Source: a virus. Taken from it: 37,583 bases of DNA. How positions within the stretch are numbered: position 1 is the stretch's first letter; each line of letters begins with the position of its first letter. Of the stretch, positions 1 to 37,583 are shown piece after piece. The position numbers and the translations under genes were made by a program. The DNA lies in the IMG/VR virus record IMGVR_UViG_3300043543_000547, positions 1 through 37,583 of that record, one strand, 5' to 3'. A model generated the notes under the pieces. That model ran no database searches and was not told the DNA's origin. It worked only from the letters and a program-made list of their open reading frames with translations.

Positions 1-470
1 CCACCGACATTATGCCGTGGTTTTATCACCACACCGCCCACGACGTTCCGATGTCCATCAAACTCGCAAGACAGGTCAACCGTCAGGTTGGGAGGTCGCT
101 GGAGACTTACTACTACCTCACCGAGCGTGCAGGGGTCGTTACCGACGAAAAAGGAAATGCTCTCTACGCTATCCCGAAAGAGTTCCCTGCGGTTCTTCCT
201 TCTCTTATCGCAGGACACAGACTTTCCAAAGAAGCAGAAGCCTACAGGGAGAAAAGACAAAGAAGAATTGCTCACCCTGAAGGGTATCAGTATGAACTGC
301 TCTTTAGAGGTGAGTATCCCAGCATAACGGAACCGAAATTCAGGCTCCCACGTCCGAGAGTCAGGATATTCCCGCTTCCTAAGGAACTGGAGGAGAAGCC
401 AACTCCGCCTAAAAAGAAGGCACCGTTTGAGACTTTTGAGGTTCCAGGACTGCGGAAATACCTGGAATGA
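1..470 (+). CDS. C-terminal end of the giant internal virion protein (gene continues from 32069 across the window ends)
   Basis: The frame is open from base 1, has no ribosome site in the first 11 bases, and ends with TGA at 468-470. Placing the last base of the window before base 1 keeps the frame: the codons run CAA, ACC, ACC, GAC, ATT, ATG. This is therefore best read as the last ~156 residues of the gene that starts at 32069, not as a separate gene starting at the ATG at 12. The tail end is basic and proline-rich (residues such as EEKPTPPKKKAP), typical of an unstructured C-terminus. A separate 152-residue protein starting at 12 remains possible if the window is not circular. Confidence 0.75.
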   Translation, partial: TDIMPWFYHHTAHDVPMSIKLARQVNRQVGRSLETYYYLTERAGVVTDEKGNALYAIPKEFPAVLPSLIAGHRLSKEAEAYREKRQRRIAHPEGYQYELLFRGEYPSITEPKFRLPRPRVRIFPLPKELEEKPTPPKKKAPFETFEVPGLRKYLE

Positions 471-490
471 CTTTTTCTGCAACAATTCGC

Positions 491-590
491 TAAATTGCGA
501 TTTTAGGCGGGGGTTTTGACAAAAGGGTTTCCCCATAGGGCTAAGGAGTTACACCCCCCGAAAACCTATGTTTCACGGACGTTTCACGGG
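491..590 (+). repeat. Left copy of a ~100-bp inverted repeat flanking the structural arm
   Basis: Read on the plus strand, this stretch matches the reverse complement of 17628-17728. Shared blocks in order are a GCGATTTT-AGG-G-run block, an ATAGGG-rich block, a CCCCC-GAAAA block, and two GTTTCACGG blocks, with small insertions between them. It begins 20 bases after the stop of the last late gene. A TTGACA at 516-521 lies inside it, without a good -10 box. The divergence between copies with conserved blocks suggests a maintained function rather than a recent duplication (inference). Confidence 0.75.
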
Positions 591-635
591 CATTTGCTAC
601 TTTCACCTGCCCGTAACCGTCTATTTTCAGGCAGA

Positions 636-1022
636 GTGGTGCTTATCTGGGGACTTATCCTCTGGGCGGGAGCCTATTACGCTCATACGCTTGCCGTAGG
701 GAATGTTATTTTCAAACCCAACGGCGAAGTCTATTTTCACGTCTTTCGGTGGGAAGGAAATGCTTTTGTTGAATACGAAGGGGCAGTGTTCAGTTACGTC
801 TCAGAAGTTCGTTACGACCCCTGGAGACGCTCGTGGAACGTTGTTCTTTTGGGTTACGGAACGGGAAGACGTTTGCAGGACTACACTCCCATTTCAACGG
901 TTATAAACCTCGTGAATAACGGTAACCCTTACGGCTATCGTATCTGGTATGGCTTCGCTTCGTTTTCTTCCGTCTTCGGAACCAACGGGTGGAACATCTC
1001 CTTCCCGTTCGCTCCCGACTAA
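636..1022 (+). CDS. Small membrane-anchored or secreted protein of unknown function
   Basis: Starting at the GTG at 636 (or 639) gives 128 residues with an N-terminal hydrophobic segment (VVLIWGLILWAGAYY) that fits a signal peptide or membrane anchor. It is followed by an aromatic, Tyr/Trp/Gly/Asn-rich extracytoplasmic part suggesting a beta-rich fold. The frame is open back to a TTG at 516, but that part overlaps the inverted repeat and looks non-coding. The ribosome site is weak (AGG four bases before 636), so the start is uncertain. The stop overlaps the stop of the convergent holin-like gene. Its position between the late operon and the lysis arm would fit a lysis or superinfection role, but no family was recognised. 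Confidence 0.55.
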   Translation: MVLIWGLILWAGAYYAHTLAVGNVIFKPNGEVYFHVFRWEGNAFVEYEGAVFSYVSEVRYDPWRRSWNVVLLGYGTGRRLQDYTPISTVINLVNNGNPYGYRIWYGFASFSSVFGTNGWNISFPFAPD

Positions 1023-1231
1023 CGGGAGTTCAGTTTATCCAGTCTTTTCGCAACTTCTTCCAGTTTCTCTGCTACTTTCTCCAGGAGTTGGTTCTGCCTG
1101 TTAAGGACGAACCAGAGGACAAGTCCCAGAAGACCCATCGCTCCCACTCTCTCAAAAGAGGAAGGGTCTACCTGAGCGTAGGCTCCGATGGAGAAAAGGA
1201 TGGCAAGAAGACTTGCTTCAACCTTCCCCAT
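1019..1231 (-). CDS. Holin-like small membrane protein with C-terminal coiled coil
   Basis: This 70-residue protein has a hydrophobic N-terminus (ASLLAILFSIGAYA), a second hydrophobic stretch (GAMGLLGLVLWFVL, about 30-43), and then a charged helix with heptad spacing (QLLEKVAEKLEEVAKRLDKL). One or two membrane helices followed by a short amphipathic coil is the layout of BhlA/UviB-type phage holins. It could alternatively be a spanin-like or membrane-tethering peptide. Its start overlaps the end of the upstream membrane-protein gene (1218-1394), so translation is probably coupled. It is the last gene of the minus-strand lysis arm. Confidence 0.65.
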   Translation of the reverse strand: MGKVEASLLAILFSIGAYAQVDPSSFERVGAMGLLGLVLWFVLNRQNQLLEKVAEKLEEVAKRLDKLNSR

Positions 1232-1394
1232 TCTTTTTGGCTATTCCCCGTGAGATGGAAAACCCTGCAGTGGCGGAACTTATAATGACGGTGAACTGCT
1301 CTGCCGAGAGTTGACCCGTGTAGAAAAGCCACCACGCAGAGAGAACGGTGAAGACCGTGAGAACCCATTCACGGTTAGGATTGAAGAACCTCAT
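1218..1394 (-). CDS. Small two-helix membrane protein, holin candidate
   Basis: A 58-residue frame starts with ATG at 1392-1394 and stops at 1218-1220 on the minus strand, with a GGAGGG ribosome site a few bases upstream of the ATG. The protein begins MRFFNPNREW, continues with a hydrophobic helix (VLTVFTVLSAWWLFY), a short polar turn (TGQLSAEQ), a second hydrophobic helix (FTVIISSATAGFSI), and ends in a basic tail (RGIAKKNGEG). Two helices in fewer than 60 residues with a charged end is a typical small-holin layout. It overlaps both neighbours by a few bases (ATGA with the upstream stop), as in a tight lysis operon. Which of the two adjacent membrane proteins is the holin, and which an antiholin or accessory, cannot be told. 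Confidence 0.7.
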   Translation of the reverse strand: MRFFNPNREWVLTVFTVLSAWWLFYTGQLSAEQFTVIISSATAGFSISRGIAKKNGEG

Positions 1395-1582
1395 TTGACC
1401 CTCCTTACTTTCGGTGTTTTGGGTTTGGCTATTTTAGCCCCTGCTCTCCTTGCTTCTGAAAGTGCAATCGCAAGGGCTTGTTTTCTACTCGTTACGAGTC
1501 TTCCTGAAGAACTCCTCAAGGTTCCCGCCTTGAACTCACGGAGAACCTTTCGGATTTTGGAAATACCTTTCCTTCGTGGCAT
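1391..1582 (-). CDS. Small basic phage protein, DUF6496-like
   Basis: This 63-residue, strongly basic protein begins MPRRKGISKIRKVLREFKAG and contains the pattern VTSRKQALAIALSEARRAG. That pattern is familiar from small conserved proteins in many tailed-phage and bacterial genomes (the DUF6496 type, typically of the form TSRKQAIAIALSEARKAG). The role is unknown; the Lys/Arg content suggests nucleic-acid binding. It ends in an ATGA overlap with the downstream membrane gene and starts seven bases after the amidase stop, so it is part of the lysis operon. The family assignment is from memory of the motif. Confidence 0.75.
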   Translation of the reverse strand: MPRRKGISKIRKVLREFKAGTLRSSSGRLVTSRKQALAIALSEARRAGAKIAKPKTPKVRRVK

Positions 1583-1588
1583 ACACTC

Positions 1589-2308
1589 TTATAGACGCTT
1601 TGAAGGGTCTATTCGCACCGTTTTCGTTGCGGGGTCGTAGGAAAAAGACACTCCGAGCCTTACAAGAAGAGGACGGAGTTTCACGTAAATAGCCCCTTCA
1701 TAGAGTTCAGGGTCTAACTCCTCTGTAACGTCCTCTGACCCAATGAAGATATCGGGGTGTTCTTTCTTAGGGGAAACCTCAAGGGAGGTTTTGAGTTTGT
1801 GCCAGGGAAAGGTCTTCCCTGGGTCTTTTCTCCTTAAAGGGTCAACAAGAGCGTGAGAGTAGATGAACGCTATGGGGTAAAGATGACACCACCAGTGAAC
1901 CCATTTTATCCCCAACTCCACTTGTTCCTTTGGATAGGGAGCGTCCCCCGCTGTGTGAACGAAAGCGAGGTGCAAAGCCCTGGAGTTGATGTCGGTTTTC
2001 CCGTCAATGGGGTCTTTGCACTGTTTTCTTACCCCTCCTGCCTTGAACTCGTCGTGGACGACCCTTACGGAGATGAGTTTCCCTTCTGTAGCAGGGTTAG
2101 AGACAATTACGTGGTAGGAGGCTTCCGATTTAGGGTCAGTAACTCTTGACAGAGCACCTCCCACCGTCGTCCCCGCCGTAGCGTGAATGACAATACGGTC
2201 AATGACCTTAGAGTTTCTCCTCCAGACGTTAGGAGTTGCGACCTTAAGGTCTTCTCTGGGTCTTTGAGGCGACCCCTCAAAACCTTCGGGAACCTTCAGG
2301 ATTTCCAT
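1589..2308 (-). CDS. Endolysin: N-acetylmuramoyl-L-alanine amidase (Amidase_2) with C-terminal copper-amine-oxidase-N-like domain
   Basis: This 239-residue protein would cut the amide bond between N-acetylmuramic acid and L-alanine in peptidoglycan at the end of infection. The zinc ligands of the AmpD/T7-lysozyme fold are visible: His42 in IVIHATAG, His152 in IYSHALVD, and Asp162 in KDPGKTFPW (with Lys165). Residues about 205-233 (YVKLRPLLVRLGVSFSYD, then KTVRI) look like the short domain found as a wall-binding or stalk module in many Gram-positive and thermophile proteins (Cu_amine_oxidN1 type). There is no signal peptide, so release probably needs a holin. The start has GGAGA eight bases upstream. 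It overlaps the nuclease-like gene before it by 32 bases. Confidence 0.9.
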   Translation of the reverse strand: MEILKVPEGFEGSPQRPREDLKVATPNVWRRNSKVIDRIVIHATAGTTVGGALSRVTDPKSEASYHVIVSNPATEGKLISVRVVHDEFKAGGVRKQCKDPIDGKTDINSRALHLAFVHTAGDAPYPKEQVELGIKWVHWWCHLYPIAFIYSHALVDPLRRKDPGKTFPWHKLKTSLEVSPKKEHPDIFIGSEDVTEELDPELYEGAIYVKLRPLLVRLGVSFSYDPATKTVRIDPSKRL

Positions 2309-2615
2309 TTCTTAGTTCTCCTATGGATACTACCCTGAGATGCCATTTCCTTTTTCTCTTTGACCATATATGATACACGAAATCCATTCCCTTTATCTTC
2401 CCGAGTTTCCTTACGAGTTCCCTGTCTACGGGATAGATACTCCTGGTTCTTACCTGAACCAGAAGGGGTTTTTTCTTTGGGTCTATACACAAAATATCCC
2501 CAAAACCGAAAAGGTCTCTCCTTTTACGGGCATAAGGGTTGAAGGTTTCTACTTTCTCCACGAAAGCGTATTCTTCCCTTAAAACCTTAAGAGACCTTTG
2601 AACAGAACTCCTCAT
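2277..2615 (-). CDS. Small PD-(D/E)XK-like nuclease-fold protein
   Basis: This 112-residue protein contains RRDLFGFGDILCID and PLLVQV, the spacing of the Asp and (E/Q)-x-K strands in small phage restriction-endonuclease-like proteins (pattern GFxDllaid...llaiQv). The catalytic Asp would be in GFGD. The usual Glu-x-Lys position is VQVR, an atypical variant seen in some members, so activity is not certain. A Holliday-junction or VRR-NUC-type role is possible. Its ATG overlaps the TGA of the hydrolase gene upstream, and its last 32 bases overlap the amidase start. Confidence 0.65.
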   Translation of the reverse strand: MRSSVQRSLKVLREEYAFVEKVETFNPYARKRRDLFGFGDILCIDPKKKPLLVQVRTRSIYPVDRELVRKLGKIKGMDFVYHIWSKRKRKWHLRVVSIGELRNGNPEGSRRF

Positions 2616-3634
2616 AGGGAAACAAAATCATAGGGGCTCTTATCCCATATAACCTCAAAGGTCTTAAGGGAAAGTTTCTTATCAAAGAGTTTACATAAAG
2701 AGGGATTTCTCTCAAGGAGATAAAGGAAAGAGTCATAATGAGGAAAATTACTCCCATTTTCCTTAAGGAATTTTTCATATTTATCAGCAACCCATAAATC
2801 AGAACAAGACTCCTTATCATACGTTAAATGACGAAACCTACCATCAATGGGAGAATGGATACATACAAGAACGCTATCCTTCGTTAACCTACTTAAAGCC
2901 ATATTCCATAACTTAACCATTACAAGAGAGTCAAGGGGAATACCTTCCTTATCAAGGAAACTTACTCCTATTTCCGTAATGCATTCCTTGTAAGGGTAAG
3001 TAACGTTTTTGAAACTGTCGTAGATATGGTAAGTATCGTAAAAGAGTTTTTGGTCGCTTCCTATGTAAATATGCCTTCTTATTCTTCCTATGGAAGATAG
3101 GGATTTTATTCCTAAGGTTCCTATGAAATCTTCTGTCTTGTTCTCTATGTATCTATAAAACGGTTCATAGTGTCTTAAGACTCTATAAGGAGTGAATTGA
3201 TACGTCTCTGCTCCGTTAAAGATGTCTATGAAAACGTTTTCCTTTGCTTCCTTCCTTATGGCGGTAAATACTCTATCTTTCATAAATTCCCTTTCCTGGT
3301 ATAAGGCTTCAAGGATTTTTACGTCTCCTCTCCCATAAGGAGAAAACATCCATTTTGCGGTTTCTCCTATATCCTCCGAACCAGAGAAAGCGGAAAGAAT
3401 AGGGGAGATGTTGAAAAGGGTAAAGATGATTTTCCCGCCCAGAGAAGTCCAGTCATCTACGAGTTTGTAAATGTGGGTGATGTTCTGTTCAGAAGGAGGG
3501 AACCAGGAAGGGTGGAAAGTTAAAGGGAACCTGAGAACCCTGAACCCAGCGGTATAAAGAAACGTCATCTCCGCTTCCCTTTCGGTAAAGCGAGGAGAGA
3601 ACACCCACGGGTGGATGGAAACCCCTACGTCCAT
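2612..3634 (-). CDS. Putative glycoside hydrolase of (beta/alpha)8-barrel type
   Basis: In this 340-residue protein the N-terminus (DVGVSIHPW, then EAEMTFLYTAGFRVLRFPL and GGKIIFTLFN) resembles the first strands of clan GH-A barrels such as GH5 and GH39, where the enzyme describes a helix then strand with GF-x-xLR. Glu143 (FNGAE) and Glu221 (CITEIGVS) are candidate acid/base and nucleophile residues, since GH-A nucleophiles often sit in a TE-x-G context. It has no signal peptide and no obvious extra domain. Among lysis genes it may degrade cell wall or a capsule/biofilm polysaccharide; it could also be a virion depolymerase. The family assignment is from motif shape only. The start overlaps the end of the small gene at 3625. 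Confidence 0.55.
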   Translation of the reverse strand: MDVGVSIHPWVFSPRFTEREAEMTFLYTAGFRVLRFPLTFHPSWFPPSEQNITHIYKLVDDWTSLGGKIIFTLFNISPILSAFSGSEDIGETAKWMFSPYGRGDVKILEALYQEREFMKDRVFTAIRKEAKENVFIDIFNGAETYQFTPYRVLRHYEPFYRYIENKTEDFIGTLGIKSLSSIGRIRRHIYIGSDQKLFYDTYHIYDSFKNVTYPYKECITEIGVSFLDKEGIPLDSLVMVKLWNMALSRLTKDSVLVCIHSPIDGRFRHLTYDKESCSDLWVADKYEKFLKENGSNFPHYDSFLYLLERNPSLCKLFDKKLSLKTFEVIWDKSPYDFVSL

Positions 3635-3846
3635 TCTGCAAAGAACTCAATTTGCATCTTGACGGTTATGGTGAAGAAGAGGACTTTGAACTTCTCGTTG
3701 ACAAGGCAGGGAAGGAGGTTATTGATTTTTCTCCCGAAAGCCTCTACGAGAGGGCGTGCGTCTTCAGGGAACGCTTCCTTGAAGACTCTGAACTGAAGTT
3801 CTGAACTACCAACTCTTACTTTTGCGTAGACTGTCAGAACGACCAT
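3625..3846 (-). CDS. Hypothetical small protein
   Basis: A 73-residue protein with no recognised motif, beginning MVVLTVYAKVRVGS with alternating hydrophobic residues that suggest beta strands. It overlaps the downstream hydrolase start by ten bases. There is no Shine-Dalgarno sequence. The 7-base element ACGTCTA (minus strand, 3863-3857) lies ten bases before the ATG, as it does before two late genes, although its upstream partner box is poor here. Weakly supported as coding, mainly by overlap and strand context. Confidence 0.45.
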   Translation of the reverse strand: MVVLTVYAKVRVGSSELQFRVFKEAFPEDARPLVEAFGRKINNLLPCLVNEKFKVLFFTITVKMQIEFFAEWT

Positions 3847-3880
3847 TCTGTCTTTTTAGACGTCTTATAAAGCGGGAAAG

Positions 3881-4090
3881 TTGCTTATAGACCTGATGGG
3901 GTTGTCGGGAATTACGGACAGGACGGGAATTGTTATCACCCGCATCCTGTTCCTTTGCCTTGGGCTTCTTATAGGGAGTTACTTTTGCAAGGTCGCCGAA
4001 GAGATAAGGCAGGGAGAAATCTCTGCTTGCTCCCTCGCTACGGGTCTTGTGCTCTTTATGGTGGTTGTTTATTTTCTCTTTAGACTCTAA
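3881..4090 (+). CDS. Small two-helix membrane protein, possible holin or antiholin
   Basis: A 69-residue frame from a TTG at 3881, or 64 residues from the ATG at 3896. It carries two clear hydrophobic segments (ITRILFLCLGLLIGSY and LATGLVLFMVVVYFLF) separated by a charged loop (KVAEEIRQGE). It is the only plus-strand gene inside the minus-strand lysis arm and sits back to back with 3625-3846 and tail to tail with 4091-4456. Size and layout fit a class II holin or a membrane accessory protein. Neither start has a strong ribosome site, so the N-terminus is uncertain. Confidence 0.5.
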   Translation: MLIDLMGLSGITDRTGIVITRILFLCLGLLIGSYFCKVAEEIRQGEISACSLATGLVLFMVVVYFLFRL

Positions 4091-4456
4091 CTACCACCAT
4101 CCCCTTTTTCGGTGATGGAGTAGGGCTTTTCGGAGACTTCCATATCTGCTCAGGGCGTAACGCTTTGCCCATCTTGCCTGTTCAAGGGGGCAAGCCGAAG
4201 AACACCCTTTTTGACCAAAGAGCCCTCCAACCTTTGGGTTTTTGTGCTTTCTGTTTCGCCATCTGTCCTCCCGCCAGGAGATTTCCTTTAGACACCGAAG
4301 TTCGTTATCGGTAAGCGGAACGAAAATCTTTAGCCTGTTCCACTCCTTGAAGAAGGGGACAGAGGCGTCGTCATAACCCCTAAAGGGCGGGAGAGACGGG
4401 GGATGTAGAAAAACTCCTCCGCAAAGACAGAAGACCACGAAACTTACCATCAGCAT
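4091..4456 (-). CDS. Secreted lysozyme/lytic-transglycosylase-like protein
   Basis: This 121-residue protein opens with a short hydrophobic signal (MLMVSFVVFCLCGGVFL). The C-terminal half resembles small transglycosylase/resuscitation-factor domains: ISWREDRW matches the place of the catalytic Glu motif (usually I-x-x-RESGW), GGLFGQ follows it, and the end ARWAKRYALSRYGSLRKA...GWW is the familiar helix-turn ending in GWW or GWY. Glu63 is the catalytic candidate. It would cut glycan strands, complementing the amidase. It is the first gene of the minus-strand lysis arm, starting just left of the replication promoter region. A signal-arrest mode of export is possible, judging from the signal alone. 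Confidence 0.65.
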   Translation of the reverse strand: MLMVSFVVFCLCGGVFLHPPSLPPFRGYDDASVPFFKEWNRLKIFVPLTDNELRCLKEISWREDRWRNRKHKNPKVGGLFGQKGCSSACPLEQARWAKRYALSRYGSLRKALLHHRKRGWW

Positions 4457-4474
4457 AGGCTACGAGAGGGGTGG

Positions 4475-4521
4475 GTTGGGGATGGGTCATACCTTATGGC
4501 AGTCTGACCGCAATCCCCAAC
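4475..4521. promoter_or_regulatory. Inverted repeat in the divergent region between lysis and replication genes
   Basis: A perfect 9-base inverted repeat, GTTGGGGAT at 4475-4483 and ATCCCCAAC at 4513-4521, lies between the minus-strand lysis genes and the plus-strand replication promoter. Flanking CGAGAG and CTCTCG sequences continue the symmetry imperfectly. It could be an operator for a regulator or an RNA hairpin on a leftward transcript. On the minus strand a TTGCGG-N16-TATGAC pair in the middle could be a weak leftward promoter. Confidence 0.45.
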
Positions 4522-4585
4522 GTGCGGAAGAACCGCTCTCGCAACTCCCATTATACCCCCGAATTTGTGGTTACTTTCGTAGGTC

Positions 4586-4614
4586 TTGACAAGCCTTTCT
4601 GGGGAGGGTAATAT
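4586..4614 (+). promoter_or_regulatory. Sigma-70-type promoter of the replication operon
   Basis: TTGACA at 4586-4591, 17 bases of spacer, and TAATAT at 4609-4614 give a near-perfect primary-sigma promoter. It sits just before the DNA polymerase fusion gene. The predicted transcription start (about 4620-4622) lies at or after the first candidate ATG, so a transcript from this promoter would be leaderless from the ATG at 4622 or need a further upstream start for the ATG at 4613. It is unlike both the cassette promoters and the late promoters, suggesting use of unmodified host polymerase early in infection (inference). Confidence 0.75.
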
Positions 4615-7012
4615 GGAGGCTATGCGGAAGAACTGCGTGAACTATCAGGATTGCCCTCGCAAGAAGGATTGCCCTATCTGGTTTGTCAAAAACAAACACG
4701 TCAAAGAAGTGGGCAATCCTAAGAAAGCAAGAGTTCTCGTCGTTGGGATGTCCCCTGGAACGGAAGAAGTCATCAAGGGGGAAGTTTTCGTTGGTGCCTC
4801 TGGAAAACTTTTGCGGGAAGCCTTAAGAAACGTTGGGTTTTCCTTAAGCGATTGTTATCTCACCAATCCCGTTAAGTGCCGTCCTCTTGATGAAAGTCTT
4901 ATCACCGCTCAGGTTGTCAAGGACTGCACCTCAGAGCACTTCCTTAACTGGGAAGTGAAACTCCTTAACCCCGAAATCATCATTGCCCTTGGGAAGGTTG
5001 CGGGTTATGCTCTGGGAGTTACTGATTTCAGACAACGCCTTTCGGACGTTCGTGGAAAAGTCCTTGAGTCTCCTCACTTTCCTGGCGTTCCCGTTATCGT
5101 TACTCCCCACCCCGCTTATTTCTTAAGGAACCCAAGGGAGTATCCTTCCTTTGAGAAAGACCTTTCCTTCGCCTTTGGCATCTGGAAGGGAAAAGTAGGC
5201 GAACTGAACGGGAAACTCAAAATCCTCAAAGGGAAGTTCCCAAGCATAAAAAGCGATGTGGTGTTTCTGGACACCGAAACGACTTCCTATCTCCCGCCCC
5301 TGTCTCAACTCATCTGTATTTCCCTTTGTGATGGAAATGGAAACGTCTACGTGGTCTTTCCACCTTTCAATAAGCGGGAGTTCTTGAAATTCATTAAGAA
5401 CAAGAAAATCATCGCTTACAACTTCCCCTTTGACCTGAACGTCCTCAGGTGGGAGTTTGGAGACTTTGACCTCCACGATTTTGAAGACGTGATGCTCCTC
5501 ACCAGAGTTTTCAGAGACCACGGAAGTTTTTCTCTCAAAGAGGTGGCTTACGAACTCTTAGGCGTTCCGTCCTGGGACATTGAGAAAGCAGGGGAAGTGG
5601 ACGAGAAGGTTACAAACAAACTCCTTAAGACCCTGAAGAAACGGTTCTCCCGCCTTCCTGAAGACGTCGTGCACAAAGGCTTTGGGTTTCTTCTCACTAT
5701 CCCTGAAAAGGAACTCGCTACCTACACGGCGAAGGACGTGCTTGCTACCGCTGAGATTTTCAAGAGGAAAGCGAGACTTCACACAACCGACTTCATTTAC
5801 AAAGAGTTGATGAAGCCCCTGTGCAAATATGTTGCTGACCTTGAATTCAGGGGAATGAGAGTAGACGTTAGAAGGCTAAGTGCACTTTCACGGGACTTTG
5901 AGAGGTTCCTTGAAAAAGAGCGAAAGGCTTTTCCCTTCTCTGTTTCTTCTCCGAAACAGGTTGGTGAATGGCTTTTTGAGAAGTTCGGGGGCAAACTGGA
6001 TTTGCCCGTTACCGATAACGGGAAAGTCTCTACATCCAGGGAAGCCCTCTGGGAGATTTTCCAGGCAACGGGAGATGAGACCTTAAAGCGACTCATTCTC
6101 ATTCGCTCGGTGGAGCAGGTTTACAAACTCTCCATTTCTGGGCTTTCTGCCAGACTTCTGGATGGAAGGCTTTATCCCAAATACCGATTGTTTCTCACGT
6201 CCTCAGGGAGACTTTCGGGTGGTGAAGACTCGTATAACGTCCAGAATATCCCTGGATTTGTAAGGCAGGTGTTCTTGCCCGATGAAGGGCATTACCTCGT
6301 GGAGTTTGACTACTCACAGATGGAGGTGAGGTGCCTTGCGATGCTTTCGCAGGACAAAAGGCTTCTGGAGGCTTGTCGTTCTGAAGACCTGCACGCTTTC
6401 GTGGCAACGCAAGTGTTCGGGAAAAAGGACATCGCCGAAGACGAAAGGAAAATAGCGAAATCCATTACCTTCGGGCTTATTTACGGAGGTTCTCCTGAGG
6501 CACTGGCATTCCGAACGGGACTTGACAAAGAGAGAGTAAAGAAGGTTCTCAAAGCCTTTGAAAGAAAATTCCCGACTGCCTGGGAATGGCTGGAGAAACA
6601 GGTAGAGGTCGCAAGAGAACACTTTTACGTTACAACTCCCTGGGGGCGAAAGAGGTTTATCCCTGAGATTGACTCTTATGACCCGTCCTTGAGACGGCAC
6701 GGGGAGAACGTTGCCCGTAACCACGCTATTCAGTCTATCGCTTCTGATATGACGTGCTTCGGTGCGGTTAGGCTTCTCAAAGAGTTTCCCTTTGCGAGTC
6801 TTTACGCTCTTGTGCACGACTCCATTGTTGTTCAAGTTCCGAAAGGAAAGGCAAAGAAACTCAAAGAGGAGGGAATAGAGTGCTTACTCACTGAGTTCCC
6901 TCATCTCCCGTCTGTCCCTCTTGCGTGCAAGGCAAGAGTATCGGATAGGTGGGGAGAAGTTCAAGACTTTGACCCAAATCTCTTTGTCAAATGGGGGAAT
7001 GGAAATGAATGA
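4613..7012 (+). CDS. Uracil-DNA glycosylase / 3'-5' exonuclease / family A DNA polymerase fusion
   Basis: A 799-residue replicative polymerase. Residues 1-195 are a family 4/5-type uracil-DNA glycosylase with GMSPGTEE (45-52), FVGASG (59-64), HPAYFLR (166-172) and cysteines at 8, 14, 20, 89 and 105 that fit a 4Fe-4S cluster. Residues ~215-390 are a DnaQ-like proofreading exonuclease with FLDTETT (Asp220, Glu222), a middle N-x-x-x-D motif and a YTAKD third motif. The rest is the PolA palm/fingers with EFDYSQMEVR (motif A), RKIAKSITFGLIYG (motif B) and VHDSIVV (motif C, Ser in place of the usual Glu). There is no 5' nuclease domain. SPO1-type phage polymerases carry a similar N-terminal glycosylase. 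Start choice: ATG 4613 follows GGGGAGGG; ATG 4622 is the alternative. Confidence 0.95.
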   Translation: MEAMRKNCVNYQDCPRKKDCPIWFVKNKHVKEVGNPKKARVLVVGMSPGTEEVIKGEVFVGASGKLLREALRNVGFSLSDCYLTNPVKCRPLDESLITAQVVKDCTSEHFLNWEVKLLNPEIIIALGKVAGYALGVTDFRQRLSDVRGKVLESPHFPGVPVIVTPHPAYFLRNPREYPSFEKDLSFAFGIWKGKVGELNGKLKILKGKFPSIKSDVVFLDTETTSYLPPLSQLICISLCDGNGNVYVVFPPFNKREFLKFIKNKKIIAYNFPFDLNVLRWEFGDFDLHDFEDVMLLTRVFRDHGSFSLKEVAYELLGVPSWDIEKAGEVDEKVTNKLLKTLKKRFSRLPEDVVHKGFGFLLTIPEKELATYTAKDVLATAEIFKRKARLHTTDFIYKELMKPLCKYVADLEFRGMRVDVRRLSALSRDFERFLEKERKAFPFSVSSPKQVGEWLFEKFGGKLDLPVTDNGKVSTSREALWEIFQATGDETLKRLILIRSVEQVYKLSISGLSARLLDGRLYPKYRLFLTSSGRLSGGEDSYNVQNIPGFVRQVFLPDEGHYLVEFDYSQMEVRCLAMLSQDKRLLEACRSEDLHAFVATQVFGKKDIAEDERKIAKSITFGLIYGGSPEALAFRTGLDKERVKKVLKAFERKFPTAWEWLEKQVEVAREHFYVTTPWGRKRFIPEIDSYDPSLRRHGENVARNHAIQSIASDMTCFGAVRLLKEFPFASLYALVHDSIVVQVPKGKAKKLKEEGIECLLTEFPHLPSVPLACKARVSDRWGEVQDFDPNLFVKWGNGNE

Positions 7013-8396
7013 ACTCTTGAAGAAACTCCGAAAAGTAAAGAAGACATCTAACGGTTATCAGGCACTTTGCCCTGCCCACGACGACACCAGACCTTCACTG
7101 TCTATAGCCGAGCGAAACGGCTACGTTCTCGTTCACTGTTTCGCTGGTTGCGACGTTCAGAAAATTCTCAAGGCTTTAGACCTTCCCGTTTCCGTTCTGT
7201 TTCCTAAGAAAAAGAAAATCGTTTATCCCTACTACGACGAGAACGGAAAACTCCTCTTTGAGGTTGTAAGGGAAGGAAAGAAGTTCAGACAACGGATAAA
7301 GAAAGGGAAAACCCACGTTTATTCCCTCAACGGAGTTCCAAGGGTTCCTTTCAACCTTCCTGAAGTTCTCAAGGCAGTGAAAGAAAACAAAACCATTTAC
7401 CTTGTGGAAGGGGAAAAGGATGCCCTTTCCCTTATCTCCCTTGGGGTTACCGCAACCACCAATCCTGGTGGAGCCCTGAACAACCTGGAGACTCTGGTTC
7501 CCTATCTCAAAGGAGCAAAGGTTGTCATCCTCGTTGATAGAGACAAACCAGGCTACGAACGGGGAAAGAGACTGTTCAGACTTCTCAAACAAGTAGCGAG
7601 GGAAGTAAAAGTGATGGAGCCTCTGGAAGGAAAGGACATTACGGAGCACTTAGAACTTGGGTTTTCTCTGGGTGATATCGTCCCTCTGGGAAGGAAATAT
7701 CTTACGTTTGCCAGTGAAGTGGAAGAAGGGAAGATGGACTATCTCTGGTCTCCTTACTTCCCAACCAGTTTTACGCTCATTGACGGTTTTCCTGGAACGG
7801 GAAAGTCAACGCTTACAACCTTCTTAGTGGCAAAGTTTTCAAGAGGATTTACTCCCGAAGGGAAGAAACTCTCCTCTCCCAAGAAGTGCCTTATCATCTC
7901 TTATGAGGAAGACTACGGGAAAGTGATTTTACCGAAACTGAAGAAAATGGGAGCCAACTTAGACAACATAGCGTTTGGAAATTCCCCGCCACCTCTCCCT
8001 GAAGGGATTTCCGAACTTGAACTTATCATCAACGGTGGAGGTTTTGAGTTTGTTGTCATTGACCCTCTCTTTGGGGCTTTCTCTGAAGACGTGGAGATTT
8101 ATCAGGACGTCAAAGTGAAAAAACTCGTTTACTCCTTAGAAGCCCTGTGCAGAGAGTATGGAATTTGCATTGTCGGAGTAAGACACCGAACGAAATCCTC
8201 TCAGAAAAGCGATATAGCATTGGGTCTTGGAGGCATTGGCATTGCGGGAGGTGCTCGTTCTGTTCTTTACACCGAGAAGGTTCCTTCCAGGAAGGGGACA
8301 AAGGTATTCGTAACCCATATCAAAAACAACTATGGTGGAACGGGAAAACCTTTCTACCTCGTCATCACGGATAAGGAGGTAGCCATCAAACGATGA
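7005..8396 (+). CDS. Primase-helicase: CHC2-type zinc finger, TOPRIM and RepA-like ATPase
   Basis: A 463-residue protein starting at ATG 7005 (GGGGG eight bases upstream; ATG 6999 is an alternative) and overlapping the polymerase stop. Cys22, His25, Cys45 and Cys49 (CPAH and HCFAGC) form a DnaG-like zinc finger. TOPRIM motifs are LVEGEKDA (Glu135) and VILVDRD (Asp178, Asp180). The C-terminal half is a RecA-fold ATPase of the RepA/AAA_25 kind: Walker A GFPGTGKST (261-269), SYEEDYGK, and Walker B FVVIDPL. This combines primer synthesis and DNA unwinding for the polymerase encoded just before it, as T7 gp4 does, but with a RepA-type rather than DnaB-type motor. The final ATGA overlaps the nuclease gene. 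Confidence 0.9.
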   Translation: MNELLKKLRKVKKTSNGYQALCPAHDDTRPSLSIAERNGYVLVHCFAGCDVQKILKALDLPVSVLFPKKKKIVYPYYDENGKLLFEVVREGKKFRQRIKKGKTHVYSLNGVPRVPFNLPEVLKAVKENKTIYLVEGEKDALSLISLGVTATTNPGGALNNLETLVPYLKGAKVVILVDRDKPGYERGKRLFRLLKQVAREVKVMEPLEGKDITEHLELGFSLGDIVPLGRKYLTFASEVEEGKMDYLWSPYFPTSFTLIDGFPGTGKSTLTTFLVAKFSRGFTPEGKKLSSPKKCLIISYEEDYGKVILPKLKKMGANLDNIAFGNSPPPLPEGISELELIINGGGFEFVVIDPLFGAFSEDVEIYQDVKVKKLVYSLEALCREYGICIVGVRHRTKSSQKSDIALGLGGIGIAGGARSVLYTEKVPSRKGTKVFVTHIKNNYGGTGKPFYLVITDKEVAIKR

Positions 8397-9007
8397 ATAT
8401 CCCGAGAGTAACGGAAGTCTTACAGGTTTTCACTCTCCCTGCCATCCTCAAATGGCAACAGAGGATTGGAGAGGAAATGGCAGAAGAAATAAGGGAAGAA
8501 GCCCTTGGACTGGGAACGAAAGTGGACGGCTATGTGATGTCTCTCATTACGGGAGAGGATGTTGTCTTTCCCGAAGACGAAAACAGGATGGTAGTAAGAG
8601 CGGTTCAGAAGTTTGAGAAAGAATGGCTCCCTCACATAGAGGACGCTCTGGTTCAGGTTACGGGAACTCATCCGAACCCTCCCTACACGGGAACTGCCGA
8701 TTTGCTCTGCGTCCTTGGCGGGGAAAAATGGCTCATTGACATCAAGGTCGCTAAAGAGGTTCGTCCGACTTACGTTATCCAACTCTCCGCTTATTCACAA
8801 CTGGACACAATTGAGAAGTGGAAACCGAACCGATTTGGAATTCTTCTGTTTTCCAAGAAAGGAGGTTTCTGGGAACTCGTTGAGGTGTTTCCAGATGAAA
8901 CTCACTTTGACCTTTTCCTGTCTGCTCTCAAAGTCTACCAATACATCGTGGACTCTGAGGGGGCAGGAGCCTTTCAAACCTTGATACGGAGGACAAACAA
9001 TGCCTAA
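8393..9007 (+). CDS. PD-(D/E)XK exonuclease, RecB/Cas4-like
   Basis: This 204-residue protein has the core nuclease motifs in order: LGTKVDGYV (helix with a His/Gly-like position near 45), YTGTADLLCVL (Asp103), WLIDIKVAK (Asp116, Lys118), and YVIQLSAYSQL (Gln130, Tyr134) as in RecB-family motif QxxxY. Such phage proteins process DNA ends for recombination or degrade host DNA. It has no four-cysteine cluster, so it is not a full Cas4. It is translationally coupled to the helicase through an ATGA overlap and overlaps the next gene by eight bases. Confidence 0.85.
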   Translation: MNIPRVTEVLQVFTLPAILKWQQRIGEEMAEEIREEALGLGTKVDGYVMSLITGEDVVFPEDENRMVVRAVQKFEKEWLPHIEDALVQVTGTHPNPPYTGTADLLCVLGGEKWLIDIKVAKEVRPTYVIQLSAYSQLDTIEKWKPNRFGILLFSKKGGFWELVEVFPDETHFDLFLSALKVYQYIVDSEGAGAFQTLIRRTNNA

Positions 9008-9611
9008 GAACACTGACACCTACACTCGCAACGACGTTGACTTTGCCTACTACTACAGCCGAGGTTCTTTCCGAGTCTACGAGAACGACGAGGAAGAACT
9101 TGATGCTGTGGATGAAGTTCGGGGAAAACCCACTAAGTTCTCCATTGACCAGGACAATGCTTTTGGAGACAAGAGGTGGGTTTTCACCATTGACCTTGTG
9201 AACGAGGAGAAGGAAAAACTCATCCTTCGGGTGAGGCTCCATCTCTCCGACGACCCGTCCATAGACGATGTCTCCTGGTTTGCTATCGGTCTTCTGGGAC
9301 ATATGGCAAACCTTGAGGACTCCCAGTTCCTCACGTTCCAGGCAGAAGAACTGGAACCCAGGGATAGGCGGAGTCGCTTCTCTCTCTACCTTCCGAGGAT
9401 AAGGACGAGACGGGGCATCCTTCCCTGGGCATTTGAAAAGGGAACTCCCAAAGAGGAAGCCTACATTCAGGCTCTTACCAAACTTAGGAAACATCCCCTT
9501 TTCAATAAGAAAACCGCCAGAAACCTGGAAACCTGTCTCAAGGAGGCTAAGGGACTGAGCAATGCCAACCGTAAGCCTGCAAAAACTAAAGCATCTAAGA
9601 CCCGTCGTTGA
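9000..9611 (+). CDS. Hypothetical replication-operon protein with basic C-terminal tail
   Basis: A 203-residue protein with a GGAGG site before ATG 9000. Residues ~10-115 look beta-rich and acidic (YYYSRGSFRVYENDEEELDA, then WVFTIDLVNEEKEKLILRVRLHL), and the end is very basic (NRKPAKTKASKTRR). Its place beside the polymerase, primase and nuclease suggests a single-stranded DNA-binding or recombination-mediator role, but no family motif is visible. Most phage SSBs have an acidic rather than basic tail, which argues against a standard SSB. Its last 50 bases overlap the DnaA-like gene. Confidence 0.75.
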   Translation: MPKNTDTYTRNDVDFAYYYSRGSFRVYENDEEELDAVDEVRGKPTKFSIDQDNAFGDKRWVFTIDLVNEEKEKLILRVRLHLSDDPSIDDVSWFAIGLLGHMANLEDSQFLTFQAEELEPRDRRSRFSLYLPRIRTRRGILPWAFEKGTPKEEAYIQALTKLRKHPLFNKKTARNLETCLKEAKGLSNANRKPAKTKASKTRR

Positions 9612-9822
9612 GGCAACGGCAAAGGAGTTCGGGATGTCGCCCGAACTTCTCTATAAACCGACCTCTAAACGGGAAATAGTGGCAGTCCGTTATCTGGCAA
9701 TGCAGAGGCTCGTGGAACTCGGAGTTCCCGTCGCTACCATTGCGAGGCATTTCGGTTGCCACTACGACACCGTTCGCTATGCGATAGGGAGGAAAGACAA
9801 TGCACGTAAAAGACGCTCTTGA
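9562..9822 (+). CDS. Stand-alone DnaA domain IV-like DNA-binding protein
   Basis: An 86-residue protein that corresponds to only the C-terminal domain of DnaA. VEATAKEFGMSPELL, then SKREIVAVRYLAMQRLVEL, then PVATIARHFGCHYDTVRYAI match the pattern of domain IV (basic loop, R-x-IA-x-R-x-AM-x-L, and the helix-turn-helix signature with DHTTV, here CHYDTV). No ATPase part exists. It could bind DnaA-box-like sites at the phage origin or act as a competitor of host DnaA (inference). The final R-rich tail (NARKRRS) overlaps the next gene. The start sits after AAGGG with eight-base spacing. Confidence 0.8.
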   Translation: MPTVSLQKLKHLRPVVEATAKEFGMSPELLYKPTSKREIVAVRYLAMQRLVELGVPVATIARHFGCHYDTVRYAIGRKDNARKRRS

Positions 9823-10174
9823 AAAATGGCTGAAAGACAACCCAGGAGGAGAGAGAGACGCCCTTCTGGAAGTCGCTACGGCGATGGCGTTCCTTGACTC
9901 TCCGCTAAAGGAAGACAAAGCCTACCAGTGGCTATGGGAAGTGATACACTCTCTCACCTCCCACTTCATTGAACCTCCGATAGAGAACTTCCCTGTGTTC
10001 CTCAAAGAACCTCTCCTTGAAGACCTCAAAGGGAACGCTCCTGAGGAAGTCTTTGACACTCTAAAGGGGCTTTTCTTTGAGACTGCACGGGAAGTGTTTA
10101 AAGGAAGGGAACTTGCCTTTGAGTCTTTTGAAAAAGAGATGGAGGCTAAGGTAGCGAGGTATTTCGGGAGGTGA
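9800..10174 (+). CDS. Hypothetical helical protein, end of replication operon
   Basis: A 124-residue, acidic and mostly helical protein (MHVKDALEKWLKDNPGGERD, later EVFDTLKGLFFETAREVFK). GGGAGG precedes the ATG, which lies inside the end of the DnaA-like gene. It is the last gene before the first GT tract and cassette promoter. No family recognised. Confidence 0.7.
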   Translation: MHVKDALEKWLKDNPGGERDALLEVATAMAFLDSPLKEDKAYQWLWEVIHSLTSHFIEPPIENFPVFLKEPLLEDLKGNAPEEVFDTLKGLFFETAREVFKGRELAFESFEKEMEAKVARYFGR

Positions 10175-10183
10175 TGGTGTATC

Positions 10184-10250
10184 TGTGTGTGTGTGCGTGC
10201 GTGCGTGAAGGAGTTACGGTTAAGAGTAAGCCCTACGGAAACTCCTTCAC
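10184..10250 (+). promoter_or_regulatory. GT tract and 11-bp inverted repeat upstream of cassette promoter 1
   Basis: Alternating GT-rich sequence runs from 10184 to 10207 with a few C interruptions. It is followed by an 11-base perfect inverted repeat, GTGAAGGAGTT (10205-10215) and AACTCCTTCAC (10240-10250). There is no T run after the hairpin, so it is not a classic terminator. The GT tract ends 59 bases before the promoter motif, similar to the other seven units (67-77 bases). Confidence 0.6.
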
Positions 10251-10266
10251 CACGCTTGCCCATCCC

Positions 10267-10283
10267 GAACCCGATACATATAA
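10267..10283 (+). promoter_or_regulatory. Cassette promoter motif, copy 1
   Basis: GAACCCGATACATATAA, identical to five other copies up to its last base. It lies 67 bases before the ATG at 10334 and is followed by the stem-loop 10290-10306 (GGAGCG, loop GTCAT, CGCTCC) at the expected 5' end of the mRNA, and then AAGGAGGTAA. CATATAA can serve as a -10-like box; no constant -35 box is visible. Confidence 0.75.
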
Positions 10284-10333
10284 GGAACAGGAGCGGTCAT
10301 CGCTCCGAAAACCCATCCCTAAGGAGGTAAACG

Positions 10334-11062
10334 ATGAAAGTAACGACATTGCCGACTGAACGGCTCATCACGTTCCCTAACCCGCAGTCTTCATTCCAGC
10401 GTCCGCCCGTAAGGGGACGGTGCAAGTTTGGAGACTACGGGGTCAACTCGCAACGCACCATCTCGGTGGTGGTTGCGGATGGCAAACTCTATGAGGTGTC
10501 AGAAAAAGACGACATCACCACTTCTCTGGAGGCGTTGCTGGCTCGGTTCAAAGACGACGCTCCTTCCCTTTTCATTCTCAAGAAGGATGTTGAGCGGTTT
10601 ATCAAAACGCTCTCCATCCTGCAGAGTGAAGAGGGCTACTCTCTCATTTCCGTCGTTGACGGAAAATTGAGCGGAATGACGGCGTCCCGTTCTCTGAGAG
10701 ACCATTACTACAACCTCTCAGAGGCTCCCGTGGTCATCAAGGAGTTTCGCACGAACGTCCTTGACTTAGGAAACAGGACGTCGGAGTTCCCCGTTCTTCC
10801 TTTCTCCGCTTCTCTCCTGACAGAAGTGTTCAGGAGACTAAAGACAGCGGAGGTGGAAAAGACGGGAATGTCCATCTTTACCGCTCCTGATGAGAGAAAC
10901 CCTGGCGGGAGTTTCGTTCTCTTTGCCACCGAGGCTCCCCACACTGTCCTTGCTATCCTTTCAGAAAAGCAGAAAGAGTGGTGCTATCCTTTTGTGATGG
11001 TGCTTACGCTCACTGCTTTTCGGGACACCGTGGAGAGTTTCATTGAGGAGGCAAGGAAGTGA
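10334..11062 (+). CDS. Hypothetical protein, first gene of the multigene accessory operon
   Basis: A 242-residue protein with AAGGAGGTAA before the ATG. It is a mixed alpha/beta sequence without catalytic motifs; regions such as SLISVVDGKLSGMTASRSL and SIFTAPDERNPGGSFVLFAT look like paired beta strands. A sliding-clamp-like (DnaN) fold crossed my mind because of its neighbours and size, but nothing in the sequence confirms it. It shares a four-base GTGA overlap with the next gene, which starts with GTG. Confidence 0.75.
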   Translation: MKVTTLPTERLITFPNPQSSFQRPPVRGRCKFGDYGVNSQRTISVVVADGKLYEVSEKDDITTSLEALLARFKDDAPSLFILKKDVERFIKTLSILQSEEGYSLISVVDGKLSGMTASRSLRDHYYNLSEAPVVIKEFRTNVLDLGNRTSEFPVLPFSASLLTEVFRRLKTAEVEKTGMSIFTAPDERNPGGSFVLFATEAPHTVLAILSEKQKEWCYPFVMVLTLTAFRDTVESFIEEARK

Positions 11063-11493
11063 GTGAGTTCAAGCACGTTGTCCTTGTCAAGGTGCTTGAG
11101 CATCCTGTTACGGGAGAACTCCGTGTCGTGAAACTTGGACGATATTACTTCCCTGAATATCTGATAAAAGGGTTTCAGGAGGATGGCTATATCGTCTTTC
11201 ACGACACGGAGGATTTAAGCCACGACCCCGTAATAGGGAAACTCCCCGAAGTGAGAAAGTGGCTTGAAAATCCTGCATCGGAGGTGCCTATGCTGTGTGA
11301 AAACTGCGGAAGGAAACTGAACTCCAGCGAACCTGCCTGTCTCTTTTGTGAAGACAGGTATGTCTGCGATAGGTGCCAGGGGGAGTTTGACCTCTCAAGG
11401 GTCATACTCTTACACGACCTTGGCGTCTATCTCTGCCTGGAGTGTTTTGAAACAACAAGCGGTGTCCTTGAGGAGGTGAGCGATGACGAATGA
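11059..11493 (+). CDS. Zinc-binding protein with multiple Cys pairs
   Basis: A 144-residue protein starting with GTG at 11059. The N-terminal ~75 residues are a beta/alpha region. The C-terminal half has CENC, CLFC, CDRC and CLEC, four CxxC pairs that can hold two zinc ions in a treble-clef or RING-like arrangement (LCENCGRKLNS..., YVCDRCQGEF). The role is unknown; nucleic-acid or protein binding is likely. Its stop overlaps the next start by eleven bases. Confidence 0.75.
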   Translation: MSEFKHVVLVKVLEHPVTGELRVVKLGRYYFPEYLIKGFQEDGYIVFHDTEDLSHDPVIGKLPEVRKWLENPASEVPMLCENCGRKLNSSEPACLFCEDRYVCDRCQGEFDLSRVILLHDLGVYLCLECFETTSGVLEEVSDDE

Positions 11494-11776
11494 CTTTGAG
11501 AGTGCTACCTACAGGGTGGTGATGGAACTTCTGCAAAGAGCGTTAGACGCTTATAAGCAGAACGAGACCACCAAAGAGGAGTATCACTCTGCTGTCTGTC
11601 TCGTCATCACCTTTCTCACGACACTCTACGCTACACGCTACACTCAGAAACCTGCGGAGTTTATCGCCCAATGCACTGCTTTGATGGCAGATACTCTCCG
11701 CAGAAATCAAATACCGACGGAGGTGAAAAGTGATGGCGGACACTCACAAAGCCCTGAACCTGAAAAGGATGATTGA
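11483..11776 (+). CDS. Hypothetical small helical protein
   Basis: A 97-residue helical protein (YRVVMELLQRALDAYKQNE, then CLVITFLTTLYATRYTQK) with a polar acidic tail (SPEPEKDD). GGAGGTGA precedes the ATG. The middle is hydrophobic but short for a membrane span. No family recognised. It overlaps the next small gene by 44 bases. Confidence 0.65.
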   Translation: MTNDFESATYRVVMELLQRALDAYKQNETTKEEYHSAVCLVITFLTTLYATRYTQKPAEFIAQCTALMADTLRRNQIPTEVKSDGGHSQSPEPEKDD

Positions 11777-11957
11777 GGAGTTCCATCAGGTAGATGTGGA
11801 AGCCTACGGCGAAGGAACTGCAAGGAGAATACTTGCAACTCTCATTGCAGTTATTGTCCAGAAGCACTGGGCACTTCCCGACGAGGAAGTAGGTGCTATC
11901 GTCGCAGGGATTGAACACATCCGCCAGGAACTCGCAGGGAAAGTAAATCCTAACTAA
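11733..11957 (+). CDS. Hypothetical small helical protein
   Basis: A 74-residue protein from ATG 11733, chosen over the GTG at 11730 because GGAGGTG at 11719-11725 has seven-base spacing to the ATG. It is all helical (LNLKRMIEEFHQVDVEAY, TARRILATLIAVIVQKHW). It has a similar size and hydrophobic pattern to the preceding gene, but clear homology cannot be claimed by eye. Confidence 0.65.
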   Translation: MADTHKALNLKRMIEEFHQVDVEAYGEGTARRILATLIAVIVQKHWALPDEEVGAIVAGIEHIRQELAGKVNPN

Positions 11958-11967
11958 GGAGGTGCCT

Positions 11968-12171
11968 ATGAAACTCTCAACCTGGGATACCATAGAGGTT
12001 ACAGGAGAAGCGACCGTTACCGTAAGAGGCTATATAAGGGTTGAGTGCTTTGAATGCCATTGCCTTCTACGCTTCAAAGTGCTTCACTCCAAAGACGGTG
12101 AGGTCGTTATCCAGGTGGAGCCTTGCGGTAACTGCATAGAGGAAGCCGTTGCTCAATCTCACGGAGAGTAA
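11968..12171 (+). CDS. Small zinc-ribbon-like protein
   Basis: A 67-residue protein from ATG 11968 with AAGGAGG five bases upstream; a GTG at 11962 lies inside that ribosome site and is rejected as a start. ECFECHCLL and PCGNC supply two Cys pairs for a zinc ribbon, separated by beta strands (RFKVLHSKDGEVVIQVE). It is the last gene of the 10334-12171 operon. No strong terminator follows, only a weak hairpin near 12206-12223 (TCTCG and CGAGA). Confidence 0.7.
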   Translation: MKLSTWDTIEVTGEATVTVRGYIRVECFECHCLLRFKVLHSKDGEVVIQVEPCGNCIEEAVAQSHGE

Positions 12172-12250
12172 CGGTGTGTGTGCATACGGGTTCGGGGTTT
12201 CTCGTTCCTTGCGAGAGAGTAAGAGGTGATGAGCCTTTTACTTTGACCCC

Positions 12251-12267
12251 GAACCCGATACATATAA
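12251..12267 (+). promoter_or_regulatory. Cassette promoter motif, copy 2, with upstream GT tract
   Basis: GAACCCGATACATATAA. The GT tract is at 12174-12182, ending 68 bases upstream. The stem-loop at 12273-12291 (GGGAGCG, loop GAAAT, CGCTCTC with one G-T pair) follows six bases after the motif, then AGGAGGT at 12307-12313 and ATG at 12322. Confidence 0.75.
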
Positions 12268-12321
12268 AAGACGGGAGCGGAAATCGCTCTCAAAACTCTA
12301 CATTCCAGGAGGTAAAGACTG

Positions 12322-12741
12322 ATGCCGAAACTGACCGTAGACCTGTTGCTACCGAACCAGGTAGAAGTCTGGTGCCACGTCAAACCGAAAACTCCGCCTG
12401 ACTGCCTCATCGCTGGCTACGGTGGAGTTTCTCTGATGAGAGAGAACAAACTCTATGACCTCAGCCCTGATGACCCGCTTGTTCTGAAAGGTATCAGGCT
12501 TGCTGGTCTTGTTTATTCCGCCCTTCTTCTCGGTGCCGTGAGAGCCAGGGAAAGAGGCAAAGAGGCGTTGCATCCCTCTGTTCTCAACAACGGTGTAGTA
12601 TCCTGGGAAGGAGGGCTCGGAACTCTGCAGGTTATAGAGGACAATCACGAAACCCATCTGACCGTTCCTGATGAGTTGCTTGCGGAACTTCGCAAGAGTG
12701 CCCGAAGCCTCGTCAAGGAATGGGTGAACAAAGACCTATAA
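12322..12741 (+). CDS. Hypothetical accessory protein
   Basis: A 139-residue protein, first gene of a three-gene unit. It has a central hydrophobic helix (IRLAGLVYSALLLGAV) and a C-terminal charged helix (LAELRKSARSLVKEW). The overall layout, strands followed by a helix, a 'GTLQVIED' strand and a tail, loosely resembles the small accessory paralogues downstream, but the similarity is not convincing. No family recognised. Confidence 0.7.
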   Translation: MPKLTVDLLLPNQVEVWCHVKPKTPPDCLIAGYGGVSLMRENKLYDLSPDDPLVLKGIRLAGLVYSALLLGAVRARERGKEALHPSVLNNGVVSWEGGLGTLQVIEDNHETHLTVPDELLAELRKSARSLVKEWVNKDL

Positions 12742-12760
12742 CAACAGGAGGTAATGCACA

Positions 12761-13084
12761 ATGAGAGCAACACTCTCTCTACCTGCCAACGTTCACCTTT
12801 ACACTCTCCTTGAGAGAGTGAAAGAGGTGTTCTATCCTTCCGCTCTGTCGCACATCTCTTTCAGTGCTGACTGGGATGAGAATGGCGATATCAGGTTGTT
12901 TGTTGAGTGGGAGGGGATAGCCTCTGTCAATCGGAACGTAGAGTTCGCCGTTCAACTCGTGAAGGCATCTGCCATAGATGCGGGAACGCTCAGTCTCTAT
13001 GAGCAGACTTCCAGTGGTGAATGGCAACTCTACCGACACTACGTTGTCGTGGTGGGAACTGCTGAAACTGCGGAGGTGCGATGA
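12761..13084 (+). CDS. Accessory protein family A, copy 1
   Basis: A 107-residue protein with AGGAGGTAA ahead of the ATG. It is clearly paralogous to the gene at 15777: shared positions include a LY-x-L...R-(V/L)-(K/R)-E start, SFS-D, (E/D)W-GI, NVEFA--L, (V/I)D-GTL--YE, and RHYV-V near the end. It is predicted as alpha/beta with no catalytic motif. The function is unknown; its place among self-contained early-type cassettes suggests a host take-over or counter-defence role (inference). Its stop overlaps the next ATG. Confidence 0.75.
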   Translation: MRATLSLPANVHLYTLLERVKEVFYPSALSHISFSADWDENGDIRLFVEWEGIASVNRNVEFAVQLVKASAIDAGTLSLYEQTSSGEWQLYRHYVVVVGTAETAEVR

Positions 13085-13413
13085 TGAAAGAACTCATCGG
13101 TGCCGACATAGAGTTTCAGTGGAACTCGCCTTTCAGTCTCAATCGGTTGTTTCACTTTATCGCTCTTGCGATGGAGGAAACAATCTATGAGGTGCCTCTG
13201 GAGACCATACAGCAAATCTCCTGCTACCGTATTTATAGTAGCGACGGGAACTTTGCAGTATGGGTTGAGGGAGTAACACCCGAATGGGTAGATACCTTCG
13301 CTATCGCTCTTGCACGGTTTCTCGGAGAAGTGCGAGTTCTCTTGAACCGTAAAGAGAATGGCGAATGGGTTTGCATTGAAGACAGGGTTGTTACTCACCT
13401 TCCCAGAGAGTAA
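13081..13413 (+). CDS. Accessory protein family C, copy 1
   Basis: A 110-residue acidic protein; the start is ATG 13081 (or 13084) after GGAGGTG, overlapping the previous stop. It aligns at moderate level with 14093: SP--L near the start, then SSDGNFAVWVEG against TVDGEWLIYVKS, and RKENGEW-C-ED against REGNGDVVARED. The same plan (DG-strand, helix, V-strand, NGE turn) is seen in family A, so A and C may be one superfamily. It is the last gene before the strong terminator at 13424. Confidence 0.7.
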   Translation: MMKELIGADIEFQWNSPFSLNRLFHFIALAMEETIYEVPLETIQQISCYRIYSSDGNFAVWVEGVTPEWVDTFAIALARFLGEVRVLLNRKENGEWVCIEDRVVTHLPRE

Positions 13414-13423
13414 CTATCCGCAA

Positions 13424-13455
13424 GGCGGGAGAGTTTTTCTCCCGCCTTTTTTTTT
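13424..13455 (+). terminator. Rho-independent terminator of the three-gene unit
   Basis: Stem GGCGGGAGA (13424-13432) with TCTCCCGCC (13438-13446), five-base loop, followed by nine T. Confidence 0.95.
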
Positions 13456-13569
13456 ATTTAACTCTCTTTACGTATAAAACGGTTATAAATAAATTAGATA
13501 ACGGTAAGGACGTAAATGTAGGTATAGATAAGTATACGTATAGGTATAGGTAGTCAATACGTATGATAG

Positions 13570-13623
13570 GCTATAGTCGGTTAAGACGCTATAGTCAGTT
13601 AAGACGCTATAGTCAGTTAAGAC
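13570..13623 (+). repeat. Three tandem 18-bp repeats
   Basis: GCTATAGTCAGTTAAGAC occurs at 13588-13605 and 13606-13623, with a one-base variant (GTCGG for GTCAG) at 13570-13587. The 18-base period keeps the units at nearly the same helix face every 1.7 turns, as in iterons. Confidence 0.9.
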
Positions 13624-13682
13624 GCACTCTTGCGTTTTAAACGCTACAAGTAACTATGATTAGCGTAAGGAACGCAAATCTA

Positions 13683-13728
13683 ACGCAACTTTACGTTAAT
13701 ATACGTTACATAGCGTATAAAAGCGTAT
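13683..13728 (+). repeat. 46-bp direct repeat, copy 1
   Basis: Begins ACGCAACTTTACGTTAATAT. The first 26 bases are identical to 13755-13780, and the remaining 20 differ at few positions (13781-13800). Copies are offset by 72 bases. Confidence 0.85.
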
Positions 13729-13754
13729 TAAATAGCGTATGAATACGCATATAG

Positions 13755-13800
13755 ACGCAACTTTACGTTAATATACGTTATATAACGTATAAAAACGTAT
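13755..13800 (+). repeat. 46-bp direct repeat, copy 2
   Basis: Partner of 13683-13728. The first 26 bases are identical, then a near-identical block rich in ACGTATAAAA. Confidence 0.85.
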
Positions 13801-14058
13801 GTAAAGGAGCGTTTTTGCGTTAATGTAATAATAAAATATCCATAATATTAGTATCTTTACCTGCTTATGTCAACGTAAGAGTAAAAACTATACGTGTAGT
13901 ATAAGTATCCTCAGGGCTTTATGTTTAAATTACCTACTCATAACTGTTACAGTAACGTTATTACTATCAGTATTAGTGTGTGTGTGTGTTGTGTTATGTC
14001 TTTCTACTATCAGTAATTACCGTAACAGTAAAAGAGTAAAGAGACTTTAGGGTTTTGG

Positions 14059-14075
14059 GAACCCGATACATATAA
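14059..14075 (+). promoter_or_regulatory. Cassette promoter motif, copy 3
   Basis: GAACCCGATACATATAA, with a GT tract 69 bases upstream (13976-13989). This unit has a very short leader: only 17 bases, including GGAGGTAAACG, separate the motif from ATG 14093, and there is no stem-loop. Confidence 0.75.
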
Positions 14076-14092
14076 GAGGTAGGAGGTAAACG

Positions 14093-14416
14093 ATGGAACT
14101 GAACCTTGAGTCCCCGCTCCCATTGGGAGAAACAGTAAGCATCATATCCGCTCTACTGTCAGTAGAGGAACTGGCAGTAAGAGGGAAAACTGTAGACGGA
14201 GAGTGGCTGATATACGTAAAGTCCGCTCCCGTTGAGAGAGAGACTGTCGTATTCCTGGCGACGCTTTTAAGACAAAAAGCAATCGCCGTTTACGACAGGG
14301 AAGGTAACGGGGATGTTGTGGCAAGAGAAGACATCCCCGATAACGAATGGTTGGGAATACCCTTTGACGGTAGATACTTCTACCGTCCGAGGTATCTTCC
14401 TCTAAGTGAAGAGTAA
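14093..14416 (+). CDS. Accessory protein family C, copy 2
   Basis: A 107-residue acidic protein in a single-gene unit, with AGGAGGTAA before the ATG. It resembles 13081 (see that entry) over most of its length, then has its own C-terminal extension rich in Tyr/Phe/Arg (GIPFDGRYFYRPRYLP). Predicted alpha/beta; no catalytic motif. Own promoter and own terminator. Confidence 0.7.
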   Translation: MELNLESPLPLGETVSIISALLSVEELAVRGKTVDGEWLIYVKSAPVERETVVFLATLLRQKAIAVYDREGNGDVVAREDIPDNEWLGIPFDGRYFYRPRYLPLSEE

Positions 14417-14422
14417 CTTTAC

Positions 14423-14466
14423 AGAGTGAGTAGTAACGGTAACGTTACTGCTCACTCTTTTTTTTT
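14423..14466 (+). terminator. Terminator with 16-bp stem
   Basis: AGAGTGAGTAGTAACG (14423-14438), four-base loop, CGTTACTGCTCACTCT (14443-14458), with one G-T pair, then a run of nine T ending at 14466. The top of the stem is built from the same GTAAC/GTTAC words that repeat in the following spacer. Confidence 0.95.
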
Positions 14467-14474
14467 GTGCCATA

Positions 14475-14528
14475 CCGTAACTGTAACTGTAACCGTTACT
14501 GTAACGGTAAGTGCGTGTGTGTGTGTGT
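14475..14528. repeat. GTAAC hexamer repeats followed by GT tract
   Basis: GTAACT, GTAACT, GTAACC, GTTACT, GTAACG in near-perfect six-base phase from about 14477 to 14509, then a GT tract at 14511-14528 that ends 67 bases before the next promoter motif. Confidence 0.85.
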
Positions 14529-14595
14529 TCTTCCCGTCTCTCCCTCTTTGAGTGAAACTCTTACAGTAACTCTTTTACTGTCGTCTACCGAACTG

Positions 14596-14612
14596 GAACC
14601 CGATACATATAA
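14596..14612 (+). promoter_or_regulatory. Cassette promoter motif, copy 4, with leader stem-loop
   Basis: GAACCCGATACATATAA. The leader stem CAGTGG (14620-14625), loop AAATT, CCACTG (14631-14636) follows, then GACTACTA and AGGAGGTAA. A second CAGTGG directly precedes the left arm and could pair instead. Confidence 0.75.
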
Positions 14613-14659
14613 GCAGTGGCAGTGGAAATTCCACTGACTACTATCACAGGAGGTAACCG

Positions 14660-14914
14660 ATGCCTAAGACTAAAAAGTCTGAAGGCGAACCGTTTACCCC
14701 TGAAGGTTTACGTTCGGGGAAACAGTTGCAGTTACGTAACTGCGTAAACTGCAACCGTCCCATTGAAGGTAAACCCCTTGCAGTTATCATACACCGCTAC
14801 GGCTTTGATAAAGCCCGTGTAGCGGGTGTATGCAATCGCAAGGACTGCTTGAAAGTTCTTTGCGAAAGACTGCAAGAATGGGGGTGGCGGTTCCGCAACT
14901 GGAACGATAAGTAA
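14660..14914 (+). CDS. Small zinc-finger-like accessory protein
   Basis: An 84-residue basic protein. CVNC near residue 28-31 and CNRKDC plus a further Cys near 57-67 form a likely zinc site around a beta hairpin (PLAVIIHRYG). The C-terminus is Trp/Arg-rich (EWGWRFRNW). It is a single-gene unit with its own promoter, leader stem-loop and terminator. Nucleic-acid binding is plausible; no family recognised. Confidence 0.7.
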   Translation: MPKTKKSEGEPFTPEGLRSGKQLQLRNCVNCNRPIEGKPLAVIIHRYGFDKARVAGVCNRKDCLKVLCERLQEWGWRFRNWNDK

Positions 14915-14923
14915 CTAACCCGC

Positions 14924-14956
14924 AGGGGTGCGATAAATTCGCACCCCTTTTTTTTT
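14924..14956 (+). terminator. Rho-independent terminator
   Basis: AGGGGTGCGA (14924-14933), five-base loop, TCGCACCCCT (14939-14948), then T to 14956. Confidence 0.95.
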
Positions 14957-15084
14957 ACCGTTACCGTTACTGTAACTGTAACTGTAACCTTTACCCTTGC
15001 CCGTGTGTGTGTGCCTTTGTTCTTTCTCCCCCTGCCGTTACTGTAACTGTAACCGTTACCCTACACCGTTACTGTGTGTGTGTG
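14957..15084. repeat. GTAAC/GTTAC hexamer repeats with two GT tracts
   Basis: Two blocks of six-base GTTACC/GTAACT words (about 14957-14990 and 15037-15072) alternate with GT tracts (15003-15012 and 15074-15084). The second GT tract ends 76 bases before the next promoter motif. Confidence 0.8.
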
Positions 15085-15160
15085 CTGTCGGGTTCTTCTC
15101 CCCCTTTCCAAGGGAGCCTGACGGGAACCTTTCCATAAAATCATAAAGCCTTTGGCGTCC

Positions 15161-15177
15161 GAAGCCGATACATATAA
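15161..15177 (+). promoter_or_regulatory. Cassette promoter motif, copy 5, with leader stem-loop
   Basis: GAAGCCGATACATATAA (one change from consensus). Leader stem CAGTGGC (15185-15191), loop GATAA, GCCACTG (15197-15203), then GACTACTA and GGAGGTG before ATG 15226. Confidence 0.75.
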
Positions 15178-15225
15178 GCATTGGCAGTGGCGATAAGCCA
15201 CTGACTACTAACTGGAGGTGTAGAG

Positions 15226-15462
15226 ATGCCAGAAGAAGTAATGGCATTCTTAGACCATCCCAACCCCGCCGACCAGGTGGGGGAGGTGGTCTATGAAATC
15301 GTTGTCAACACCCGTGGCGGGTATGACGGTTACTGCACCGTCATTGGCGAAGTAGCCGAACAACTTTTTATGCTACTTCGCCTGTTTGGAGTTCCCATCG
15401 TCCTGGCGAAGTGGGAACCCAATAACCCGCCCGTGGTGCTTGGCTACGCAAACATAGCGTAG
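15226..15462 (+). CDS. Accessory protein family B, copy 1
   Basis: A 78-residue acidic protein, clearly paralogous to 16315: both have FL-HP-PAD near the start, V-EI strands, then QL--LLRLF, A-(K/R)WEP--PP-V and a Tyr near the end. It is predicted as a compact alpha/beta fold with a central helix. No known family and no catalytic residues. Single-gene unit with own promoter and terminator. Confidence 0.75.
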   Translation: MPEEVMAFLDHPNPADQVGEVVYEIVVNTRGGYDGYCTVIGEVAEQLFMLLRLFGVPIVLAKWEPNNPPVVLGYANIA

Positions 15463-15470
15463 CCTGAGAT

Positions 15471-15518
15471 AGACGCTACTGTAACGGTTCTATACCGTTC
15501 GGTAGCGTCTTTTTTTTT
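15471..15518 (+). terminator. Rho-independent terminator with extended stem
   Basis: AGACGCTAC (15471-15479) pairs with GTAGCGTCT (15502-15510). Inside it, AACGGT and ACCGTT extend the hairpin around a short loop. T run to 15518. Confidence 0.95.
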
Positions 15519-15642
15519 GGCTACCGTTACCGTTACTGTAACCGTTACCGTTACAATACCCTACCCCGAACCTACCCCGAAACATAACCCGCCGTTCCTG
15601 TCCGTGTGTGTGTGTCTTTGTGGTGGTGTCTTTGTGTGTGTG
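15519..15642. repeat. GTTAC hexamer repeats, CCCCGAACC repeats and GT tracts
   Basis: GTTACC/GTTACT/GTAACC words from about 15522 to 15555, a short repeat of TACCCCGAA (about 15561-15582), and GT-rich tracts at 15604-15615 and 15634-15642. The last tract ends 72 bases before the next promoter motif. Confidence 0.8.
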
Positions 15643-15714
15643 GCTTGTGGTGGTGTCTCCCTTTCCCTGCCGTTTCCCGCTTTGTGGTCGTCTCCATAGA
15701 ATAAAATCCGAACC

Positions 15715-15731
15715 GAACCCGATACATATAA
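15715..15731 (+). promoter_or_regulatory. Cassette promoter motif, copy 6, with leader stem-loop
   Basis: GAACCCGATACATATAA. Leader stem CAACGG (15739-15744), GAAA tetraloop of the GNRA type, CCGTTG (15749-15754), then GACTAT and AGAGGTGA before ATG 15777. Confidence 0.75.
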
Positions 15732-15776
15732 GCATTGGCAACGGGAAACCGTTGACTATCAACAAGAGGTGATACG

Positions 15777-16067
15777 ATGACTGCACAACTCAACGTTCCA
15801 CTAATTCCCTTATACGTCCTTTTCGGACGCTTGAGGGAGTTCCAGTTGTGGGCTGACCTTGTTTTCCTGTCCTTTTCTGAGGACGGAGAACGGACACTGA
15901 TTGACTGGTCGGGAATTAACGACCTTAACGGTAACGTAGAGTTCGCCAGCAACCTGATAAGGTTGCTTGGTGTAGATGTCGGAACGTTAGACGTTTACGA
16001 AAACGGAGAAACGCTCCGACACTACGTTATTGTAACCGTTCCCGCCAGCGAACCTGCACGGGTGTAA
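15777..16067 (+). CDS. Accessory protein family A, copy 2
   Basis: A 96-residue paralogue of 12761 (see that entry for the shared positions), about ten residues shorter because of deletions in two loops. Own promoter, leader stem-loop with a GNRA loop, and terminator, whereas its paralogue is the second gene of a three-gene unit. This indicates duplication and movement between cassette slots. Function unknown. Confidence 0.75.
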   Translation: MTAQLNVPLIPLYVLFGRLREFQLWADLVFLSFSEDGERTLIDWSGINDLNGNVEFASNLIRLLGVDVGTLDVYENGETLRHYVIVTVPASEPARV

Positions 16068-16076
16068 CCCATAGAC

Positions 16077-16112
16077 GGCGGGTGGAATTTTCCACCCGCC
16101 ATTTTTTTTTTT
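16077..16112 (+). terminator. Rho-independent terminator
   Basis: GGCGGGTGGAA (16077-16087) pairs with TTCCACCCGCC (16090-16100), with the A/T pairs at the top forming the loop, then A and eleven T. Confidence 0.95.
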
Positions 16113-16119
16113 GTTTTAC

Positions 16120-16204
16120 CCTACACTAACACTAACACTAATAGTTACCCTGCCAGTATCCGTGTGTGTGTGTTTCTGGTGTCTCCCTCTCTCCCGTGTG
16201 TGTG
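16120..16204. repeat. ACTAAC hexamer repeats and GT tracts
   Basis: ACTAAC words repeat three times (about 16126-16141), followed by GT tracts at 16162-16172 and 16196-16204. The second GT tract ends 73 bases before the next promoter motif; the stretch in between is strongly pyrimidine-rich. Confidence 0.75.
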
Positions 16205-16277
16205 CCCTGGGGGTTCCCGTCTTCCTTTCCCTTCCCCCAAAAACCCTCTCAATAGAATTCTTTTTAGGATAAAGCCC

Positions 16278-16294
16278 GAAGCCGATACATATTG
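16278..16294 (+). promoter_or_regulatory. Cassette promoter motif, copy 7 (degenerate 3' end)
   Basis: GAAGCCGATACATATTG: the last two bases of the usual TATAA are lost and the leader is short, 20 bases, with AGGAGGTG and no stem-loop. The GT tract is 73 bases upstream. This is probably the weakest of the eight copies if TATAA is the core. Confidence 0.65.
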
Positions 16295-16314
16295 GAAGTG
16301 TAGGAGGTGTAACG

Positions 16315-16557
16315 ATGCAACATCTACTCCCATTTCTGGAACATCCTTCCCCTGCTGATACTCTTGGAGTATCAGTCTGGGAAATCATCATCAGGTTCCC
16401 ATCGGACGATGGAAGCCATTTCATCTATCGTGGCTTCGTAACTGATAGCGAATACGTTGCGTATCAATTGTATTCGCTTCTCAGACTTTTCGCTCCAGTT
16501 GTCTGGGCACGATGGGAGCCTGGGCTTCCGCCAATAGTTGTAGACTACTCAGTCTAA
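16315..16557 (+). CDS. Accessory protein family B, copy 2
   Basis: An 80-residue paralogue of 15226 (FLEHPSPAD against FLDHPNPAD; ARWEPGLPPIV against AKWEPNNPPVV; LLRLF in both). The first codons and the middle strand differ, so the copies are old. AGGAGGTG precedes the ATG at 16315. Single-gene unit. Confidence 0.75.
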   Translation: MQHLLPFLEHPSPADTLGVSVWEIIIRFPSDDGSHFIYRGFVTDSEYVAYQLYSLLRLFAPVVWARWEPGLPPIVVDYSV

Positions 16558-16562
16558 ACTAT

Positions 16563-16596
16563 AAGCCCATCCGAGCAATCGGATGGGCTTTTTTTT
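16563..16596 (+). terminator. Rho-independent terminator
   Basis: AAGCCCATCCGA (16563-16574), loop GCAA, TCGGATGGGCTT (16579-16590), T run to 16596. Confidence 0.95.
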
Positions 16597-16898
16597 GTTT
16601 ATGGCTACCCATCGTGCGTTATTCGCAAAATTATATGCAGTGCTCTAATTCTTCTTCCAATCCGAGTTATTCCCCCATCGTGCGTGCGTGTGCGTGTGTC
16701 TTTTGTGTCTCGTGTTTTTATAAACACTATCACTGCTTATGCTTTTGCGTTTACGCATACGCATACGCATCTAACTTCTCTATCACTTTCGCTTATCGCT
16801 ATCGCTCCCGTGTGTGTGTGTTGCGTGGGTCTGGGTCTCCCGTCCCCATCTCCCCCATCGCTGGCACTCAATATAATTCATTTTTGACTTTGACGTCC
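16597..16898. repeat. Long inter-cassette spacer with ACGCAT repeats and GT tracts
   Basis: About 300 bases without a gene. It holds GT/GC-rich alternating sequence near 16680-16700, ACGCAT repeated about three times (near 16755-16770), TATCGC repeats (about 16795-16806), a GT tract at 16810-16821, then a pyrimidine-rich stretch leading to promoter copy 8. Open frames across it consist of these repeats and are not credible genes. Confidence 0.7.
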
Positions 16899-16915
16899 GA
16901 ACCCGATACATATAG
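16899..16915 (+). promoter_or_regulatory. Cassette promoter motif, copy 8, with leader stem-loop
   Basis: GAACCCGATACATATAG. Leader stem CAACGGC (16923-16929), loop AAT, GCCGTTG (16933-16939), then GACTACTA and GGAGGTAA. GTCAATGGC just upstream can pair with the same right arm (GCCGTTGAC), giving a competing nine-base stem. Confidence 0.75.
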
Positions 16916-16964
16916 TCAATGGCAACGGCAATGCCGTTGACTACTACACCTATGGAGGTAACGT

Positions 16965-17102
16965 ATGGCTCACTACTACCCACTCCCGATTGTATCACTG
17001 GTAGCAGTGATACTTTGCCTCGCTGACTATCTCCATCCAGGCTGGGTTGGAGTGGCAGTGGTGTTTGACCTTATCGTTGGTCTGGCAAACCAAGATAAGT
17101 AG
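16965..17102 (+). CDS. 45-residue membrane protein in the last cassette
   Basis: ATG at 16965 follows TGGAGGTAACGT and the frame ends with TAG at 17100-17102. The product begins MAHYYPLPIVSLVAVIL, continues LADYLHPGWVGVAVVFD and ends LIVGLANQDK: two short hydrophobic helices joined by an HPGW turn. The gene has the full cassette arrangement (GT tract, promoter copy 8, stem-loop, ribosome site, terminator), which makes it credible despite its size. Possible roles include superinfection exclusion or membrane-targeted inhibition (inference). Confidence 0.75.
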   Translation: MAHYYPLPIVSLVAVILCLADYLHPGWVGVAVVFDLIVGLANQDK

Positions 17103-17110
17103 GTAGCATA

Positions 17111-17145
17111 TGGAGCGTGCATCTGCACGCTCCATTTTTTTTTTT
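17111..17145 (+). terminator. Rho-independent terminator closing the cassette array
   Basis: TGGAGCGTGCA (17111-17121), two-base loop, TGCACGCTCCA (17124-17134), then eleven T. Confidence 0.95.
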
Positions 17146-17162
17146 GCTTACTGCTACGTGAA

Positions 17163-17191
17163 GATGCTATAGACGTTTAGACGTTAGCATC
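17163..17191. promoter_or_regulatory. Inverted repeat enclosing two TAGACGT boxes
   Basis: GATGCTA (17163-17169) and TAGCATC (17185-17191) enclose TAGACGT twice (17170-17176 and 17178-17184). TAGACGT is the reverse complement of ACGTCTA, the downstream box of the putative late promoter. No matching upstream box is found at the proper distance, so this looks more like a regulator-binding site than a promoter. Confidence 0.45.
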
Positions 17192-17313
17192 AAACCCAAC
17201 CCAAACAAAAGCCTGCCCCATACCCCCGCCTATGCCCAAAGGCTCGGCGGGCATTCAGAACGTATAGTAGTGTATACTCCCAGACACACTCACCAAGTAA
17301 AACTCACCAAACA

Positions 17314-17646
17314 ATGAACTTCAGGGTAGAAACGGAACTCTTTACTCAATCGGTAAACTGGTATGTCCTCGCTTTCTACCCATTACTAAAGGATAAGAGT
17401 TTTGAAGAACTCAAGGAAGTAGCGAAAGAGTGCGATGCGATAATGGCGGAAAATCCCGTTCACTTCATCCACGAACCCGTCTTTGAAATCCCTTCTATCC
17501 CTGGGAAGAAACTCACGGGAGTAATGGTCTTTGCCCTTGCTCTTACCGCTCTCTACCTTATGGTCGGGGAGGAAGACCGAATAAAACTGAGCAACAGGTA
17601 TGAGTTCTTGAGGTTCCTTACGAGAAGCCCCGTGAAACCCCCGTGA
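17314..17646 (+). CDS. Hypothetical protein before the structural arm
   Basis: A 110-residue protein with helical N-terminal half (SFEELKEVAKECDAIMAE) and a hydrophobic helix (GVMVFALALTALYLMVG, about 77-93). It has no Shine-Dalgarno sequence and no cassette promoter motif, unlike the genes before it. Its last codons (PVKPP and stop) lie inside the right copy of the inverted repeat. Between 17146 and 17313 I see only the operator-like repeat above and two weak inverted repeats. Confidence 0.6.
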   Translation: MNFRVETELFTQSVNWYVLAFYPLLKDKSFEELKEVAKECDAIMAENPVHFIHEPVFEIPSIPGKKLTGVMVFALALTALYLMVGEEDRIKLSNRYEFLRFLTRSPVKPP

Positions 17647-17728
17647 AACGTAGATTTTCGGGGGTATAGCCCTTTACCCCTATCCGAAACACCCCCAAGC
17701 CCTAAACCCCCCTAAAAATCGCCATTTA
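17628..17728 (-). repeat. Right copy of the ~100-bp inverted repeat
   Basis: The reverse complement matches 491-590 block by block (see that entry). It includes a hairpin-capable pair, CCCCCG (17638-17643) and CGGGGG (17659-17664), and tandem CGTGAAAC words. It overlaps the last 19 bases of the gene 17314-17646 and ends 27 bases before the first late promoter. Confidence 0.75.
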
Positions 17729-17754
17729 TTGACTTGTTTCCGAAAAAGTAACCA

Positions 17755-17784
17755 TTGAAACTGAAAGAGCCTTCTTTACGTCTA
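17755..17784 (+). promoter_or_regulatory. Putative late promoter P1 (terminase)
   Basis: TTGAAAC (17755-17761), 16 bases, ACGTCTA (17778-17784), seven bases before the GTG start of the small terminase gene. The same two boxes with exactly the same spacing occur before the capsid gene and before the ejection-protein genes. The gene start has no Shine-Dalgarno sequence, so the mRNA may be nearly leaderless. Confidence 0.65.
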
Positions 17785-17791
17785 TGGAACT

Positions 17792-18499
17792 GTGAAGGTT
17801 GGTAAGAAATCCCATTCCCCTGACAATAGAGAAGGACGGGTTCCAAGGGATAAGTTTGGGAACTACCCTAAAAGGTATTCCAAACCCGTTGACGTTTCTT
17901 TAGGGAGGATAGCCCCTGATGTGATAAGGGACAAATCCCTTATCGGGAAATCCCTCCTTGAGGAAGTAGCCTCCGAGATTGCGGTGTTTCTCAAGGAGGA
18001 AGTAGGGATTGATGAGTTTGCAGACCTTGAGTATCTCTCTAAGGAGAACTTCTCCGAACCCTGGATGGGAAAGTTCCTTTACGCTTTTATAAGACTTGGC
18101 TCTATCACCGAAGCGGGAAAATGCGTCGGGGTTTCTTCTTTTGAGATACTGAAACACTTAAACTCCGATGAGGTTTTTAGACGCTACTATGAAGACGCTA
18201 AAGTCATTCGTTCCGACAAACTCCTCTCAGAAGCCTTTGAAAGAGCCGTTCACGGAGTCAAGGAGTTTTACTTCAGAGACGGTAAGTTGGTAAGGGACGA
18301 AAAGGGCTTACCCCTTATGGTTTCACGGTATAACGACGACCTTCTCAAGTTCCTCCTTAAGGCTTTAGTTCCCGCTTTTCAGGAGAAACTGGAAGTGGAA
18401 CACTCTGGAGTGGTAGAAACTAAAGTGGTGTTTCAGAAAGTAGACGGAATTGAGGAATATGCAGAAAGAGTTTCTAAGGGACATCGCCACTCTCTCTGA
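17792..18499 (+). CDS. terS: Terminase small subunit
   Basis: A 235-residue protein that would recognise phage DNA for packaging. The N-terminus is basic and flexible. Residues ~100-135 (YAFIRLGSITEAGKCVGVSSFEIL) form a helix-turn-helix of the kind found in small terminases. The segment AFERAVHGVKEFYFRDGKLVRD followed by RYNDDLLKFLLKALVP is a frequent C-terminal pattern of TerS proteins linking to the large subunit. Start is GTG at 17792. It overlaps the large subunit gene, the typical terS-terL order. Confidence 0.85.
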   Translation: MKVGKKSHSPDNREGRVPRDKFGNYPKRYSKPVDVSLGRIAPDVIRDKSLIGKSLLEEVASEIAVFLKEEVGIDEFADLEYLSKENFSEPWMGKFLYAFIRLGSITEAGKCVGVSSFEILKHLNSDEVFRRYYEDAKVIRSDKLLSEAFERAVHGVKEFYFRDGKLVRDEKGLPLMVSRYNDDLLKFLLKALVPAFQEKLEVEHSGVVETKVVFQKVDGIEEYAERVSKGHRHSL

Positions 18500-19859
18500 A
18501 GAACAACTCAATGCGGTAAGGGCTACCCATCTCTTTCGCTTTGTCTTAATGGGTGCTTCGTCAGGTTGCGGAAAAACGAGAACCCTCGTTGCCTGGTGTG
18601 CCTATCAAAATATGCTTGCTTCGTCGGTAGGCATTCCAGGCTCAAGGATAAACACCGCTCTTATGGCAAGGGACGCTACGCTTGTGATTTCAAGGTTTGA
18701 GCGAGAGGTGAAAGAACTCCTCATAGAGTCGGGTCTCGGAGAAGTAAAGGGAGCCACGAAACTCTCCCCGCACGCTTTTCATTTCTTTGACAAAAGGCTC
18801 GGGAAAATTGTCTTCTGGTCTTTATACGACATTGAGGATTTGAGAGGTCAGGAATTCATTGCGGTAGGGATTGACGAACTCACGGAAGTTCCCGAAGAAG
18901 CCTTCCACGCTGTTAACTGGCGTGTTCGGTATTTTGGAAAAGCCCCTTATAAAGCCTCCATCCTCTCCGCCACGAACCCCGATGGGGCTTATAGAGACTG
19001 GGTCAAAGCCTACTTCGTGGATAAGACCTTTGATACTCCGATGGGAGAAAACATCAAGGATTTGAAAGACGAGTTTCACTATATCCCGATGACGCTCTCG
19101 GCTAACCCCGATGAAAAGGCACGGGAGGAGTATAGAAAAATCCTTATGTCCTTGCCCGAACACCTCAAAAGAGCAAGGCTTTACGCAGACTGGGATACCG
19201 CCGTGGGAGCGAGGTTCCCCTACTCCTTCAAACTCGTAGACAGGCTCCCGCCTGTGGTAAAGGAAGCAAGAGGCTTGGACTGGGGGTTTGCGAAGGAAAA
19301 ATTCGCTTGCGTATGGGTGGCGAAAGACGAGGAGAACAACTTCTACGTAACGAAGGTCTACAAAGGCGGAAACCTCACCCTTTCCCAGGCAGGGAGGCTT
19401 ATAAGGGAACTCTCGGAAGGGAAGAAAATGCCAACCTTTGCTGACCCTACGATGTTTTCTCAACGGGAACCCCATTCTCTTTACACCCTGGATGCCTACT
19501 TTATGAAGGAAGGGGTTCCGCTTATTCCTTCTACCAATAACCACCTCATCACGAACTCCCTCATAGAGCATCTCCTTGAAAATGGAAAGTTGTTCTTTGT
19601 AAGGGGCGAAACGGAAGCCCTTCTTAGAGACCTCACGGCAGTTCGTTATGGAGAAGGAGCAAACCCTGAAAACCTTATTCCCCACGAGCACACCGATACC
19701 GTCTACGCTCTTGGGTATGCCCTTTATGGGCTTGCCCCTTATGGGGTAAAACAACCTGAACCAAAACTCAACTATTATTCGTCTCAAGATTTGAGGAAAC
19801 TCATCTATGCGGAAATCAAGAAAACCCACTTCGGCGAAAAAATTACGAGACCCGTTTGA
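18459..19859 (+). CDS. terL: Terminase large subunit (ATPase and nuclease)
   Basis: A 466-residue packaging motor. Walker A is GASSGCGKT (32-40), Walker B is VGIDELTE (Asp139, Glu140), and the coupling motif is SATNPDG (170-176). The C-terminal RNase H-like nuclease has GLDWGF (Asp274), FADPT (Asp329) and EHTDTVYALGYAL (Asp413). ATG 18459 is preferred over TTG 18450, since TGAGG lies just before it. It translocates DNA into the prohead through the portal encoded at 20649 and cuts the concatemer. Confidence 0.95.
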   Translation: MQKEFLRDIATLSEEQLNAVRATHLFRFVLMGASSGCGKTRTLVAWCAYQNMLASSVGIPGSRINTALMARDATLVISRFEREVKELLIESGLGEVKGATKLSPHAFHFFDKRLGKIVFWSLYDIEDLRGQEFIAVGIDELTEVPEEAFHAVNWRVRYFGKAPYKASILSATNPDGAYRDWVKAYFVDKTFDTPMGENIKDLKDEFHYIPMTLSANPDEKAREEYRKILMSLPEHLKRARLYADWDTAVGARFPYSFKLVDRLPPVVKEARGLDWGFAKEKFACVWVAKDEENNFYVTKVYKGGNLTLSQAGRLIRELSEGKKMPTFADPTMFSQREPHSLYTLDAYFMKEGVPLIPSTNNHLITNSLIEHLLENGKLFFVRGETEALLRDLTAVRYGEGANPENLIPHEHTDTVYALGYALYGLAPYGVKQPEPKLNYYSSQDLRKLIYAEIKKTHFGEKITRPV

Positions 19860-20418
19860 GGAGTTTGCCCTGAAGCCCTTGCCCGATGAGGTCAAGGGGT
19901 TGGTTCTTACCGCTCAGGGAACCCTAAGAACGGGAGGTTCTTCCTTTTACACGAAAGTCGTAGGGGAAGAAACCTTTACCATCTTTGACAACTCTCAGGA
20001 GGTCATTCTCCAGCGGGGCTGTCATTTCAAGGGAATTCCCCTTCTTTTTGAATACCGCTTTTTGCCCAATGAAGAGGTAAAAGAAAAACTCCCGCAGAAC
20101 TTTGAGACAGCGGTAGAAATCGGAAAGAAATCCGTAGCGAGCCAGAACACCTTTGCCTGGGCGTCTTTAGAAGACGGTCAGGCGGTTTTCAGATACTTCG
20201 TTCAGGGACATATCTTCTCTTACGCCTATCCGTCTCTGGAGGAGGCTTTGAAGAAGAAAACCCATTCCGACCTCCTTAAAGCCCTGGACGAGTTTCTGAG
20301 AGAGAAAATCTCGCCTTACGCAGAAGTAAACGGAGAGCAAATCCTTATGCTCGTAAAGAACTCCTTTGAAGACCTTGCACGGGAGGTGGGTTCCTTTGAA
20401 AGTGCTGAGAGAGTATGA
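19807..20418 (+). CDS. Hypothetical protein between terminase and portal
   Basis: A 203-residue alpha/beta protein with no recognised motif. The N-terminus is basic (MRKSRKPTSAKKLRDP) and the middle has strand-rich segments (EETFTIFDNSQEVILQRG). It overlaps terL by 53 bases and the next gene by 23. A role in packaging or head assembly is only suggested by position. Confidence 0.75.
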   Translation: MRKSRKPTSAKKLRDPFEEFALKPLPDEVKGLVLTAQGTLRTGGSSFYTKVVGEETFTIFDNSQEVILQRGCHFKGIPLLFEYRFLPNEEVKEKLPQNFETAVEIGKKSVASQNTFAWASLEDGQAVFRYFVQGHIFSYAYPSLEEALKKKTHSDLLKALDEFLREKISPYAEVNGEQILMLVKNSFEDLAREVGSFESAERV

Positions 20419-20683
20419 ATGCTTTCAGGGACATCGGTTTTTAGAGTTCTCTGCCTCCGAGAAAATGCCCTGCCCGAGATGTGGAGGGGCGGGAAGGAGG
20501 ATTTTCTCTCCTTTCAACACCACCCCTCCGTCTCACGCAAGGGAAAAGGAGTATTTCAAAGACCTCGTGCGATACGAAAAGAACACTCCCGAAGTGATAG
20601 AGGGTTTGAGGAAAGGCATCTACCGAGAAGTAACGTTCTACGACCAGTATGACCGAAAACTCCGTCATCATCCAAAGACTTAG
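20396..20683 (+). CDS. Small zinc-ribbon protein (FmdB-like)
   Basis: A 95-residue protein; TTG 20396 is chosen because GGGAGGTG at 20381-20388 has seven-base spacing. The start MKVLREYECF followed by CPRCGG and an RRIFSPF segment resembles FmdB-type zinc ribbons that phages often carry beside terminase and portal genes, though the first Cys pair is replaced by Cys9 and His13. The remainder is charged helix. Its end overlaps the portal gene by 35 bases. Confidence 0.65.
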   Translation: MKVLREYECFQGHRFLEFSASEKMPCPRCGGAGRRIFSPFNTTPPSHAREKEYFKDLVRYEKNTPEVIEGLRKGIYREVTFYDQYDRKLRHHPKT

Positions 20684-22277
20684 AGACGCCAGCGAGAACT
20701 TCCAGATAAAGCACCAGATTTATTCCTGGAGGTTATCGCTCTTAGGCGACTATACGAGAATGGGCGGGAAGGAGATAAAAACCACCCCTTCCAGGCTTTC
20801 CCAGATACTCAAGCAGACGGATGCTTTCCCCGACGTTCAGGTCATTGCGGTAAGGGAAGGGGATGCGAACCATCTCTATACCTGGCTTCTCAATCTTGCG
20901 GAGACCATCACTTTTTCCATCCCTGGATTTTCCTTTCCCGATTTGGGAGATGAAGCCCTGGAACTTTTCAGGGACGAATATATCAGGCGGAGGGTGTTTA
21001 CGGATGAGCGGGTTCTTTCGGATTTGGTAAGAGCCATCCTTGCCTTTTCCACGGATGGGGTGGCGTTCTTTAAAGTCTTTCCCTTTGAGGGGAAACCTAC
21101 CCTCAGATGGGTAGACACTCTCTACGCCCTCTGGGACGTCAAGTCCCCGTCATTCCATACCGTCAGGTTCTTTGCAGAGCAGGTAAGACTGGTAGCCTCG
21201 GAAGCGGAGAAGTGGATTGGCTCGGAAAACGTCGCCAAAATCCTCACCAAAGGTTCCCGTGAAGGGGAAGCCATTGTTCGGTTTATAGAATACTGGGACG
21301 AAGAAACCGTTGCGTTCTGTGAAGAAGGAACCTTTGAGGTCTTAGCGAAATACGACAACGGAATGGGCTTCATCCCTTACCTCGCTATGACCGCTCCTAT
21401 TCCTCCTTCTTGTTTTATGCCTTATCCTCCCATCATCAGTGCACTGGGAACGCAGGTTCTTCTTACCGAGCACGGGAAAACCCTTGTCAACAACATCAAG
21501 AGTGCAAGGACGAGAATGCTGGCGGATACCTCCAAACTCTCGGACGAGACGATAGAGTATCTACTGGATAACCCTCACGAGGTTCCCTTTATCAAAACTC
21601 AGGAGGGAACGGGGATTGAGAACGCTGTCGGGTTTGTCGGAGGAGCGGGGATTTCTCAGGCAGACATTTACCTCTATCAGACTGCGGTTCAGGAAATCGT
21701 AAGGCATTTGAGGGTTAACCCCTTCCAGGCAGGGGCACCGATAAACCCGAGATTTGCTACCGAAGCGATGCTGATTGGGAAGGTCTCAGGTCTTTACGAG
21801 AAAGTTCTCGGTTCTTTGTGGGAAAGGACTTTGGGGAAAATCGGGAGATACATCATAAGAGTTGGTTTTGTTTATGATGTCCAGCCCTTCCCCTATCGCT
21901 ATAAAGGGATTTTCAAAATCCTCAACGTGGAAACTCCCATTCAACCTCTCCTTGAGCAGGATGTAGAATGCGTGGCGAAGGTGTCTCTCTTTGAAAGCAC
22001 TCAGGAAACCCTGATGAAGGTCAACACTCTCCTTGGGGTTCTTCAATTTCCAGGGGTTTTGCAGAGATACCCCAAACTCTTAGATGTTGCAGTTCAAATG
22101 CTTGCCCGTGCTCTTGAGATAAAGGAAGACTTAACTCCCGTAAGTGAGCCCATAATGCCCGAACAGGGTATAATGCCGATAGGAGGTAAAACAAGTGCAA
22201 CCAGACAGCCTGAACCTGAACCCGAACCAGAACCAGGACTTGAGCCAGAGTTCGGACTCCCAACCCCAACCCTCTGA
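20649..22277 (+). CDS. Portal protein
   Basis: A 542-residue protein in the canonical place after terL and before the capsid. The N-terminal segment carries DANHLYTWLLNLAETI and the stem/wing region is long and helical. A segment such as VNPFQAGAPINPRFATEAMLIGKV-SGLYEKVL is typical of portal clip-adjacent helices. The C-terminus ends in a Pro-Glu repeat (QPEPEPEPEPGLEPEF) whose DNA overlaps the start of the next gene. As a dodecamer it forms the DNA channel and docks the terminase and the tail adaptor. Identification rests on position, size and general sequence character. Confidence 0.85.
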   Translation: MTENSVIIQRLRDASENFQIKHQIYSWRLSLLGDYTRMGGKEIKTTPSRLSQILKQTDAFPDVQVIAVREGDANHLYTWLLNLAETITFSIPGFSFPDLGDEALELFRDEYIRRRVFTDERVLSDLVRAILAFSTDGVAFFKVFPFEGKPTLRWVDTLYALWDVKSPSFHTVRFFAEQVRLVASEAEKWIGSENVAKILTKGSREGEAIVRFIEYWDEETVAFCEEGTFEVLAKYDNGMGFIPYLAMTAPIPPSCFMPYPPIISALGTQVLLTEHGKTLVNNIKSARTRMLADTSKLSDETIEYLLDNPHEVPFIKTQEGTGIENAVGFVGGAGISQADIYLYQTAVQEIVRHLRVNPFQAGAPINPRFATEAMLIGKVSGLYEKVLGSLWERTLGKIGRYIIRVGFVYDVQPFPYRYKGIFKILNVETPIQPLLEQDVECVAKVSLFESTQETLMKVNTLLGVLQFPGVLQRYPKLLDVAVQMLARALEIKEDLTPVSEPIMPEQGIMPIGGKTSATRQPEPEPEPEPGLEPEFGLPTPTL

Positions 22278-22965
22278 GGAACTGGACGAACTCCTGGATA
22301 AAGCGGACAAACTGGAAGAAACTCCATCGCAGGAAGTAGACTACACAAAAAATCCCGAAGCCTTAGGACAGGACATCATCACCCTTATCTCCCGTGGAGA
22401 GGAAGGCATAAGGGTTCTGGAAAACTGGATAAATCAGATAAAAACCCAGATGGGGATTTCCAGGACGGAACCTGAAGGGGCTTCTGGGTTCATTCGGTTC
22501 CCTGACAGAGACGCAATGACCGAAAACGAAGAGTATCTGGAGAAAGTCCTCAACCAGATAGTAGCGGAAATAAGGAGCATCCGAAACACCTCCACGGTTC
22601 AGGGAACGTCCACAGACGCTCTTTACGAAACAGCGGAAGAACTCCTTCCTAAGGCACGGGAACTTCCTGGACTTGAAGACCTGACGCTAACGCAGGTTGT
22701 CAGGGCTTTGCGGAAGTATCCCAACGCAGAGAGCCCTCTCCTTGCGGTGGTAAAGGCTTACAAGAGCAAGATACTTGCTTCCAGGGGCAGGACTCCCATT
22801 ACGGGGCTTCCCTCCCGCTCGGAGGGTAAGAGGGTTCCTTTTACTTCCGAAAATCTCCCTCGTGGTGGAGAACTCGCCGAACTCCTGGAAGAAAATCCTG
22901 CCCTTATTCCGCACGTTCAGAAACTCATCCAGGAGGGGGCTTTCAAGCCAAAACCGAAGTCCTGA
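22195..22965 (+). CDS. Scaffold-like head assembly protein
   Basis: A 256-residue protein starting with GTG at 22195, seven bases after AGGAGGT. The N-terminal 50 residues are Asn/Gln/Asp/Ser-rich and disordered (LNPNQNQDLSQSSDSQ), then acidic helices (LDELLDKADKLEE, EYLEKVLNQIVAEIRSI) and a basic C-terminal tail (GAFKPKPKS). Location between portal and capsid, with an acidic helical body and basic end, is the hallmark of a scaffolding protein. The first 83 bases overlap the portal gene in another frame. Confidence 0.75.
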   Translation: MQPDSLNLNPNQNQDLSQSSDSQPQPSEELDELLDKADKLEETPSQEVDYTKNPEALGQDIITLISRGEEGIRVLENWINQIKTQMGISRTEPEGASGFIRFPDRDAMTENEEYLEKVLNQIVAEIRSIRNTSTVQGTSTDALYETAEELLPKARELPGLEDLTLTQVVRALRKYPNAESPLLAVVKAYKSKILASRGRTPITGLPSRSEGKRVPFTSENLPRGGELAELLEENPALIPHVQKLIQEGAFKPKPKS

Positions 22966-22991
22966 AACTTTTTCCTGTCTTCCGACGTCTA
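22962..22991 (+). promoter_or_regulatory. Putative late promoter P2 (capsid)
   Basis: CTGAAAC (22962-22968), 16 bases, ACGTCTA (22985-22991). The first box overlaps the stop of the scaffold gene. It lies 94 bases before the capsid ATG, leaving room for the large hairpin at 22999-23069 in the leader. Confidence 0.65.
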
Positions 22992-22998
22992 TAGAAGC

Positions 22999-23069
22999 GT
23001 AAGGCACAGGTAGCACAGGCTTCGGGCGGTTTGTCCTCCTTTCACGCCTGCTTTCGCCTGTGCCCTTAC
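22999..23069 (+). promoter_or_regulatory. Large hairpin in the capsid mRNA leader
   Basis: GTAAGGCACAGG (22999-23010) pairs with CCTGTGCCCTTAC (23057-23069) with one bulged C, enclosing ~46 bases that include a small CGGGCGG/CCTCC-rich part. It is followed by ACTTTTTGAGGTGAG and the capsid ATG at 23086. It may be a partial terminator or, given the promoter just upstream, a 5' stabilising structure for the most abundant mRNA (inference). Confidence 0.6.
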
Positions 23070-23085
23070 TTTTTGAGGTGAGAGT

Positions 23086-24156
23086 ATGCCGATTGGTGGA
23101 AACTACGATGCCATTACGACTCTTGCGATAGAGAGTCTTGTCCAGGGTGTAGACTGGGCAAGGCTCACCGCTCGCACGCATCCCCTCCTGTGCAAACTCA
23201 TCATTGACGGGAGGGTGAATACGGGATTTGACATCGTCTCCTCTCCCACAGCGGGAACGAAGGCGGTTGGGGTTTTGAGAACGGAGACGCTTCCCGTCTA
23301 TCGGAGAAGTAGAGATACCCTCTATAACCCCATTCCCCTTACGCCTTTCCCTGCTTCCGCTCTCAAGATGTGGGAATACAACTTCGTGGGGCTTACGGGG
23401 AACTATGTCATTGACCCCTGGCAGACCCAGGTGTGGGAGAAACAGAAAAGACCTGGAATTGGAAGGTCGTTTTCGGATATCTCTCTGGAAATGCTCACGG
23501 AGGAGTTTTATAACCAACTGGAGGCAGACATCGCTTCAGACAGTCCTGGTGGGGCGGACAGACTGATGGGGTTTTATTACATCCTCCCCACTACCGACCC
23601 TGCGACGAGCACGAACAACGTCGGAAACATCGGGGCTTACAATGCCCTTACAGGTTCGCTGGCAAACTGGCGACCGATTTATCGCAACTACAACGCCTCC
23701 CTTTCGCCTGCAACCATCCTGGAGGGTCTTTCTCAAGCGACCCTCCAGCCAGTTTCCAAGACCTGGAAGGAACAACGGGCTGACCTCGTTCTCGTTCCAG
23801 AAACCGCTACGGGCGGGAAGTTCCTTTACTCCAGACTTCTCAACACCCTCGGCGGTCAGCAGAGATATATTGAGGACACACGAATGGTGGAGTATGCTGG
23901 ATGGAATAACATCCGCATCGGTGGAGCCTTAGTAACGGAGTTCCGAAACCCGCCTGATAACGTTCCTGGCTCCAACACCACCGTCTACTTCCTTAACTCC
24001 AACTGGTGGATTTTCGGTAGAAACACCGATGCTCCTCAACTTCAGGAGCCTTTAAGAGTCCCTGGAACTCCCATTCGGGAATTCCTCTATCTCTGGATAC
24101 TTGTCTTCGGGTGTGCGTTCCCTGGAAGACAGGTTATCTATGCTAACGTAACGTAA
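23086..24156 (+). CDS. Major capsid protein, HK97-fold candidate
   Basis: A 356-residue protein with GAGGTGA before the ATG. Beta-rich and neutral, with no Cys-rich or catalytic motif. Size, place after the scaffold and dedicated promoter plus leader hairpin all fit the major capsid protein. The residues ETLPVYRRSRDTLYN and later VLVPETATGGKFLYSRLL look like E-loop and A-domain segments, but the HK97 fold cannot be proven by eye. Confidence 0.8.
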   Translation: MPIGGNYDAITTLAIESLVQGVDWARLTARTHPLLCKLIIDGRVNTGFDIVSSPTAGTKAVGVLRTETLPVYRRSRDTLYNPIPLTPFPASALKMWEYNFVGLTGNYVIDPWQTQVWEKQKRPGIGRSFSDISLEMLTEEFYNQLEADIASDSPGGADRLMGFYYILPTTDPATSTNNVGNIGAYNALTGSLANWRPIYRNYNASLSPATILEGLSQATLQPVSKTWKEQRADLVLVPETATGGKFLYSRLLNTLGGQQRYIEDTRMVEYAGWNNIRIGGALVTEFRNPPDNVPGSNTTVYFLNSNWWIFGRNTDAPQLQEPLRVPGTPIREFLYLWILVFGCAFPGRQVIYANVT

Positions 24157-24168
24157 GGAGGTTCATCT

Positions 24169-24921
24169 ATGGCATTTGCGGGTTCTATCAAACTCGTCTC
24201 GGAAGGAGCAAGGTTCCTTGCTCCCTTCATAGACCCTCAAGCGTGGCTTTTAGGAAGGATAACCAGGGTTGGTTACATCCCTGGACTTCCTATCGCCCAG
24301 GATGAGGCAACCGCAGGTATCGGGATGTTCCTTGTAACTGACGACCTGAACGGCACCAATGCAGGGGACGTTTCCATCGTAAATGCGGTTCCTCCTCCTC
24401 TTAGACTGACAACAGGAGCCAACAATAACGATACTATCCAGTGTTTTGCGGGTGATGGTCAGGGAAGAAGGATTTCTCCCTTTGCCCTTACCGCTAACGA
24501 TGAACTCGCTTTCATTGTTGAGTTTACGAGGGATAGTAACGTCTCTACGGTTCTTATAGGCTTTGGAACTGCAGGGGGAGGAGATATCGTGGGCACTCCT
24601 CCTTCCAACGCCATTGCTCTCAGGCTCAAAAACGGAGACAACAACGTCTACCTTGTCCTGAGAAAGACAGGAACGGAGACGGAGGAGAACACGGGATTTA
24701 CCCTCACTCCAGGGGAGTTCAAGACCTTCTGTCTTAGAGCCAGCAGAAGCAGGGTTCTCCTTATGGACGTATCCCAGCCTGGGTTTCCTTATGCTATGGT
24801 AAACCTTGCGAACCTCCCCGATGCGAACTCGTTCCTTGGGTTCTTTGCGGGCATCAAGACCAACTCTGCCTTTGCAAGGCAACTGGATTTGCGTATCTGG
24901 CAAGCCTTCCAGGCGAGGTAA
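24169..24921 (+). CDS. Structural protein with beta-sandwich character
   Basis: A 250-residue protein, AAGGAGG before the ATG. It is almost entirely predicted beta (ITRVGYIPGL, AIALRLKNGDNNVYLVLRKTG, VLLMDVSQPG), with short loops rich in Gly, Asn and Thr, resembling lectin-like jelly-rolls. Directly downstream of the capsid gene, it is likely a head decoration or appendage protein. Confidence 0.7.
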   Translation: MAFAGSIKLVSEGARFLAPFIDPQAWLLGRITRVGYIPGLPIAQDEATAGIGMFLVTDDLNGTNAGDVSIVNAVPPPLRLTTGANNNDTIQCFAGDGQGRRISPFALTANDELAFIVEFTRDSNVSTVLIGFGTAGGGDIVGTPPSNAIALRLKNGDNNVYLVLRKTGTETEENTGFTLTPGEFKTFCLRASRSRVLLMDVSQPGFPYAMVNLANLPDANSFLGFFAGIKTNSAFARQLDLRIWQAFQAR

Positions 24922-24926
24922 AGTGA

Positions 24927-25283
24927 ATGCCCGAACTCACCTACACCGTTAAAACGGTAACTCTGGATGAGCAAAAAGTCGCTTTCAGTGGCGTCGGCAC
25001 CTCCTACTACGGGGTGGCGGGTAACGGTGTTGCGAACAAACAGTCCATCAACAGCCTCCTGGGTGTAGCCCGCCACCCCCAACGTCAGGCTCTAAAAATC
25101 ACCAACCAGAAATCCTCTGCGGTGGATGTGAAGGTGGGGCTTTCCGATGCTTCTTCCGAAGACCACGCCATTGCTATCATCCCTCCAGGAGGAACGGAAT
25201 ACTTCCCTGTAAGGGCTGATGTTGACCTATACATCTGGGGTGCTGGGGGAACTCCCAATTTCTCCATTGTGGAGTTCTTTTAG
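24927..25283 (+). CDS. Small beta-rich structural protein
   Basis: A 118-residue protein starting six bases after the previous stop. Beta strands throughout (LTYTVKTVTLDEQKVAFSG, SAVDVKVGLSD, EYFPVRADVDLYIWGAGG). The pattern of a strand pair ending in 'ADVDLYIWG' is common in phage decoration proteins. It may be a capsid-stabilising or fibre-tip protein. No family assigned. Confidence 0.7.
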   Translation: MPELTYTVKTVTLDEQKVAFSGVGTSYYGVAGNGVANKQSINSLLGVARHPQRQALKITNQKSSAVDVKVGLSDASSEDHAIAIIPPGGTEYFPVRADVDLYIWGAGGTPNFSIVEFF

Positions 25284-25844
25284 ATGCTCAAGATTTTCAA
25301 GGAAACGAAGGTGGCAAGAATTGCAAGTCAATCCCCTGATATGCCTCCGTCGGGTTACGTAACCTGGTCAAACGTAAACAACATCCTTGCAAGGGATAAC
25401 ACCTCTGCTACCGCAAACGTTACGAGCACAACGCCCAACACAGTGTTCCTGGAGGCGAGGGATTTCGGGTTTTCTTTACCTCCTGGTGCCATTGTTCTTT
25501 CTGTTTCCTTTACCGTAAGGAAGCGAAAGACCTCTATGCTTAACACCGTTACTGACCTGCAAGTCTACTTTATCAACCAGGGAACCTGGGAGACGGGAAC
25601 CAACTATGCTCAGTCATCTAACTGGAACTCATTCCTTTCGGATGTCTCTTATGATGTCGGAAGGAGGAGTAAGGAGACGGTAGAGCACCCCTTTACAGGA
25701 CTTGCCTTTTCTGGAACTTTGAAGACAGGAACTTCTGACACTCTGGAAGTGGATGTTATAGAAGAGACGGTCGTTTACGGGGTTAAAGGAGGAAATCCCG
25801 TTCCTGGAATAAAGAAATTCAAAAACCTGAGGATGGGGATATGA
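25284..25844 (+). CDS. Beta-sandwich appendage protein
   Basis: A 186-residue protein whose ATG directly abuts the previous stop. A single domain: TWSNVNNILARDNTSATANV, then LEARDFGFSLPPGAIVLSVSF and VRKRK. This W-x-N-x-x-N...L-x-x-x-(D/N)FGF-x-x-P-x-GA-I pattern is a recurrent phage tail/appendage beta-sandwich. It overlaps the next gene by four bases (ATGA). Confidence 0.7.
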   Translation: MLKIFKETKVARIASQSPDMPPSGYVTWSNVNNILARDNTSATANVTSTTPNTVFLEARDFGFSLPPGAIVLSVSFTVRKRKTSMLNTVTDLQVYFINQGTWETGTNYAQSSNWNSFLSDVSYDVGRRSKETVEHPFTGLAFSGTLKTGTSDTLEVDVIEETVVYGVKGGNPVPGIKKFKNLRMGI

Positions 25845-26488
25845 CCTTTGGAGAATTCAGAGATGACCTCGTTATCCCTTACGCCAAACAGCGGGGAGTG
25901 TCTTTCGTAGATACATCGGACACTCCAAAACTCAACAAAGTCCTCAAACTCGCCATTGAGGAGTTTTCCCGCTGGACTTACGCCTTCTACGAACCAGGGC
26001 AGTCCTTGAGTATTATGTCTGGGACGGATATTTACTCCATCCATCCTATCTTTGAACCGAAGGAAGTTTTCGTGAAAGGCTCAAGACTAAGAAAACAAGG
26101 CTCGGTGGTAAGGTTTTCTAAACTCCATCCTTCTCCTCAAAGTGGAACCCCGACCGAGTGGTTTAAGTTTCCAGGGGACAAAATCAAACTGTTCCCTGTG
26201 CCTGATACTAACATTTCGGGAACGGACACTTTCGTAGAGGGCTATCGGGTTCACCAGGCTATTGCAGACGACGATACGGTTCTGGAGTTCCCTGACAGAG
26301 CGGTGTTTCTCCTCTCTGGCTGGTGTGCGATTTATCTCTCCAAACCCGTTCAAACGGGAACCTCGGCGTTCCAGCAACTTATGATAAGGGACAAAATACT
26401 GGCAGACGAACTGAGAAGGTATAGGGCAGAGAACCTTTCTTTCTCCCTCTCTTATCCTAAAGACTTCAGGCAGGTGTATACTGTCTGA
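25841..26488 (+). CDS. Head-tail adaptor (connector) protein
   Basis: A 215-residue protein. N-terminal helices (KLNKVLKLAIEEFSRWTYAF) are followed by GTPTEWFKFPGDKIKLFPVPD and a strand-turn-strand, then a C-terminal helix bundle (FLLSGWCAIYLSK, QQLMIRDKILADELRRYR). The GTP-x-W...I-x-L-x-P-x-P layout is characteristic of podovirus/siphovirus adaptors that sit under the portal (P22 gp4, T7 gp11-like). It precedes the nozzle-like protein, as in podoviruses. Confidence 0.75.
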   Translation: MTFGEFRDDLVIPYAKQRGVSFVDTSDTPKLNKVLKLAIEEFSRWTYAFYEPGQSLSIMSGTDIYSIHPIFEPKEVFVKGSRLRKQGSVVRFSKLHPSPQSGTPTEWFKFPGDKIKLFPVPDTNISGTDTFVEGYRVHQAIADDDTVLEFPDRAVFLLSGWCAIYLSKPVQTGTSAFQQLMIRDKILADELRRYRAENLSFSLSYPKDFRQVYTV

Positions 26489-26494
26489 TGGGTT

Positions 26495-28912
26495 ATGATA
26501 AGGCTACCCATCACGGGACTTTCCAATCGGAAATCCGAACTGGAAGCGGGGATGGTGCTCTACGATGGAAGGAACGTAGACGTCTCCGATAACTCCATCG
26601 TTCCCATCAAGGGCTACACCCGTGAAGTTGCGGAAACTCCTGGAAGCGTTCTCCTGGGAGTTTCTCCGCTTCTAAGATGGAAAACCCATAAGTATTACCT
26701 TCTGGTAAGGAAAAACCCAGGAGACACTAAGGCTTCCCTTTACAAGTATTTCCCTGACACCCAGACTCTTACTCCCGTTATCACCAATGCTTTAGACCCT
26801 TCCGATTTCTTCTTTGTGCAATACGCTGATAAGTGCTTTGCGGTAAACGAAAAGGAGGGTTTGAGAATGCACACTATTGGAGAGAACGATTTCCAGTTCG
26901 GTCAAGTTCTGGACGCTCCTGCTCATCCCGAACTGATGAGGTTCTCCGATGGCATATTCAGACAGGGAACGGACGCTAACCAGTCCCTCAAAACTCCTCT
27001 CGTTAATGCTGAGAAAATCTATTCGGGAGAATGGGGAGGAAGAACGGGTGTTACCTTTACGGTGGTAGACGACTGGAGATTTGATATTTCTATGGGAAGC
27101 CCTTCAAGGACGGTTGACCGAAATGCCCTTCTTCGGTATTCCGTTACTTTCAGACTTGCTACTCCCATAAACCTCTCCAGAAGCGACGTCTTTCACGTCG
27201 GTATAAGGGCACCGCACGATAGGTTCTCTATCCCCGATGAGGGAAGCGGGTTTTCGGGGATAAGGCTGGAACTTATCACTGTAGCGGGGGAAGTCCTTGA
27301 GCCCATAAGGGACATTCAGCGATACCCAGGAACAAGATGGGATGCTTATCGGAGATTTTACTTCTTCACTCCAGGAACGAGAGGGGATAGAGTTTCCATC
27401 AAGGAAATCAAGATATCCTGGGAACTCTTGGCGGTCTATCTTACAGGCATTCAGCCCACCCACCAAACTCGCCTTACCTTTATGGTAGGGGATGTATGGT
27501 TAGCGTCATCCGTCATCACCACACCGTTCCCTTCCGACCCTCCACGTGTGAGGCTAAAATATCAACTGGCTTACAAGAGATTTACCTCGTCTTTGCCTTC
27601 GTCAGAATTTGAAAGCCATCTCGTTCCTGTTCACATCCTTGGTTCTTATCTCAAAATAACGGTGAAAAAACCGCAGGACTGGACTTCTCCCGTTATCCCT
27701 CAAGTAGGGGATGAGTGTTCGCTCTTAAGAGACAGGAGAGTCATAGAAACTCTGGAATACACCGCATCGGGCTGGGTTCTTAAAGGGACGTCCACGGGAA
27801 GACAGGATGTAAACGGGAACTTGCTGTTTGAAGACCACAATGCGGTCTTTGACCTCCCTTTTCTTCCCTCCTTTGAGGCTCCTTTTTTGCCGTCAGATAT
27901 AAAACCTTCCTCCATTGGACTTTTCAGGGCTTCCTTAGTCCTTGGAGTGGGAACCGATGTGTTTATATCACGACCTAACAAACCCCTGGAGTATGAAGGA
28001 CTCAATGAAGCCCCCGACCCGCTTGACCCTGGACAGGGACGGTCGTCCTTTGTCTCCGAAACGAGAGCGGAGCCCGTAACGGGAATTCTCGGTTCCAAGG
28101 CTCTTTATCTCCTTACCCCTTCACGGATTTACGTGATGTTCGGAGACTTCCCTGCTACCCTTTCCGTTCCTCAACCTGTAGATGTTCAGGGAGTCATAGG
28201 GAAACGTGCCTTCGCCCTTTTCAAAAACGGAATTGTGTTTGTCAACAAAACGGGTGTTTGGTTCAACGCCCTGGAAGAACTCTACGCTTACGATAAGGAA
28301 CGCAGGGACTTTTCCTCCTTAGAACTCACGCTTGATATCCCAAAATCCTTTGCAGAACTTGGAGTAACGGAAAAGGCTTTCGTCTTAGTCCAGGACGGAA
28401 ACCTTTATGTGTTTGAGCCAAAGACTTCCACGACGGAAGGGCTTGTCCTTTTTAGAAAAAACAACGCCTTTATGAGGCTCACCTTCCCTCACAGGTTTGT
28501 AATGGGCGTGGCGGACAGAGAGGAACCGATGAGGCTTTTTACCGAGGCAGGCGGGATTTATTCCTTTGGAACTTCCAGCGATTTCGCAGGAGTTTCCCTT
28601 GAGTGGTATTATAGAACAGGGCTTATCTCCTTTTCAGGAGACGGAAACGTTCCTGAGGTAAAAAGCAGAATGACCTTTATGGCACTAAGAAACACAGGTA
28701 ACGTGAGTGTAGAAGTGAGTTCTTACGACGGCAAGGAGGGAACCTACACGAAATCTTATGTCAAGTCTCCTGAGAGTTTTGCCCTTGAGGACTTTGAGCC
28801 AGGAATTCACCACGGAATTGGACATAGTGTAAAAATCTCTGGAACTTCCTCCTCTAAAGTAGAAGACGTTGTCTTCTTCTTAGAACCCATTGGAGGTGGA
28901 GAGTCGTTATGA
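26495..28912 (+). CDS. Tail nozzle-like (hub) protein
   Basis: An 805-residue beta-rich protein. It starts MIRLPITGLSNRKSELEAG and quickly reaches DGRNVDVSDNSIVPIKGY, a pattern shared by phage proteins that form the short-tail nozzle (T7 gp12, P22 gp10 type), where repeated strand blades form a propeller. Mid-protein segments such as AVNEKEGLRMHTI and VFINKTGVWFNALEELYAY fit propeller blades. There is no tail-tube or tape-measure gene in the window, so this would be the main tail component. There is no strong ribosome site before ATG 26495. Confidence 0.65.
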   Translation: MIRLPITGLSNRKSELEAGMVLYDGRNVDVSDNSIVPIKGYTREVAETPGSVLLGVSPLLRWKTHKYYLLVRKNPGDTKASLYKYFPDTQTLTPVITNALDPSDFFFVQYADKCFAVNEKEGLRMHTIGENDFQFGQVLDAPAHPELMRFSDGIFRQGTDANQSLKTPLVNAEKIYSGEWGGRTGVTFTVVDDWRFDISMGSPSRTVDRNALLRYSVTFRLATPINLSRSDVFHVGIRAPHDRFSIPDEGSGFSGIRLELITVAGEVLEPIRDIQRYPGTRWDAYRRFYFFTPGTRGDRVSIKEIKISWELLAVYLTGIQPTHQTRLTFMVGDVWLASSVITTPFPSDPPRVRLKYQLAYKRFTSSLPSSEFESHLVPVHILGSYLKITVKKPQDWTSPVIPQVGDECSLLRDRRVIETLEYTASGWVLKGTSTGRQDVNGNLLFEDHNAVFDLPFLPSFEAPFLPSDIKPSSIGLFRASLVLGVGTDVFISRPNKPLEYEGLNEAPDPLDPGQGRSSFVSETRAEPVTGILGSKALYLLTPSRIYVMFGDFPATLSVPQPVDVQGVIGKRAFALFKNGIVFVNKTGVWFNALEELYAYDKERRDFSSLELTLDIPKSFAELGVTEKAFVLVQDGNLYVFEPKTSTTEGLVLFRKNNAFMRLTFPHRFVMGVADREEPMRLFTEAGGIYSFGTSSDFAGVSLEWYYRTGLISFSGDGNVPEVKSRMTFMALRNTGNVSVEVSSYDGKEGTYTKSYVKSPESFALEDFEPGIHHGIGHSVKISGTSSSKVEDVVFFLEPIGGGESL

Positions 28913-29154
28913 CGAGAGAAGAAATCAAAGAAATCGTGCGTGAAGTTCTTCTGATGGAGGGAAGGCTTCCGCCTACCGTTTACATAGAGGAACTCATCAC
29001 CACCGAAGAAAATCCACGGAGGTTTGCCAAGACCGAACTCATTGACGGAACGGTCGCAGGGATTGCTATGCAACCCATTACCAATGAGGACTTACCCGAT
29101 TTGAGGGTTGTCTACCTGTCAGGAGACTACATCATCGCTCACGAGTTGCAATAA
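28909..29154 (+). CDS. Small structural-operon protein
   Basis: An 81-residue acidic protein (TREEIKEIVREVLLME, then PTVYIEELITTEENPRR). Amphipathic helix at the N-terminus, beta afterwards. It overlaps the nozzle gene by four bases, with GGAGGTGGAG upstream of the ATG. Possibly a minor tail or assembly protein. Confidence 0.65.
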   Translation: MTREEIKEIVREVLLMEGRLPPTVYIEELITTEENPRRFAKTELIDGTVAGIAMQPITNEDLPDLRVVYLSGDYIIAHELQ

Positions 29155-29156
29155 CG

Positions 29157-29450
29157 ATGCCAAGGGAAGCCCATAGTATCTACACGAACGAAGGAGCCAC
29201 GGGAGCCGTTACGATAACCCTCCCGCAGGCGACCTCCGCTATCATCGGAGCAAGATACAGGTTTGCCACAACCAGAGCCCTGAACCTGACTGTCGCTACT
29301 TACCCTTCCGTTCCTCCAGACGTCATAAGGTATAAGAACACCACCTTTACTTCCCTTTCCACCTCCCAGGTAGGGAACTATCTGGAGGTGGTGTGTCTTA
29401 AGCCAGGAGAGTGGCAGGTTACTTCTGTTATCGGTTTCGGGCTTACCTGA
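29157..29450 (+). CDS. Small beta-rich structural protein
   Basis: A 97-residue protein, ATG two bases after the previous stop. EGATGAVTITLPQATSAIIGARY and later GNYLEVVCLKPGEWQVTSVIG follow a pattern common in phage fibre or capsid-decorating domains (GA-x-G-x-x-TITLP... G-x-W-x-V). The stop overlaps the first box of late promoter P3. Confidence 0.7.
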   Translation: MPREAHSIYTNEGATGAVTITLPQATSAIIGARYRFATTRALNLTVATYPSVPPDVIRYKNTTFTSLSTSQVGNYLEVVCLKPGEWQVTSVIGFGLT

Positions 29451-29476
29451 AACTATCAGGGTAAGTTTTACGTCTA
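29447..29476 (+). promoter_or_regulatory. Putative late promoter P3 (ejection proteins)
   Basis: CTGAAAC (29447-29453), 16 bases, ACGTCTA (29470-29476), nine bases before ATG 29486, which lacks a Shine-Dalgarno sequence. Identical boxes and spacing to P2, and one base different in the first box from P1. Confidence 0.65.
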
Positions 29477-29485
29477 CAAAAATGT

Positions 29486-30016
29486 ATGCCCATTGACCCT
29501 CTCACTGGTATCAGAACCGTCCAGGGAATTCTCGGTGTCATCGGAGGTTTGCGTGGTCTCTTTCACCGAGGAAGGAGAACCACGGGGCTTCCGCCTTACC
29601 TCCAGGAACTCTTAAGGAGACACGCCCTCTTTGCACGGGGGTTTGACGCTGAGAGTTTCGCAAGGGGCATTATGCCTGAGGTTTCTAAGTTTCTACAGCC
29701 TGAACTTTTGAGAGCCATCTCAGGAGTTACCGCAGGCTACGGAGGAGGCATTCCTGGAATAGGAACTGCTTTACCTGATACTGCTTTTGGTAGTGCTCTA
29801 AGAGGTGCGATGGGAGATGTAGCAAGACGGGGAGCGGAACTCACTTTCCAGTTACTTTCTCAGGCTCCTTTACTCCAGACGGAAGTGATGATGGCTCCCT
29901 TTAGAACGTATGCACCTCCTTCTTTCCAGTATGTTCCGCCTGATACGCAACAAGCCTTCAGGCAACTGAGGGAAAGCATCGCTTTACTTCCCCCTGGGTG
30001 GTTTAGGATAAGGTGA
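29486..30016 (+). CDS. Internal virion (ejection) protein 1, putative
   Basis: A 176-residue protein: an N-terminal Gly/Ile-rich hydrophobic helix (GILGVIGGLRGLFHRGRR), charged helices, and a Gly/Ala-rich middle (GVTAGYGGGIPGIGTALP). Small, basic, membrane-seeking proteins at this position resemble the first of the ejection proteins of podoviruses (T7 gp14, P22 gp7). It is inferred from position and composition only. Confidence 0.55.
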   Translation: MPIDPLTGIRTVQGILGVIGGLRGLFHRGRRTTGLPPYLQELLRRHALFARGFDAESFARGIMPEVSKFLQPELLRAISGVTAGYGGGIPGIGTALPDTAFGSALRGAMGDVARRGAELTFQLLSQAPLLQTEVMMAPFRTYAPPSFQYVPPDTQQAFRQLRESIALLPPGWFRIR

Positions 30017-30240
30017 TACCTCTTCCCTCTCTTACCTCTTTCAGACCATCGCCTTACTCGCCTGAAGTAAGGAATTACCTTGCACTTCTTCAGCGGTGGA
30101 TGGCGGTGAACCCAAGGAAAAGGGCAACGGACATTCTCCACGGAACCCTTTATGGAGGGATGTTCAATCCTAACTACCTCCCTGCCTTTGCAGAAAGGAA
30201 ACTCTTAGGGCTTCCGTCTCTCAGGAGGTTTATGACGTGA
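30013..30240 (+). CDS. Small basic protein of the ejection module
   Basis: A 75-residue protein with GTG start at 30013, overlapping the previous stop. Basic and Pro/Tyr/Leu-rich (RPSPYSPEVRNYLALLQRW, AERKLLGLPSLRRFM). No family recognised. Overlaps the next gene by four bases. Confidence 0.6.
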   Translation: MIPLPSLTSFRPSPYSPEVRNYLALLQRWMAVNPRKRATDILHGTLYGGMFNPNYLPAFAERKLLGLPSLRRFMT

Positions 30241-32072
30241 TACCTTACTTTGATATTGACGACATTATCGCTGAAATCATCGCTCAGAACCCTGAGCGTG
30301 TAAACGACCTCGCCCCTTCGCAGGGGGAAGCCCCTTCAAAGATGGACGAGACATTTGGAGTCCAGCCTAACCTCCAGGCTACTTACGACCCTGCCACAGG
30401 AACTCTCACCACTCCTTTTGGTCAGGTTACCGTTCCTCCTTTTACGGTTCCGCAGTTTGTTGACCAGGAAACCGTAAATAGACTTCTCCGCTCTCTGGAA
30501 GACATCGCAAGGAGAACGACAGAAGTCTCCCAGAGAACGTTCACTCCTCCTGAAGTTCATCCCGTTGCTGGGGCTTTAGCGAACCTCGCTTCGGCTTTAG
30601 GGGCTCCCTATGCCACCACAGGTTATTACGGTGAAGTGGATAGAATGACCAAGGAGGCAGAGGAGAGGTTCTGGAGAGAGCAACTCCAACAGATGACAGG
30701 ACTCCAGCAAGAGGCGGAAATCTACAAAAACCTAATGGGCGTTTTTGCCTCTTTACTTCCTGAACAAGCGAGGCTTAGGCTTCTTGCCCAGACCGCTACG
30801 ACCGATGCGGTCTTAAGAAGTGCTTCCCAGGCATTCTCAGAATGGCAGTTTTTCAAGAATTACGAAGCAACGCTAAGAGAACTTGGTCTTAGGGAAGACC
30901 AAATCAGACTCCTTGAGAGAGAACTTGACACGAAAAGACAGATGTTCGGTTTACAGGCTATCTTTGAACGTCCCGAACTGACTCCATACATCGCCGAAGC
31001 CTTCGGGCTTCCCTGGGACAAAGGAGCCCTGAAAGACATTACGGACGCTTTGAGGAACAGACGGTATGAGGAGTTTGCAGAGAAACTTCTCGCCATATCC
31101 CCACAATTTGGAGACTCTATGCTAAGGGTAGGTATTGTGCAGATGGCTATGGACTACATCCCTGAAGGAGACGAGCGTGTAGCAAAGGCAAGGAAGACCT
31201 TACGAGACTACGCCGAGAAAGAAGCGAAGAACCTTAACGAGATACAACGGGCACAACTGGACTTGATGAGGTCTCAGATGGAACAGAACCGTGCTCAGGC
31301 TTTCTACCACCGACAAATGCCAGGCGTCCATCTTACTGGCACCATCCTTGATTTCGTGGCAAAAATCCTGCCTTCAGTGATTGCAGAAAGAGGACAGGAG
31401 GGAGTAGTAGCCTGGGAATTCTTTGGTAAAAGGGCTCAATACTATGATAGTCTGTTCAAGAGTTTCCTTGAGGAATTTAAAAACATAACGGATAAGGGAG
31501 TAAAGTCAGACCTTGCAGGAAGTATGGCTCTCCTTCGCCTCCTTGCTGATGCAGGTAACACCCTTACTTTTGCGGTTAATGCACAGGAAGGAAGAAAATG
31601 GGCTAACGAGCGTCTTGGCAAAATTGAGGAATTCTTGAAGAACCAGGAGAGCCAAGAAACCTTGAAGAACGCTTATCACTATCTCGTAAAGAACTTCGGT
31701 CTTTATCAGAATACTCTCCGCTTGGACGATTTGACGAGGAATGAAGGACTCCGAGCACGGTTTTGGTTTGCAATGAGAGAACTAAGAGATATGCTTAGAA
31801 TAGCAGGAAGTCAGGGAGAAGCCCCACGTTTAGACCCGCAATCGCAATTCCTCAACAGCATTCAATCGCTCCTGGATGACTCCAACCTGAATATACCTCA
31901 AAACGTGAAAGAGACCGTTAATAAAGTTATCCAAGGAATTATACAACCGCCACCCCTTACCGCTCAGCCAGGAGCACCAGGAGGGACTCCGAAACTGCCC
32001 CCTGGTTATGAAGTAGTCCCACGTCCAAATCAACAGGGCAGGAAAATAGGAGGAGGGATTGTCGGAGGATGA
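30237..32072 (+). CDS. Internal virion (ejection) protein 2, helical
   Basis: A 611-residue protein, GTG start at 30237. Residues ~1-80 are low complexity (TGTLTTPFGQVTVPPF), then long amphipathic helices rich in Glu/Arg/Gln (LLRSLEDIARRTTEVS, LREDQIRLLERELDTKRQMF, KEAKNLNEIQRAQLDLMRSQM). The end is Pro/Gly-rich. A large all-helical protein followed by an even larger one mirrors T7 gp15 and gp16, which form the DNA-ejection channel through the cell envelope. The gene ends ATGA-overlapping the giant gene. Confidence 0.65.
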   Translation: MIPYFDIDDIIAEIIAQNPERVNDLAPSQGEAPSKMDETFGVQPNLQATYDPATGTLTTPFGQVTVPPFTVPQFVDQETVNRLLRSLEDIARRTTEVSQRTFTPPEVHPVAGALANLASALGAPYATTGYYGEVDRMTKEAEERFWREQLQQMTGLQQEAEIYKNLMGVFASLLPEQARLRLLAQTATTDAVLRSASQAFSEWQFFKNYEATLRELGLREDQIRLLERELDTKRQMFGLQAIFERPELTPYIAEAFGLPWDKGALKDITDALRNRRYEEFAEKLLAISPQFGDSMLRVGIVQMAMDYIPEGDERVAKARKTLRDYAEKEAKNLNEIQRAQLDLMRSQMEQNRAQAFYHRQMPGVHLTGTILDFVAKILPSVIAERGQEGVVAWEFFGKRAQYYDSLFKSFLEEFKNITDKGVKSDLAGSMALLRLLADAGNTLTFAVNAQEGRKWANERLGKIEEFLKNQESQETLKNAYHYLVKNFGLYQNTLRLDDLTRNEGLRARFWFAMRELRDMLRIAGSQGEAPRLDPQSQFLNSIQSLLDDSNLNIPQNVKETVNKVIQGIIQPPPLTAQPGAPGGTPKLPPGYEVVPRPNQQGRKIGGGIVGG

Positions 32073-35000
32073 TACCCAAGACCTTAAGGGAAATCCTTGA
32101 AGCGGAGAAACCTCTCATCTCGGATAACCTTGCGGAACTCATCCGAGTATCCAACGAATACGGCTATAGCCCAAAATTCCTTATGGCTCTTACAAAAAGA
32201 GCAGGAGCACCCTCCCTTTCGCAACTAACTCCAGGCGTGGGACTTAAACTCGCTCCTGAAGTCTACAGCCTTACAGGAAGGCAACCTTCTCAAAACCTGA
32301 GAGACGAAGCAGAGACTCTCTCCCTGTTTTTACGAAACTTTCCTGGAGAAAAAGAAGAAGACGTCCTTGCCAGGGCTATTCTGGGGTCAAACTTTGTAAC
32401 CGTAAGGGCAGGGATAGAGGAAGCACGAGCACGTGTCTTAGGTCTTCCTCCTCCTCAGGAAATCCCCAAACAACAAGAAGTCCTTGGGACTGATATCAGT
32501 AGAAGAATACTTCAGGAGGAACTCAAGCCCTATACCCAACTTTCGCCTGAAGAAACAACCAATCTCAAAGAAACCCTCATAACCCTAACCAGGCTTCTCA
32601 GAGACCCTGATTTTCAGGGAAACACTCCTCAGGCTAAAGAAGTCAGGAACTTCATCTCTACCGTAAGGGACAACCTCTATGAATACCTCAAAGGGTTCGG
32701 TGCTCCTTCTACGTCTTTCAAGATAGAACCTTCTTCTTACGAGACTCTTAGAACTCAACCGACGAAGGTAAGGCTCGGATACGCACTTTCCACCGTTCCT
32801 CTCCTACCAGAAATATGGGACACAATAGAGGCTCACCTCGGAGTCCCGTATCCCCAGAGAACGATGACCGTCTTTGCCAGAACCATTGGGATGACTCCGA
32901 GGGAAATGTCGGAAGCAACCGTAGAGTTCTTTACGAAATACTGGGACGACACCTTCCGTGGATGGTTTGGTAGTGTTTATGACGCTTCTTTGACGGATTT
33001 GTTCTCGGCAGATTTCTGGAAAAGGTATGCCAATGAAAGACAAGACCCTACTCTCCTTAACGACTTAGGAACGAGGTTATCCGCTTCTGTTACCTCTGTT
33101 CTCGCAGGGCTTTTTGCGAGAGTCGGAACATACACTCCCTTGTTCTTTCTTTCTGTTATTGCGGGAGCAGTAAAATCGGCTCCTTCTATCCTTACTCCTT
33201 TCCCTGTTACTCGGATACCGACGGAAGAAGAACGTTATGAGGGACTTGCGGAGACCACTCCCGACCTTGTAGAGATTGCAAAGAACCTTGGTCTCTTTAT
33301 CGTAGACATCATTCAGGGATATGGCGAACTGGACACACGACCCGCAAGGGAAATCGTAGGAAACACTCTGGACGGGCTTTTAATAGTTTTTGGAGTCGTA
33401 GGGGGAGTTGCTCGCTGGAAGATGGGGAGGCTTATGAAGAAATACGGGGAGTGGCTTGAAACCTACAGCGAAGCCAGAGCCAAGTTGGACAGTCTGGAAC
33501 AGTCTTTAACGAAAACCCGTGCGAAGATAAGGAAACTTGAGGCACTCATTACCCGAAACGAAAACAAGTTGGAAAAACTGGAGAACCAACTTACCAGACT
33601 GGGGACAAGGTCGGTAGAACTGTCTCAGAAAATTCAGAGAAGGTTTGATATTTACCAGAAAAGGCTTGCGAAGTTGCAGAAGGTTAGAGATAACGTCCTT
33701 CAGGAATATAACAACACTCAGAACGAACTGAACTCTGTGTTGCAAATCGTTACTGCGGAGGACGTTGTCAAGAACCACACTTACCCGCCTATCGCTCAGG
33801 CTATCGGGGAGAGGATAGAGAGGAGTCTTCTCACTAAGCAAGACGCCCACAAGGCTTTCGGGCACGTTCCTGATGCCCTTTACGTCAAGACAAATGGTGA
33901 AATTCTCGTTGTAAGGGACTACGGGGTTCTTTTAGGAGACTGGAACGACCCTGTTCTTATGGTAGGGAAGGTGGATAAAGACGCTTACGTTCTCTTTACC
34001 GACCGAAACCTTTATGGTATTGCCCCTGACAGGGCGAACTTAAAGCCTGGATACTATCGGCACCTTGACACGGGAGAACCCGTTATAGTCTCCGTTACAG
34101 GCAAAACGGCGAGGGCTACCAACTTCCTCAGAGGAGGGGATGTTCCTCTTGATAAACTGGTTCAGTTCCACCCTTTACGCCCCATAACACTGGAGAACAT
34201 CATATCCGTCTATCACCCTCACCTCGCTCCTCTCGTTCCCCTTACAGAAGTTGTGGACAACGTTACCCTTCTTCCCAACCCCTTCAACCTGCTCGGACAT
34301 AATTATTACAAACACGTTCTTGTTTCTACTACGGACGGTTACTACGTAGTAGAGCAGGGGTCTATCCGAGCGAAGCCTCCCGTTTCCTCAGGAACCGCCC
34401 CTATTGTAGCCAGAGCAAGGAAGGTTACGGCGTTAAGACCGTTAAGGAGAGCCTCTGACCTTGACCCTAAACATTTTGAGGAGATAGAACTTGAAGTAAC
34501 GGGAGTTCTGGGATACCTCAACCCAGACTTTGAAGCCATAGCCTTTGAAAGGTTGGTCAGGCAGGGGAAAATGAAACCCCACAGCCCTTCCCCAGCCCTC
34601 ATCCAGCAGGAAGCCTCCGTAGTTAAAGAACAATGGGTAGAAGCGTTAAGGGGAACTCCTCACCTCGTTATGGGACAAGCCACCTTACCAGAACTTACTA
34701 TTAAGACTGCCCTTATAAGGTATGGGTTTTCGTTTGACGATGTAGCACAAGCCATAGATGATGTCGTAGAACACCTGAACTCTCGCCATCTTAACCGAGC
34801 CATTCTTATAGAAGCGAGCAACGAGCCTATTGTGTCTCCAACCATTGCCCAGGCATTAGTTCAGTCCATCACGCAATCCCCTCCTACGGGAGGCAAACTC
34901 ACCTGGAAAGACCTGCAAAACCGTATAGCGACAGACGCAGGTATTCAACAAGCCATACAAAACGAAGCAACCGCTCGGGGGAGACTCCCAAAGGAGATAC

Positions 35001-37583
35001 AGGACAAATTTGTTCAGGACTACTGGACTGCCCTGGACATCGTTCGGAGGAGGCACATTCCCGTTTCTTCGGCTCTTCAGAGAGTAGAAAACATCCTCAA
35101 GAGGGAGGAATACGCTAACCGCCCTACTATCCTGAGCGACGACGTTGATTTTTCCGCCGTAGAACCCTTGATACTGGGCGAACACGCTCGTATTACGGGA
35201 GGTGGCACGGTCATCTCCGTCCGTTTCCCCGAGAGTGTAACGAAAGGACTTGCTACTTCTCAGATTGACGCTCTAAAGGAATTTGTCCGAAACCACCTCC
35301 AGAGGCAGATAGACGAGTTTTCTCCACCCCAGCATATCATAGATGCCATAGAAGATGAAATTAAGAAAGGAAACCTTCCACCAGGAACAACCGAGGCAGT
35401 AAAAGACTTTATGAAGAGACACCTTTTTACAGAAAGGAGGAATATCCCGAACTTTTTCCACGGTCGGCAATACGCAAGTCTCAATAATGAAATCCGAAAC
35501 GCCACGGGAGTGATAAATGGAGTTTCGGACGTCATCGGTTTTCCCACAGAGGAAGTCCTTAAAGCCCTGAAGGACTACGTGAAGATTTTGAGAGACAAGG
35601 AAAGCGGAACGGTTCTCTTTGACCTCGTGTTCCATTCACCTCTACAGGACTGGAGCCGTCTTCTGGATGACGTTAAAGCAGGAAAGATAACGCTGGAGCA
35701 GGCGGTTGAAGAACTGAACAAGGCAATAATGGGACGAGCCGTCAGGAAAGCCCAAATCCTATCCTCAAGCAAACGGCTTACCGAAAGGGAACTTACCGCT
35801 TCAGGCGTAGAGGCGAGAATGGAACGACCACTGGAAGAAGTGTTATCATCAGAGCCGTGGGTTGCAGGAGACCCTGACGTGGTTCCCGATATGTTCCGTC
35901 TTGGTGCTCCAGAGACAGTCTCCACGACCTACGCCAGCACGGGCGTTCTCCTTTCCACAGGAGAGATGCTTCCTGGCATAAGCCCCAATGTCCTTGTTGT
36001 TCCTCTCCACATCCCTGTCCAGCCTTATATGGAGATGGTGAAGGGCTTACGCACAACTCACAAAAACTCCTATTTCGTAACCGTCGGGGAGGCGAACGTA
36101 AGGTCTCTGGAGTCAGTCATTACTCCCGAACCAGCCAGAGTTTATGACCTTACCTCAGGGTCAAGGACAACTCCCCTGTCTATTCCTGCTGACCCCGCTC
36201 ACAGGTTCTACGAGGCTCTGCGGGACATAGCCCCGACCGTCCTTACCGATGCAGTGGGCGACCTGAGAAGCAAATTACAGGCAGAACTTGCTAACCTGCA
36301 CCAGAAACTCTCTGCACTTGGTATAAGGGAGTTGAAGGAGTGGTCAGACACCGCTTCCAGAGTTGATACACTCAGGATGCAACTGGAAAAGTTAGTGGCT
36401 AAGGAAGGAAAGAAACTTGAGGAGTTTCTGGAGTTGAAGGAAAAACTCAGACGACAGCGGATAAAGCGTGCGATGTTACAGCAGGAGGAATACTCCCTGG
36501 ACACCCTCACTATGGAGAAGCGAAGAGAACTCTTTGATGAGTTCTTCGTTCCGTTCCCTACGGACTTCGCTGGGTCTTTAGGGATGCCTCCAAACATTGA
36601 CATCAATATCCCCCTTTCTGCCTGGGCAAGGATTTTTGAAAACGAGTTTGGTAAGGGGCTGATGGGGAAAATCATTGGTAGATACGTCTTCCCCGTTCAG
36701 ACTCTTATCTCCCAACTCCCGCCTCAACTGGCAGTGCCCTTACTTCACACTTCCGCCAGGGCTTTCAGATACCCCTCGGAATGGATGGCAAAACTCAAAT
36801 CAGAGGCTCTTACGATGATGGATACTTACGGCATCAAGGACTGGGGTGAATGGGGTCTTGCAGGACACCTCGCTCAACTTTACGGTGAAAACAAATACAC
36901 CTTCACTCAGGGAAGCACCATTGTTCTCAAAAACGGAAAGAAGCACCAGGTTGTAAGCACCGTTACCGACGAGCCTTTCCTTGACCCGCAGACGAATAAG
37001 TGGAAAATCAGGGATGACCAGACCGTCATAGAAATAGACGAGATAGACCTGAATGCTTCTGACCCTTCGGTGGGAAGACAAGTCCTTGCACACGCCAAGA
37101 ACGTTGGCATAAGAAGCGACCTCGTAGATGCGGTGCCTGAGATTGAAGAGAAGTTTTACAGGAAGTTCTACGATGAAGTAAGAGAAGTTTACAACGAAAC
37201 CCTTAACGGCATTGCCACGGAAGTAAAAGAAGGACTTAAGCGGTGGTATTCGGGAGATGAACTGGACAAACGGATAGAGAAGATAGACAAATTCGTGGAG
37301 AAGCACTCCATTCCCTATCGCCTCAACTACTTCACCCACGCCTTTAAGGAACTCAAGATGCTTCCCCACACTTACTACGTGGATGCGAGACTTACTTCCA
37401 TTGAGGAAAGACTCGCTCAGGTTTATCAGAGAAAACTGGATGAACTCGCCAAACAAACAGGAACGCCTCCTCCTCCTGGAACTCAAGTCGTTCCTGTGGC
37501 GAAAGGACGAACCCAGAGAGTTTCTCCGTTTATCCTTCCTGCGTGGGAGGGCATTCAGGCATACGTCAACGTCGTTATGCAAA
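32069..37583 (+). CDS. Giant internal virion protein (ejection protein 3), continues at 1-470
   Basis: Open from ATG 32069 to the window end (1,838 codons plus one base); with 1-470 it gives 1,994 residues. Features: hydrophobic helices near residues 334-371 (TSVLAGLFARVGTYTPLFFLSVIAG) shown here only in part as LAGLFARVG and LFFLSVIAG, another near 434-450 (LLIVFGVVGGVARW), a long coiled coil about 460-558 (for example KLDSLEQSLTKTRAKIRKLE), and a second coil about 1397-1478. Such size and helix/coil mix at the end of the late operon fits a T7 gp16-like ejection protein, larger than usual. I see no transglycosylase or protease motif. Confidence 0.75.
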   Translation, partial: MIPKTLREILEAEKPLISDNLAELIRVSNEYGYSPKFLMALTKRAGAPSLSQLTPGVGLKLAPEVYSLTGRQPSQNLRDEAETLSLFLRNFPGEKEEDVLARAILGSNFVTVRAGIEEARARVLGLPPPQEIPKQQEVLGTDISRRILQEELKPYTQLSPEETTNLKETLITLTRLLRDPDFQGNTPQAKEVRNFISTVRDNLYEYLKGFGAPSTSFKIEPSSYETLRTQPTKVRLGYALSTVPLLPEIWDTIEAHLGVPYPQRTMTVFARTIGMTPREMSEATVEFFTKYWDDTFRGWFGSVYDASLTDLFSADFWKRYANERQDPTLLNDLGTRLSASVTSVLAGLFARVGTYTPLFFLSVIAGAVKSAPSILTPFPVTRIPTEEERYEGLAETTPDLVEIAKNLGLFIVDIIQGYGELDTRPAREIVGNTLDGLLIVFGVVGGVARWKMGRLMKKYGEWLETYSEARAKLDSLEQSLTKTRAKIRKLEALITRNENKLEKLENQLTRLGTRSVELSQKIQRRFDIYQKRLAKLQKVRDNVLQEYNNTQNELNSVLQIVTAEDVVKNHTYPPIAQAIGERIERSLLTKQDAHKAFGHVPDALYVKTNGEILVVRDYGVLLGDWNDPVLMVGKVDKDAYVLFTDRNLYGIAPDRANLKPGYYRHLDTGEPVIVSVTGKTARATNFLRGGDVPLDKLVQFHPLRPITLENIISVYHPHLAPLVPLTEVVDNVTLLPNPFNLLGHNYYKHVLVSTTDGYYVVEQGSIRAKPPVSSGTAPIVARARKVTALRPLRRASDLDPKHFEEIELEVTGVLGYLNPDFEAIAFERLVRQGKMKPHSPSPALIQQEASVVKEQWVEALRGTPHLVMGQATLPELTIKTALIRYGFSFDDVAQAIDDVVEHLNSRHLNRAILIEASNEPIVSPTIAQALVQSITQSPPTGGKLTWKDLQNRIATDAGIQQAIQNEATARGRLPKEIQDKFVQDYWTALDIVRRRHIPVSSALQRVENILKREEYANRPTILSDDVDFSAVEPLILGEHARITGGGTVISVRFPESVTKGLATSQIDALKEFVRNHLQRQIDEFSPPQHIIDAIEDEIKKGNLPPGTTEAVKDFMKRHLFTERRNIPNFFHGRQYASLNNEIRNATGVINGVSDVIGFPTEEVLKALKDYVKILRDKESGTVLFDLVFHSPLQDWSRLLDDVKAGKITLEQAVEELNKAIMGRAVRKAQILSSSKRLTERELTASGVEARMERPLEEVLSSEPWVAGDPDVVPDMFRLGAPETVSTTYASTGVLLSTGEMLPGISPNVLVVPLHIPVQPYMEMVKGLRTTHKNSYFVTVGEANVRSLESVITPEPARVYDLTSGSRTTPLSIPADPAHRFYEALRDIAPTVLTDAVGDLRSKLQAELANLHQKLSALGIRELKEWSDTASRVDTLRMQLEKLVAKEGKKLEEFLELKEKLRRQRIKRAMLQQEEYSLDTLTMEKRRELFDEFFVPFPTDFAGSLGMPPNIDINIPLSAWARIFENEFGKGLMGKIIGRYVFPVQTLISQLPPQLAVPLLHTSARAFRYPSEWMAKLKSEALTMMDTYGIKDWGEWGLAGHLAQLYGENKYTFTQGSTIVLKNGKKHQVVSTVTDEPFLDPQTNKWKIRDDQTVIEIDEIDLNASDPSVGRQVLAHAKNVGIRSDLVDAVPEIEEKFYRKFYDEVREVYNETLNGIATEVKEGLKRWYSGDELDKRIEKIDKFVEKHSIPYRLNYFTHAFKELKMLPHTYYVDARLTSIEERLAQVYQRKLDELAKQTGTPPPPGTQVVPVAKGRTQRVSPFILPAWEGIQAYVNVVMQ

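Follow-up and report, generated by a model that had tools for sequence, protein, structure and literature searches.

The uncultivated virus record IMGVR_UViG_3300043543_000547, which at its full length of 37,583 nucleotides is the window analyzed here, probably represents a tailed, podovirus-like phage. Its replication genes (family A polymerase or PolA, primase-helicase, exonuclease) resemble those of the T7 type, and between them and the morphogenesis genes lies an array of eight units, A to H. Each opens with a copy of a short motif upstream of a strong ribosome site, followed by one or more genes encoding products of 45-242 aa. The features are, in order:

10185..10206, +, GT tract A (uninterrupted GT as far as 10195, then broken by GC up to 10206; the uninterrupted part stops 72 bp short of the motif)
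10267..10284, +, motif A, exact
10290..10306, +, leader hairpin A (GGAGCG-GTCAT-CGCTCC, z -1.8)
10334..12171, +, unit A operon of five genes (10334-11062, 11059-11493, 11483-11776, 11733-11957, 11968-12171), no terminator
12174..12182, +, GT tract B
12251..12268, +, motif B, exact
12273..12291, +, leader hairpin B (z -2.4)
12322..13413, +, unit B operon of three genes (12322-12741; 12761-13084, paralogue of F; 13081-13413)
13422..13455, +, terminator B
13976..13989, +, GT tract C
14059..14076, +, motif C, exact; no hairpin, ribosome site (SD) from 14081
14093..14416, +, gene C, 107 aa
14423..14466, +, terminator C
14511..14528, +, GT tract D
14596..14613, +, motif D, exact
14620..14636, +, leader hairpin D (CAGTGG...CCACTG, z -3.1)
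14660..14914, +, gene D, 84 aa, cysteine-rich, weak coding score
14924..14957, +, terminator D
15074..15084, +, GT tract E (extra tract 15003-15013)
15161..15178, +, motif E, one mismatch
15185..15203, +, leader hairpin E
15226..15462, +, gene E, 78 aa, paralogous to gene G, with a bb-a-bb fold predicted
15471..15518, +, terminator E, one bulge
15634..15642, +, GT tract F (extra tract 15604-15615)
15715..15732, +, motif F, exact
15739..15754, +, leader hairpin F (CAACGG-GAAA-CCGTTG)
15777..16067, +, gene F, 96 aa, paralogous to the second gene of B, with a ferredoxin-like fold predicted
16077..16112, +, terminator F
16196..16204, +, GT tract G (extra tract 16162-16173)
16278..16295, +, motif G, three mismatches; no hairpin, SD from 16302
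16315..16557, +, gene G, 80 aa, paralogue of E
16563..16596, +, terminator G
16810..16821, +, GT tract H
16899..16916, +, motif H, one mismatch
16923..16939, +, leader hairpin H (CAACGG...CCGTTG)
16965..17102, +, gene H, 45 aa, hydrophobic
17110..17145, +, terminator H

Eight sites related to GAACCCGATACATATAA lie between 10267 and about 16916, all on the + strand, with none elsewhere in the record. Five copies are exact (10267, 12251, 14059, 14596, and 15715), two have one mismatch (15161 and 16899), and one has three (16278); all eight coordinates given by an earlier, sequence-only reading of this DNA were correct. With up to three mismatches allowed, 0.04 copies are expected by chance, and eight copies occurred in 0 of 100 shuffles. 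Column information across the units delimits a core of 18 bp, GAACCCGATACATATAAG, with conservation dropping steeply at both edges, and shows a -10-like TATAAG but no hexamer conserved where a -35 would stand; the PolA gene, unlike the array motifs, does have a -35 element, in a canonical TTGACA-17-TAATAT. In viral contigs, the 17-mer gave two exact and 56 relaxed matches, each of them single and in unrelated places. Indeed, only lone scattered matches were seen across 2.9 million viral contigs and 84,980 genomes, and the motif is thus phage-specific. Its location in gaps and its lack of recurrence in bacterial genomes are those of a phage-specific promoter class of the kind described in phage 0305phi8-36, and position and pattern are what suggest a promoter. 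A sigma-28-like reading (CCGATA) was ruled out, as there is no TAAA -35 element at the distance needed, and a second, late-promoter box (TTTACGTCTA) was weak.

The leaders downstream are also alike. Six units (A, B, D, E, F, and H) have a hairpin whose core begins 22-24 bases past the motif start, and in the two units lacking it, C and G, the ribosome site begins at that offset instead, so that one or the other starts there in 8/8 units. Taking TATAAG, at offsets 12-17, as a -10 element matches an RNA start at offset 22-24, where hairpin or SD begins. The hairpins of D, E, F, and H are 100% paired, with two compensatory pair changes, and 14-50% paired when slid; the compensatory changes represent one split (D and E versus F and H), and letter shuffles among the four sequences equaled the score in 14 of 500 cases. 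An Rfam scan gave sub-threshold matches only. Ribosome sites are of the GGAGG type in all eight units, as strong as had been claimed, and start 11-15 nt before the ATG. At the other end, predicted intrinsic terminators (a hairpin followed by T8-T11) close the seven units B to H. The count of seven had been anticipated, together with perfect stems throughout; the stem is perfect in six and has one bulged base in E. Unit A (10267-12171) lacks a terminator, and its transcription is predicted to read into B.

In all eight units, the motif is preceded by a GT tract whose end lies 68-78 bp away, a span of 10 bp; a span this narrow occurred in 0 of 200,000 random placements. This fixed-distance GT tract is a new feature. 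Most pairs of spacers between tract and motif are no more similar than shuffled sequence, which, given the narrow range of distances, means that the distance is preserved without the sequence. Two pairs do exceed the shuffled level, G with H (z 5.9) and E with H (z 4.1). The leaders of D, E, F, and H are 71-79% identical; these and some spacers thus share ancestry, so the units are not independent and their uniformity is partly the result of descent. Tandem hexamers and GT tracts lie between the units, as the sequence-only reading had noted, and are restricted to these gaps; the 21 matches to GTGTGTGTG in the whole record are all inside the array, on the + strand.

Six units hold a single gene, as reported before (107, 84, 78, 96, 80, and 45 codons from C to H). 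By a simple codon test, the annotated frame was the best of six in 12 of the 14 array genes; another frame scored higher in two cases, gene D (-0.01 versus 0.24, the better frame being a reverse one) and the second of the unit A genes (0.22 versus 0.36), and the fifth gene of A is a near tie. The paralogous contents previously ascribed to the array amount to two pairs. F is 37% identical to the second gene of B (1e-16), and G is 42% identical to E (1e-17); beyond these pairs, most array genes are mutually unrelated in sequence. Units duplicate, as the sequence similarity within these pairs indicates. We found no support for placing C and the third B gene in one family with F, or E and G with F. 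The predicted bb-a-bb structure of E gave no significant match in a fold search, and the ferredoxin-like prediction for F matched mostly designed proteins (best E 0.002), with no functional lead. Judged by eye, the D protein is cysteine-rich and zinc-binding-like, and the H protein hydrophobic and membrane-like.

Neither the array nor its proteins had a relative in viral contigs (queried with the terminase, PolA in two queries, the capsid, and the two paralogue alignments), in GTDB genomes (the primase-helicase being the query against genomes), or in phage records (queried with the array DNA and seven tblastn searches: PolA, terminase, portal-like, tail-like, and three array proteins). The only matches found were distant ones, to PolA and terminase, with 24-32% identity. 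The three array proteins had no tblastn match in 50,697 phage records, SPO1-like phages included, and matches of array proteins to Pfam and PHROGs were weak or absent.

The array has parallels among described phages. The host take-over module of the Bacillus phage SPO1 comprises 26 genes in a terminal region; their promoters are early ones, and their products have been shown to act as inhibitors of the host (PMC6873191; Stewart et al. 1998). In both loci, small genes are clustered and have the kind of promoters and ribosome sites that go with high expression, represented here by eight promoter-like motifs and SDs whose strength is predicted from sequence. In contrast to SPO1, our eight units lie between replication and morphogenesis genes, lack a conserved -35, and have a 5' hairpin as well as a GT tract at a constant distance, and Pfam, PHROGs, and the comparison of three proteins with phage records revealed no sequence relatives of the module proteins. 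In phage 0305phi8-36, a 21-bp phage-specific promoter motif occurs 14 times, and small genes lie on apparently monocistronic transcripts (PMC2147016). By its description, that phage shares with ours a multicopy phage-specific motif (14 there, eight here), small, apparently monocistronic genes, and some ends with a hairpin and T run. There, however, the motif is interspersed with other promoters along one arm of the genome, and the phage has a putative polymerase gene, whereas here the motif is confined to the array. The promoters of the promoter-early stem-loops (PeSLs) of T4-like phages are host sigma-70-like early promoters. PeSLs (Arbiol 2010, Comeau 2014) are described in PMC4503421 as promoter-terminator cassettes in gaps between small accessory genes, and they have been proposed as sites of gene-cassette swapping between T4-like phages. 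Our array is alike in having a promoter and a stem-loop terminator in the gaps (seven predicted hairpins with T8-11), but lacks sigma-70-like -35/-10 elements, and each terminated unit has its own distinct terminator. The shared promoter-leader-terminator architecture recognized by the sequence-only reading is real and highly non-random, but with precedents in SPO1, 0305phi8-36, and PeSLs, "undescribed system" was an overstatement. The array stands out for how uniform it is, for its lack of a -35, for a GT tract kept at a fixed distance, and for the 5' hairpin.

We favor, as probable, an accessory gene module resembling host take-over modules, with eight transcription units on one phage-specific promoter class. 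A different reading of the same motif is a promoter for a phage-encoded single-subunit, T7-like RNA polymerase, with RNA starting at the G after TATAA. A contiguous block of 17-18 bp ending in TATA-AG, without a -35, has the look, length, and purine start of such promoters; the replication genes are of T7 type, and the authors of the 0305phi8-36 study argued alike for their 21-bp motif (PMC2147016). We nevertheless consider this unlikely. Identity to the T7 promoter is 9/18, which is not significant (P about 0.14), and the leader elements start at offset 22-24 rather than 17. Moreover, Pfam and PHROGs reveal no RNA polymerase gene among the scanned proteins of the 37,583-base record, including an 1838-aa open ORF, and six-frame scanning finds no pair of polymerase motifs B and C outside the PolA gene, an absence that applies to a possibly incomplete record. 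The ends of the record could be joined in frame, which would leave little room for a missing gene, a point weakened by the 1 in 3 odds of such a join by chance.

The array might instead be mainly a recombination platform, with motif, GT tracts, and terminators providing shared homology for cassette swaps between phages, and with promoters of an ordinary host type. Each gene is indeed flanked by promoter and terminator, the paralogues sit in different units, the repeats are confined to the gaps, and most genes have no relatives that we could find. Yet the collections searched hold no relatives to show exchange, the motif has no host-promoter -35 and is not a recurrent host sequence, and recombination would not need a fixed GT-tract spacing. 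We judge it quite improbable as the main explanation, while noting that it is compatible with a take-over-like module rather than exclusive of it. Very improbable, in our view, is an element acting on RNA or translation, like the start-associated sequences (SAS) of Cluster K mycobacteriophages. In both cases a short sequence is repeated before many accessory genes, and our motif is always sense-oriented and upstream of a start codon. The SAS, however, is a 13-bp element 3-9 bp from the start codon that overlaps the ribosome site, and the related ESAS, which contains a putative promoter in seven places, combines an inverted repeat with hexamers at -35 and -10 (PMC3203893, PMC11373665); between the end of our motif and the ATG lie 17-54 nt that include a complete SD of their own, and the adjoining hairpin and the GT tract at its fixed distance upstream fit initiation at the DNA level. 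Finally, the uniformity could be a mere trace of recent tandem duplication of one unit, its parts unselected. The likeness of the D, E, F, and H leaders and of spacer pairs GH and EH, and the two paralogous pairs, point that way, but most genes are unrelated and most spacers at shuffled level, while five units keep an exact motif and the spacing is maintained, which makes this extremely improbable.

Under the favored reading of a take-over-like module, TATAAG would be the -10 element for host RNA polymerase, and the 12 bases before it (GAACCCGATACA), perhaps with the GT tract, would replace the -35 by way of an initiation factor that the phage encodes or modifies, and the units would thus fire as one regulon. 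RNA would start at or near the hairpin, which may shield the 5' end against decay, and the terminators would limit the length of each message and keep the late genes insulated. The small proteins, among them the duplicated bb-a-bb and ferredoxin-like types, would be produced quickly and abundantly and could act on the host, in take-over or counter-defense; the units may have multiplied by duplication, aided by the repeated motif and GT tracts. Going further, we tentatively raise the possibility, itself rather improbable, of a new bipartite promoter class, in which (GT)n is required 68-78 bp upstream of a -10-only core, is read by a phage factor, and launches mRNAs with a 5' hairpin: a single regulon of eight messages, all short, stable, and separately terminated, that are switched on together. 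If the favored reading is right, the motif marks co-regulated phage genes without known relatives, most likely host-acting, in a phage that itself has no close relative in the searched collections. The fixed-distance GT tract is easily testable, and since core, hairpin, and terminator are short and uniform, the array would be a clean test case for initiation without a -35 and for the stabilization of small messages. No sigma factor or activator gene was found in the 37,583-base record, and DnaA boxes, considered as a target of the DnaA-domain-IV-like HTH protein encoded at 9562-9822, are no more frequent than expected (six versus 6.1). This HTH gene is only a candidate for the activator of the array units.

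The array of eight accessory gene units (A-H, + strand) lies between the replication genes and the packaging genes of the phage. Its setting in the record is as follows:

4586-7012, family A DNA polymerase (PolA) with an N-terminal uracil-DNA glycosylase superfamily domain, in a single ORF
6921-8396, primase-helicase
8393-9007, exonuclease
18450-19859, terminase large subunit
32069-37583, very long virion-like ORF that runs off the right end
1-470, frame at the left end

We confirmed, at up to three mismatches, the eight copies of a promoter-like motif that the sequence-only reading had placed ahead of the units: every one is a + strand site within the array, with 0.04 expected by chance. The motif is exact in five copies, and its columns 0-14 are invariant except for column 3 (C or G). 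Conservation drops immediately upstream, where only a weak CC is left, and no conserved hexamer was found at the -35 position across the array motifs. Since the PolA gene is preceded by a canonical sigma-70-type promoter (TTGACA-17-TAATAT), and the array lacks a conserved -35 element, the array promoters belong to a class distinct from that of one or more further promoter-like sites in this phage. The 17-mer AACCCGATACATATAAG occurs at only eight single places in a GTDB-wide scan, which argues that the motif is not a host promoter consensus. The PolA promoter (4586-4624) abuts ATG codons at 4613 and 4624, leaving no space for a ribosome site; the polymerase gene message is possibly leaderless. 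A TTTACGTCTAT-like box is found upstream of three late gene blocks (17775-17789, 22985-22996 and 29467-29481), statistically too weak to call as a second promoter class.

Folding places a hairpin immediately 3' of the motif in six of the eight leaders. The stems of D, E, F and H (CAGTGG/CCACTG versus CAACGG/CCGTTG) are two compensatory pairs apart, with all cells paired, compared with 14-50% in slid versions; the compensatory support for the hairpin is modest, because the change is one split among related leaders. The A and B leaders carry a distinct stem, GGAGCG/CGCTCY. In all eight units, the core stem or, in C and G, the Shine-Dalgarno sequence starts 22-24 bases past the motif start. If TATAAG, at offsets 12-17 of the motif, is a -10 element, +1 would fall at about offset 24, and the stem would lie right at the 5' end of the RNA or no more than a few bases from it; in the hairpin-less units C and G, the RNA would start practically at the Shine-Dalgarno sequence. 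Stem-loops at the 5' terminus stabilize mRNA in E. coli, and the B. subtilis RNA pyrophosphohydrolase requires a 5' end with two or more unpaired bases (PMC3997798 and references therein).

The most economical reading is a phage-specific promoter class that the host's RNA polymerase reads by means of an altered or additional factor; the messages would be short, stable, each terminated on its own and regulated together. Alternatively, the motif could be the promoter of a single-subunit polymerase, for which its shape is right. However, no gene for such a polymerase was found in the 37,583-base record (possibly an incomplete genome), the similarity to the T7 promoter is not significant (9/18, P 0.14), and the leader elements, although compatible with a start at offset 17, lie further downstream than it suggests. 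Immediately upstream of the array, 9562-9822 encodes a candidate regulator, a protein of 86 aa whose helix-turn-helix resembles that of DnaA domain IV; DnaA boxes were not found in excess.

The SPO1 host take-over module (PMC6873191) and phage 0305phi8-36 are known cases of clustered small genes, mostly monocistronic, that carry strong signals. In 0305phi8-36, a 21-bp phage-specific promoter motif occupies 14 gaps, and its authors do not decide between the phage's and the host's polymerase as the enzyme that uses it (PMC2147016). The PeSLs of T4-like phages are described in PMC4503421 as combining promoter and terminator in gaps, and the ESAS of Cluster K phages contain putative promoters ahead of accessory genes (PMC3203893, PMC11373665). 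The array would work like these systems. We do not assign it to the PeSLs, the Cluster K SAS or the single-subunit polymerase promoters, given, respectively, its lack of a conserved -35, its position and the want of a polymerase gene in the record.

A scan, together with folding at -20 to -27 kcal/mol, bore out the seven terminators claimed from the sequence. As no terminator follows unit A, transcription probably covers A and B as one stretch with an internal promoter; C-H are single-gene units. The window holds 21 matches to GTGTGTGTG, a GT tract, every one of them within the array on the + strand (0.1 expected on either strand). The nearest tract ends 72, 69, 70, 68, 77, 73, 74 and 78 bp before the motif in A-H, a range so narrow in 0 of 200,000 random placements within gaps, for tracts picked after being seen and units that partly share ancestry. 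Most spacer pairs are at shuffled-level identity (mean 0.56 versus 0.53; GH and EH are above it), and thus the distance is kept where sequence is not. Between terminator and GT tract, array gaps each have their own tandem hexamer (GTAACT, TTACCG, TACCGT, ACACTA, TACGCA, CTATCG), with stretches at:

14470-14510, tandem hexamer
14955-14995, tandem hexamer
15522-15554, tandem hexamer
16123-16141, tandem hexamer
16752-16806, tandem hexamer

Family libraries gave no function for the array genes scanned, phage records held no relatives of three array proteins, and viral contigs searched with two paralogue alignments yielded no relative. The paralogous pairs are the second gene of B with F, and E with G; profile comparison gave no sign of kinship between them. 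AlphaFold2 models of E (pLDDT 85, strand order bb-a-bb) and F (pLDDT 78, best matching ferredoxin-like folds, mostly of designed proteins) are fair, and both contain a bb-a-bb core. By eye, D is rich in cysteines, and H, 45 residues long, is hydrophobic.

Downstream of the terminase, gene order and size suggest putative portal, capsid, tail and very long virion proteins, up to the open right-end ORF. The 37,583 bases are the entire IMG/VR virus record. It could represent an almost complete, permuted genome, since the left-end frame would carry the right-end ORF on in register were the two ends to abut, a fit that chance alone gives one time in three. A 609-base A+T-rich non-coding stretch (13450-14058) with palindromes and iteron-like repeats (an 18-mer three times at 13570-13625; a 46-mer at 13683 and 13755, 93% alike) is a candidate replication origin; the cumulative GC skew reaches its maximum at 14-15 kb.
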